The notes below the pieces were generated by a model, which worked only from the letters and a program-made list of their open reading frames with translations, did not search any database and was not told the origin of the DNA. DNA of 42,229 nt. Source: Loktanella sp. (GTDB taxonomy: Bacteria; Pseudomonadota; Alphaproteobacteria; Rhodobacterales; Rhodobacteraceae). Positions 1-42,229 of the stretch are shown here, one piece after another; positions within the stretch are counted from its first letter, which is position 1; each line of letters opens with the position of its first letter. The translations under genes and the position numbers were made by a program. The stretch covers positions 1 through 42,229 of the forward strand of contig JAIVHI010000004.1 in assembly GCA_020201155.1 (NCBI GenBank), written 5' to 3'.

Positions 1-10
1 AAATGACCTG

Positions 11-919
11 TCACGTCTCTAGCGGATTGATGACCTCGTCACGCACCTGACCCCAGGTGATAAGGGCGAAGACCATCGTGCCGCCGACGACGTTGCCGGC
101 CAGAACCGGAAGCCAGAAACCGAAGATCGCGTAGGAAACCCCCATGTCGCCGGTCAGCAGGAGATAGGCCATTTCGACCGTACCGGCGATGATGTGGGTA
201 AAGCCCCCCGCTGCGATGAGCCATGTCATGATGATGATCAGCAGGAAGTTGCCCGACGCGCCCGAAGCCATCATCCAGACCAGCGCGGCGATCAACAGCC
301 CCGCGGGGATCGCTTTGCAGAACCCGACCCATGCCCCGTGCTCTGTCGCATGGATCGATATCGTCCGCACATGCTCCAGCACGCCGGGGTCGAAGGCCGG
401 GATGTAGGCGAGAAAGAACGCCGCAATGAAACATCCGATGACGTTGGCGCAGATGACGACGCCCCAGAGACGTCCGATGCTCCACAGTTTGTCGACCGAA
501 GGCTCGGCCAAGAAGGGCAGCACGGTCGTGATCGTGTTCTCTGTGAACAGCTGCATGCGACCGACGATCACGATGAGAAAGCCGAAGGTGTAACCAAGGC
601 TTTCGACCAGAAACAGCCAGTCGCTGACGGGCAGACCTTCGGCAAAGATGGCCTCGCCGATGACCGACAGGCTGATGCAGATGCCTGCCGCGATCCCGGA
701 CCAGAACAGGGAATTCGTCGGGCGGTTCAATTCTTCTTCGCCCTCGTGACGGACCACGTGGTAGACCATCTTGGCCGACAGGTGCGACGCGACATCGACG
801 GCTTCCTGTTCCTTTTCCTCTTCGGCCAGCTCTTCGGTATCGGCCTGCTGTGCTGCCTGGGCATCTTCTTCGCGCTGGGCTGCGGTGCGGATCGGTTCGT
901 CGTAGTCCTGCGGTGTCAT
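11..919 (-). CDS. Formate/nitrite transporter family protein, YfdC type
   Basis: About 302 residues forming an inner-membrane channel of the formate/nitrite transporter (FNT) family. The first ~75 residues are a cytoplasmic, strongly acidic tail (runs of Glu and Ala). About six membrane helices follow. The segments LGYTFGFLIVIVGRMQLFTE and NVVGGTMVFALITWGQVRDE match E. coli YfdC better than FocA or NirC as I remember them. The start chosen is the ATG before TPQDYDEP because GGAG lies ~9 bases upstream of it; an extension to 1048 is open but has no such signal. The transported anion is not known for YfdC-type members. It is a single gene with a 142-base gap to a rightward small reading frame. 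Confidence 0.88.
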   Translation of the reverse strand: MTPQDYDEPIRTAAQREEDAQAAQQADTEELAEEEKEQEAVDVASHLSAKMVYHVVRHEGEEELNRPTNSLFWSGIAAGICISLSVIGEAIFAEGLPVSDWLFLVESLGYTFGFLIVIVGRMQLFTENTITTVLPFLAEPSVDKLWSIGRLWGVVICANVIGCFIAAFFLAYIPAFDPGVLEHVRTISIHATEHGAWVGFCKAIPAGLLIAALVWMMASGASGNFLLIIIMTWLIAAGGFTHIIAGTVEMAYLLLTGDMGVSYAIFGFWLPVLAGNVVGGTMVFALITWGQVRDEVINPLET

Positions 920-1061
920 CACGTGCGTCTCCGTTTCAAGGGGAAGTGGTGCAGGACATGTGAGGGTCAATGCCGGTTCACTGCGATACAACCGGTGAAA
1001 GTTCAGCCATTTCATGTTATGCTGAACGGGTGATGTCACTTCAGACAAGGAGGAGACGACG

Positions 1062-1271
1062 ATGTCGAAACATCCAATGGATCATTCCGGCGAGACGATG
1101 CGCGTGGGTCGCGTCCCCCGCTTTTGGCTGATCGCGCGGCGCAAGTCGGGCGAGCAGCGTGGTCATGCGATGGGCCATGCCGTCAGATCCCGTCCGGGCG
1201 GGCTTTGTGCCGGGGTCGCCTACCTGCATCGGGGGCGGCGGGACCGGTCGCTGAACCGGCCCGCGCCGTAA
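1062..1271 (+). CDS. Small basic hypothetical protein (69 aa)
   Basis: This is a short reading frame starting seven bases after a near-perfect ribosome binding site (AAGGAGG at 1047-1053). The product is rich in Arg, His and Gly, with no membrane segment or signal peptide. I do not recognise a family. It ends seven bases before the convergent ilvE stop. The strong ribosome binding site is the main support. Other frames are also open across part of this GC-rich stretch, so coding is likely rather than certain. Confidence 0.45.
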   Translation: MSKHPMDHSGETMRVGRVPRFWLIARRKSGEQRGHAMGHAVRSRPGGLCAGVAYLHRGRRDRSLNRPAP

Positions 1272-1277
1272 CCGCGT

Positions 1278-2147
1278 TCAGCTGCGAACCAGCTTTTCGT
1301 AGCTTTCGGCTACGTCGAGCGCCAGTGCGCCGACCTCGAAGTTGTAATCACCGATCTGGCCGACGGGGGTGACCTCGGCGGCCGTTCCTGTCAGCCAGCA
1401 TTGCTCGAAGCCTTCCAGCTCTTCGGGCATGATATGGCGCTCGTGGACGGTGACGCCCTTTTCCCTGAGCATCTTCACGACGGTCTGACGGGTCAGGCCA
1501 TTGAGGAAGCAATCGGGGAGCGGGGTATGAACCGCGCCGTCCTTGACGAAGAAAAGGTTCGCGCCGGTGCATTCCGCGACGTAGCCGCGGTAGTCGAACA
1601 TCAGCGCGTCGGAACAGCCTTTCGCTTCGGCGTCGTGCTTGGACATGGTCGCGATCATGTAAAGGCCGGCGGCCTTGGCATCGTGCGGGATCGTCTCGGG
1701 CGACGGTCGCTTCCACTTGGCGATGTCGAGCTTTGCGCCCTTGGTCTTGGCGTCGCCGTAATAGCTGCCCCATGTCCAGGCCGCGATGGCGGTACGGACA
1801 GGGTTCCGGCGCGAGGCCACACCCATGTCCTCGCCCGCGCCACGCCATGCAAAGGCCCGGACGTAAGCGTCGGTCAGCCCGTTGGCATCCAGCACGTCGC
1901 GCTTGGCGGCCATCAGTTCATCGACGGTATAGGGGATCTGGAAATCGAGACGGCCCGCGGAAAAGTGCAGGCGTTCGGTATGTTCGCGGTCGAGAAAGAT
2001 CTTGCCGCTGTAGCACCGCTCGCCCTCGAACACCGAGGACGCATAGTGCAGACCGTGGGTCAGCACGTGGACATTGGCATCCCGCCATTCGACAAGCTTG
2101 CCATCAAGCCAGATTTTTCCGTCACGATCATCATAAGAGCCCAGCAT
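1278..2147 (-). CDS. ilvE: Branched-chain amino acid aminotransferase
   Basis: A fold-type IV PLP aminotransferase of 289 residues, the usual length for the alphaproteobacterial enzyme. It interconverts Leu, Ile and Val with their 2-oxo acids using glutamate. The expected PLP lysine is K158 in DAKAAGLYMIATMSKHDA. The family block GYVAECTGANLFFVKDG and the N-terminal HGLHYASSVFEGER are present. The start is set by GGGAGGG six bases upstream. It diverges from petP, with 149 bases of shared upstream DNA. D-amino acid aminotransferase is the closest alternative in the fold, but the N-terminal substrate block favours IlvE. Confidence 0.93.
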   Translation of the reverse strand: MLGSYDDRDGKIWLDGKLVEWRDANVHVLTHGLHYASSVFEGERCYSGKIFLDREHTERLHFSAGRLDFQIPYTVDELMAAKRDVLDANGLTDAYVRAFAWRGAGEDMGVASRRNPVRTAIAAWTWGSYYGDAKTKGAKLDIAKWKRPSPETIPHDAKAAGLYMIATMSKHDAEAKGCSDALMFDYRGYVAECTGANLFFVKDGAVHTPLPDCFLNGLTRQTVVKMLREKGVTVHERHIMPEELEGFEQCWLTGTAAEVTPVGQIGDYNFEVGALALDVAESYEKLVRS

Positions 2148-2296
2148 TGCGTCCCTCCCGCAGTTTTCCGAATATTTCGCAATTAGGTCCGCTTCGGACA
2201 GAAAGTTGCGTTATTTCGCAGAATCGCTATCAATCGCGTCTTGGAATGTCAACAACGCTGACTTATTCTGGCCGCGAAAAACCAAGGGAGACTCCG
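2148..2296. promoter_or_regulatory. Divergent promoter region ilvE / petP
   Basis: This 149-base gap must carry promoters for both ilvE and petP. It contains the nonamer TATTTCGCA twice in the same orientation (2173-2181 and 2212-2220, 39 bases apart). A small palindrome GTCCGCTTCGGAC lies between the copies. Such symmetry is compatible with binding by the MarR-type product of petP, but no operator is known to me. The petP ribosome binding site AAGGGAG is at 2284-2290. Confidence 0.4.
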
Positions 2297-2809
2297 ATGG
2301 CGCAAGGACCGATATCGCCAAGCGGGCAGTCGCTGCTGTTCCTGACGGACGAGCAGTTGCGAAAGGGATCAGAGGCGATGTTCTTTGCCTATCGCGGCTT
2401 CACCCGCGATCCCGACCGTATCCTTGCCGAGAAAGGCTACGGTCGCGCCCATCATCGGGCGATCCATTTCATCCACCGCGCGCCCGGCACGACGGTGAAT
2501 AATCTCTTGGCCATTCTGGGTGTTACAAAACAGTCTCTCAATCGTGTGTTGCGGACCTTGATCGACGACGGTTTGGTGACGCAGCGTGTGGGTGCGACGG
2601 ATCGTCGCGAACGGCAGTTGCACCTGACGGGTGAGGGGGCCGCTCTCGAGCGTGCCCTGTCGGACGCCCAGCGCGACCGCATGCGTCAGGCCTATCGCAA
2701 GGCGGGGCCTGATGCGGTCGCAGGGTTCAGGCAGGTGCTGGAGGCGATGATGGACGACGAGATGAAGCATTATTACGACGCGCTCAGGGATCGTTCCGAT
2801 GCAGGCTGA
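2297..2809 (+). CDS. petP: MarR-family transcriptional regulator PetP
   Basis: A winged-helix regulator of 170 residues. The MarR core is visible: GTTVNNLLAILGVTKQSLNR forms the recognition helix-turn-helix and LIDDGLVTQRVGATDRRERQ the wing. The gene overlaps the next one, an OmpR-type response regulator, by 11 bases. In Rhodobacter capsulatus this pairing is petP-petR, described upstream of the cytochrome bc1 genes and needed for growth. The start ATG follows AAGGGAG by six bases. Longer in-frame starts upstream run into the divergent promoter and are unlikely. Its ligand and targets cannot be read from the sequence. Confidence 0.85.
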   Translation: MAQGPISPSGQSLLFLTDEQLRKGSEAMFFAYRGFTRDPDRILAEKGYGRAHHRAIHFIHRAPGTTVNNLLAILGVTKQSLNRVLRTLIDDGLVTQRVGATDRRERQLHLTGEGAALERALSDAQRDRMRQAYRKAGPDAVAGFRQVLEAMMDDEMKHYYDALRDRSDAG

Positions 2810-3500
2810 AGACGCGCATCTTCTGATCGTGGACGACGACGAGCGAATCCGCGGATTGCTGCAGAAGTTTCTGGTCCGTTCGGGCTACCTTGTATCTACG
2901 GCACGCGATGCGGCCCATGCGCGGCGCATCCTGAAGGGACTGGATTTCGACCTGATCGTGCTTGATGTCATGATGCCCGGCGAGGACGGCATGAGCCTGT
3001 GCGCCGACCTGCGCCGGTCGCGTGCGACGCCCATCCTGCTGCTGACCGCCCGGGGCGAAACCGAAGACCGGATCAAGGGCTTCGAAGCCGGGGCGGACGA
3101 CTACTTGGCCAAGCCCTTCGAGCCCAAGGAACTGCTGTTGCGGATCAACGCGATCCTGCGCCGCGTCCCGATGGAGGACCCCGTGCCGATAGCGCCCAAG
3201 GTGCTGCAGCTTGGACCGATCCGGTATGACATCTCGCGGGCCGAAATGTCGGACGGCGACGATCCGGTGCGGTTGACGGCGACCGAAAGCCAGTTGATGC
3301 GCATCTTCTCGACCCGTCCGGGCGAAGCCGTCAGCCGCACCACGCTGGTCGAAGAACTGAGCCGTTCGGGCGGTCAGACACAGGAACGCGCGGTCGATGT
3401 GCAGATCACGCGCTTGCGCCGCAAGATCGAGAAAGACCCCAAGCAGCCGCGCTACCTGCAGACCGTGCGCGGCGAAGGCTACATGCTCAAGCCCGACTAA
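2799..3500 (+). CDS. petR: OmpR-family response regulator PetR
   Basis: A response regulator of 233 residues. The receiver domain (about 5-120) has the acidic cluster VDDDE, phospho-acceptor D56 in VLDVMMPGEDG, T83, and K105 in DDYLAKPFEPKE. The C-terminal winged helix (about 140-230) ends with RKIEKDPKQPRYLQTVRGEGYMLKPD-type OmpR sequence. No histidine kinase gene lies next to it; the partner gene is the MarR-type petP, translationally coupled by an 11-base overlap. The TAA stop codon is also the first three bases of a palindromic element. In R. capsulatus, petR is reported as necessary for photosynthetic and respiratory growth. Confidence 0.88.
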   Translation: MQAEDAHLLIVDDDERIRGLLQKFLVRSGYLVSTARDAAHARRILKGLDFDLIVLDVMMPGEDGMSLCADLRRSRATPILLLTARGETEDRIKGFEAGADDYLAKPFEPKELLLRINAILRRVPMEDPVPIAPKVLQLGPIRYDISRAEMSDGDDPVRLTATESQLMRIFSTRPGEAVSRTTLVEELSRSGGQTQERAVDVQITRLRRKIEKDPKQPRYLQTVRGEGYMLKPD

Positions 3501-3613
3501 AGCGTTTCGCGAAAAATCTGAATCACAGATTTTCGCGAAACGCAGTGCTCCGCTCAATCGTTGCACGCGTTCCGCCTTTCGCTGATGCCTCAGGTTAAAG
3601 GCGGAACGCTTTA
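3498..3613. repeat. Two-hairpin palindromic element (REP/MITE-like)
   Basis: A 116-bp element bounded by TAAAGCGTTTCGC (3498-3510) and its near inverted copy GCGGAACGCTTTA (3601-3613). Inside are two hairpins. The first has an 18-bp stem, GCGTTTCGCGAAAA... (3502-3520) with 3526-3543, a 5-base loop and one bulged A. The second has a perfect 13-bp stem, GCGTTCCGCCTTT (3567-3579) with AAAGGCGGAACGC (3597-3609). I know similar AAAGCGTTTCGCGAAA palindromes as dispersed repeats in alphaproteobacteria. The petR stop codon is part of the element. It may also act as a terminator, though no T-run follows. Confidence 0.75.
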
Positions 3614-3676
3614 GATCCGCGTCGGGCCGGTGCTTCAAGGGTTGCAGTTTCCTGTCCGCGCTGGCCTTTTGTCGGC

Positions 3677-4600
3677 ATGACAACAGCCTTGATCACACAT
3701 CCCGATTGCCATGACCACGTCACACCCCCCGGCCACCCCGAGCAGGTGGCGCGGCTGGACGCCGTTCTGGGCGCGCTGGACGGCATGGACCTTTTGCGAC
3801 TGGCAGCGCCGCTGGGGGCCGAGGACGACATCCTGCGGTGCCATCCAACAAGCTACATCGACAGCCTGCGGCAGGCCGTTCCCGACAGCGGCTGGCGATC
3901 GCTCGATGCGGATACGCATATGTCCGCCGGATCGCTGGCGGCGGCCTTTCGCGGTGTGGGCGGCGCGGTGCGGGCCGTTGATGCGGTTCTGGGCGGCGAG
4001 GCGGGCAACGCCTTCGTCGCGATGCGGCCGCCGGGGCACCACGCCGAGCGCGAGACGGCAATGGGGTTCTGCTTTTTCGGAAATGTGGCGATCGCTGCGA
4101 AACATGCGCTTGAACATCACGGGCTGGCGCGCGTCGCGATCGTGGATTTCGACGTGCATCACGGTAACGGCACACAGAATCTGGTCGAGGACGACCCCCG
4201 CATCCTGTTCTGTTCGACCCATCAGTCACCGCTGTTTCCGGGCACCGGGGCAGCGCATGAAACGGGTGTGGGCAATGTGCTGAACGTGCCATTGCCGGAC
4301 GGCACCGGATCAGACGGGTTTCGCGCTGCGATGGACCGGCAGGTTCTGCCGCGCGTCGATGCGTTCGCGCCGGACCTGCTGCTGATTTCGGCGGGTTTCG
4401 ACGCCCATTCGGCAGACCCGCTTGCCGGCATGGAACTGACGACCGGGGATTTCGCGTGGATCACCGAAAAACTCTGCGATCTGGCCGAAAAACACTGCGC
4501 GGGGCGCGTGGTATCCTGTCTTGAAGGTGGTTATGATCTGGAGGCTTTGGGTGCCTCTGCGGCGGCCCATGTGACAGTTTTGAAGGAGCGCGCGCAATGA
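3677..4600 (+). CDS. Histone deacetylase family protein (acetylpolyamine/acetoin type hydrolase)
   Basis: A zinc-dependent deacetylase-fold enzyme of 307 residues. Signatures in order: RPPGHHAE with H121/H122, IVDFDVHHGNGT with zinc ligands D159 and H161, SAGFDAHSADPL with zinc ligand D242, and the transition-state tyrosine Y286 in LEGGYDLEA. All catalytic residues are present. Bacterial relatives include acetylpolyamine amidohydrolases and AcuC; the true substrate cannot be decided here. It shares ATGA with xseB downstream, so the two are translationally coupled. It follows the palindromic element with a 63-base gap. Confidence 0.88.
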   Translation: MTTALITHPDCHDHVTPPGHPEQVARLDAVLGALDGMDLLRLAAPLGAEDDILRCHPTSYIDSLRQAVPDSGWRSLDADTHMSAGSLAAAFRGVGGAVRAVDAVLGGEAGNAFVAMRPPGHHAERETAMGFCFFGNVAIAAKHALEHHGLARVAIVDFDVHHGNGTQNLVEDDPRILFCSTHQSPLFPGTGAAHETGVGNVLNVPLPDGTGSDGFRAAMDRQVLPRVDAFAPDLLLISAGFDAHSADPLAGMELTTGDFAWITEKLCDLAEKHCAGRVVSCLEGGYDLEALGASAAAHVTVLKERAQ

Positions 4601-4836
4601 GCGAGACACCGGTGGCCGACATGTCGTTCGAAGAGGCGATCAAGGAGTTGGAGCGCGTCGTGACCCAGCTGGATCGGGGCGATGTGGCGCTGGATGAAAG
4701 CATAGCCCTTTACGAACGCGGGGCCGCGCTCAAGGCGCGGTGCGAGGCCAAGCTGAAAGAGGCCGAGGAAAAGGTCGCCAAGCTGACGCTGAGCCAGGAC
4801 GGCCAGCCGACGGGGACCGTTCCGCTGGATGGGTGA
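4597..4836 (+). CDS. xseB: Exodeoxyribonuclease VII small subunit
   Basis: 79 residues, the normal size of XseB. The helical-hairpin signature MSFEEAIKELERVVTQLD and ALYERGAALKARCEAKLKEA is clear. It pairs with XseA, encoded elsewhere, to degrade single-stranded DNA. It overlaps the upstream hydrolase by four bases and ispA by eight bases (4829-4836). The xseB-ispA order is common in proteobacteria. Confidence 0.93.
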   Translation: MSETPVADMSFEEAIKELERVVTQLDRGDVALDESIALYERGAALKARCEAKLKEAEEKVAKLTLSQDGQPTGTVPLDG

Positions 4837-5674
4837 GACGTTTCAGGCAAGGCTGACTGCGGCGCAGGGGACCGTTGCCGCAGGGATGCGCGATGCGCTG
4901 TCGGGGCGTTTTGGCGTTCTGCCCGAAGCGATGCTCTATGCGATAGAAGGTGGGAAATGCCTGCGGGCCTTTCTGGCGCTCGAATCCGCACGGTTGCACG
5001 GGGCAGACGGTCGCGCGGCGGCTCTCGCTATCGAGGCGGTGCATGCCTACAGCCTGATCCACGACGATCTGCCCTGCATGGACGACGACGACCTGCGGCG
5101 CGGCAAGCCCACGGTGCATCGCAAATGGGACCAGACCATCGCGATCCTTGCCGGCGATGCGCTGAACACGCTGGCGTTCGAGCTGTTGGCCGAAGGCGAC
5201 GCGCTGCCTCTGGTCGGCTCGCTGGCGCGGGCTGCGGGGACCGAGGGCATGATCGGCGGGCAGATGATGGACATCGCTGCCGAAACCGCCGCGACGCCGC
5301 TCGATCTGGCGCGGATCACCGCCCTGCAGGCTGGCAAGACCGGCGCGCTGATAACATGGTCGGCGCTTGTCGGGCCGCGACTGGCCAAGGCGGACGAGGC
5401 GCCGCTGAGGACCTACGGCGACGCGCTGGGGCTGGCCTTTCAGATCGCGGATGACCTGCTGGATGTCGAAGGCAACGCAGAGGCTGTCGGCAAGGCCGTG
5501 GGCAAGGACGCCGATGCGGGCAAGGCGACCTTCGTGTCGCTGCTGGGCCTGGATGCGGCCCGGGCGCGGGCCGATGCGCTGGTCACCGAAGCCTGCGACG
5601 CGCTGGCCCCCTATGGCGCGGCCGCGGACCCGCTGCGCGATGCCGCCCGCTTCGTGGTGACGCGCGACCGCTAG
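4829..5674 (+). CDS. ispA: Farnesyl/geranyl diphosphate synthase (polyprenyl synthetase)
   Basis: A trans-prenyltransferase of 281 residues making C15 (possibly C20) diphosphate from IPP and DMAPP. The first aspartate-rich motif is DDLPCMD at 79-85 and the second DDLLD at 208-212; the HRKWDQ and QAGKTGALI blocks are also present. The start is coupled to xseB by an eight-base overlap. In many Rhodobacterales, dxs follows ispA, but here the next gene is a convergent ion channel. The stop codon TAG sits in a CTAG that also supplies the stop of that channel gene. Confidence 0.92.
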   Translation: MGETFQARLTAAQGTVAAGMRDALSGRFGVLPEAMLYAIEGGKCLRAFLALESARLHGADGRAAALAIEAVHAYSLIHDDLPCMDDDDLRRGKPTVHRKWDQTIAILAGDALNTLAFELLAEGDALPLVGSLARAAGTEGMIGGQMMDIAAETAATPLDLARITALQAGKTGALITWSALVGPRLAKADEAPLRTYGDALGLAFQIADDLLDVEGNAEAVGKAVGKDADAGKATFVSLLGLDAARARADALVTEACDALAPYGAAADPLRDAARFVVTRDR

Positions 5675-6438
5675 GTCCGGTTGTCCAGTCGACGCTCGAT
5701 CGCCTCCAGCTTTGCCAGAACCTCGTCGCGGTAGGCGTCGGTGGCGGCGATCTCTTCTGCGGAATGGGCTTCCTGCATGGAGTTGACGATCAGACCGACC
5801 AGCAGGTTCACGACAGCGAATGTGGTCACCAGAATGAACGGGATGAAGAAGGCCCAGGCGTAGGGGTAAACCTCCATGACCGGGCGCACGATGCCCATCG
5901 ACCAGCTTTCCAGCGTCATGATCTGGAACAGCGAATAGGCCGAGGAGCCAAGGTCCCCGAACCACTCTGGAAAGGAGGCTCCGAAAAGTTGCGTGGCCAT
6001 GACCGACCCGATGTAGAACATGATCCCCATCAGCAGAAAGACCGAGCCCATGCCCGGCAGCGCGGTGATGAAGCCTTCGACCACCCGCCGCAGCGAGGGT
6101 GCGACAGAGATCACGCGCAGCACGCGCAGGATGCGCAGGGCCCGCAGGACGGACATGCCGTTGCCGCCGGGAATCAGGGCGATGCCGACGATCACGAAAT
6201 CGAACAGGTTCCAGCCGCTGCGGAAGAATGAAAGCCGCTGGGCAAAGAGCTTCAGGCCGATCTCAACGACGAAGACGGTCAGGCACGCGAGGTCGAGCGC
6301 TATGATCAGCGGCCCTGCGACGGCCATGATCTGGGGCGACGTTTCCAGACCCAGAAGCACGGCGTTGAAGAGGATCACGGCAATGATGCCCCAGCGGACA
6401 GCCGGCCGGTCGAGAAAGTCACTGATGGTCTGGCGCAT
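5671..6438 (-). CDS. Voltage-gated sodium channel, NavSp/NaChBac type
   Basis: A one-domain, six-helix voltage-gated channel of 255 residues that would work as a homotetramer in the inner membrane. S4 carries arginines every third position (R99, R102, R105, R108). The pore selectivity filter is TLESWSM (175-181), the bacterial Nav signature. S6 is VNLLVGLIVNSMQEAHS. A short C-terminal helix, DEVLAKLEAIERRLDN, fits the family tetramerising coiled coil. The start is the ATG before RQTISDFLD, behind GGGGACGG; a longer frame to 6549 has proline- and glycine-rich sequence unlike the family. Close relatives are NavSp from Ruegeria (Silicibacter) pomeroyi and NavMs. Confidence 0.93.
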   Translation of the reverse strand: MRQTISDFLDRPAVRWGIIAVILFNAVLLGLETSPQIMAVAGPLIIALDLACLTVFVVEIGLKLFAQRLSFFRSGWNLFDFVIVGIALIPGGNGMSVLRALRILRVLRVISVAPSLRRVVEGFITALPGMGSVFLLMGIMFYIGSVMATQLFGASFPEWFGDLGSSAYSLFQIMTLESWSMGIVRPVMEVYPYAWAFFIPFILVTTFAVVNLLVGLIVNSMQEAHSAEEIAATDAYRDEVLAKLEAIERRLDNRT

Positions 6439-6547
6439 GATCCGTCCCCTGATTGCGGGTTCAGGTAAGCCTGCGACAGGACTGACGCAAGGTTTGTCCT
6501 TTCCCGCGCCGCCCGTGCCGGTCAATCTGGCGGCAGGAGGGCCGTTC

Positions 6548-7225
6548 ATGGTCAGAATTTATCGTTGGATCGTGTTTCTGCTGGCGGCAGGTTATTGTCT
6601 GCGCACGCTCATCGTGAACGATTTTGCGGCTTTCGGTGGGCCGTTCCGGTTTTTGACGATCTGGGCGCTTTTCATGTCCTTCGCCTGCGCCAGCCGGATG
6701 ATCGCGCGCGAAGAGGGCCGCACGGACCGGCGCTGGGACGGGCTGGTTTCGGCGACGGCGGTCGTGAACGCGATGGTGGTCGGGCTGTATTGGCGGCTTT
6801 ACCTGAATGACGCGAGCAGCGTGACACCCGACGGTCAGCTTGCCGCCCCCTATCTGGAGCTGTATCTGCACGGGCTTGGACCGGCGCTGCAATGGATCGA
6901 CGCCACCTTCATCCACCGCAGTTTCAGGCGGCTGGGGGCGGCGGCGCTTTGGCTGACAGGGATCATCGGGGCCTACGTTCTCTGGTCCGAAACCTTGGTG
7001 CAGCGGTTCAACGACAGCCCGGCGGGCAGCGTGACAAGCGGGCTGCCCTATCCGTTTCTCAACAACCTTGGCGGCAGTGACCGCGCGATGTTCTATGCCG
7101 GCAATATCGTGACAGCCTTTGTCGTGCTGGCGGTCTTTGCCGGTGTGGCCTGGGCTGTCAGGCGGTGGCTTCCAGCGCCGCCAGCGCCTGTAGGCCTACG
7201 CGATAGTCAGGGTAACGCAGGCTGA
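6548..7225 (+). CDS. Small integral membrane protein, possibly FAR-17a/AIG1-like
   Basis: 225 residues with about six hydrophobic segments (around 5-20, 32-50, 68-85, 100-118, 130-150, 190-212). ATG is preceded by GGAGG at 6535-6540. The pattern LYLHGLGPALQWID followed by LPYPFLNNL loosely recalls the FAR-17a/AIG1 and Pr6Pr membrane families, in which a Thr/His pair can act as a lipid hydrolase. I cannot confirm the catalytic residues, so the function is open. Its last 68 bases overlap the 3' end of the convergent epimerase-like gene. Confidence 0.7.
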   Translation: MVRIYRWIVFLLAAGYCLRTLIVNDFAAFGGPFRFLTIWALFMSFACASRMIAREEGRTDRRWDGLVSATAVVNAMVVGLYWRLYLNDASSVTPDGQLAAPYLELYLHGLGPALQWIDATFIHRSFRRLGAAALWLTGIIGAYVLWSETLVQRFNDSPAGSVTSGLPYPFLNNLGGSDRAMFYAGNIVTAFVVLAVFAGVAWAVRRWLPAPPAPVGLRDSQGNAG

Positions 7226-8015
7226 CCCCCAGCTCGTCCTTGATCCGGTCGTTCCGCACCTTCTTGCTTTCGGCGTAAAAGCTGCGGGCCATGGGGGTGA
7301 GGTCTGCATCCTCGAAGGCCACCTCTTCGGGCACCGGCAGGCCCAGAAGCGTGGCGGCATAGGCGATCACGTCCTGCGGTGGGGCGGGATCGTCGTCGCA
7401 GACGTTGTAGGCGGCGCCGGGGTTTGGGCGCGCGATCGACGCGGCCAGCACCTGGGCGATGTCCTCGACATGGGTGCGCGAAAACACCTGCCCGTCCTTC
7501 ACGATCCGCCGCGCCGTGCCCGCGCGGACCTTGGAAAACGGGCCGCGTCCGGGGCCGTAGATACCCGCAAGCCGAAAGATATGCAGCGGCAGTCCGGCGA
7601 TGGACTGCCATGCCGCCTCGGCCTGAACCCGTGCCCGTCCGCGCCTGGTCGCGGGCGTCAGGGGCGTATCCTCGTCCACCCAATCGCCGCCGTGGTCACC
7701 ATAGACGCCGGTGGTGGACAGGTAGCCCACCCATTCGAAGGTGCCTGCACGCTTGGCAATTTCTCCGCCCAGCTCTTGCAGGACGGGGTCGCCCATATCG
7801 TCTGGCGCCGCCGAGATCAGCAGATGCGTGGCCGCGTCGAGAGCGGGGGCCATATCGGCGCCGGGCCAGATGCGCGGCTCGACCCCGCGTGCCATCATGG
7901 CGGTGGCGCGATCCTCGGATCGGGTCGTGCCGATGATGCGCCAGTCGTCGCCCAGAAGCGGTTCCAGCGCTTGCGCCGAATAGCCGTGGCCGAAGGAAAG
8001 AAGTGTCCTGGTCAT
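7158..8015 (-). CDS. NAD(P)-binding epimerase/dehydratase-like protein (YeeZ type)
   Basis: An extended-SDR Rossmann protein of 285 residues. The nucleotide loop is a variant, LLSFGHGYSAQAL, near the N-terminus. The core YLSTTGVYGDHGGDWVDE and HIFRLAGIYGPGRGPFSKVR are typical of E. coli YeeZ and relatives. I do not see a canonical YxxxK catalytic pair, which is usual for this subgroup, so an enzymatic reaction cannot be assigned. The ATG before TRTLLS is preferred to a TTG ten codons upstream. It overlaps the convergent membrane-protein gene by 68 bases. Confidence 0.82.
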   Translation of the reverse strand: MTRTLLSFGHGYSAQALEPLLGDDWRIIGTTRSEDRATAMMARGVEPRIWPGADMAPALDAATHLLISAAPDDMGDPVLQELGGEIAKRAGTFEWVGYLSTTGVYGDHGGDWVDEDTPLTPATRRGRARVQAEAAWQSIAGLPLHIFRLAGIYGPGRGPFSKVRAGTARRIVKDGQVFSRTHVEDIAQVLAASIARPNPGAAYNVCDDDPAPPQDVIAYAATLLGLPVPEEVAFEDADLTPMARSFYAESKKVRNDRIKDELGVSLRYPDYRVGLQALAALEATA

Positions 8016-8117
8016 GGCAGGGATGTAGGGGCAGGTGCCGTGCAAGGCAATCGCGGCTGTGAAATGGCCTTGCTACAAGAGTATTGCGATTATCCGGTCG
8101 CGTTCTAAGCTGACCTG

Positions 8118-8744
8118 ATGAAAAACATGCCCGGCCTTGATTCCGCCTTTGCCGTGACGTCCAAGGACGACGTGAAGGCGCTTTATGCAAAGTGGGCCAG
8201 TACCTATGATGCGGGTTTCGGTCAGGCGCAGGGCTATCAGGTCCCGCGCGAGGTCGTGCATGCGTTTCTGGGGGCGGGTGGAACCGGGCCGGTTCTGGAC
8301 GTGGGCGCTGGTACCGGACTGGTGGGTGAGGGGCTCAAGGCCACCGGGGTCGAGCCTGTCGATGCCCTGGACTTGTCGCCGGACATGATCGAGGTGGCGC
8401 GTGTCAAGGATGTCTACCGCACCCTGACGGTCGGCGACCTGCTGGCCGACGGGGTCCTGCCACCGGACACCTACGCCAGTGTCGTGAGCGCGGGCACCTT
8501 CACGCTGGGACACGTCGGGCCCGAGGGACTGGCGCCCTTGCTTGCGACGGCGATGTCAGGCGGCCTGCTGGTGATTTCGGTCAATGAACAGCATTACGCG
8601 GCGGCCGGTTTCGCGGCTGCATTCGACGACCTGTCGTCCCAGATCACCGACCGAAACGACAAGATGATCCGCATCTTCGACGACCGCGCAGAGGCCGCCC
8701 ATCGGGACGACCTTGCCCGGCTCTTGACCTTTCGCAAGGTCTAG
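8118..8744 (+). CDS. Class I SAM-dependent methyltransferase
   Basis: 208 residues. Motif I is VLDVGAGTGLVGEGL (about 58-72), followed by the acidic ALDLSPDMIEVARVK that binds the ribose. The leading YAKWASTYDAGFG is typical of the Williams-Beuren (METTL27)-like group. The substrate is unknown. The gene diverges from the YeeZ-like gene across 102 bases. It ends in CTAG shared with the convergent aldolase gene, so each gene's TAG lies inside the same tetranucleotide. Confidence 0.85.
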   Translation: MKNMPGLDSAFAVTSKDDVKALYAKWASTYDAGFGQAQGYQVPREVVHAFLGAGGTGPVLDVGAGTGLVGEGLKATGVEPVDALDLSPDMIEVARVKDVYRTLTVGDLLADGVLPPDTYASVVSAGTFTLGHVGPEGLAPLLATAMSGGLLVISVNEQHYAAAGFAAAFDDLSSQITDRNDKMIRIFDDRAEAAHRDDLARLLTFRKV

Positions 8745-9490
8745 GCGGCGTAGTTCGCGCCTTCCTCGTCGAGGATCGCCTTGAGCTCCGCAAGATGCCG
8801 GGCATCCTGTTCGGGGTAGCCTTCCACTTCGCTCGCCGTCTTCTCGGCGATCTCGTGGCTCAGCACGCGCAGGTCGCGCCCTGTCTGCAGCGCGCGGATA
8901 TAGGTTTCGGCGGCGCGCTCGAAATAGAACAGTCGGTTGAAGGTGTCCGCCACTGTCGCACCGATGACAAGGACGCCATGATTGCCCATCACCAAGACCT
9001 TTTTCCTGGGGTCGGTGAACAGGGCGGCGCAGCGTTCGCCTTCGTCCTCGAAGGCCAGCCCACCGTAGTTTTCATCGACGATCACGCGGTCGTAGAAAGT
9101 CGCGCAGTTCTGGTCGATGGGTGGCAGCGTGCTGTCCTTGAGCGTTGCCAGAACGGTGGCATGGATCGAATGAACATGCATCGCGCAGCGCGCATGCGGC
9201 ACATGCCGGTGGATGCCGCCGTGCAGGCCCCATGCGGTCGGGTCGGGGGCGTTCGGGCCGGACAGCGTGTCGGGATCATTGGCATCGATTTCCAGCATGT
9301 CGCTGGCCTTGATCCGGGCGAAATGCATCTGGTTGGGGTTCATCAGGAACCGCGTGCCGTCGTCGTTGATGGCAAGACTGAAATGGTTCGCCACGCCTTC
9401 GTGCATGTTCAGCCGCGCGGTCCAGCGGAACGCGGCGGCAAGGTCCACACGCTCGGCCCAGTTGGTCAGGTTTGCTCGGGGTGCATTCAT
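8741..9490 (-). CDS. Class II aldolase/adducin family protein
   Basis: 249 residues. Zinc ligands expected for class II aldolases are H105 and H107 in CAMHVHSIHATVL and H171 in MGNHGVLVIG. ANHFSLAINDDGTRFLMNP provides the N-terminal phosphate/substrate loop. The family includes fuculose- and ribulose-phosphate aldolases and epimerases, and the substrate here is not clear. The start ATG lies five bases after GGAG. It is divergent from a sugar dehydrogenase gene with only 67 bases between, hinting at shared control and perhaps a common sugar substrate (inference). Confidence 0.85.
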   Translation of the reverse strand: MNAPRANLTNWAERVDLAAAFRWTARLNMHEGVANHFSLAINDDGTRFLMNPNQMHFARIKASDMLEIDANDPDTLSGPNAPDPTAWGLHGGIHRHVPHARCAMHVHSIHATVLATLKDSTLPPIDQNCATFYDRVIVDENYGGLAFEDEGERCAALFTDPRKKVLVMGNHGVLVIGATVADTFNRLFYFERAAETYIRALQTGRDLRVLSHEIAEKTASEVEGYPEQDARHLAELKAILDEEGANYAA

Positions 9491-9557
9491 GGTGTCTCCG
9501 GTCTGGCATGACGCCGGTTGGGGTGAAATAACGACCCCGACTATGCAGGAGAGTGTC

Positions 9558-10469
9558 ATGAGCCGCAAAATCTGTCTCGTCGGGATCGGCAAGATCGCGC
9601 AAGATCAACACGTGCCGTCGATCACGGCAAGCCCCGACTGGGAACTGGCCGCGACGGTCAGCCGTGCGGGCTCGGTCGGGGGTGTGCAGGCCTTCGACGA
9701 TTTCGATGCGTTTCTGGCAGAGCGCCCTGACGTGGACGTCGTGTCGCTTTGCCTGCCGCCGGTGCCGCGCTTTGCATACGCCGCGCGGGCCATCGCGGTG
9801 GGGCGGCATGTGATGCTGGAAAAGCCGCCCGGCGCGACGCTGGCCGAAGTGCAAAGGCTCGATTCGATGGCGCGCGCAGCCGGTGTGACGCTTTTCGCAA
9901 GCTGGCACAGTCGCATGGCAAAAGGTGTCGCCGCCGCGAAAGCCTTTCTGGCGGACAAAACCGTGACCGGCGGACATATCGACTGGCGCGAAAACGTGCG
10001 TCAATGGCATCCGGGGCAGGACTGGGTGTTCGAACCCGGCGGGATGGGTGTCTTCGATCCGGGCAGCAACGCACTGTCGATCCTGACCGAGGTCTTGCCA
10101 CAACCGGTGCATCTGACCGGCGCGGAACTGGGTGTGCCGGGTAACCGCCAGACGCCGATCCATGCGGAGCTGACATTCACTGGCGGGATCACCGCGACCT
10201 TCGACTGGCTGAAGAAGGGTGAGCAGCTTTGGGAGATGACGCTCGAGGCCGGGGCCGACCGTGTCCACCTGACCGAAGGCGGAAATGCCTGCACGATCAA
10301 CGGCGCATCGGCCGCGCTGACCGATCTGGACGAATATCCCGCCCTTTATGCCCATCTGACCGGCTTGCTGGATCGGGGCGCCTCAGATGTCGATCTGTCG
10401 CCGATGGTGCATGTATCGGACGCGATGACGCTGGGGCGGCGGGTGAGCGTCGCGGACTTCGCATTTTGA
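9558..10469 (+). CDS. D-galactose 1-dehydrogenase (Gfo/Idh/MocA family)
   Basis: An NAD(P)-dependent aldose 1-dehydrogenase of 303 residues. The N-terminal LVGIGKIAQDQHVPSI is the Rossmann loop, EKPPG (88-92) the nicotinamide-site lysine motif. ENVRQWHPGQDWVFEPGG with GVFDPGSNALSI closely resembles the Pseudomonas galactose dehydrogenase as I remember it. L-arabinose dehydrogenases share this architecture, so dual galactose/arabinose activity is possible. It would oxidise the sugar to its lactone as the first step of a De Ley-Doudoroff-type route. No other genes of that route are adjacent, except possibly the divergent aldolase-family gene. Confidence 0.85.
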   Translation: MSRKICLVGIGKIAQDQHVPSITASPDWELAATVSRAGSVGGVQAFDDFDAFLAERPDVDVVSLCLPPVPRFAYAARAIAVGRHVMLEKPPGATLAEVQRLDSMARAAGVTLFASWHSRMAKGVAAAKAFLADKTVTGGHIDWRENVRQWHPGQDWVFEPGGMGVFDPGSNALSILTEVLPQPVHLTGAELGVPGNRQTPIHAELTFTGGITATFDWLKKGEQLWEMTLEAGADRVHLTEGGNACTINGASAALTDLDEYPALYAHLTGLLDRGASDVDLSPMVHVSDAMTLGRRVSVADFAF

Positions 10470-10476
10470 GGCGAGG

Positions 10477-10505
10477 CCGCAGGGGGCGCTGCCCCCGTCC
10501 TGCGG
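10477..10505 (+). terminator. Nested hairpin after galactose dehydrogenase gene
   Basis: The outer stem CCGCAG/CTGCGG (10477-10482 with 10500-10505) encloses the inner stem GGGGC/GCCCC with loop GCT. It begins eight bases after the stop codon. No T-run follows at once, but CCCCCGGAGTTT comes next, a run I associate with gene ends in Rhodobacteraceae. It is likely a terminator or mRNA 3'-end protector. Confidence 0.55.
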
Positions 10506-10565
10506 ACTCCCCCGGAGTTTACGGGCCGAGATGAAGGAGCGGGGGCGTTTTCACAGCGCCTAAAA

Positions 10566-10581
10566 TTTACCATTTGATAAA
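10566..10581. promoter_or_regulatory. Candidate RutR operator before pydX
   Basis: The 16-mer TTTACCATTTGATAAA agrees at 11 of the 14 fixed positions with the E. coli RutR palindrome TTGACCANNTGGTCAA (recalled from the literature). It lies 47 bases before the pydX ATG. The same window encodes a RutR homologue, and a better copy lies before pydC. Confidence 0.6.
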
Positions 10582-10628
10582 AAATGAAGTTGTGGCAGTC
10601 TGATTCGGGAACAAGACAGGGAATTGCC

Positions 10629-11954
10629 ATGACCAGCCCTTCGACACCCGGCATCGTTCCGGGCCGCTTGCCCGCCGATGCGATCGCGGAGAACTTCGAT
10701 GATCTGCACGCACCGCTTGCACCCCACGAGGTGCAGGTGGCGGCGGACCGCTGCTATTTCTGCTATGATGCGCCTTGCGTGACGGCCTGTCCGACAGAGA
10801 TCGACATCCCGTTGTTCATTCGCCAGATCGCGACGGGAACCTCCGAGGCCGCGGCGCGGACGATCTTTAACCAGAATATTCTGGGCGGGATGTGCGCCCG
10901 GGTCTGCCCGACCGAGACGCTGTGCGAGGAAGCCTGCGTGCGTGAACTGGCGGAAGGCAAGCCTGTCGAGATCGGGCGCCTGCAGCGGCATGCGACCGAT
11001 ATGTTGATGGCGCGGCAGGGGCATCCATTCACCCGCGCGGCGCCGACGGGCAAGCGGGTGGCTGTCGTCGGGGCCGGCCCCGCCGGTCTGTCCTGCGCGC
11101 ACCGGCTGGCGATGAAGGGGCACGATGTCGTGCTCTACGACGCCAAGTCCAAGCCCGGAGGCCTGAACGAATACGGAATCGCGGCCTACAAGAGCACCGA
11201 TGATTTCGCTGCCCGCGAGGCCGAGTGGCTGATGGGGATCGGCGGAATCACCTACGAGGGTGGCATGGCCTTGGGCGCTGATCTGACGATCGACGCTCTG
11301 TCGGAGAGCTTTGACGCCGTCTTTCTGGGCGTCGGCCTTGGTGGCGTGAACGCGCTGGGCGTCGCGGGCGATGACAAGGACGGCGTGCGCGATGCGGTGG
11401 ATTTCATCGCGGACCTGCGGCAGGCAAAGGACCTGACAACATTGCCCGTCGGGCGGAATGTCGTCGTGATCGGTGGCGGGATGACGGCGGTCGATGCCGC
11501 GGTGCAGGCCAAGCTGCTGGGTGCGCAGAATGTCACGATCGCCTATCGGCGCACGCGGACCCGCATGGGTGCTTCGCGTTACGAGCAGGATCTGGCGGCA
11601 AGCCACGGTGTCCAGCTTTTGTTCGATGTGCAGCCCGTCGCCGTGCATGGCAACGGGGCCGCGGTCGAGGTCGAGCTGGAATACACGGTAGATCACGGCA
11701 AGGGCCTTGAAGGCACAGGCGAGACGATCCGCATTCCCGCCGACCAAGTTTTCCGCGCGATCGGCCAGTCGCTGACGCTTGATGGCGGGTTGGAAATGGA
11801 TGGTCGCAAGATCAGGGTGACCGATGCAGGGCGGACGAGCCATGCGAAAGTCTGGGCGGGGGGCGACTGCACCTCGGGCGAGGATCTCACGGTCGTGGCC
11901 GTGGCCGAAGGTCGCGATGCCGCCGAAGATATCCACAAGGTCCTGATGGGCTGA
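10629..11954 (+). CDS. pydX: Dihydropyrimidine dehydrogenase, NAD(P)H-oxidoreductase subunit
   Basis: 441 residues, equivalent to E. coli PreT and the N-terminal half of mammalian dihydropyrimidine dehydrogenase. An iron-sulfur region has Cys at 42, 45, 50, 54 and 89, 93, 99, 103. Next come an FAD-binding GAGPAG (148-153) and a second dinucleotide loop GGGMTAVD near 282. It passes electrons from NAD(P)H to PydA, which reduces uracil or thymine. The ATG after AGGGA is used; an in-frame ATG 15 codons earlier would overlap the operator region. TGATG couples it to the next gene. Confidence 0.92.
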   Translation: MTSPSTPGIVPGRLPADAIAENFDDLHAPLAPHEVQVAADRCYFCYDAPCVTACPTEIDIPLFIRQIATGTSEAAARTIFNQNILGGMCARVCPTETLCEEACVRELAEGKPVEIGRLQRHATDMLMARQGHPFTRAAPTGKRVAVVGAGPAGLSCAHRLAMKGHDVVLYDAKSKPGGLNEYGIAAYKSTDDFAAREAEWLMGIGGITYEGGMALGADLTIDALSESFDAVFLGVGLGGVNALGVAGDDKDGVRDAVDFIADLRQAKDLTTLPVGRNVVVIGGGMTAVDAAVQAKLLGAQNVTIAYRRTRTRMGASRYEQDLAASHGVQLLFDVQPVAVHGNGAAVEVELEYTVDHGKGLEGTGETIRIPADQVFRAIGQSLTLDGGLEMDGRKIRVTDAGRTSHAKVWAGGDCTSGEDLTVVAVAEGRDAAEDIHKVLMG

Positions 11955-12739
11955 TGCCCGAACTGCCCGAATCCGATGCGGCCCGCCGCAAGATCGCCGA
12001 TCACTGCCTGGACCGGACGATCGAAGGGTTTGCCTTGGGTGAGGTCCGCCACGTCGAATTGCCGTCGCAGGCAGAACGTGACCGGTTGGTCGGCACCCGG
12101 TTTTCGACCACGGGGCGGCACGGCAAATACATCTTCGCCGGGACCAAGGGCGGACCATGGTTGCACGTGCATCTGGGCATGTCGGGTTCGTTGCGGGTTT
12201 ATGAAGAGGGTGAAGAGAAGCCGGATTACGCGCGGCTGACGGTCGAATTCGAGGGCGGGCGCCGGCTGGCGTTTCGGGATCCGCGCAAGTTCGGCACCGT
12301 CGCGCTGGTCGAGGACATCGATGATTTCGTCGCAGGCAAGGGGCTTGGGCCAGATGCGATGACCATCGGGGACAATGCTTTTGCCAGCGCTATCGGCGCA
12401 ACACGGGGTGCGATCAAATCCGCGCTGCTGAACCAGCGGAAACTGGCCGGAGTGGGAAACCTGTGGTCGGACGAGACGCTTTACCGCTGCGGCATCATGC
12501 CGGATGCGCATGCCTGCGACCTGACATCAAAAACGGTCGGTGACCTGCACCGGGCGATGCAGGACATCATGGGTCTCGTGATGGAAAAGAATGCGGACTA
12601 CAGCCAGTTGCCCGGCGACTGGCTGATCCACAACCGGACGGATGGCGCCGACTGCCCACGTTGCGGCGGCACGATAACGAAGAAGACAGTGGGCGGGCGC
12701 ACTGCCTATCATTGTCCCGATCATCAAAAGGGAGCCTGA
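11954..12739 (+). CDS. Fpg/Nei-family DNA glycosylase within the pyd operon
   Basis: 261 residues with the Fpg/Nei layout. N-terminal PELPE supplies the catalytic proline and glutamate. K58 in GRHGKY matches the essential Lys57, NQRKLAGVGNLWSDE is the helix-two-turn-helix, and the C-terminal zinc finger contains the conserved Arg (GGRTAY). The finger is unusual: ligands are C234, C237, C254 and H257 (CPDHQ), where Fpg normally has a fourth Cys. The protein is ~20 residues shorter than standard Fpg. It sits between pydX and pydA, overlapping the first by one base and three bases from the second, so it is co-transcribed with pyrimidine catabolism. It may repair oxidised pyrimidines, or do something new. 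Confidence 0.85.
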   Translation: MPELPESDAARRKIADHCLDRTIEGFALGEVRHVELPSQAERDRLVGTRFSTTGRHGKYIFAGTKGGPWLHVHLGMSGSLRVYEEGEEKPDYARLTVEFEGGRRLAFRDPRKFGTVALVEDIDDFVAGKGLGPDAMTIGDNAFASAIGATRGAIKSALLNQRKLAGVGNLWSDETLYRCGIMPDAHACDLTSKTVGDLHRAMQDIMGLVMEKNADYSQLPGDWLIHNRTDGADCPRCGGTITKKTVGGRTAYHCPDHQKGA

Positions 12740-12742
12740 GCC

Positions 12743-14047
12743 ATGGCCGATCTGACGACTGACTTTCTGGGCATCAAGAGCCCGAACCCGTTCTGGCTGG
12801 CGAGTGCCCCGCCGACGGACAAGGAATACAACGTCCGCCGCGCCTTCGAGGCCGGCTGGGGCGGTGTCGTCTGGAAAACGCTGGGAGCCGAAGGGCCACC
12901 GGTCGTGAACGTCAACGGCCCGCGCTACGGCGTGATCTACGGCAAGGACCGCACGGTTCTGGGGATCAACAATATCGAGCTGATCACCGACCGCCCGCTC
13001 GAGGTGAACCTTGAAGAGATGGCGCGGGTCAAGGCGGACTACCCCGATCATGCGTTGATCGCGTCGATCATGGTCCCGTGCGAGGAAGAGGCGTGGAAAG
13101 CGATCCTGCCGCGGGTCGAGGAAACCAATGCCGACGGGATCGAACTGAACTTTGGCTGCCCGCACGGGATGGCCGAGCGCGGAATGGGCAGTGCCGTCGG
13201 GCAGGTTCCCGAATACATCGAAATGGTCACGCGCTGGTGCAAGAAATACTACGACCGCCCTGTGATCGTGAAGCTGACGCCGAACATCACCGATGTCCGC
13301 AAGCCTGCGCTGGCGGCCAAGAACGGTGGTGCGGATGCGGTCAGCCTGATCAACACGATCAATTCCATCACCTCGGTCGATCTGGATGCCATGTCGCCGC
13401 AGCCGATGATCGACGGTAAAGGCACGCATGGCGGCTATTGCGGCCCTGCGGTCAAGCCGATCGCGATGAACATGGTGGCCGAGATCGCGCGCGATCCGCA
13501 GACCCACGGGTTGCCGATTTCCGGCATCGGCGGTGTGACCACGTGGCGCGATGCGGCAGAGTTCATGGCGCTGGGCTGCGGCAACGTGCAGGTCTGCACC
13601 GCGGCGATGACCTATGGCTTCAAGATCGTGCAGGAAATGAAGTCCGGCCTGTCGCAATGGATGGACGAGAAAGGCTATCGGTCCACCTCGGATTTTGTCG
13701 GGATGGCCGTGCCGAACGTGACGGACTGGCAGTATCTGAACCTGAACTACGTGACCAAGGCGCGCATCGACCAGGACAGCTGCATTTCCTGCGGGCGCTG
13801 CTATGCCGCTTGCGAGGATACCTCGCATCAGGCGATCGCGATGTCTGACGACCGCACCTTTACCGTGATCGACGAGGAATGCGTCGCTTGTAACCTGTGC
13901 GTCGATGTCTGCCCGGTCGAAGACTGCATCACGATGGTCGAACTGCAGCCCGGAGCGATCGACCCGCGGACGGGAAAGGAGGTTCAGAAGGAATATGCCA
14001 ACTGGACCACGCATCCGAACAATCCGGGGGCAGTTGCCGCCGAATGA
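12743..14047 (+). CDS. pydA: Dihydropyrimidine dehydrogenase, catalytic subunit
   Basis: 434 residues, equivalent to E. coli PreA and the C-terminal half of the mammalian enzyme. An FMN-binding TIM barrel carries the active-site loop ELNFGCPHGMAERGMG; C139 corresponds to the catalytic cysteine of dihydropyrimidine dehydrogenase. The C-terminal ferredoxin domain binds two [4Fe-4S] clusters through C347, C350, C353, C357 and C380, C383, C386, C390. It reduces uracil and thymine with electrons from PydX. Third gene of the pydX operon; followed by a convergent inverted repeat. Confidence 0.94.
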   Translation: MADLTTDFLGIKSPNPFWLASAPPTDKEYNVRRAFEAGWGGVVWKTLGAEGPPVVNVNGPRYGVIYGKDRTVLGINNIELITDRPLEVNLEEMARVKADYPDHALIASIMVPCEEEAWKAILPRVEETNADGIELNFGCPHGMAERGMGSAVGQVPEYIEMVTRWCKKYYDRPVIVKLTPNITDVRKPALAAKNGGADAVSLINTINSITSVDLDAMSPQPMIDGKGTHGGYCGPAVKPIAMNMVAEIARDPQTHGLPISGIGGVTTWRDAAEFMALGCGNVQVCTAAMTYGFKIVQEMKSGLSQWMDEKGYRSTSDFVGMAVPNVTDWQYLNLNYVTKARIDQDSCISCGRCYAACEDTSHQAIAMSDDRTFTVIDEECVACNLCVDVCPVEDCITMVELQPGAIDPRTGKEVQKEYANWTTHPNNPGAVAAE

Positions 14048-14057
14048 CGGGTTTTCG

Positions 14058-14101
14058 TGACAAGGGCGCAGAGGGGCGGCGGCCCGTCCGCGCCCTTGTC
14101 A
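14058..14101. terminator. Inverted repeat between convergent pydA and reductase genes
   Basis: A perfect 12-bp inverted repeat, TGACAAGGGCGC (14058-14069) with GCGCCCTTGTCA (14090-14101), has a GC-rich 20-base loop. It fills the 55-base gap between two converging genes, the usual place of a bidirectional terminator. There is no clear T-run on either side. Confidence 0.65.
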
Positions 14102-14102
14102 T

Positions 14103-14771
14103 TCACCAGCCGTCTTCGATGACAAGACGGTCTTCGCTGATGCCCATTTCCTTCAGCGCGTCCCGCATCGCGTCCACGAAACCTTGCGGGCCGCAGATGT
14201 AGAAGGGCTGGTCGTGATCGCTCACCAGCTCTGACAGCTTGGTTTTGTCCAGCTCGCCCGAATGATGGGCCGTATCGGGCTGATCCGTCACGACGAAGAC
14301 CGAAGTGACGCCCGGCAGGCTGCCCCATGTCTCTTTGAGGATGATGTCCTTGTCGGTCTTGTTCGAAAAGATGAGTGTATCGCCGGTCACGCCTTCGCGG
14401 TCATGCTTCTTGAGGATCGAAATGAAGGGCGTGATGCCGGCACCCGCCGCTAGAAAGACGCCGGGTCCGTGATCCGTGATCGCGCCGAAGGGGCCGTCGC
14501 AGGCCACCTGATCGCCTGTGCCGAGTGATGGGATCCGCGCCGTCACCCCGTTATGGTCGGGGTAGCTCTTGATCACGAATTCGAGGCTGGGGGCATCCGG
14601 CTGCGACACCATCGTGAAGGGCCGCCCTTCGTCCTTCCATCCGTCCTGCAAGAGCGCGAGTTCGACAGCCTGCCCGGGCTGAAAGGTGAACCCTTCCGGT
14701 CTGCCGAAGGTCAGATGATGGGTGTCGTGCGTAACGGGTTCGATCGCTTGCAGCGTCAGCGTGCGGGTCAT
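14103..14771 (-). CDS. FAD-dependent flavodoxin/ferredoxin oxidoreductase
   Basis: 222 residues of the ferredoxin-NADP reductase fold without a fused ferredoxin domain. The FAD motif is RPFTMVSQP, the NAD(P) motif GAGITPFISIL, and the C-terminal block FYICGPQGFVDAMRDAL. Such short proteins serve as electron-transfer reductases; a partner is not evident. It lies downstream of rutR on the same strand with 50 bases between. That gap holds GAGGAT as ribosome binding site and a weak RutR-like half-palindrome, so co-control with pyrimidine catabolism is plausible. Confidence 0.87.
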   Translation of the reverse strand: MTRTLTLQAIEPVTHDTHHLTFGRPEGFTFQPGQAVELALLQDGWKDEGRPFTMVSQPDAPSLEFVIKSYPDHNGVTARIPSLGTGDQVACDGPFGAITDHGPGVFLAAGAGITPFISILKKHDREGVTGDTLIFSNKTDKDIILKETWGSLPGVTSVFVVTDQPDTAHHSGELDKTKLSELVSDHDQPFYICGPQGFVDAMRDALKEMGISEDRLVIEDGW

Positions 14772-14783
14772 TGTATCCTCTTA

Positions 14784-14799
14784 CTTATTACTTGGTCAG
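14784..14799. promoter_or_regulatory. Weak RutR-like site before the reductase gene
   Basis: CTTATTACTTGGTCAG has one good RutR half-site (TGGTCA at 14793-14798) and a degenerate other half. It lies 13 bases upstream of the reductase start on the minus strand. Support comes mostly from the two better sites in the same island. Confidence 0.35.
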
Positions 14800-14821
14800 A
14801 GGAAGAACCAACCGGCGCGCA

Positions 14822-15430
14822 TTAGGGTTCCAAGGCACCTCGTAGCATGCGGTTCAGATGGATCGCGGCGTCGTCGAAATAGGCCGCATGACCCAGCACC
14901 GCCGTCACCTGAACTTCGAAATCGGCGTAGTGTTGCGTCAGCGACCAGATCGAGAAGATCAGGTGACGGGGATCGACGGCCTTGATCCGCCCTTCGTCGG
15001 CCCAGCGCGCAATGACGATGGCGATATCGTCGACCAGTGCCTTGAGATCCCCGCTCAGGTGACTGTGGATATGCGGCGCCCCCTGCAGGATCTCGTTTGC
15101 GAAAAGGCGGCTTTCGCGCGGGTAGTCGCGGCTGAGGTCCAGCTTGCGCTGCGCATAGCCCAGTATTTCGGTCACGGGGTCGCCGTCGGGGTCGATTTCG
15201 CGCAGCGGATCGAGCCATGTGTCCAGAAGCTGTTCGAGAAGGGCGGTGTAGATGGCGTCCTTGCCGCCGAAATAATACAGCAGGTTGGGTTTCGACATGC
15301 CCGCCGTTTCGGCGATCTGGTCAAGGGTGGCCCCGCGGAACCCATGTGCGGAAAAGGCATCGAGCCCCGCGTCGAGGATGGCGGCGCGGTTCTTGATCTG
15401 GATGCGCGTGCGTGGCCGGCTGGATGTCAT
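14822..15430 (-). CDS. rutR: TetR-family pyrimidine regulator RutR
   Basis: 202 residues. The N-terminal TetR helix-turn-helix (about 34-53) reads TLDQIAETAGMSKPNLLYYF and is almost the E. coli RutR block. The ligand domain keeps RutR-like stretches LSRDYPRESRLFANEILQGAP and HLIFSIWSLTQHYADFEVQV. E. coli RutR binds uracil or thymine and releases DNA. It is divergent from pydC across 163 bases, which contain the best operator match of the window. I expect it to repress pydX, pydC and perhaps the reductase gene until pyrimidine is present. Confidence 0.92.
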   Translation of the reverse strand: MTSSRPRTRIQIKNRAAILDAGLDAFSAHGFRGATLDQIAETAGMSKPNLLYYFGGKDAIYTALLEQLLDTWLDPLREIDPDGDPVTEILGYAQRKLDLSRDYPRESRLFANEILQGAPHIHSHLSGDLKALVDDIAIVIARWADEGRIKAVDPRHLIFSIWSLTQHYADFEVQVTAVLGHAAYFDDAAIHLNRMLRGALEP

Positions 15431-15558
15431 GTCATTTTCGCGCTGCCGGATTTTTCAGCAGACCCGCCCCACAATACAAAGTTTTCAGCCCACAAAGCGC
15501 AAGTCGGACCCGCAAGGTCAAGCAACTTGACTGAATCCGGGGCTCTGTTAGCGTCAGT

Positions 15559-15574
15559 TTTACCAATTGGTCAA
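15559..15574. promoter_or_regulatory. Strong RutR operator candidate before pydC
   Basis: TTTACCAATTGGTCAA matches 13 of the 14 fixed bases of the recalled RutR palindrome TTGACCANNTGGTCAA and lies 19 bases before the pydC ATG. Being so close to the start, it would block the promoter or early transcription. A second symmetric element, GTCAAG-CAA-CTTGAC (15517-15531), nearer rutR has its half-sites facing the other way. Confidence 0.75.
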
Positions 15575-15593
15575 ATACAATCAGGGGGATGAC

Positions 15594-16844
15594 ATGGCGG
15601 CACCGGGCGAGAATCTCAAGATCAACGCCGACCGGCTGTGGGACAGCATCATGGAAATGGCCAAGATCGGCCCCGGCGTCGCAGGTGGGAACAATCGCCA
15701 GACCGTGACGGACGAAGATGCCGAAGGCCGCGCCCTGTTCCAGAAGTGGTGCGAGGCCGCGGGCATGACCATGGGTCTTGATGAGATGGGCAATATGTTC
15801 ATGCGCAAGGAAGGCACCGACCCCGACGCGCTGCCGGTCTATGTGGGCTCTCACCTCGACACGCAGCCCACCGGTGGCAAGTATGACGGTGTGCTGGGCG
15901 TGCTGGGCGGGTTGGAACTGATCCGCTCGATGAACGATCTGGGGATCAAGACCAAGCATCCCATCGTCGTCACCAACTGGACGAACGAAGAAGGAACCCG
16001 CTTTGCTCCGGCCATGCTGGCCTCGGGTGTCTTTGCCGGGCGGCACACGCTGGACTGGGCCTACGACCGCACCGACGCCAAGGGCAAGACCTTTGGCGAT
16101 GAGCTCCAGCGCATCGGCTGGAAGGGCGAGGAAAAGGTCGGTGACCGCAAGATGCATGCGTTCTTCGAGCTGCACATCGAACAGGGCCCCATTCTGGAGG
16201 CCGAGGGCAAGCAAGTGGGCGTCGTCACCCACGGGCAGGGTCTGCGCTGGATCGAATGCACGATCACCGGCAAGGAAAGCCACACTGGATCGACGCCGAT
16301 GAGCATGCGCAAGAACGCGGGCCGGGGGCTCGCGCTGGTGACCGAACTGGTCCACGAGATCGCGATGAAGAACCAGCCCAACGCCGTGGGCGCCATCGGC
16401 CATGTCGATGTCTACCCCAACTCGCGCAACATCATCCCCGGCAAGGTGGTCTGCACCGTCGATATGCGGACGCCGGATCTGGACAAGCTCAACGGTATGG
16501 TCGCGGAACTGATGGAGCGCGCGCCACAGGTCTGTGCCGAGATCGAAGTCGGTTTCGAGGCCGAGATCGTCGGCCAGTTCGACCCACCCGCCTTCGACGA
16601 AGGCTGCGTGAAAGCCGTCCGCGATGCCGCCGACCGGCTGGGCTATTCGCACATGGATATCGTATCGGGCGCGGGCCATGACGCCTGCTGGATCAACGAT
16701 GTCGCCCCCACCGCGATGATCATGTGCCCCTGCGTGGACGGGCTCAGCCACAACGAAGCGGAAGAGATTTCCAAGGACTGGGCCGCGGCAGGCACCGATG
16801 TGCTGTTGCACGCAGTGCTGGAAACGGCGGAGATCGTGGAGTGA
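15594..16844 (+). CDS. pydC: N-carbamoyl-beta-alanine amidohydrolase (beta-ureidopropionase), M20 family
   Basis: 416 residues of the M20 zinc amidohydrolase family. Metal and catalytic positions are visible: H87 in GSHLDTQPTGGKYDG, D98, the E132/E133 pair in NEEGTRF, H194 in ELHIEQGP and H386 in VDGLSHNEAE. It releases beta-alanine (or 3-aminoisobutyrate), CO2 and ammonia from the carbamoylated product of dihydropyrimidinase. Relatives include allantoate amidohydrolase and L-carbamoylase; the adjacent pyd genes and dihydropyrimidinase favour the pyrimidine role. ATG is used; a TTG nine codons upstream lies inside the operator. Confidence 0.9.
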   Translation: MAAPGENLKINADRLWDSIMEMAKIGPGVAGGNNRQTVTDEDAEGRALFQKWCEAAGMTMGLDEMGNMFMRKEGTDPDALPVYVGSHLDTQPTGGKYDGVLGVLGGLELIRSMNDLGIKTKHPIVVTNWTNEEGTRFAPAMLASGVFAGRHTLDWAYDRTDAKGKTFGDELQRIGWKGEEKVGDRKMHAFFELHIEQGPILEAEGKQVGVVTHGQGLRWIECTITGKESHTGSTPMSMRKNAGRGLALVTELVHEIAMKNQPNAVGAIGHVDVYPNSRNIIPGKVVCTVDMRTPDLDKLNGMVAELMERAPQVCAEIEVGFEAEIVGQFDPPAFDEGCVKAVRDAADRLGYSHMDIVSGAGHDACWINDVAPTAMIMCPCVDGLSHNEAEEISKDWAAAGTDVLLHAVLETAEIVE

Positions 16845-17001
16845 GCACGTCACGAGCGGGCGATCAAACACTGGCGGCGGGCATGGAAAAATGCCTTGAT
16901 CGTCAAGACCAACCCAACATGGTCCCACCTGCCGCCGGAGGTTTCGCTTGTGCGAGGCCCCGCGTCACGTCCGGACCCGCGTAGATAAAGGGAGACACAA
17001 C

Positions 17002-18192
17002 ATGTCCACCAAAGTCATCAAGAACGGAACCATCGTCACGCACGATCTGACCTACGAGGCCGACGTGCTGATCGAGAACGGCCAGATCATCGAGATCGGC
17101 AAGGGATTGAGCGGGGATGAAACGCTCGACGCCACCGGCTGCTACGTCATGCCCGGCGGGATCGACCCGCATACGCATCTCGAGATGCCCTTCATGGGCA
17201 CCTATTCGACCGACGATTTCGAATCCGGCACGCGAGCGGCCTTGGCGGGCGGCACGACGATGGTCGTGGATTTCGCGCTGCCCAGCCCCGGGCAAGGGCT
17301 GCTCGACGCGATTCAGATGTGGGACAACAAGTCGGGCAAGGCATCCTGTGACTATTCCTTCCACATGGCGGTGACATGGTGGGGCGAACAGGTCTTTGAC
17401 GAGATGGAAACCGTCGTGCGCGAGCGCGGCATCAACACGTTCAAGCATTTCATGGCCTACAAGGGCGCGTTGATGGTGCAGGACGACGAGATGTATGCGT
17501 CCTTCCAGCGGCTGTCGGAACTGGGTGCCATTGCGATGGTCCACGCCGAAAACGGCGACGTGGTGGCGGACCTGTCGGCCAAGCTGCTGGCCGAGGGCAA
17601 CACCGGCCCCGAAGGTCACGCCTATTCCCGCCCACCGCAGGTCGAGGGTGAGGCGACGAACCGCGCGATCATGATCGCGGACATGGCGGGCGTTCCGCTT
17701 TATGTCGTCCACGTGTCGTGCGAGGACAGCCACGAGGCGATCCGGCGCGCGCGCCAGCAGGGCAAGCGGGTCTGGGGCGAGCCCCTGATCCAGCATCTGA
17801 CACTGGATGAAAGCGAATACTTCAATCAGGACTGGGACCACGCCGCGCGGCGGGTCATGTCGCCGCCGTTCCGCAACAAGGAACATCAAAACTCGCTCTG
17901 GGCCGGGCTGCAAAGTGGCAGCCTCAGCGTCGTGGCCACGGACCACTGTGCCTTTACGACCGACCAGAAGCGCTATGGCGTGGGCGACTTCACCAAGATC
18001 CCGAACGGCACCGGCGGTCTTGAAGACCGGATGCCGATGCTTTGGACGAACGGCGTGGCGACGGGGCGGCTGACGCCCAACGAATTCGTCGCCCTGACCT
18101 CGACCAACATCGCCAAGATGGAATGCGGTCTGACCGTCGTCACAGCCCGCCCGGATTTCCGGGCCGAACCGAGGCGCCGTGCCAGCCTATGA
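17002..18192 (+). CDS. pydB: Dihydropyrimidinase, C-terminally truncated
   Basis: A D-hydantoinase/dihydropyrimidinase that opens the dihydrouracil ring. All metal-centre residues are here: H57 and H59 (PHTHLEMP), carboxylated K154 (MAYKGAL), H181 (VHAENGD), H237 (VVHVSC) and D314 (ATDHCAF). The homology stops abruptly at TSTNIAK (residues 366-372). There a normal protein continues for roughly 90-110 residues, including the GSDAD-type barrel-closing part. Instead, 24 unrelated residues ending RRRASL follow to the stop. At 396 residues it is well short of the usual ~480. A deletion that removed the 3' end is the likely cause. The stop overlaps the next gene by ATGA. Ribosome binding site AAGGGAG is at 16988-16994. 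Activity is doubtful. Confidence 0.88.
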   Translation: MSTKVIKNGTIVTHDLTYEADVLIENGQIIEIGKGLSGDETLDATGCYVMPGGIDPHTHLEMPFMGTYSTDDFESGTRAALAGGTTMVVDFALPSPGQGLLDAIQMWDNKSGKASCDYSFHMAVTWWGEQVFDEMETVVRERGINTFKHFMAYKGALMVQDDEMYASFQRLSELGAIAMVHAENGDVVADLSAKLLAEGNTGPEGHAYSRPPQVEGEATNRAIMIADMAGVPLYVVHVSCEDSHEAIRRARQQGKRVWGEPLIQHLTLDESEYFNQDWDHAARRVMSPPFRNKEHQNSLWAGLQSGSLSVVATDHCAFTTDQKRYGVGDFTKIPNGTGGLEDRMPMLWTNGVATGRLTPNEFVALTSTNIAKMECGLTVVTARPDFRAEPRRRASL

Positions 18193-18968
18193 GCGCCCCC
18201 GTCATCACCGCCAAATCGCTCGACCTGACGTTCCAGACGAATGACGGCCCCGTCCATGCGCTCAAGGACGTGAGCCTTGATATCGCCAAGGGTGAATTCG
18301 TCAGCTTCATCGGGCCGTCGGGGTGCGGCAAGACCACCTTCCTGCGCTGTATCGCGGGGTTGGAGCAGCCGACGGGTGGCGCGATCAGCGTCAATGGCAT
18401 GACACCGGACGAGGCGCGCAAGGCGCGGGCTTACGGTTACGTCTTTCAGGCGGCAGGGCTTTATCCCTGGCGCACCATTGGCGGGAATATCCGCCTGCCG
18501 CTGGAAATCATGGGGTTCGACAAGTCCGATCAGTCCAAGCGGGTGAACCGCGTGCTGGAACTGGTGGACCTTGCCGGGTTCGAAAAGAAATACCCGTGGC
18601 AATTGTCGGGGGGCATGCAACAGCGGGCCAGTATCGCGCGGGCGCTGGCCTTCGATGCCGACATCCTGCTGATGGACGAACCCTTTGGCGCTTTGGACGA
18701 AATCGTGCGCGATCACCTGAACGAACAGCTTCTGGAGCTTTGGGCGCGGACGGAAAAGACCATCGGCTTCGTGACCCATTCGATCCCCGAAGCGGTCTAC
18801 CTGTCCACCAAGATCGTCGTCATGTCCCCGCGACCGGGCCGGATCACCGATGTGATCGACAGCCCGCTGCCCAGGGAACGTCCCTTGGATATTCGCGACA
18901 CACCCGAATTCATCGAAATCGCCCACCGCGTGCGCGATGGGCTGCGGGCGGGTCATGTGGATGACTAG
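18189..18968 (+). CDS. ABC importer ATP-binding protein (pyrimidine/thiamine-precursor type)
   Basis: 259 residues of the NitT/TauT/SsuB ATPase family. Walker A is GPSGCGKTT (42-50), the Q-loop VFQAAG, the signature LSGGMQQRAS (139 onward), Walker B ILLMDEPFG (E164), and the switch His is in FVTHSIPEA. It energises the two-permease importer that follows. Its place behind dihydropyrimidinase suggests uptake of uracil, thymine or a related base, but the substrate is inferred from context only. ATG overlaps the preceding stop. Confidence 0.92.
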   Translation: MSAPVITAKSLDLTFQTNDGPVHALKDVSLDIAKGEFVSFIGPSGCGKTTFLRCIAGLEQPTGGAISVNGMTPDEARKARAYGYVFQAAGLYPWRTIGGNIRLPLEIMGFDKSDQSKRVNRVLELVDLAGFEKKYPWQLSGGMQQRASIARALAFDADILLMDEPFGALDEIVRDHLNEQLLELWARTEKTIGFVTHSIPEAVYLSTKIVVMSPRPGRITDVIDSPLPRERPLDIRDTPEFIEIAHRVRDGLRAGHVDD

Positions 18969-18980
18969 GGTTCGCACGTC

Positions 18981-19931
18981 ATGAAGGGCAAGGTGCTTCC
19001 CGTTTTGACGGTCGTCCTTGCGATCATCGTCCTTTGGTATGCCGCCGTCGTGCCGATGAACGTCAAGGAGGTGCTGACGCAGGCCGAACGGGCGGGGGCC
19101 GAGGTCGTGCCGCCGTCGGCGGCGGACCGGCGCGATGCCTCGCGCTGGGCGCTGATCTTCGCCAATACCAGCCACCTTGGCGATAGCTGGTCGATGGAGC
19201 GGGCGCGACTGCCCGCGCCACATCAGGTGGTCCAGGAACTTTGGGTCAGCACATGGGAGGAAGAGGTGAACGGCCGGCGCGGGATCGTGCAGTCGGGCAG
19301 CTTGTCGAACCGCAGTCTTGTCTATCACGCCGGGATCACGCTGAGCGCGACGGTTCTGGGGTTTGCCATGGGGGCGGTCGCCGGTGTGCTGCTGGCCATC
19401 GGGATCGTCTATTCCCGCGTCATGGACCGCAGCGTGATGCCTTGGGCCATCATCAGCCAGACGATTCCGATCGTGGCGCTGGCACCGATGATCATCGTCG
19501 TCCTGTATTCCGTCGGCCTGTCCGGTGTCGTCGCCAAGGCGGTCATCTCTGCCTACCTGTCGTTCTTTCCGGTGGTCGTGGGGATGGTCAAAGGCTTCCG
19601 GTCGCCCGACGCGATGCAATTGGATCTGATGCAGACCTACAGCGCCAGCAAGGCGCAGTCGTTCTGGAAGCTGCGGCTGCCCGCGTCCGTGCCCTACCTT
19701 TTCGCATCTCTCAAGATCGGCATCGCGGCCAGCCTTGTGGGGGCGATCGTGGGCGAATTGCCGGTGCAGCGCGGGGGTCTGGGTGCGCGGATGCTGGGCG
19801 GCAGCTACTATGGCCAGACGGAACAGATCTGGGCCGCGCTTTTCGCAGCCGCGCTGATGGCCGCGGCCCTTGTCTGGTTGATCGGCTGGCTCGAGCGGCG
19901 GACCTTGACCGCAATGGGGGTGCCGCAATGA
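18981..19931 (+). CDS. ABC importer permease 1
   Basis: 316 residues with about six membrane helices. After a first helix (about 5-25), a long periplasmic stretch leads to the core from ~115. The core has the segment from MPWAIISQTIPIV to VVGMVKGF, and the EAA-like loop SFWKLRLPASVPYLFASLKI that contacts the ATPase. It is intact and serves as an internal yardstick for the damaged second permease. It overlaps that gene by ATGA. Confidence 0.9.
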   Translation: MKGKVLPVLTVVLAIIVLWYAAVVPMNVKEVLTQAERAGAEVVPPSAADRRDASRWALIFANTSHLGDSWSMERARLPAPHQVVQELWVSTWEEEVNGRRGIVQSGSLSNRSLVYHAGITLSATVLGFAMGAVAGVLLAIGIVYSRVMDRSVMPWAIISQTIPIVALAPMIIVVLYSVGLSGVVAKAVISAYLSFFPVVVGMVKGFRSPDAMQLDLMQTYSASKAQSFWKLRLPASVPYLFASLKIGIAASLVGAIVGELPVQRGGLGARMLGGSYYGQTEQIWAALFAAALMAAALVWLIGWLERRTLTAMGVPQ

Positions 19932-20640
19932 CGCTGGTGATCCTCGCCTTGGTGCTTTGGGCTGGCCTGTGGCTGGCGAATGTCTGGCTTGTCCGTCATT
20001 CGACGGTGGCCGGGTTCGCTTCACCGCTTATCTTCGGCGTGACGATCCTGATCGTCTGGGAGCTTCTGGTCAGAGGGCTGGAGGTTCCGAACGTGATCCT
20101 GCCGTCCCCGACACAGGTGGCCGTGACCTTCAGCGAGAATACCGCGACCCTTTGGGCCGATTTCGTCCAGACCATCCTGAAAGGCGCCTTGTCCGGTTAT
20201 GTGATCGGCGCGGGCGCCGCCGTGGTCGTCGCCGTGCTGCTGGACCGGTTCGATTTCCTGCGGCGTGGCCTGCTGCCGGTGTGAACACCATGGCCGGGCT
20301 GCTGGATACCAGTGCCATGCAGCGCGACCTGATGCGGACCTATGGCGCGAAATACTGGCAGACCCTGCTGCACCTGCGCCTGCCTGCGGCGCTGCCGTTC
20401 ATTTTCAACGGGCTGAAAATTTCAGCAACACTGTCGTTGGTCGGCGCAATCGTGGCCGAATTCTTCGGCTCGCCCACCACCGGGCTGGGCTTTCGCATCA
20501 ACGCCTCGCTGGGGCAGTTGGCACTGGATATGGTCTGGGCAGTGATCGTGGTTGCGGCACTGGCGGGGTCTATCTTTTACGGGGTCTTGACCCTTCTCGA
20601 ACGGCGGTTGACCTTCTGGCATCCGTCACAACGCCAATGA
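19928..20640 (+). pseudogene. ABC importer permease 2, disrupted by internal deletion
   Basis: The first frame runs from ATG 19928 through DRFDFLRRGLLPV and stops at TGA 20282-20284. The same protein resumes two bases out of phase, from GTG at 20281, with VNTMAGLLDTSAMQRDLMRTY through to a normal C-terminus FWHPSQRQ. Aligned to permease 1, the MPW/LLPV position joins directly to the VGMVKG/VNTMAG position, skipping about 44 residues that include a core helix. So this is a deletion plus frame loss, not a simple sequencing slip. The EAA loop is in the second part. Import through this system would fail if the sequence is right. Confidence 0.9.
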
Positions 20641-20687
20641 GAGTCGCAAAGACCGGAACGGCACAACAACCAACGGGAGTTTGGACA

Positions 20688-21680
20688 ATGAAGAAACTGA
20701 TGATGGCGGCAGCGGTCGCTTGCGGCATGGGCGGGATGGCACATGCCGAAGCCCACGCAAACGATGTATCGCTGCAATTGCAGTGGGTCACGCAGGCCCA
20801 GTTCGCGGGCTACTACGTGGCGCTGGACAAGGGCTATTACGAGGAAGAAGGGCTGAACGTGACCATACTGCCCGGTGGACCCGATATCGCCCCGCCGCAA
20901 GTGCTGGCTGGCGGTGGTGCCGACGTCATGCTGAACTGGATGCCCTCTGCGCTGGCCGCACGCGAAAAGGGACTGCCGGTGGTCAACATCGCGCAACCCT
21001 TCAAGTCCTCGGGTCTGATGCTGACCTGCTGGAAAGATACCGGCATCGAAAGCGTCGAGGATTTCCCCGGCAAGACCATCGGGGTCTGGTTCTTCGGTAA
21101 CGAATATCCGTTCCTGAGCTGGATGGCGCAGGAAGGTATCTCGACCGACGGCGGTGATGACGGGGTGACGGTACTCAAACAGGGCTTCAACGTCGATCCG
21201 CTGCTGCAGCGTCAGGCCGACTGCATTTCGACGATGACCTACAACGAATACGGGCAGGTGCTGGACGCCGGCGTCAGCCCCGATGAACTGGTGACGTTCC
21301 AATACGAGGACCAGGGTGTCGCAACTCTCGAGGATGGCATCTACGCGCTTGAAGAAAATCTCGATGACCCCGTCTTCGTCGACAAGATGGTCCGTTTCGT
21401 CCGGGCCTCCATGAAGGGCTGGAAGTACGCCGAGGAAAACCCCGAAGAGGCAGCCGAGATCATCATCGACTACGATGAGACCGGCGCTCAGTCCTTGGCC
21501 GCGCAAGAGCGGATGATGACCGAGATCGCGAAGCTGACCGAAGGGTCGAACGGCGCGCTGGCCGAGGAAGACTATCGCCGCACGGTCGACACGCTGCTGG
21601 CAGGCGGGTCCGACCCCGTCATCAGCCAGGAGCCGGAAGGTGCCTGGACCAGCGTCATCACGGATCAGGCTCTGAACTAG
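20688..21680 (+). CDS. ABC importer periplasmic binding protein (NMT1/THI5-like)
   Basis: 330 residues with a cleavable signal peptide (MKKLMMAAAVACGMGGMAHA). The mature protein starts with the typical NMT1/ThiY block LQLQWVTQAQFAGYYVALDKG and continues with YYEEEGLNVTILPGGPDI. This fold binds small planar heterocycles (thiamine pyrimidines, riboflavin, probably nucleobases). Position behind the pyd genes argues for a pyrimidine base. The start follows GGGAG at 20675-20679. A terminator follows the gene. Confidence 0.9.
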   Translation: MKKLMMAAAVACGMGGMAHAEAHANDVSLQLQWVTQAQFAGYYVALDKGYYEEEGLNVTILPGGPDIAPPQVLAGGGADVMLNWMPSALAAREKGLPVVNIAQPFKSSGLMLTCWKDTGIESVEDFPGKTIGVWFFGNEYPFLSWMAQEGISTDGGDDGVTVLKQGFNVDPLLQRQADCISTMTYNEYGQVLDAGVSPDELVTFQYEDQGVATLEDGIYALEENLDDPVFVDKMVRFVRASMKGWKYAEENPEEAAEIIIDYDETGAQSLAAQERMMTEIAKLTEGSNGALAEEDYRRTVDTLLAGGSDPVISQEPEGAWTSVITDQALN

Positions 21681-21705
21681 GCCGAACGAGAGATCAGGGA
21701 TGACA

Positions 21706-21735
21706 GGGCGCTGCGGGACACCGTGGCGCCCTTTT
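21706..21735 (+). terminator. Rho-independent terminator after the importer operon
   Basis: The stem GGGCGC (21706-21711) with GCGCCC (21726-21731) has an inner stem CGG/CCG and loop GACA, and is followed directly by TTTT. It starts 25 bases after the binding-protein stop codon. A second hairpin (21741-21762, GGGC-GTCG arms) follows. After it comes CCTCCGGCGGGGATATTTTT (21768-21787), a run I recognise from many Rhodobacteraceae gene ends. Confidence 0.75.
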
Positions 21736-21810
21736 GCGTAGGGCGGTCGGTGCCGACAGCCCGGATGCCTCCGGCGGGGATATTTTTGGCAAGATGATGG
21801 TGTGTCGGTG

Positions 21811-21828
21811 CGGTCACATAAATGTCAG
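21811..21828 (+). promoter_or_regulatory. Possible Pho box before ynjF
   Basis: CGGTCAC-ATAA-ATGTCAG resembles the PhoB box, two CTGTCAY repeats separated by four AT-rich bases. It matches 11 of 14 positions with the correct spacing. It lies 58 bases before the ynjF ATG. I see no convincing -10 element downstream, so this is tentative. Confidence 0.35.
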
Positions 21829-21886
21829 CCTGATTGCCAGTGATGGTGGAGTAGCGCACAAGAGCGCCACGCCATGAGAGACCACC

Positions 21887-22507
21887 ATGCTAGACCGACC
21901 CCTTCGCAAGATCATCGACCCGCCCCTGAACCGGGCCGGGCGTGCCCTTGCCCAGCGGGGGGCGACGGCGGACGGTGTCACGATGGTCGGTCTGGTGCTG
22001 GGCGTGCTGTGCGCCGCGGCGGTGGCGGCGGGGCTGTTCGGGATCGCACTGGTCTTTCTTCTGGCCAGCCGCCTTGCGGACGGTCTGGACGGGGCCGTGG
22101 CACGGGCCACGCGGAAGACCGATTTCGGCGGTTATCTGGATATCGTAGCTGATTTCCTGTTCTACGGGGCGGTGCCTTTTGCCTTTGTCTTGCACGACCC
22201 GGCGGCCAACGGTGTGGCAGGTGCCTTCCTGCTGGCCAGCTTCTACGTCAACGGCACGAGTTTTCTGGGTTATGCCGTTCTGGCCGAAAAGCGGTCGATG
22301 CAGACAATGGAGCAGGGGCAGAAGTCGCTTTATTATTCCAATGGTATCCTTGAGGGGACCGAGACGATCCTGTTCTTCGTGCTGGTCTGCCTGTTCGAAA
22401 CCTATTTCGCGCCGCTTGCGTGGGTATTCGGTGCCCTGTGCTTTGCGACCGCTTTTCTGCGGGTCCATGCGGCCCGACAGATCTTTACCGAGAGGACTGA
22501 CCTATGA
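21887..22507 (+). CDS. ynjF: CDP-alcohol phosphatidyltransferase family protein
   Basis: 206 residues with about six membrane helices. The family signature D-G-x2-D/A-R...G-x3-D-x3-D is complete: DGLDGAVARATRKTDFGGYL followed by DIVAD, near 65-89. The enzyme would transfer a phospho-alcohol between CMP and a lipid or soluble alcohol at the inner membrane; the substrates are unknown. E. coli YnjF is a relative and is also encoded near ynjBCD. Here the gene overlaps ynjB by four bases, tying it closely to the ABC system. Confidence 0.88.
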   Translation: MLDRPLRKIIDPPLNRAGRALAQRGATADGVTMVGLVLGVLCAAAVAAGLFGIALVFLLASRLADGLDGAVARATRKTDFGGYLDIVADFLFYGAVPFAFVLHDPAANGVAGAFLLASFYVNGTSFLGYAVLAEKRSMQTMEQGQKSLYYSNGILEGTETILFFVLVCLFETYFAPLAWVFGALCFATAFLRVHAARQIFTERTDL

Positions 22508-23697
22508 GACATCTTGCGATCCTTGCCACCTTTTTGCCCGGTATGGCGCTGGCCCAGACCGATCCCGCCGACTGGGAGGCCGTGACCGAGGCTGCAGAAG
22601 GCCAGACCGTTTTCTGGAACGCCTGGGGCGGGTCGACGACGACCAATAGTTTCATCCTCTGGGTCGCCGAGCGGGTGAACGAGGACTATGGCGTCACGCT
22701 GGAGCATGTGAAGCTGACCGACACCGCCGACGCCGTCACCCGCGTTCTGGCCGAAAAGCAGGCGGGCGAGGACGATGACGGTGCCATCGACATGATCTGG
22801 ATCAACGGGGCGAACTTCGCCGCGATGAAAGAGCAGGACCTGCTTTTCGGTCCTTTCGCGGAACAGTTGCCGAACTGGCAATACGTCGATGTGGACGGCA
22901 AGACGGTGCAGACCGATTTCACGGTTCCCGTGGACGGGTACGAGGCACCATGGGCGATGGCGCAGGTCGTTTTCGACTATGACAGCGAAGACGTGTCGCC
23001 GATGGGTTCGATGCAGGAGATACTGGAATGGTCCAAGGCCAACCCCGGACGTTTCACCTATCCCCAGCCGCCTGATTTTCTGGGCACGACGGTTTTGAAA
23101 CAGATTCTCGTGGACGTGCTGGACGACCCCGCGGTGCTGCAAGAGCCCGCGACGGATGCGAACTACGATGATGTGACAGCACCGCTTTGGGCCTATCTGG
23201 ACGAATTGACGCCGACGCTCTGGCGCGGAGGCGAGGCCTATCCGCCGACCGGCACGGCGATGTTTCCGCTGATCGCCGATGACGAGATCGATCTGTCGAT
23301 CTCGTTCAGCCCCGGTGCGGCGTCGGCGGCGATCGCCAACAACGAACTGCCGCCCAGCGTGCGGACCTTCGTTCTGGACAAGGGCACGATCGGCAACGCG
23401 TCCTTCGTGGCCATTCCCTACAATTCCGGATCGAAGGAAGGCGCCATGGTCGTGGCGAACTTCCTGATGTCGCCCGAAGCGCAGGTGCGGGCGCAGGACC
23501 CCGATGTGCTGGGCTACGGCACCGTGCTCGACGTCGCGTCATTGCCGGACGGGGACAGGGCCGCGTTCGAAGCGCTGGACCTGGGCATCGCCACGCTTTC
23601 GCCCGAAGAGTTGGGCACGGTTCAGGCGGAACCACACCCCAGCTGGATGACCCGCATCGCGGACGACTGGGCGCGTCGCTATGGCGTGTCCCAGTAA
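22504..23697 (+). CDS. ynjB: ABC transporter substrate-binding protein YnjB
   Basis: 397 residues with a signal peptide (MRHLAILATFLPGMALAQ). The mature start VFWNAWGGSTTTNSFILWVA and later LDKGTIGNASFVAIPYNSGS fit the YnjB group of iron/spermidine-type binding proteins. The ligand is not known to me. First component of a complete importer (ynjB, ynjC, ynjD), all overlapping or close, led by ynjF. Confidence 0.88.
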   Translation: MRHLAILATFLPGMALAQTDPADWEAVTEAAEGQTVFWNAWGGSTTTNSFILWVAERVNEDYGVTLEHVKLTDTADAVTRVLAEKQAGEDDDGAIDMIWINGANFAAMKEQDLLFGPFAEQLPNWQYVDVDGKTVQTDFTVPVDGYEAPWAMAQVVFDYDSEDVSPMGSMQEILEWSKANPGRFTYPQPPDFLGTTVLKQILVDVLDDPAVLQEPATDANYDDVTAPLWAYLDELTPTLWRGGEAYPPTGTAMFPLIADDEIDLSISFSPGAASAAIANNELPPSVRTFVLDKGTIGNASFVAIPYNSGSKEGAMVVANFLMSPEAQVRAQDPDVLGYGTVLDVASLPDGDRAAFEALDLGIATLSPEELGTVQAEPHPSWMTRIADDWARRYGVSQ

Positions 23698-23757
23698 AGG
23701 ATGCACGGATGACAGGTGGACGAAATCGCCTTTCCCGGCCGGGCCAGACGGTCTGAC

Positions 23758-25449
23758 ATGCGGAGGCGCTTTCTGCCCGTTCTTCCGGCGCTGACGCTCG
23801 TCGTCATGCTTGGCCCCGTGATCGCGGGGCTTTACGGAACGGTTCTGCCCGCTTTCGGGCATCTGCCCGCGGCAGGTCTGAGCGGACCCACTCTGGATCC
23901 GTGGCGTGCGCTTTTCGACTGGCCGGGCATCGGACGGGCGGTGGCCTTGTCCGTCACGGTCGGGATGGGGGCGACCGTGACGGCGCTGACGCTGGTGATG
24001 CTGCTGACCGCTGGCTGGTCCGGCACGCGGGCGTTCAAGGCGCTGGAGCGTCTTTTGTCGCCGCTTCTTTCCGTGCCTCATGCGGCAGCAGCCTTTGGGC
24101 TGGCCTTTCTCATCGCGCCCTCGGGCTGGATCGCGCGGGCGACTTCGCCCTGGTTGACCGGATGGGACAGGCCACCGGATCTGCTGATCGTGCAGGACGG
24201 CTGGGGCCTGTCGATGATGGCCGGGTTGATCATCAAGGAGGTGCCGTTCCTTTTGTTGATGACGCTGGCGGCCTTGGGGCAGTCCGACGCGTCCCGCGCG
24301 GCGCTGGTGTCGCAGTCGTTGGGCTACGGGCGGGTCACTGGCTGGCTCAAGGCGGTGTTCCCGCGCGTCTACCGCCAGATCCGGTTGCCGGTCTACGTCA
24401 CGCTGGCCTACGCCATGAGCGTCGTGGACGTGGCGCTGATCCTTGGGCCGAATACGCCGGCGCCGCTGTCCGTGCAGATCGTGCGCTGGATGTCGGACCC
24501 CGAGATTGCCGCGCGGCTGGTTGGCGCGGCGGGGGCGCTTTTGCAGTTGGGCCTTGTGGTCGCGGCCCTGCTGGTCTGGTGGATGGGCGAGCGCGTGGTG
24601 GCACGCCTGGGCTGCCTGTGGGTCGAAAGCGGGGCGCGGGGTCGTCTGGACCGGCCCGTCGCGGCGGTCGGGCTGGGCGGTGGAGCCTTGTCCGCTGCGG
24701 CGGTGTTGCTGGGGCTGGCGGTCCTGACGGTCTGGTCCTTCGCGGCCTACTGGGGCTTTCCCGACGTGCTGCCCGACGGTCTGACCTTCGCGAACTGGGA
24801 AAGGCATCTGCGCGGGGTCGTGGCGGCTGCCACCGATACGGTTCTGATCGCCAGCCCCGTCGTGGCCGTGGCAGTGGTCTTGACCATCGGGTGCCTTGAA
24901 GCCGAATACCGTCATGGATTGACCCTGTCCCAGCGCGGGATGTGGCTTTTGTACCTTCCCTTGCTTATTCCGCAGGTGGCCTTCCTTCCCGGATTTCAGA
25001 TCTTCCTGCTGAACATGGGTGCGGACACCGGTCACCTGCCGGTGATGGTGGCGCATCTGGTTTTCGTGCTGCCTTACGTTTTCCTGTCGCTGGCCGATCC
25101 GTTCCGGGCGTGGGATGCGCGGGTGGGGACCGTTGCGGCGGCCTTGGGTGCGTCACCGAACCGGGTGCTTTGGGGGGTTCGCCTGCCGATGCTCTTGCGG
25201 CCCGTGCTGACGGCGATGGCGGTGGGCATCGCGGTGTCGGTCGGGCAATATCTGCCGACCCTGCTGATCGGTGGCGGGCGTGTCGCGACGTTGACGACAG
25301 AGGCTGTGGCGCTGTCGTCCGGTGGAGATCGCCGGGCGATTGGTGTCTTCGGGTTGATCCAGACGGCGGCGGCGTTGGTGCCATTCGCTCTGGCGCTGGC
25401 CATTCCCGCCATCGTCTGGCGCAACAGGAAAGGACTGCGGCATGGCTGA
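23758..25449 (+). CDS. ynjC: ABC transporter permease YnjC (fused two-domain)
   Basis: About 563 residues with two copies of the binding-protein-dependent permease domain in one chain, about 12 helices. Each half has an EAA-type loop: SQSLGYGRVTGWLKAVFPRV in the first and AALGASPNRVLWGVRLPMLL in the second. This two-domain form is normal for YnjC. The start is uncertain. ATG 23758 begins a sensible first helix but lacks a good ribosome binding site. A GTG at 23716 is in frame. A 15-codon open frame from ATG 23709, preceded by AAGGA, ends one base before ATG 23758 and may drive translation by coupling. It overlaps ynjD by eight bases. Confidence 0.86.
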   Translation: MRRRFLPVLPALTLVVMLGPVIAGLYGTVLPAFGHLPAAGLSGPTLDPWRALFDWPGIGRAVALSVTVGMGATVTALTLVMLLTAGWSGTRAFKALERLLSPLLSVPHAAAAFGLAFLIAPSGWIARATSPWLTGWDRPPDLLIVQDGWGLSMMAGLIIKEVPFLLLMTLAALGQSDASRAALVSQSLGYGRVTGWLKAVFPRVYRQIRLPVYVTLAYAMSVVDVALILGPNTPAPLSVQIVRWMSDPEIAARLVGAAGALLQLGLVVAALLVWWMGERVVARLGCLWVESGARGRLDRPVAAVGLGGGALSAAAVLLGLAVLTVWSFAAYWGFPDVLPDGLTFANWERHLRGVVAAATDTVLIASPVVAVAVVLTIGCLEAEYRHGLTLSQRGMWLLYLPLLIPQVAFLPGFQIFLLNMGADTGHLPVMVAHLVFVLPYVFLSLADPFRAWDARVGTVAAALGASPNRVLWGVRLPMLLRPVLTAMAVGIAVSVGQYLPTLLIGGGRVATLTTEAVALSSGGDRRAIGVFGLIQTAAALVPFALALAIPAIVWRNRKGLRHG

Positions 25450-26080
25450 CGGGTTGGAACTGCGCGAAGTCGCCATCGCGAAGGGCGGTCAGCCGCTGGT
25501 TCGGCTGGATTGCGTCATCGCACCCGGCGATGTGCTGACGGTCATGGGTCCGTCGGGCGTGGGGAAATCGACCTTGCTGGCCTATGTGACCGGCACCCTC
25601 CCGCCGGCGTTTACTGCAACAGGTCGGGTGCTGCTGGACGGGGAAGACATCACCGATGCACCGCCTCATCAACGACGGGCCGGAATCCTGTTTCAGGATG
25701 ACCTGTTGTTTCCGCATCTGTCGGTGGGTGCGAACCTGGCTTTCGGTCTGCGCAAGGGTGGCAGCCGCGCCGACCGCAAGGCCCGTGTCGATGAGGCGCT
25801 GGAGCAGGTCAACCTTGGCGGTTTCGCGGACCGTGACCCCGCGACGCTGTCGGGAGGACAGCGCGCAAGGGTGTCCTTGATGCGTGTTCTGCTGTCCGAA
25901 CCCGGAGCGCTTCTGCTGGACGAGGCGTTCTCGCGGCTCGATACCGTATTGCGGGCCCAGGTGCGGGAGTTGGTCTTTCAACGCGCGCGCGAAATGCGGT
26001 TGCCTGTTCTGATGGTCACCCATGACGCCGATGACGCGGCGGCGGCGGCGGGGGTCGTGGTCACGTTCGGGGCCGATTGA
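25442..26080 (+). CDS. ynjD: ABC transporter ATP-binding protein YnjD
   Basis: 212 residues. Walker A is GPSGVGKST, the Q-loop FQDDLLFPHL, signature LSGGQRARVSL, Walker B LLLDEAFSRLD and switch His in MVTHDADDA. It is a compact ATPase without a C-terminal regulatory domain, the same size as E. coli YnjD. Last gene of the ynjFBCD unit; 118 bases separate it from thuA. Confidence 0.9.
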   Translation: MADGLELREVAIAKGGQPLVRLDCVIAPGDVLTVMGPSGVGKSTLLAYVTGTLPPAFTATGRVLLDGEDITDAPPHQRRAGILFQDDLLFPHLSVGANLAFGLRKGGSRADRKARVDEALEQVNLGGFADRDPATLSGGQRARVSLMRVLLSEPGALLLDEAFSRLDTVLRAQVRELVFQRAREMRLPVLMVTHDADDAAAAAGVVVTFGAD

Positions 26081-26198
26081 AAGACCCGCGTTTCTGCCGT
26101 TTTCCCGGATGGTAAATGCCGCGATCGAGCCAATTTCGCCTTGAAGGTGCTCTGGAAGATAGACAAACGTGGCCCAAAGCGATTTGGAGAACCGAACT

Positions 26199-26984
26199 AT
26201 GACTATCAAAGCTGTCGTCTGGGGCGAGAACGTTCACGAACAAACCAACAAGGTCGTTGCGGATATCTATCCCGACGGGATGCATGGCGCGATAGCTGCC
26301 GCTTTGAATGCCGATAAGGGTATCACGGCCACGACGGCGACCTTGCAGGAGCCCGAACATGGGCTGACGGGTGAACGGCTTGCCGACACCGATGTTCTGC
26401 TTTGGTGGGGTCATGCCGCGCACGGCGATGTGTCCGACGAGGTGGTCGAGCGTGTGGCCGAGGCGGTCTGGTCCGGCATGGGCCTGATCCTGCTGCATTC
26501 CGCGCATTTCGCGAAGCCGTTCAAGCGGCTGATGGGCACGCCCTGCAATCTGACCTGGCGCGAGGCCGGAGAGCGCGAACGCCTGTGGGTCACCACGCGG
26601 GGCCACCCGATCGCAAAGGGTCTGCCGGATCATTTCGAGCTGGAAAACGAAGAGATGTATGGCGAGCCTTTCGGCGTGCCGGAACCACTGGAAACCGTGT
26701 TCGTCAGTTGGTTCCAGGGGGGCGAGGTGTTCCGGTCCGGCCTGACCTACCGCCGGGGTCTGGGGAATATCTTCTATTTCCGCCCCGGTCACGAAACCTA
26801 TCCCACCTATCACGATGCAAACGTCCAGACGGTGCTGAAGAACGCCGTGCACTGGGCGCATAACGAACAGCGCCTGACCGGCGACGTGAATGCGGCACCC
26901 AACGTGCCGGTGGACGCGGCGCTGGAGCCGATCGAGGAACGCGGACCGCGGCTGCATCAGGACGGCGAAGAGGGCTATCGCTGA
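26199..26984 (+). CDS. thuA: ThuA-family protein (trehalose utilisation type)
   Basis: 261 residues of the ThuA family, a glutamine-amidotransferase-like fold. The start [32 protein letters not shown] and [18 protein letters not shown] are characteristic. In rhizobia, thuA and thuB act together in use of trehalose and related disaccharides via 3-keto intermediates. The start ATG follows GGAGA (26185-26189). TGATG links it to the next gene. The thuEFGK importer of rhizobia is not next to it here. Confidence 0.85.
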
Positions 26985-28033
26985 TGGTGCGTCTCTTGAT
27001 CGTGGGCACCGGCGGCATGGCGCACGCCCATGCCATGGCCTTTGCCGAGATGGAGAATGTCGAGCTGGTCGGCGGGGTCGATACCAACCCCGAAAACCTG
27101 CATGCCTTCAACGCAGAGTTTGGCATCCGCCATGCCTTCGACAGCGTGGAGACGGCGATCGAATGGGGCGAATTCGACGCTGTCACCAACGTGACGCCCG
27201 ATGCGATCCATTATCGGACCACCATGCCGTTCCTGAAGGCCGGCAAGCACGTGCTTTGTGAAAAACCGCTGGCGTCGAATTACGCGGACGCCGCCGCCAT
27301 GGCCGATCTGGCCGAAAGCGCGGGTGTCGTGAACATGGTGAACCTTACCTACCGGAATGTGCCTGCGATGAACGAGGCAGCCAAGATGGTGACAGCCGGT
27401 GCCATCGGCGAGGTCCGGCACTTCGAAGCGTCCTATCTGCAAAGCTGGCTGACCCAGCCCGCGTGGGGAAATTGGATGACCGAAGACCAGTGGCTATGGC
27501 GCTTGTCGTCGCAGCACGGGTCGTTGGGCGTGCTGGGCGACGTGGGTGTCCATATCCTTGACTTCGCGACCTTTGTGGCCGGTGCCAAGGTGGCCGATCT
27601 GTCCTGCCGTCTGACGACCTTCGACAAGGCCGAAGGTGGGCGGATCGGCGACTATGTGCTGGACGCGAACGACAGTTTCAACATGCACCTTGCGCTGGAC
27701 AACAAGGCCGTCGGCGTGATCCACGCCAGCCGGATGGCGTCGGGGCATCTCAACGATCTGCGACTGCGTATTTTCGGCACGAAGGGCGGTCTGGAAGTGA
27801 TGTACGAGCAGAACCAGACCCGCCTGCGCGTCTGCCTGGAGCCCGACCTGATGGAGGGGCGCTGGGAGTTTGTCGAAACACCGCTTGTCAGAACGAATTA
27901 CCAGCGGTTCATCGATGCGATCGTGACGGGCGAAAAGGTCCGCCCGGATTTCACGCGTGGGGCAAGCCTTCAGGCTGCCCTTGACCGTGCGGTCGAGTCC
28001 CATGCCGATTGCGGGCGCAGCCTGACGGTCTGA
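26984..28033 (+). CDS. thuB: ThuB-like oxidoreductase (Gfo/Idh/MocA family)
   Basis: 349 residues. The N-terminal Rossmann loop is LLIVGTGGMAHAHAMAF and the lysine motif CEKPLASN lies near 93-100. The C-terminal part, including GSLGVLGDVGVHILDFATFV, is typical of disaccharide 3-dehydrogenases. Coupled to thuA by a one-base overlap, it probably oxidises trehalose or a related sugar (or reverses that step). It is about 46 residues longer than, and clearly distinct from, the galactose dehydrogenase near 10 kb. Confidence 0.84.
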   Translation: MVRLLIVGTGGMAHAHAMAFAEMENVELVGGVDTNPENLHAFNAEFGIRHAFDSVETAIEWGEFDAVTNVTPDAIHYRTTMPFLKAGKHVLCEKPLASNYADAAAMADLAESAGVVNMVNLTYRNVPAMNEAAKMVTAGAIGEVRHFEASYLQSWLTQPAWGNWMTEDQWLWRLSSQHGSLGVLGDVGVHILDFATFVAGAKVADLSCRLTTFDKAEGGRIGDYVLDANDSFNMHLALDNKAVGVIHASRMASGHLNDLRLRIFGTKGGLEVMYEQNQTRLRVCLEPDLMEGRWEFVETPLVRTNYQRFIDAIVTGEKVRPDFTRGASLQAALDRAVESHADCGRSLTV

Positions 28034-28093
28034 TCTTGCCCCGGGCGTGCGGTCAGGTGAGACTGTCCCATCCGCGCGTCCGAAAGGTCTTTC

Positions 28094-29527
28094 ATGCCCA
28101 TCCCTGCCACCGCGATCCTGTTCCACCCCGACGCCATCGAAAGCGAAGGGGCGTCACTCGTGGGGCGAAGGTCGTCCGGGCAGTCGTTTCTGCGCGGCTA
28201 TCTGGACCATGGCTGCGGGGACACGATCAATGCGGTCGTCAGGGAGCGAAAGCATGGCGCGGCGTTTCGCAAGGTTCTTGAAGGGCTCAAGGAGACCCGC
28301 CCCAGCACTGTTCTGCCGCTGCACGCGGACGCGGGCTTTGACGCTTTCGGCACGCTCTTCTTTCCCGGACCCGGCATGATGTCCGCCCCATGGGTCCGTC
28401 AGCACAGAGGAGAGGCGTCCTGTTCGCTGGTCGGGATCACGCATACGGTGTCCACGCGGCGGGTCATGGAGGGGCTGCACACACTGCTGAGCGAACCCGT
28501 CCACCCGTGGGATGCCGTGATCTGCACATCGCGGGCGGTGCATTCCGTCGTCGCCACGCAGTGGGAGCAGGAGGCGGCATTCCTCAAGGACCGTTTCGGC
28601 GCGGCGCGGATGCCGATGCCGCAGCTGCCGATCATTCCGCTTGGGATACATACGCAGGACTTCGCCCCGTCAGGCGTTGAGCGCAAACGCCTGCGCGACC
28701 GGATGGGTGTCACGGATGACAGCATCGTCGTGATGACGATGGGGCGGCTGACCAGCGTCGAAAAGGCGAACATGTTGCCGCTTTGGCTGGCTCTTGAAGC
28801 GGTTGCACAAAGCAGTGGGCGTGACGTGCATCTGTGGCAGGTCGGCTGGGCCGGTCGCGCGCCGGAACACGACCTGCATGTCGAAGGGCCCAAGACCTAC
28901 TGCCCGTCGGTCACGACCCAAACGCTCGATGGACGCGAACCAGACCTGCGGCGCGGCGTCTGGTCGGCTGCTGATATCTTTACCCTGCCCGTGGACAATA
29001 TCCAGGAAACCTTTGGCCTTGTCCCGGTCGAGGCGATGGCCGCCGGGCTTCCGGTGGTGATGCCCGACTGGAACGGCTTTCGCGACACGGTCGTCGATGG
29101 CAAGACGGGTTTTCTGATCCCGACCACCATGGCCCCGCCTGACCGGCGCATGGGGCGGATCGATGCGATCCGCGCAAAAGCGCAGCCAAGCGCCCCGCTG
29201 CGCCCGCTTTGCATCGATCCTTTCTCGCTTTATCAGGGCTATCCCAGTCGTGCGCTGGCGCAGTCTGACAGGATCGCAAGCCTTCGTCCGCTCGACGCAG
29301 CTTCGCTGAGCGATCTGGATCGCCTGTCAGGTCGTGCGCTTTACAAGCGGCGGGTCCTGCCTGATCCGCAGACGCTGGCGCTGGCCCGGCAAATCGCCGA
29401 AACTGGCGAGACGACGGTGGGTGCCGTGATGGTTGCTTCCCCCTTGAAAGAGGATCAGGTGATCGCCGGGCTGCTGTTTCTGGCCAAGTTCGGTTTTGTG
29501 ACCATCACGCCGCAACAGTCAAAATAA
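28094..29527 (+). CDS. Glycosyltransferase, GT4/GT-B type
   Basis: 477 residues. The C-terminal Rossmann half shows the GT4 E-x7-E pattern in NIQETFGLVPVEAMAAGLPVV and a nucleotide-sugar loop MTMGRLTSVEKANM. The N-terminal half is less familiar. Beyond ~400 the protein has an extra domain ending LKEDQVIAGLLFLAKFGFVT, which could be a small helical or winged fold. The acceptor is unknown. It precedes a cassette of glycan-type genes upstream of the flagellar cluster, so flagellin or surface glycosylation is plausible. Separated from thuB by 60 bases. Confidence 0.83.
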   Translation: MPIPATAILFHPDAIESEGASLVGRRSSGQSFLRGYLDHGCGDTINAVVRERKHGAAFRKVLEGLKETRPSTVLPLHADAGFDAFGTLFFPGPGMMSAPWVRQHRGEASCSLVGITHTVSTRRVMEGLHTLLSEPVHPWDAVICTSRAVHSVVATQWEQEAAFLKDRFGAARMPMPQLPIIPLGIHTQDFAPSGVERKRLRDRMGVTDDSIVVMTMGRLTSVEKANMLPLWLALEAVAQSSGRDVHLWQVGWAGRAPEHDLHVEGPKTYCPSVTTQTLDGREPDLRRGVWSAADIFTLPVDNIQETFGLVPVEAMAAGLPVVMPDWNGFRDTVVDGKTGFLIPTTMAPPDRRMGRIDAIRAKAQPSAPLRPLCIDPFSLYQGYPSRALAQSDRIASLRPLDAASLSDLDRLSGRALYKRRVLPDPQTLALARQIAETGETTVGAVMVASPLKEDQVIAGLLFLAKFGFVTITPQQSK

Positions 29528-29620
29528 CGCCCCATTTAGGGGTTAGGCCGCCCTCTGCGGCTGGGTTCTGCCCAAAAATCGCGTTCATAAGCGTTATCCC
29601 GCGGCTAAGAGAGGCGAACA

Positions 29621-30400
29621 ATGCAGTTATCTGTCCAGTTCGAGAATACCCAAGGCACACCTGCAGGACGCGGCCCAGTGCCGGTCGGATGGTTTTTGAA
29701 AGACCGAAAGGGCGGCATCGTCTTTTTCCCGCCCGAACGGGTGCGTTCGGCTGACATGAACAAAAGCCACGCCAAAAGCGCGTCGCGCTGTCCTGCCGTC
29801 ATCAATCTGGAAAGCCGCTACTTTCTGATCCGCTGTCCCTATGATCTGAACCTTGGCTTTGCCCGCGACAAGGACGGCAAGGCCGTTCTGCGCAATCTGA
29901 ACGGTGACCGATCCACGATCCGGTCCAACAAGCTGAGCGACAAGCTTCACGTCACGCCGGAACATGAATGGCGCTACCCCGGCATCCCGACACTGCAACT
30001 GTCGCTGCCCTATGTCTTCATCGCCGACGAGCCGGTCTACATGAGCCAGGTGTCGCCCTTCATGCATTACACGCCGAACCCCTTGCCGGGCACGATCTTC
30101 GGCGGGCGCTTTCCGATCAACGTCTGGCCCCGCCCGCTGATGTGGGCCTTCGAATGGCACGACACCGATAAGCCGTTGAAGATCAACAGGGGTGACCCCC
30201 TGTTCTACGCCACCTTCGAGACTCTGCCACAGGATCGCAGCGTATCCTTGTCCGAGGTCGAGGTGACGCCGGAACTGACCGATTACATGGAACTGATCTC
30301 GGGGGCCGTGAACTACGTGAACCAGACCTTTTCGCTTTTCGAGGCAGCCGAGGCGCAGCGTCCGGCGCGGCTGGTCCAGCCCGTCAAGCGCAGGGACTGA
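29621..30400 (+). CDS. Protein of unknown function, first gene of a glycan-type cassette
   Basis: 259 residues, soluble, no signal peptide or membrane helix. I do not recognise the family. The sequence looks like a compact beta-rich domain with many Pro and aromatic residues (ESRYFLIRCPYDLNLGF, NPLPGTIFGGRFPINVWPRP, GDPLFYATFETL). The C-terminus is a likely helix of about 30 residues and then a basic tail. It lies five bases before a TPR/glycosyltransferase-like gene and leads a tight run of four genes ending with an FkbM methyltransferase. A role in sugar modification is inferred from context only. Confidence 0.85.
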   Translation: MQLSVQFENTQGTPAGRGPVPVGWFLKDRKGGIVFFPPERVRSADMNKSHAKSASRCPAVINLESRYFLIRCPYDLNLGFARDKDGKAVLRNLNGDRSTIRSNKLSDKLHVTPEHEWRYPGIPTLQLSLPYVFIADEPVYMSQVSPFMHYTPNPLPGTIFGGRFPINVWPRPLMWAFEWHDTDKPLKINRGDPLFYATFETLPQDRSVSLSEVEVTPELTDYMELISGAVNYVNQTFSLFEAAEAQRPARLVQPVKRRD

Positions 30401-30405
30401 TTGCG

Positions 30406-31764
30406 GTGAGCCGTCGGCTGAAGGATCAAAGGCAAGCGGCCATCGACGCGCATCGGGCGGATGATGCCCCGGCCGCTATGGCGGCCTATGCCGCCTACCT
30501 AGCCGAACGGCCTGACGATGGGTCGATCTGGTCCAACCTTGGGGTTTTGCACCGCAAGGCGGGTCGATACGACATGGCACTCAGAGCACAGCAAAGGGCC
30601 GTGGCCGCCGACCCCGGTGCGCGGAACGTTCAGGTCAATCTGGCGAATATCCTGTCCGATCTTGGCCGATACGACGAATCGATCGCGATCCGCAGGGCCC
30701 TTTTGGTCGATACGCCAAACGATTTGAACCAGCTTGCGATGATCGGACGATGCCTGCGGGGCAAGGGCGACTACGCCGGTGCAACGGCCTTCCTGACGGA
30801 ACAGGTGGACAGGCATCCACAAGATGCCGAGCTGCAGATCCAGCTGGCTTTTGCTCAACTGGGCGCCGGTGACTATGTCCCGGCCTTCACCCACTACAAA
30901 GCGCGCTGGAAAACCGGTGAATTATCAGCGCGCGACCAGAACATCCCGGAATGGCAGGGCGAACCCCTGGACGGCAAGACGCTGCTTGTGCTGCCGGAAC
31001 AGGGTTTCGGTGACGCGCTTTTGTTCGCGCGATTCCTGCCGGTGCTGCGCGACATCGGGGGCAAGGTTCATTTCGTCTGCGAAAAGCCGCTGGCGCGTCT
31101 CTTTGACGGGCTGTCCGGTGCCGATCACATCAAGGTGGGTCACCGCAGGGCCGAGGCGGGCGATTACTGGATCAACATGATGGATCTCGCCCTGCTGCAC
31201 TTCGAGCGCTATGCCGATGTGCCTGCACCCGTATCGCTTGCTGTCCCATCCGACAGCGTGGCGCGGGCGAAGGCGATCGTCGCCCCGCACCGTGACAGAT
31301 TCAAGGTCGGTGTCGTCTGGACCGGTTCCGAGACCTACAAGGGCAATGCCTTCCGGTCCTTTTCACACCGTGATTTTCTACCCTTGGTCGATGCCCTGGG
31401 CGTGCAGCTGTTCTCGCTCTACAAGGGGCCAGCGCTGGATGCCTACAAGGCCGACGGCACGGACGCCTTCATCATCGATACCGCCACCACCGACCGCGAT
31501 TTTGCCGACTGTGCCGCGACAATGCAGCAGATGGACCTTATCGTGACCTCGGATACGGCGACCGCCCATCTGGCGGGATCGCTGGGTCTCGAGACATGGG
31601 TGGCGCTGCACTGGGATCCCTTCTGGGTCTTTTCGCACCACGGCGACCGCACGGAATGGTATCCTTCGATCCGACTTTTCCGCCAACCTGCGCCGCGGGA
31701 CTGGGATAGCGTCATGGCCGAGATCGCGGACGCGCTGCGCACCAGACTGGAGAGCCGTGTATGA
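30406..31764 (+). CDS. TPR-repeat protein with glycosyltransferase-like C-terminal half
   Basis: 452 residues starting at GTG. Residues ~8-150 hold about four TPR units (for example SIWSNLGVLHRKAGRYDMAL and NVQVNLANILSDLGRYDESI). From ~185 it resembles heptosyltransferase/GT9-like proteins: LLVLPEQGFGDALLFARFLP, then KVGVVWTGSETYKGN, and SDTATAHLAGSLGLETWVAL near the end. This fusion is common beside flagellar or polysaccharide genes. It shares ATGA with the next gene. Confidence 0.86.
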   Translation: MSRRLKDQRQAAIDAHRADDAPAAMAAYAAYLAERPDDGSIWSNLGVLHRKAGRYDMALRAQQRAVAADPGARNVQVNLANILSDLGRYDESIAIRRALLVDTPNDLNQLAMIGRCLRGKGDYAGATAFLTEQVDRHPQDAELQIQLAFAQLGAGDYVPAFTHYKARWKTGELSARDQNIPEWQGEPLDGKTLLVLPEQGFGDALLFARFLPVLRDIGGKVHFVCEKPLARLFDGLSGADHIKVGHRRAEAGDYWINMMDLALLHFERYADVPAPVSLAVPSDSVARAKAIVAPHRDRFKVGVVWTGSETYKGNAFRSFSHRDFLPLVDALGVQLFSLYKGPALDAYKADGTDAFIIDTATTDRDFADCAATMQQMDLIVTSDTATAHLAGSLGLETWVALHWDPFWVFSHHGDRTEWYPSIRLFRQPAPRDWDSVMAEIADALRTRLESRV

Positions 31765-32162
31765 ACGACATTCTTGTCCCGACGTCGCCCGGCGAACTGA
31801 TCGACAAGCTGACGATCCTCAGGATCAAGTCCGAGGAGATCAAGGACCCCGTCAAGCTGGCGAACGTCACGCGCGAGATGGCGACGCTGACCAGAACGGC
31901 GGATGCCTCTCTGCCCAACGATATCCGCTTGCGCCGCATGTGGGAGGCGCTTTATCGCATCAACCGAGAGCTTTGGGCGATAGAGGACGACATCCGCGCC
32001 TGCGAGGCGCGGGGCGACTTCGGCCCTGCCTTCATCGCCTTGGCACGCGCGGTCTATGTCACGAACGACAAACGTGCGACGGTCAAGAAGGACATCAACC
32101 TGCACTTGGGCTCGGCCCTGGTGGAAGAAAAATCATACGTCGATCCCAAGGGGGGCACATGA
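31761..32162 (+). CDS. DUF6165-like small protein
   Basis: 133 residues, soluble. It opens with VPTSPGELIDKLTILRIKSE and contains LWAIEDDIRACEARGDFG, then FIALARAVYVTNDKRATVK. I associate these blocks with the DUF6165 family, of no known function. It shares ATGA with the genes on both sides, so all three are translated as a unit. Relatives often sit with TPR/glycosyltransferase genes, which suggests a helper role there (inference). Confidence 0.82.
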   Translation: MNDILVPTSPGELIDKLTILRIKSEEIKDPVKLANVTREMATLTRTADASLPNDIRLRRMWEALYRINRELWAIEDDIRACEARGDFGPAFIALARAVYVTNDKRATVKKDINLHLGSALVEEKSYVDPKGGT

Positions 32163-32941
32163 CGCCGAACGAACGCCTGAAACGCGCCCGCAAGGACCTC
32201 AAGCAAGCCCATGACGACCTGATCGAAGGTCTCAAGAAGAACCACTCGCGCCAGCGTGCGCCCTTCGTGCGGATGCTGCACGAGGTGCGCGGCATGATGA
32301 ACCAATCCTACCCTTACTTTTCGCAAGCGGGGCAGGATCAGATCGTCGATCGTGCGATGGGCGGAAAGCACGGCGGCACCTTCGTCGATATCGGTGGCTA
32401 TGACGGGGTTTCGGGTTCGAATTCGCTTTATTTCGAGAAATGGCGTGGATGGACCGGCATTCTGGTCGAGCCGGTCGAGACCCATCGCAAAAAGGCCGAA
32501 ACCCTGCGCGCCTGCCCTTGCCTGCCCTATGCGGTCAGCGACACACGCGGCAAGGCGGACTTCATCACCGTCACCCAGGGCTACACGCAGATGAGCGGCT
32601 TGGCGGACACCTACCCGTCGGACCTGCTGAAACGCGTCCGGGCCGACAAACGTCACGCGGAAGAGGAAATCTCCGTCGAGACGCGGACGATCGCCGATAT
32701 TCTGGACGAGGCGCAGATCTCCGATCCCGACTTCATCTCGCTCGATATCGAGGGTGGTGAACTTGCAGCGCTCAAGGTGTTCCCCTTCGCGAAACACAGG
32801 GTCGGCGCATGGTCGATCGAGAATAACGCCGCCACGCCCGAAGTGGCGGAACTGATGAAGGCGAACGGCTACAAGCTGGTCGAATTCTGCGGACCGGACG
32901 AGATCTACGTGTCGGAAGAGGTTCTTTCAAAAGCGAAGTAA
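32159..32941 (+). CDS. FkbM-family methyltransferase
   Basis: 260 residues. The SAM-binding motif is GTFVDIGGYDGVSGSNSLYF (about 74-93), followed by GILVEPVETHRKKAE. The FkbM motif near the end is FISLDIEGGELAALK. The first ~55 residues are a charged helical extension. FkbM enzymes O-methylate sugars or polyketides; here the neighbours point to a sugar. It overlaps the DUF6165-like gene by ATGA and ends 76 bases before motB. Confidence 0.88.
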   Translation: MTPNERLKRARKDLKQAHDDLIEGLKKNHSRQRAPFVRMLHEVRGMMNQSYPYFSQAGQDQIVDRAMGGKHGGTFVDIGGYDGVSGSNSLYFEKWRGWTGILVEPVETHRKKAETLRACPCLPYAVSDTRGKADFITVTQGYTQMSGLADTYPSDLLKRVRADKRHAEEEISVETRTIADILDEAQISDPDFISLDIEGGELAALKVFPFAKHRVGAWSIENNAATPEVAELMKANGYKLVEFCGPDEIYVSEEVLSKAK

Positions 32942-32969
32942 ATCCAAGGGTTAAGCCCTGTTTCACACC

Positions 32970-33002
32970 TGTTGCGCTACCCCTGTCGCGGGTGGTGCGA
33001 CA
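32970..33002 (+). promoter_or_regulatory. Hairpin directly upstream of the motB ribosome binding site
   Basis: TGTTGCGCTACCC (32970-32982) pairs with GGGTGGTGCGACA (32990-33002) over 13 positions, counting three G-U pairs in RNA, with a 7-base loop. The motB ribosome binding site AAGGTGG starts at the next base and the ATG is 15 bases away. It could limit motB translation or mark the end of the upstream transcript; no T-run follows. Confidence 0.4.
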
Positions 33003-33017
33003 AGGTGGATAACGAAC

Positions 33018-33836
33018 ATGGCTCAACCCAACTCTCCCATCATCATCAAACGCAAGAAGGTCATCGTCAGCGGCGGTCACCACGGTGGCGCATGGAAGGT
33101 CGCCTATGCGGATTTCGTCACGGCGATGATGGCCTTCTTCATGCTGATGTGGCTGCTGAACGCGACGACCGAACAGCAGCGCAAGGGCATCGCCGATTAT
33201 TTCAGCCCGACCATTCCTTTCAACCGAATCTCTGGCGGCGGTGATGGCGCGCTGGGCGGCGACAGCATCTTTTCACGCGAAATGCTTGCGCAATCGGGCA
33301 GTGGCGGTCTGGGCGAACGCCAGGGTTCGGGCGAAGTGGACATGACCAAGGCAGCCGAAACCGCGCGGTTGCAGGACATAGAGGCCGCGCTGTTGGGGCT
33401 GGGCGGCGAATCAATGCTTGACGACAATGTGCTGCGCCATGTCGTCACGCGCCTGACCGACGAAGGTCTGGTGATCGAACTTTTCGATCGTGCCGAGGGA
33501 AGACTGTTTCTGGACGACACCGCCGAGCCTTCCGCGATGACCCGGTCGATCATCCGGACCTTGGTCAAGGTGGTGGCTGATGAACCCAACGCCATCGCGG
33601 TGACAGGCCATGTTCGTTCGCTTCCGGTCGTGCGGCGCGATCGTGAAGGCTGGACACTTTCCACCGCGCGGGCCGCATCCACGCGCGAGCTTCTGGCGGA
33701 TGCGGGACTGCCCGACAACCGGTTCGCCCGCCAGACGGGAAAGGGCGACCGGCTGCCCGTGACCGCCGATGCCACCGCGCTGCGCAACAACCGGATCGAG
33801 ATCATCCTGTTGCGGGCAGAATCGGAGCGGCGTTAG
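33018..33836 (+). CDS. motB: Flagellar motor stator protein MotB
   Basis: 272 residues. After a basic N-terminus comes one membrane helix with the proton-carrying aspartate D32 in VAYADFVTAMMAFFMLMWLL. The C-terminal OmpA-like domain (about 150-265) binds peptidoglycan; GHVRSLPVVRRDREGWTLS and the final NNRIEIILL belong to it. It forms the stator with MotA, which is not in this window. It opens the rightward flagellar run motB-flgE-flgK-flgL-flgI. Confidence 0.94.
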   Translation: MAQPNSPIIIKRKKVIVSGGHHGGAWKVAYADFVTAMMAFFMLMWLLNATTEQQRKGIADYFSPTIPFNRISGGGDGALGGDSIFSREMLAQSGSGGLGERQGSGEVDMTKAAETARLQDIEAALLGLGGESMLDDNVLRHVVTRLTDEGLVIELFDRAEGRLFLDDTAEPSAMTRSIIRTLVKVVADEPNAIAVTGHVRSLPVVRRDREGWTLSTARAASTRELLADAGLPDNRFARQTGKGDRLPVTADATALRNNRIEIILLRAESERR

Positions 33837-33893
33837 GCGAACCTTAAGAGGCTGGCGTTAGGACGGGGGTGCAACTTGTTGGAAGGGCCCAGA

Positions 33894-35195
33894 ATGACCA
33901 TCTCCTCCTCGCTCAATGCCTCTGTCGCGGGGCTGTCCGCCAATGCCTCACGGCTGGCAACGATCTCGGACAATATCGCGAACTCGTCGACCTTTGGCTA
34001 CAAGCGTGTCGAAACAGACTTTCATTCGATGGTCATTGAAAACGGGGCCGGTGGGTATTCCGCCGGTGGCGTGCGGACGACGGACGAGCGTCTCATCGAT
34101 CAGCGTGGATCACTTGTCACCACGTCCAACCCGACCGATCTTGCCGTGCGGGGGCGGGGCATGTTGCCGGTGACGACCGAAGCGTCCTTGCAGGTTCAGA
34201 ATGGCGATAACCCGATGTTTCTGGCGACCACTGGCTCCTTCCGTACGGATGATCAGGGGTATCTGCGCACCTCGTCCGGTTTGATCCTTATGGGTTGGCC
34301 TGCGATTGCCGATGGAACAATTCCGGCCTACCCACGTGACGCTGTGAACGGGCTGACACCGATACAGATCAATGCCAACCAGTTTGCGGGTGAACCGACG
34401 ACACGCATGGATCTGGCCTTGAACCTGCCGGCCACATCGACAGAGGCTGGTGCAACCGGTGGTGCCGAAACACTGTCGATCGAATATTTCGACAATCTCG
34501 GCAAGTCCGCAAACCTGAGCTTGGATTTCTCTCCGACCGTACCTGCCGCCGGAATGTCCAATGAATGGACGATGACCATAAGCGACAGTGCGTCAGGTGG
34601 TGCTGTTGTGGGGGAATACACGCTGACCTTCGATGATACGCGCGGGGCAGGTGGCACCCTGCTCGATGTCACCGCGACGACCGGCGGCGCCTATGATCCG
34701 GTGGAAGGAACGATCGACGTCGCCGTCAACGGGGGGCCGCTGACGATCGGCGTCGGTACACCCGGATCATCCGTGGGCATGACACAACTGTCCGATGCGT
34801 TTGCACCCACCTCGATTTCGAAGAACGGGACATCGGTGGGAAGCTTGACCTCGGTCGAAGTCGACGCGAACGGCTACGTCCGTGCGTCATTCGATTCCGG
34901 GATCAACCGCATTCTCTACCAGGTCCCCTTGGTCGATGTGCCGAACGTGAACGGATTGGAGGCAATGGACCGGCAGACCTATGCCATTACCCCGGACAGC
35001 GGGTCCTTCTTTATGTGGGATGCCGGGGATGGTCCGACAGGTGATCTCGTCGGATATGCCCGCGAGGAATCGACGACTGACGTTGCAGGCGAATTGACCA
35101 ATCTGATCCAGACCCAACGGGCATATTCATCCAATGCCAAGGTCATTCAGACGGTCGATGAAATGCTCCAGGAAACCACCAATATCAAACGCTGA
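33894..35195 (+). CDS. flgE: Flagellar hook protein FlgE
   Basis: 433 residues. The N-terminal rod/hook signature is SLNASVAGLSANASRLATIS followed by DNIANSSTFGYKR. The C-terminal partner helix is LTNLIQTQRAYSSNAKVIQT. The middle is the usual variable, Thr/Gly-rich hook region. Length is normal for Rhodobacterales. The ATG before TISSSLN follows GGAAGGG; a TTG six codons earlier is less likely. 24 bases separate it from flgK. Confidence 0.95.
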   Translation: MTISSSLNASVAGLSANASRLATISDNIANSSTFGYKRVETDFHSMVIENGAGGYSAGGVRTTDERLIDQRGSLVTTSNPTDLAVRGRGMLPVTTEASLQVQNGDNPMFLATTGSFRTDDQGYLRTSSGLILMGWPAIADGTIPAYPRDAVNGLTPIQINANQFAGEPTTRMDLALNLPATSTEAGATGGAETLSIEYFDNLGKSANLSLDFSPTVPAAGMSNEWTMTISDSASGGAVVGEYTLTFDDTRGAGGTLLDVTATTGGAYDPVEGTIDVAVNGGPLTIGVGTPGSSVGMTQLSDAFAPTSISKNGTSVGSLTSVEVDANGYVRASFDSGINRILYQVPLVDVPNVNGLEAMDRQTYAITPDSGSFFMWDAGDGPTGDLVGYAREESTTDVAGELTNLIQTQRAYSSNAKVIQTVDEMLQETTNIKR

Positions 35196-35219
35196 ATCTG
35201 ACCGGCGAAAGGACATGAG

Positions 35220-36356
35220 ATGAGTATCTCGAGTGCGCTCAACAATGCGATATCAGGCCTGTCCGTCAATTCCCGCATGGCGGAAGTCGTATCGTCCAAC
35301 CTGTCGAACGCCTTGACAGAGGGCTATGCCCGCCGCGAGGTCGACCTTTCTTCAGCCAATCTGGGCGGTAAAGGAGCGGGTGTGCGCGTTACAGGAATCC
35401 GGCGTGTGACCGATCCGGTCATCTTGGCGGACCGTCGTGAGGCAGACGCACGCACAGCAGGCAGCAAGATGCAATCTGACACGCTGGCCCGTGTGGAACA
35501 GGCGATGGGGGCACCCGGCGCGCAAACGGGTCTCGCCGCGCGACTGGCCAAGGTCGAGACGGCATTGATCGACGCTGCGACCGACCCGTCGTCGCCGCAG
35601 CGACTCTTGATCGACGGCAAGGCGGCGCAGTTCGGCTTTCAGAGATCACCCACAATCGTCGCCGATATGACATTGCAGTCCGGGGGGCTGGCCCCGATCA
35701 TGGCTGGTGGATCGGCCATGCCGGATGGGTTCGGAAATTTGACCGGTGGCAGTCTGCAAGCGGCCTTTCGGCTTCGCGACCAGACACTGGTATCTGCGCA
35801 AGCGGATCTGGATCTTGCTGCGGCAGACCTGGTCGCCCGGTTTTCCAACCCTGCTGTTGATCCCACGATCCTGGCCGGCGGCCCGGGATTGCTGACTGAC
35901 CGCGGGGCACCGCTCGACCCTGCGGACCATACCGGTCTGTCGGGTCGTTTGTCCGTCAATGCCTCGGTCGACATCGCCGCTGGCGGCTCCGTCGCGCGTC
36001 TGCGCGATGGTGTGAACGCGACCACTGTCGGACCTGCAGGAGACGCCACTTTGATCAATCGCCTGCGCGACGCCCTTCAGGTTGACGTGGCGCCGGTTCC
36101 GGGCGCGCGTGCAACCACGGCATTTCATAGGCTGAACGACCTGTCCGCCGAATGGGGGGGCGTCCGATTGCGCGCGGACGAAGCTGTGGCTTTCGCCTCG
36201 TCGCGACAGGACATGATGCGACAGGCCGAGACGGCGCTTGGTGTGGACAGCGACGTGGAGTTGCAAGAGCTGATTAAAATTGAGCAGGCCTATGCGGCCA
36301 ACGCGAAGCTTTTGCAGGCGGTCGAAGCGATGATGCAACGATTGACGGAGATTTGA
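35220..36356 (+). CDS. flgK: Flagellar hook-associated protein FlgK, internally shortened
   Basis: 378 residues; related FlgK proteins are roughly 480. The N-terminus (SALNNAISGLSVNSRMAEVV, SSNLSNALTEGYARR) and the C-terminus (ELQELIKIEQAYAANAKLLQ) are normal. Around residue 129 the sequence passes from ALIDAATDPSSPQRL straight to LIDGKAAQFGF. In the family these are separated by about 100 residues of the central helical region (with its DQRQ segment). The join (about 35601-35610) is in frame, so the gene stays open. FlgK joins hook to filament; loss of this part would probably disturb assembly. Confidence 0.9.
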   Translation: MSISSALNNAISGLSVNSRMAEVVSSNLSNALTEGYARREVDLSSANLGGKGAGVRVTGIRRVTDPVILADRREADARTAGSKMQSDTLARVEQAMGAPGAQTGLAARLAKVETALIDAATDPSSPQRLLIDGKAAQFGFQRSPTIVADMTLQSGGLAPIMAGGSAMPDGFGNLTGGSLQAAFRLRDQTLVSAQADLDLAAADLVARFSNPAVDPTILAGGPGLLTDRGAPLDPADHTGLSGRLSVNASVDIAAGGSVARLRDGVNATTVGPAGDATLINRLRDALQVDVAPVPGARATTAFHRLNDLSAEWGGVRLRADEAVAFASSRQDMMRQAETALGVDSDVELQELIKIEQAYAANAKLLQAVEAMMQRLTEI

Positions 36357-36358
36357 AC

Positions 36359-37366
36359 ATGCCAATGACGTCCATCGGGGATTTATCTTTCAGTCATCAG
36401 TCCATTCGCCAGACTGGCCGCCTGAAAGCGCAGCTTCAGGATCTAAGCGTATCACTGGCCACAGGCCAAAAAGACGACCTGACAAAAGCCTTGGGATCAA
36501 ACCGGGGGCTGGTTATGCGAATCGATCAGGATCTCGCGCGGCTGGACGGGTTTGATCGCGCTGCTGACGATAGCGGTCTGCGTTTGAAGGTAATGCAAAC
36601 CACATTGGGCAGCATTGATGACATGCGCCAGACTTTGGCGGATCAGATATCTTTACCGTCCAGCGACCTGTCGAACTCCGGTCTGGCAACTGCCACCAAA
36701 GGGGCTCGGCAGATCTTTGACTCGCTTGTCGCGGCCTTGAACACGAAAGTGGCCGGTCGTGCCCTGTTTGCAGGGCAAGAAATTGACCGGTCCGCCCTCG
36801 CACCGCCGGAGACCATGATGGCCGATTTGCGAACGGCGGTCGCAGGCGCGGGCAGCTTCAATGAATTGAGCCAACGTATCGACACTTGGTTCGACGATCC
36901 GTCCGGGGGGTTTGCCGCCGTGGGATACATCGGCGGAGGGGGCGCAATGATCGATACGCCTGTCTCAGCCAAGCGGCACTTGGACATCGAGCTGACCGCC
37001 GCAGACACATCATTGAAAGAGGTTCTGAAAATGGCTGCCTTGGCCGCCCTTGCAGGTGATGCCAGCGCCGGTCTGTCGGCAGACGAACAAAAAACTGCCC
37101 TAACGGCCGCAACAGCAGGGGCGAGAAGTGCGGCGGCCGGACTTGTCAATCTGCAGGGCGATATCGGGAACAGCCAAGCCTACCTCATGGAAGCACAGGC
37201 TGAAAACACGGCAGCAAGGGCGACCTTCAACCTGACCCGCAACTCCATGACCCAAGCGGATCCTTTCGAAACAGCGTCTGAACTTCAGCAGGTTCAGCAA
37301 AACCTTGAAATCCACTACGCGGCGACCGCAAGGCTGTCGCGTCTGAGCTTGGCGAACTATTTGTGA
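36359..37366 (+). CDS. flgL: Flagellar hook-filament junction protein FlgL
   Basis: 335 residues, flagellin-like. N-terminal helices include KAQLQDLSVSLATGQKDDLTKALG and the C-terminal helix is LQQVQQNLEIHYAATARLSR. The ATG is chosen because GGAG lies eight bases upstream; a TTG two codons earlier overlaps the flgK stop. Base composition here is a little less GC-rich than in the metabolic genes. It overlaps flgI by four bases. Confidence 0.92.
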   Translation: MPMTSIGDLSFSHQSIRQTGRLKAQLQDLSVSLATGQKDDLTKALGSNRGLVMRIDQDLARLDGFDRAADDSGLRLKVMQTTLGSIDDMRQTLADQISLPSSDLSNSGLATATKGARQIFDSLVAALNTKVAGRALFAGQEIDRSALAPPETMMADLRTAVAGAGSFNELSQRIDTWFDDPSGGFAAVGYIGGGGAMIDTPVSAKRHLDIELTAADTSLKEVLKMAALAALAGDASAGLSADEQKTALTAATAGARSAAAGLVNLQGDIGNSQAYLMEAQAENTAARATFNLTRNSMTQADPFETASELQQVQQNLEIHYAATARLSRLSLANYL

Positions 37367-38472
37367 TCCGGCGTGGTATACTGACGGCTCTTGCCGCATC
37401 GACCATGCTTGTCACAGCCGCTGGTGCAAGTCCGGTGCGCTTGAAGGATCTTGTCGAATTCGACGGGGTGCGGACCAATGATCTTGTCGGCTACGGGCTT
37501 GTCGTGGGTCTGAACGGTACGGGTGACGGTTTGCGGAACTCTCCGTTCACCGAAGAAATCATGGTCAATATTCTCGAACGGCTTGGCGTGAATGTCACGG
37601 GTGAACAATTCCGCCCCAATAATGTCGCCGCCGTCCTGGTGACGGCGCGCTTGCCGCCATTTTCCCGAGCGGGAAGCCCTCTTGACGTTACCGTCTCGGC
37701 GATCGGGGATGCCGATAGCCTGCTGGGTGGGACGCTGATCATGACGCCTTTGAACGCGGCGGACGGCGATATTTATGCAGTCGCCCAAGGCACGATCATT
37801 GCCGGAGGTGTTGCCGTGGAAGGCGATGGAGCTGCCGTCGTGCAAGGCGTGCCGACCTCGGGAACGATCCCATCCGGGGCCACTGTCGAACGGGAAGTCG
37901 ATTTCGACTTCTCCGGGTTGACCACGCTCCGACTGGCCTTGCGCACCCCGGACTTCACCACGGCCGGCCGTATCGAGTCTGCTATCAATCAGACCTTCGG
38001 GGGACATGTCGCCACGATGACCGATGCAGGCACGGTTCACATCGACATCCGGGCGACCCACACGCCGTCACCTGCACATGCGTTGGGCCGGATCGAAAAC
38101 ATCATGGTAGAACCGGAACGCCGCGCACGGGTGGTCGTTGATCAAAGTTCCGGTACCATCGTGATGGGCGAAGACGTCCGCATCAGTCGCGTCGCCGTCA
38201 GTCAGGGTAATCTGACGTTGCGAATCCAAGAGGCGCCGGTCGTGGTCCAGCCCAACCCATTCGCGCCCGGTGAGACAGTGGTGCTGCCACGCACGCAGGT
38301 TGGCATCGAGGATGAGCCGGGGATCGGCCTTGCGGAAGTGCCCGGCGGCACTTCTTTGTCCGAAGTGGTCGCGGGGCTCAACGCGCTTGGCGTCGCCCCG
38401 CGCGACATGATCGACATTCTGAAAAGCATCAAGGCAAGCGGTGCCTTGCACGCCGAGTTTATCGTGCGCTGA
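37363..38472 (+). CDS. flgI: Flagellar P-ring protein FlgI
   Basis: 369 residues with a GTG start and a signal peptide (MIRRGILTALAASTMLVTAAGAS). The family block VRLKDLVEFDGVRTNDLVGYGLVVGLNGTGD-type sequence follows at once, and MIDILKSIKASGALHAEFIV closes the protein. It builds the periplasmic P ring around the rod. Length is normal. It overlaps flgL by GTGA and converges on fliP with eight bases between. Confidence 0.95.
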   Translation: MIRRGILTALAASTMLVTAAGASPVRLKDLVEFDGVRTNDLVGYGLVVGLNGTGDGLRNSPFTEEIMVNILERLGVNVTGEQFRPNNVAAVLVTARLPPFSRAGSPLDVTVSAIGDADSLLGGTLIMTPLNAADGDIYAVAQGTIIAGGVAVEGDGAAVVQGVPTSGTIPSGATVEREVDFDFSGLTTLRLALRTPDFTTAGRIESAINQTFGGHVATMTDAGTVHIDIRATHTPSPAHALGRIENIMVEPERRARVVVDQSSGTIVMGEDVRISRVAVSQGNLTLRIQEAPVVVQPNPFAPGETVVLPRTQVGIEDEPGIGLAEVPGGTSLSEVVAGLNALGVAPRDMIDILKSIKASGALHAEFIVR

Positions 38473-38480
38473 TCCTGGTT

Positions 38481-39200
38481 TCAGGAATAGCTCCGCACCA
38501 GACTGGCGGCGATCAGGCTCCACCCGTCCGCAACCACGAAAAATGACAGTTTGAACGGTAGCGATACGATGGCAGGCGGCACCATCATCATGCCCATCGA
38601 CATCAAGACGGCTGCAACGACCAGATCAATGATCAGAAAGGGCAGGAAGATCAGGAAACCGACCTGAAAGGCGCGCTCCATCTCTGACAGCAGGAAAGAG
38701 GGGACAAGGACCGAAAGCGGTGGTTCCTCTGACGAGGTCAGATCCATGTCAGGGCGCAATGCGGCAAGATCGACCAGCGTCTCTGGCGAGACACGGTTCT
38801 GCATGAAGCCGGTAAAAGGGTCCAATGCCAGGGGCCACGCGTCATCCAAGGTCAGCGAGCCTTCGATCAGGGGTGATACTCCAGCTGTCCATGCCGCGGT
38901 AAAGACGGGTTCCATGACGAAATAGGTCAAGAAAAGCGCTAGTGACACGAGGAGCATATTGGGGGGTGATTGCTGCAACCCGATCGCCTGCCGCAAGATG
39001 GCCAGGACCGTTACGATAAACGGAAAACAGGTCACCATGATCGCGATGCCGGGCACGATCGACAGGACCGTGAGGAGTAGGAAAAGCTGGACCGCGCGGG
39101 TGCTGATTGAACCCCCGTCCAGCCCCAGATCGACCCCCTGCGCTGTGAGCGGGCCAGCCCATGTGAGCAACAAGAGGGTCAGGAATAAACTATGTCGCAT
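38481..39200 (-). CDS. fliP: Flagellar export apparatus protein FliP
   Basis: 239 residues. A signal peptide (MRHSLFLTLLLLTWAGPLTA) is followed by four membrane helices. The two FliP signatures are FIVTVLAILRQAIGLQQSPP with NMLLVSLALFLTYFVM, and AFQVGFLIFLPFLIIDLVVA with VLMSMGMMMVPPAIVSLPFK. It forms the core of the type III export gate. Last gene of the leftward fliF-fliH-fliN-fliP run, overlapping fliN by 11 bases. Confidence 0.95.
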   Translation of the reverse strand: MRHSLFLTLLLLTWAGPLTAQGVDLGLDGGSISTRAVQLFLLLTVLSIVPGIAIMVTCFPFIVTVLAILRQAIGLQQSPPNMLLVSLALFLTYFVMEPVFTAAWTAGVSPLIEGSLTLDDAWPLALDPFTGFMQNRVSPETLVDLAALRPDMDLTSSEEPPLSVLVPSFLLSEMERAFQVGFLIFLPFLIIDLVVAAVLMSMGMMMVPPAIVSLPFKLSFFVVADGWSLIAASLVRSYS

Positions 39201-39471
39201 GATAAGGATCGTTCACGACTTCAGTCAGACGAACGGCAAGTTGTCCTTGCGTATCGCCTTCGACCTCTTGCAGTTCACCGCGCGCAATCAGCCGATCGCC
39301 AATGTAAAGGTCGACGGGATCGTCGATCTTTCGATCGAGCGGCAGTACCGCATTTTCACCAAGTGCCAAAAGGTCCTGAATGGCAGGGCGGGCCTTGCCG
39401 ATGGTCACGACGACTTCGATAGGGATTTGGTCAAGCAATGGGTTCGCGGCGCGCTTGGTCGTTTCATCCAT
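39190..39471 (-). CDS. fliN: Flagellar motor switch protein FliN
   Basis: 93 residues, a single SpoA domain: IPIEVVVTIGKARPAIQDLL, then VLPLDRKIDDPVDLYIGDRL with IARGELQEVEG. It forms part of the C ring at the rotor. ATG before DETTKR is used; it overlaps fliH by eight bases. An extension of 17 codons is open but would lie inside fliH. Confidence 0.92.
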   Translation of the reverse strand: MDETTKRAANPLLDQIPIEVVVTIGKARPAIQDLLALGENAVLPLDRKIDDPVDLYIGDRLIARGELQEVEGDTQGQLAVRLTEVVNDPYHAT

Positions 39472-40018
39472 GAGCGGTTCTTTCGTTGGCGAGGGAAAAG
39501 AAATCGTCGCAAAGCTGCCCAATCTCGGTCACGAGCCGGGATAGGTCGAGATTTATCACACCTGTCCCGGTGCCAAGCTTGGCGGCGTGCGGGGCACAGT
39601 CGGGGTCAGGTGTGACGGTGACGTCGATCGGGTGGCGGGACAGGACCGCGGAAACACCCGGAATCTGTGATGGATGAACCTGAAGAACCAACGGTGTGTC
39701 GAGGTGGGTTTTCGTGGCGTCCGTCAGCATGGCCGTCACCCTTTCGGCAAAGGCGGCATCTACCAGGACGGGAAGAACCTGTTCGACGATGGCTTGAAAC
39801 AAAGGTTCCAGCTGCATGAAAAGGGCGCGCTGGGCTTCCGCGAAACCGAATTGGTGGTCCTGTATGGATTGAACCAGATCGGCGGCCAGCGCTGCTTGTG
39901 CGGCCTCTGCTGCGACTTTCGCCGCTGCAAATCCTGCGGCGTAACCGGGCAAGCGGGTTTCATCGTATGCCGTTTCGACATCTCTTTCGCCGAAATCGGG
40001 CAGGGATAGTGCTGCCAT
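39464..40018 (-). CDS. fliH: Flagellar export ATPase regulator, FliH-like
   Basis: 184 residues. An N-terminal acidic stretch precedes an Ala-rich helix with small-residue spacing (GYAAGFAAAKVAAEAAQAAL), as in FliH. The C-terminal half resembles the FliH/HrpE domain (LVLQVHPSQIPGVSAVLSRH). Sequence conservation in this family is low, so position supports the call: between fliF and fliN in the order usual for Rhodobacterales. FliH would hold the export ATPase FliI, which is not in this window. Confidence 0.82.
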   Translation of the reverse strand: MAALSLPDFGERDVETAYDETRLPGYAAGFAAAKVAAEAAQAALAADLVQSIQDHQFGFAEAQRALFMQLEPLFQAIVEQVLPVLVDAAFAERVTAMLTDATKTHLDTPLVLQVHPSQIPGVSAVLSRHPIDVTVTPDPDCAPHAAKLGTGTGVINLDLSRLVTEIGQLCDDFFSLANERTAHG

Positions 40019-40019
40019 T

Positions 40020-41623
40020 TCAAGTATTCTCCCGCCGTTCGGGGTCTTCGATCCAGGACTGCAGCAATTGGACAGTTTCCGTCTCGCGCTCTGCGATCAT
40101 TTCGCGCAGTCGGGCCACGGCGTCTGGCGGGGCAAGTGCCGGGCCGGACAACTGTTCGGTGGTCGATGTGCCATCGTCGCTGCTGCGCTGATCAGGAAGT
40201 GCAGGCAGATCGCCATCGATTGTGTTGAGATCACGACGGCCCGCGAGGATCGGTCGCACGACGAACAGGCCCAGTATCAGGGCAACGGCGGCCAGAACGG
40301 CCAGCTGTATCAGCCGCATCATGTCAAGCGGGGTGCCTGCCTCTCCTGATGCTGATGTGCCTTCGGCGAGGACCACCGGCTCGAACGACATGGATTGCAG
40401 AGTGATCACGTCTCCCCTTGCCTCGTCAAAGCCGACGGCCGAGGCGACCAGGGCCTGCAATGCCTCGATTTCCTCATCCGGCCGGGGTGTCGTGGTGACC
40501 GTGCCGTCGGCGGCCACGGTCGTGATGTCGTTCACCAGCACCGCGACGGTCAACCGTCGGACGTCACCGCCCGGGCGTACGATCTGGCGTTCAGTTTCGG
40601 AGACTTCGTAGTTGGTCAACGCGCGCGTTTCGGTGCCTTCCGAGGAGTTCGTCCCGCCGTCGCTTGCGGCGTCACCGTCCGGAACGTTTGACGCGACGGT
40701 CACCTGTCCGCCTGCTGGACCCGTTGATTTCTCGGTGTTCTCTGTCACATCCGTGCTGATCGTCACACGGCTGTCTGGGTCGAGTGTCCTCTCGAATCGC
40801 GTCTCGCTTTCCATGACGGTGTCGACCGTGACTTCGACCACGGCGTTGTCCGCGCCCACGCGCGCGGCCAGCACCCGTTCGGCCCGCGATTTCAGCGCTG
40901 CCGCCCGGTCCGCACTCTGCACCGATGGGCCGTTTTCGGCGCCGGACAGCAGTGTCGCACGGCGGATGCGACAAGATATTGCAGCGCTTCCACCTGCGCG
41001 GTTCCCGGGCGCGCCCCATCAGGGGTCGAAATCGTCACCGCCGCCGTGGGGGTCTGCCCCGATTGAAAGGGCCGGCTTTCACCAGCGGCGATATGAACCC
41101 TCGCGGTGCGAATGCCGGGGGCCGCTTGAATGGTGCGCGCCAATTCCCCCTCGCGCGCGCGCCAGAGCGCAGCATCGAACATCTGACTGGTCGTGCTGAA
41201 GCCCGACAGGCTGTCCAGCAGTTCATACCCCTGCGTGCCATTTGCGGGCAAACCGTCTGCGGCAAGGGCCATGCGCATCGTATCGCGCTGGGCGGCGTCC
41301 ACGTAAATTGCCCCGCCCCTCACTTCGTAGATGACACCGCGTTGTTCGAGCGCCGTGATGACATCGCCCGCAGCCGCCGATTCCAAGCCACCGAACAGTA
41401 ACGCCATTTCGCGTTGGGATGCCCCGCGAGCCAAAAGTAGAACGGCGACAAAAACGGCAACCGATGCAAGAATCGCCGCGGCGCGGCGACCGGCAGAGAG
41501 TGATCCCCAGACATCTGTAAGGCTTTGCAAAGCGGGTTCTCCGGCAAGGTATGGCGTTCTGCCTGTTGCCTCAATTTCCCGCAACGGACTTAAGAAACGG
41601 TTAGGGGAAATCAGTTTATCCAT
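40020..41623 (-). pseudogene. fliF: Flagellar M-ring protein FliF, frame broken by a small deletion
   Basis: The 5' part (41623 down to about 40958) encodes the first membrane helix and ring-building domain, ending ALQYLVASAV. It then runs out of frame (RHCCPAPK) to a stop at 40892. The 3' part continues in another frame with LLSGAENGPSVQSADRAAAL and runs through VEVTVDTVMESE to the second helix and C-terminal tail (LQSWIEDPE). In relatives, VASAV is followed by about 16 residues (xGLxPEDVAVID-like) before that point. These are missing, so roughly 50 bases were lost. A 6-bp inverted repeat, GTCGCA/TGCGAC, flanks the join. FliF is the rotor base, so loss would abolish flagella. Confidence 0.9.
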
Positions 41624-41651
41624 CGCTCATCGTAGAATGCGAGGTAATTGG

Positions 41652-42191
41652 ATGACCGCGACTGAACCCGACGCACCGGCCCCGAAAAAAGCCGGCAAAC
41701 TGCCGCTGATAGCAGGATTTATACTGGCCTTTATGGGGGGTGCCGGCGGATTCTTCGCGACGACCTCCGGCGTTTTGCCGTTTGCTGGCGGGGCCGCTGA
41801 CGCAGAGACACCCGTTGCGGGTGATTCTGCTGGGGTGGACGGCGAGGCCACAGGAAAAGGCGCATCCGACGACGTCGCGGGATCGGCAGATGCGACAGGC
41901 TTCGTCCCGATTGACCCACTCGTGGTCAATGTCCCGACGGCGGAGGGTCGCAGCTTTTTGAGGTTCACCGCCCAGATCGAAGTCAACGCGGGACAGGAAG
42001 CAGCCGTCACGGCCGTCATGCCGCGCATTGTGGATGTTCTGAACGGATATCTGCGGGCGGTCGAGCCAAGTGAGCTGGAAGATCCCGCGATCCTTCACAA
42101 GCTAAGGGGTCAAATGTTGCGTCGTATCCAGATCGTCACCGGCGCCGATGTGGCGCGTGACCTTCTGATCATGGAATTCGTAATGAACTAG
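41652..42191 (+). CDS. fliL: Flagellar basal-body-associated protein FliL
   Basis: 179 residues. A short cytoplasmic N-terminus is followed by one membrane helix (KLPLIAGFILAFMGGAGGFF). An acidic Ala/Gly linker (about 45-80) leads to the periplasmic FliL domain VPIDPLVVNVPTAEGRSFLR, ending DLLIMEFVMN. The ATG is six bases after GAGGT. It is divergent from fliF with only 28 bases between, so their promoters must overlap or lie within the genes. Confidence 0.92.
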   Translation: MTATEPDAPAPKKAGKLPLIAGFILAFMGGAGGFFATTSGVLPFAGGAADAETPVAGDSAGVDGEATGKGASDDVAGSADATGFVPIDPLVVNVPTAEGRSFLRFTAQIEVNAGQEAAVTAVMPRIVDVLNGYLRAVEPSELEDPAILHKLRGQMLRRIQIVTGADVARDLLIMEFVMN

Positions 42192-42200
42192 GGGACTTTG

Positions 42201-42229
42201 ATGGATGTTATCGCTGATATTTTACTGAC
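42201..42229 (+). CDS. Start of a further gene, cut by the window end
   Basis: ATG after AGGGGA, nine bases beyond the fliL stop, begins MDVIADILL and runs out of the window. The hydrophobic start resembles a small membrane protein found after fliL in Rhodobacterales, but nine residues are too few to name it. Confidence 0.55.

Follow-up and report, generated by a model that had tools for sequence, protein, structure and literature searches.

A conserved ynjF-ynjBCD unit joining a CDP-alcohol phosphotransferase to an ABC importer in Loktanella sp.

The window, a stretch of 42,229 nucleotides of Loktanella sp. DNA, contains a four-gene unit in which ynjF, encoding a CDP-alcohol phosphotransferase, is followed by the ABC importer genes ynjBCD. 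Computational analysis of the unit showed that the pairing of ynjF with ynjB is not due to chance and that the unit is preceded by a conserved promoter carrying a direct repeat. All of its parts belong to known families. The reading that we favour, tentatively and at well below an even chance, is that of an envelope-lipid module: YnjBCD would import a small alcohol or precursor, YnjF would attach it to a CDP-lipid, and an OmpR-family regulator, with CenR as the leading candidate, would control the unit.

Gene content of the unit

The ORFs and their overlaps are as the first-pass annotation described them (Table 1), and an alternative upstream GTG start is possible for ynjC at 23716. The first gene product matches the PF01066 profile with 39.6 bits (cut-off 22) and its catalytic D/G/A/R residues are invariant, which places it in the CDP-alcohol phosphotransferase family. 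The second scored 535 bits with NF008633/PRK11622 (curated cut-off 203) and is thus a member of the YnjB binding proteins. A profile search identified a BPD_transp_1 domain in YnjC and an ABC ATPase in YnjD; the best NCBIfam model for YnjC and the second-best for YnjD were PhnV and PhnT of the phosphonate importer, both scoring below cut-off.

Table 1. Features of the ynjF-ynjBCD unit and its upstream region
Feature	Position	Strand	Description
TCA-N8-TCA direct repeat CGGTCAC-ATAA-ATGTCAG	21811..21828	+	Pho box of the first-pass annotation; putative OmpR-family-type regulator site; footprint in 34/81 upstream regions
Putative -35 element TTGCCA (family: aTTGCgc)	21834..21839	+	Conserved in the footprint alignment
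Putative -10 element CACAAG	21857..21862	+	17-bp spacer; last position not T
ynjF	21887..22507	+	CDP-alcohol phosphotransferase family, 206 aa
ynjB	22504..23697	+	ABC solute-binding protein, 397 aa; overlaps ynjF by 4 bp
ynjC	23758..25449	+	ABC permease, 563 aa
ynjD	25442..26080	+	ABC ATPase, 212 aa; overlaps ynjC by 8 bp

The YnjF enzyme

The AlphaFold model of YnjF (pLDDT 87) has AF2299 and phosphatidylinositol-phosphate synthases as its best PDB matches, and the fold and the residues D-G-x-D-G-x2-A-R...G-x3-D-x3-D are common to all of them. The spacing from AR to G is 7 residues in YnjF, one fewer than in these proteins, and this spacing holds in all rows of two YnjF sets (20 of 20 and 34 of 34), each of which includes the window's own row. 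Phosphatidylinositol-phosphate synthases possess phosphate-binding arginines. YnjF has an invariant EG-x-ET segment where the alignment of the A. fulgidus DIPPS shows KR and DER, which makes a phosphorylated inositol doubtful as the acceptor. The equivalog models for archaetidylinositol-phosphate synthase (57 bits, cut-off 180), phosphatidylinositol-phosphate synthase (31 bits, cut-off 170) and phosphatidylserine synthase (30 bits, cut-off 107) all scored YnjF below their cut-offs. The host's bacterial family is mostly marine, and the first-pass annotation had proposed lipid remodelling under phosphate limitation. This proposal found no support: YnjF resembles enzymes that make phospholipids, a likeness that does not by itself fit the sparing of phosphorus.

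The YnjBCD importer

The structural model of YnjB (pLDDT 88) is nearest in fold to polyamine, iron, hexose-phosphate and related binding proteins, and citrate binders are also among its neighbours. The 50 matches listed, which include proteins of the PotD, FutA, AfuA and STM0429 types, share this fold with TM-scores to the query of 0.55-0.66 but are only 11-17% identical to YnjB, and a search for solved structures related by sequence gave none at E<=0.01. Prediction of a ligand from the fold was rejected because the compounds bound by the neighbours are too diverse. Thiamine import by a ThiBPQ-type system was also rejected, as the importer proteins scored 19 bits with the ThiP model (cut-off 679) and 153 bits with ThiQ (cut-off 245), and no TPP riboswitch was found in the window or in the 7 further loci searched. 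In the papers searched, neither YnjF nor YnjBCD, both of which also occur in E. coli, had an assigned function, in agreement with the first-pass annotation, which had called the function unassigned.

Recurrence of the enzyme-importer pairing

The partnership of enzyme and importer noted in the first-pass annotation is borne out by a gene-neighbourhood survey of ynjF with ynjBCD, which shows it in several arrangements: FBCD, F<>BCD, BCDF and the E. coli order BCD-E-<F. Among 80 named loci, ynjB adjoins ynjF in 53 (44 co-directional, 9 divergent), counts that do not come from a random sample, since these loci, mostly from Rhodobacteraceae, are those whose YnjF is most similar to that of the window. 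The stretch examined carries ynjF without ynjB in 27 of the 80, and no family besides ynjF occurs among the neighbours in more than 6 of these 27. In some loci the module extends further, to a VTT/DedA-type protein, a MerA-like flavoprotein and a SelD-associated oxidoreductase. Modules of other lineages also include flavoprotein oxidoreductases and a sigma factor.

A class-wide sample of 289 genomes from the window's class contains YnjF together with YnjB in 41, 3.3 times the 12.3 expected, the Fisher test treating genomes as unrelated and so ignoring kinship. At the threshold used, 12 of the 53 genomes with YnjB have no YnjF, and among the matches listed the two lie within 4 kb in only 4 of the 41 genomes that have both; YnjF thus does not need an adjacent importer. 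Of the genomes of relatives (n = 61, own genome included), 15 encode YnjB at E<1e-100, 14 of these also encode YnjF at E<1e-39, and the two genes are adjacent in 11 of the 14.

The upstream repeat and promoter

The direct repeat lies 58 bp before the ynjF ATG and is part of a conserved promoter, with the footprint consensus TCACRTTCNYGTCAG-N3-GATTGC present in 34 of 81 upstream regions as scored by a matrix trained on the same sequences. The footprint alignment places the repeat just upstream of a separate -35/-10 pair. A SACAAS-like -10 hexamer follows with a 17-bp spacer in 19 of the 34 and at 15-19 bp in 20, against 9% in a shuffled control, and a lack of the -7T is reported for Alphaproteobacteria (PMC8407463). 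The window's site is more than a chance occurrence: when the 150 bp upstream were dinucleotide-shuffled 3000 times, no shuffle equalled the site with a PhoB matrix from relatives and 0.7% did so with a CenR matrix, so that against chance it fits the former better than the latter.

The PhoB matrix was built from 29 18-mers taken from 17 of the 25 pstS-type loci scanned in relatives (8 were dropped); some of the 18-mers overlap and all were picked by consensus, which inflates their own scores. With this matrix the ynjF footprint sites average 3.0 bits, against 19.5 for the consensus-picked pstS sites, and 29 of the 34 fall under 12.5 bits, which marks the 10th percentile for pstS Pho boxes of this lineage. 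The TG before the first half-site is kept in only 4 of the 34. The window's own site scores 14.4 bits, within the range of the lineage's Pho boxes, and 5 of the 81 upstream regions reach 12.5 bits where 0.07 would be expected. Two held-out pstS loci from among the 8 dropped, the own genome's L233 (upstream Pho repeats of 19.3 and 17.0 bits) and L253 (22.6 bits), indicate that the matrix works, and the window's site falls below both. The genome encodes PhoB (TIGR02154, 340 bits, cut-off 296). No Pho-type repeat was seen before ynjF of S. meliloti or E. coli. Searching the own genome for the Pho consensus with as many as 3 mismatches allowed yielded 237 matches, compared with 81 when the pattern was reversed, an uninformative result. 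For a second pstS-type gene of the own genome, the contig includes no more than 31 bp of upstream sequence. The phosphate control suggested in the first-pass annotation is therefore not supported at the level of the family, where the site itself is conserved but its Pho letters mostly are not, and may still operate in the window's genome, which has PhoB, genuine Pho repeats at a pstS-type gene and a site of its own in the Pho range.

CenR is an essential envelope regulator, and it is the leading single candidate among the possible activators, although a tentative one. With a matrix of its sites, the 34 ynjF sites of the footprint come to 9.2 bits and the CenR sites themselves, in a leave-one-out test, to 8.8; the best match falls at the footprint in 30 of the 34 regions. 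This matrix, at only about 11 bits, is unspecific and accepts Pho boxes too: the pstS 18-mers average 7.6 bits, 14 of 29 reach 8.8, and a score of 11.3 is obtained for the Pho repeat of the own genome. The lineage control, in which 7 of 30 tolQ and 10 of 30 rpoH promoters reach at least 9 bits, is weak and had no shuffle control. Position 13 is C in 23 of 34 ynjF sites and in 15 of 29 Pho sites, whereas it is G in 24 of 31 CenR sites. The PhoB and CenR sites share an 11-bp repeat pitch, and features of the two kinds occur together in the ynjF sites. The genome has ten Trans_reg_C matches, nine of them over the cut-off. One response regulator (L228) has a CenR-like site before its own gene and is putatively CenR, judging from that upstream site. 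Another (L225) we take to be ChvI-like.

Proposed role and alternatives

The favoured envelope-lipid module would work as follows. YnjBCD would import a small polar compound, which could be an alcohol, an amino-alcohol or the precursor of either, and YnjF in the inner membrane would join the alcohol to the phosphatidyl group of CDP-diacylglycerol, yielding a minor phospholipid. In this bacterial family the operon would be read from one promoter, activated by an OmpR-family response regulator. The gene content, the overlaps, the recurring pairing, the fold and catalytic motif of the enzyme and the conserved promoter with its repeat come from computation; we infer the identity of this activator, the direction of the YnjF reaction and the use of the imported compound as its acceptor. 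The recurrence and co-occurrence of the pair, the folds of YnjF and YnjB, the CenR scores, the placement of the box before the -35 and the CenR-like site before L228 favour this account, as do the VTT/DedA-type proteins found near the unit elsewhere, which point to a lipid context; the loci lacking ynjB, the few pairs within 4 kb and the YnjB genomes without YnjF weaken it. The CenR part is weakened by the unspecific matrix, the weak tolQ/rpoH control, the Pho-like position 13 and the better fit of the window's site to PhoB. A more specific version, which we regard as unlikely, is a dedicated import-and-attach route in which an alcohol taken up from outside directly becomes the head group of a phospholipid not yet described. 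The unit occurs in several gene orders and also on enterobacterial plasmids, in some cases together with a VTT/DedA-type membrane protein and a pair of flavoprotein oxidoreductases, which on this view would move and redox-treat the product or its precursor; in Rhodobacteraceae it would stand under envelope-stress control.

The importer might instead carry a cargo unrelated to YnjF chemistry (thiamine, a polyamine or a metal complex), the genes being joined by a shared contribution to envelope or stress fitness under one regulator. The varied ligands of the YnjB fold neighbours, the frequent occurrence of YnjF without adjacent ynjBCD and the oxidoreductases and sigma factor of modules elsewhere suit this account, which we hold about as probable as the favoured reading. 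The adjacency repeated in several gene orders and the co-occurrence above expectation speak against it, and the thiamine form also runs against the riboswitch, ThiP and ThiQ results. Regulation by PhoB, with the unit serving lipid remodelling or the scavenging of a phosphorus-containing compound under phosphate limitation, is the least probable of these accounts. The score of the window's site, the excess of regions in the Pho range, the presence of PhoB, position 13 and the PhnV/PhnT resemblance of YnjC and YnjD speak for it, while the low scores of most footprint sites, the loss of the TG, the placement of the box upstream of a separate -35, the higher held-out pstS scores and the S. meliloti and E. 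coli genes speak against it. The site could also belong to a different OmpR-family regulator, neither CenR nor PhoB; ChvI and the regulator encoded at 2799-3497 of the window are examples, and the module would otherwise be unchanged. The number of Trans_reg_C proteins, the presumed ChvI-like L225 and the mixed features of the ynjF sites are consistent with this option, which we regard as unlikely. Against it, the footprint agrees in spacing and position with published CenR sites, and the reported Caulobacter ChvI motif TTGC-N3-GCAA (PMC9731502) is unlike the ynjF site.

The conserved importer-enzyme pair, together with the larger module with VTT/DedA-type and flavin proteins, opens a way, open to testing, towards a new head group and perhaps towards a new branch of envelope control. 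The site also illustrates how a TCA-N8-TCA repeat seen in a single genome may be taken for a Pho box when the Pho letters are not kept in relatives.

Comparison with known systems

The ynjF promoter resembles those of the CenKR system of Rhodobacter sphaeroides, where a TGA/TCA-N8 direct repeat also lies directly upstream of the -35, a placement reported for 28 of 31 CenR sites (PMC9275681). The second half-site is GTCA in most ynjF sites and GTGA in the R. sphaeroides CenR sites, and Table 1 of the published CenR regulon contains no annotated CDP-alcohol phosphotransferase. For the genes themselves, the closest comparison is with E. coli K-12, which the first-pass annotation had credited with the same neighbours. 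This is correct in that ynjBCD and ynjF are chromosomal neighbours there as well (ynjABCDE/ynjF, b1753-b1758) and encode related proteins, the homologues being 50% (YnjF) and 44% (YnjB) identical to those of the window. The arrangement differs, as ynjE intervenes in E. coli and ynjF is convergent, whereas in the window ynjF is the first gene of the operon and overlaps ynjB. The DedA-family genes ydjX/ydjZ lie just upstream of the E. coli ynj genes.

Organization and conservation of the ynjFBCD unit

The gene for the CDP-alcohol phosphotransferase family enzyme YnjF is followed by those for the binding protein (YnjB), permease (YnjC) and ATPase (YnjD) of an ABC importer. The stop and start codons of ynjF and ynjB are shared in an ATGA overlap. 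The unit, its overlaps and the upstream site lie where the first-pass annotation had described them. The window is one contig, C256, of the source genome, a 3.69-Mb draft of 342 contigs. The close named relatives of this genome are Rhodobacteraceae, and its class is accordingly taken to be Alphaproteobacteria.

Coordinates of features in the window and in two plasmid loci (L264, E. coli IncC plasmid; L267, plasmid stretch)
Feature	Position	Strand	Remarks
OmpR-family response regulator	2799-3497		Best model OmpR, 228 bits (below cut-off 331)
Histone-deacetylase-family protein	3677-4597		Adjoins the OmpR-family regulator
Pyrimidine-degradation-type gene and NMT1-family ABC importer	12743-14044 and 18042-21680		Upstream of ynjF; the pyrimidine-degradation-type gene matches the PreA model (729 bits)
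Supposed Pho box	21811-21828
ynjF	21887-22507	+	PF01066, 39.6 bits (cut-off 22)
ynjB	22504-23697	+	PRK11622 model, 535 bits (cut-off 203)
ynjC	23758-25449	+	Alternative GTG start possible at 23716
ynjD	25442-26080	+	8-bp overlap with ynjC
ThuA-family protein and Gfo/Idh-type dehydrogenase	26193-28033		Directly downstream of ynjD
Glycosyltransferase	28094-29527		Follows the ThuA/Gfo-Idh pair
Flagellar-type genes	33018-36353		MotB-type, FlgE-type, flagellar rod C-terminal domain protein (weak FlgK match)
VTT-type gene and flavoprotein partner	L264 1712-5302		Parted by an IS150-family insertion
DoxX, DUF692 and DUF2282 genes	L264 917-1420; L267 1006-2976		Near the wider module

The proposed partnership of enzyme and importer is supported by their distribution. 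Among 80 named loci retrieved with YnjF as query, most of which bear the name Rhodobacteraceae or that of a genus in this family, ynjB adjoins ynjF in 53 (44 in the same direction, 9 divergent) and was not found on the available stretch in 27, some of which are short contigs. Across the own genome and 60 relatives (YnjF E<1e-39, YnjB E<1e-100), YnjF is present in 24/61 and YnjB in 15/61; 14 of these 15 also encode YnjF, with the genes adjacent in 11, and four further genomes encode a more divergent relative of YnjB (36-37% identity). A class sample of 289 genomes (YnjF E<=1e-25, YnjB E<=1e-50) contains YnjF in 67, YnjB in 53 and both in 41 vs 12.3 expected (odds ratio 27.6, Fisher p 1.6e-21, uncorrected for genome kinship). 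By the listed coordinates, the two genes lie within 4 kb in only 4 of these 41. Taken with the excess, this indicates genes that co-occur genome by genome, with physical linkage in some lineages.

The order F-B-C-D is shared by the window, a Paracoccus plasmid and a Pseudooceanicola plasmid, and in other loci F is divergent from BCD. The order B-C-D-F is found on an E. coli IncC plasmid, with an overlap, and in Pseudoalteromonas; E. coli K-12 and Klebsiella carry BCD-E followed by a convergent F, and one Sinorhizobium record has ynjF and ynjBCD apart. Such variation between lineages makes it less likely that a single ancestral gene order was simply inherited.

Promoter and candidate regulators

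The supposed Pho box falls within a conserved footprint, TCAC[AG]TTCN[CT]GTCAG-N3-GATTGC, present in 34 of 81 aligned upstream regions (the window and the 80 loci) at a threshold of 12 bits, with 99% of shuffles below 4.9 under a matrix trained on the sequences scored. Its carriers are the window, 30/44 co-directional loci, 3/27 loci with ynjF alone and 0/9 divergent loci. An SACAAS hexamer lies exactly 17 bp after TTGCGC in 19 of the 34 and 15-19 bp after it in 20 (shuffled control 9%); from the sequence, the two are read as putative -10 and -35 elements, respectively. The last T of the -10 is absent in most alphaproteobacterial promoters, according to the excerpted text of PMC8407463, as it is in the ynjF promoter.

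The first-pass annotation had suggested phosphate control of the unit. Pho repeats in several relatives' pstS promoters read CTGTCAT-AAAA-CTGTTAC-N4-CTGTCAC or near, and a PhoB matrix was built from 29 such 18-mers. Under this matrix the mean score is 3.0 bits for the 34 ynjF sites and 19.5 for the pstS sites, whose 10th percentile is 12.5; two held-out pstS loci score 19.3 (own genome) and 22.6 (another), and a TG precedes the first half-site in only 4/34 ynjF sites. The window's site alone reaches 14.4 bits, a score attained by 0/3000 shuffles; 5/81 regions exceed 12.5 bits vs 0.07 expected, and PhoB is encoded in the own genome (TIGR02154). At the family level, phosphate control is thus not supported, given the low mean and the position of the box; for the window's genome it may still apply.

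That position, directly upstream of the putative -35, is the placement of CenR sites at activated genes in the excerpted text of PMC9275681. Under a matrix of the 31 CenR sites in that excerpt, the ynjF sites average 9.2 bits vs 8.8 for true CenR sites, each left out in turn; the best match falls on the footprint in 30/34, 28/81 regions exceed 8.8 bits vs 5.3 expected, and the window site's score is reached by 0.7% of shuffles. The ynjF sites of two relatives' loci, L070 (TCACGATCTCGTCAG) and L054 (TCACATTCGTGTCAG), are close in letters to the published CenR sites of exoP (TCACGATCCTCTCAG) and rpoH1 (TTACATTCGCGTGAT) (PMC9275681, excerpt), and L228, the candidate CenR gene of the own genome, has a CenR-like site 77 bp upstream of this response regulator gene. 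Position 4 is C in 32/34 ynjF and 28/31 CenR sites, and T or C in Pho sites; position 13 is C in 23/34 ynjF and 15/29 Pho sites, and G in 24/31 CenR sites. CenR-matrix sites of at least 9 bits occur in only 7/30 tolQ and 10/30 rpoH upstream regions of relatives. Scored with the CenR matrix, the 29 Pho 18-mers have a mean of 7.6 bits, with at least 8.8 in 14/29, and the separate Pho repeat of the own genome has 11.3, so this matrix does not separate CenR sites from Pho boxes, and the case against PhoB is carried by the relatives' low Pho scores and the box position rather than by the CenR score. For the ynjF site, some other OmpR-family regulator is rated slightly more likely than CenR, whose odds stood at just under even before the matrix check, and PhoB is the least likely of the three; none reaches even odds.

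BaeR is an envelope-stress regulator. Its overexpression in E. coli gave a weak induction of ynjABCD that the authors regarded as indirect (PMC2731931, excerpt).

Wider module and neighboring genes

At several sites of the unit, a VTT (DedA/TVP38)-domain protein is fused to or located beside a mercuric-reductase-like flavoprotein (PF09335 + PF07992 + PF02852). Another flavoprotein, one with similarity to TIGR03169 'Nterm_to_SelD', is found beside the unit in Pseudooceanicola (369 bits, cut-off 310) and, below the cut-off, on an E. coli plasmid (287 bits). Among 60 loci around YnjB (50 of 53 from the class sample plus 10 relatives' places), the MerA-like protein lies within 4 kb in 6; ynjF lies within this distance in 11/60, including all six of these. 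None of the wider-module genes were detected in the 80 loci (E<=1e-10) or in the window (1e-6). Fusions of COG0398 DedA proteins to such flavoproteins, and eukaryotic DedA proteins acting as phospholipid scramblases, are described in the excerpted text of PMC10127716, in which no mention of YnjF or YnjBCD was found.

The module was observed in plasmid stretches L264 (E. coli IncC), L266, L267 and L268 and in loci L276-L279, L313 and L314, several of which also carry a TIGR03169-related oxidoreductase and a sigma factor. Locus L279 has the MerA-like part and no VTT match. The fusion is broken in L264 and in one piece in other enterobacterial plasmids among the matches listed. The L264 DoxX protein weakly matches a copper-binding-peptide maturation model, below cut-off. 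For the NMT1-family importer of the window, a pyrimidine is a possible cargo instead of a thiamine precursor.

Predicted functions of YnjB and YnjF

The YnjB model (pLDDT 88) has its nearest folds in the STM0429 binding protein (PhnS-type), FutA1, PotD, AfuA and metal-citrate binders (TM-scores to query 0.55-0.66). The ligands of these neighbors are very different, so the fold indicates no single cargo.

Literature on the YnjF enzyme family does not mention ynjF among the matches listed from open-licence papers. The YnjF model (pLDDT 87) is structurally most similar to AF2299 and phosphatidylinositol-phosphate synthases, and the catalytic residues are invariant in the family. The spacing from AR to G is seven residues in YnjF (20/20 and 34/34 rows), and by eye also in E. 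coli YnjF, whereas it is one residue longer in AF2299, the mycobacterial enzymes and DIPPS. A diverse YnjF alignment keeps K146 and EG-x-ET (156-160) without exception, and the latter segment aligns with KR and DER in the A. fulgidus DIPPS structure, a difference that weakly suggests an acceptor other than a phosphorylated inositol.
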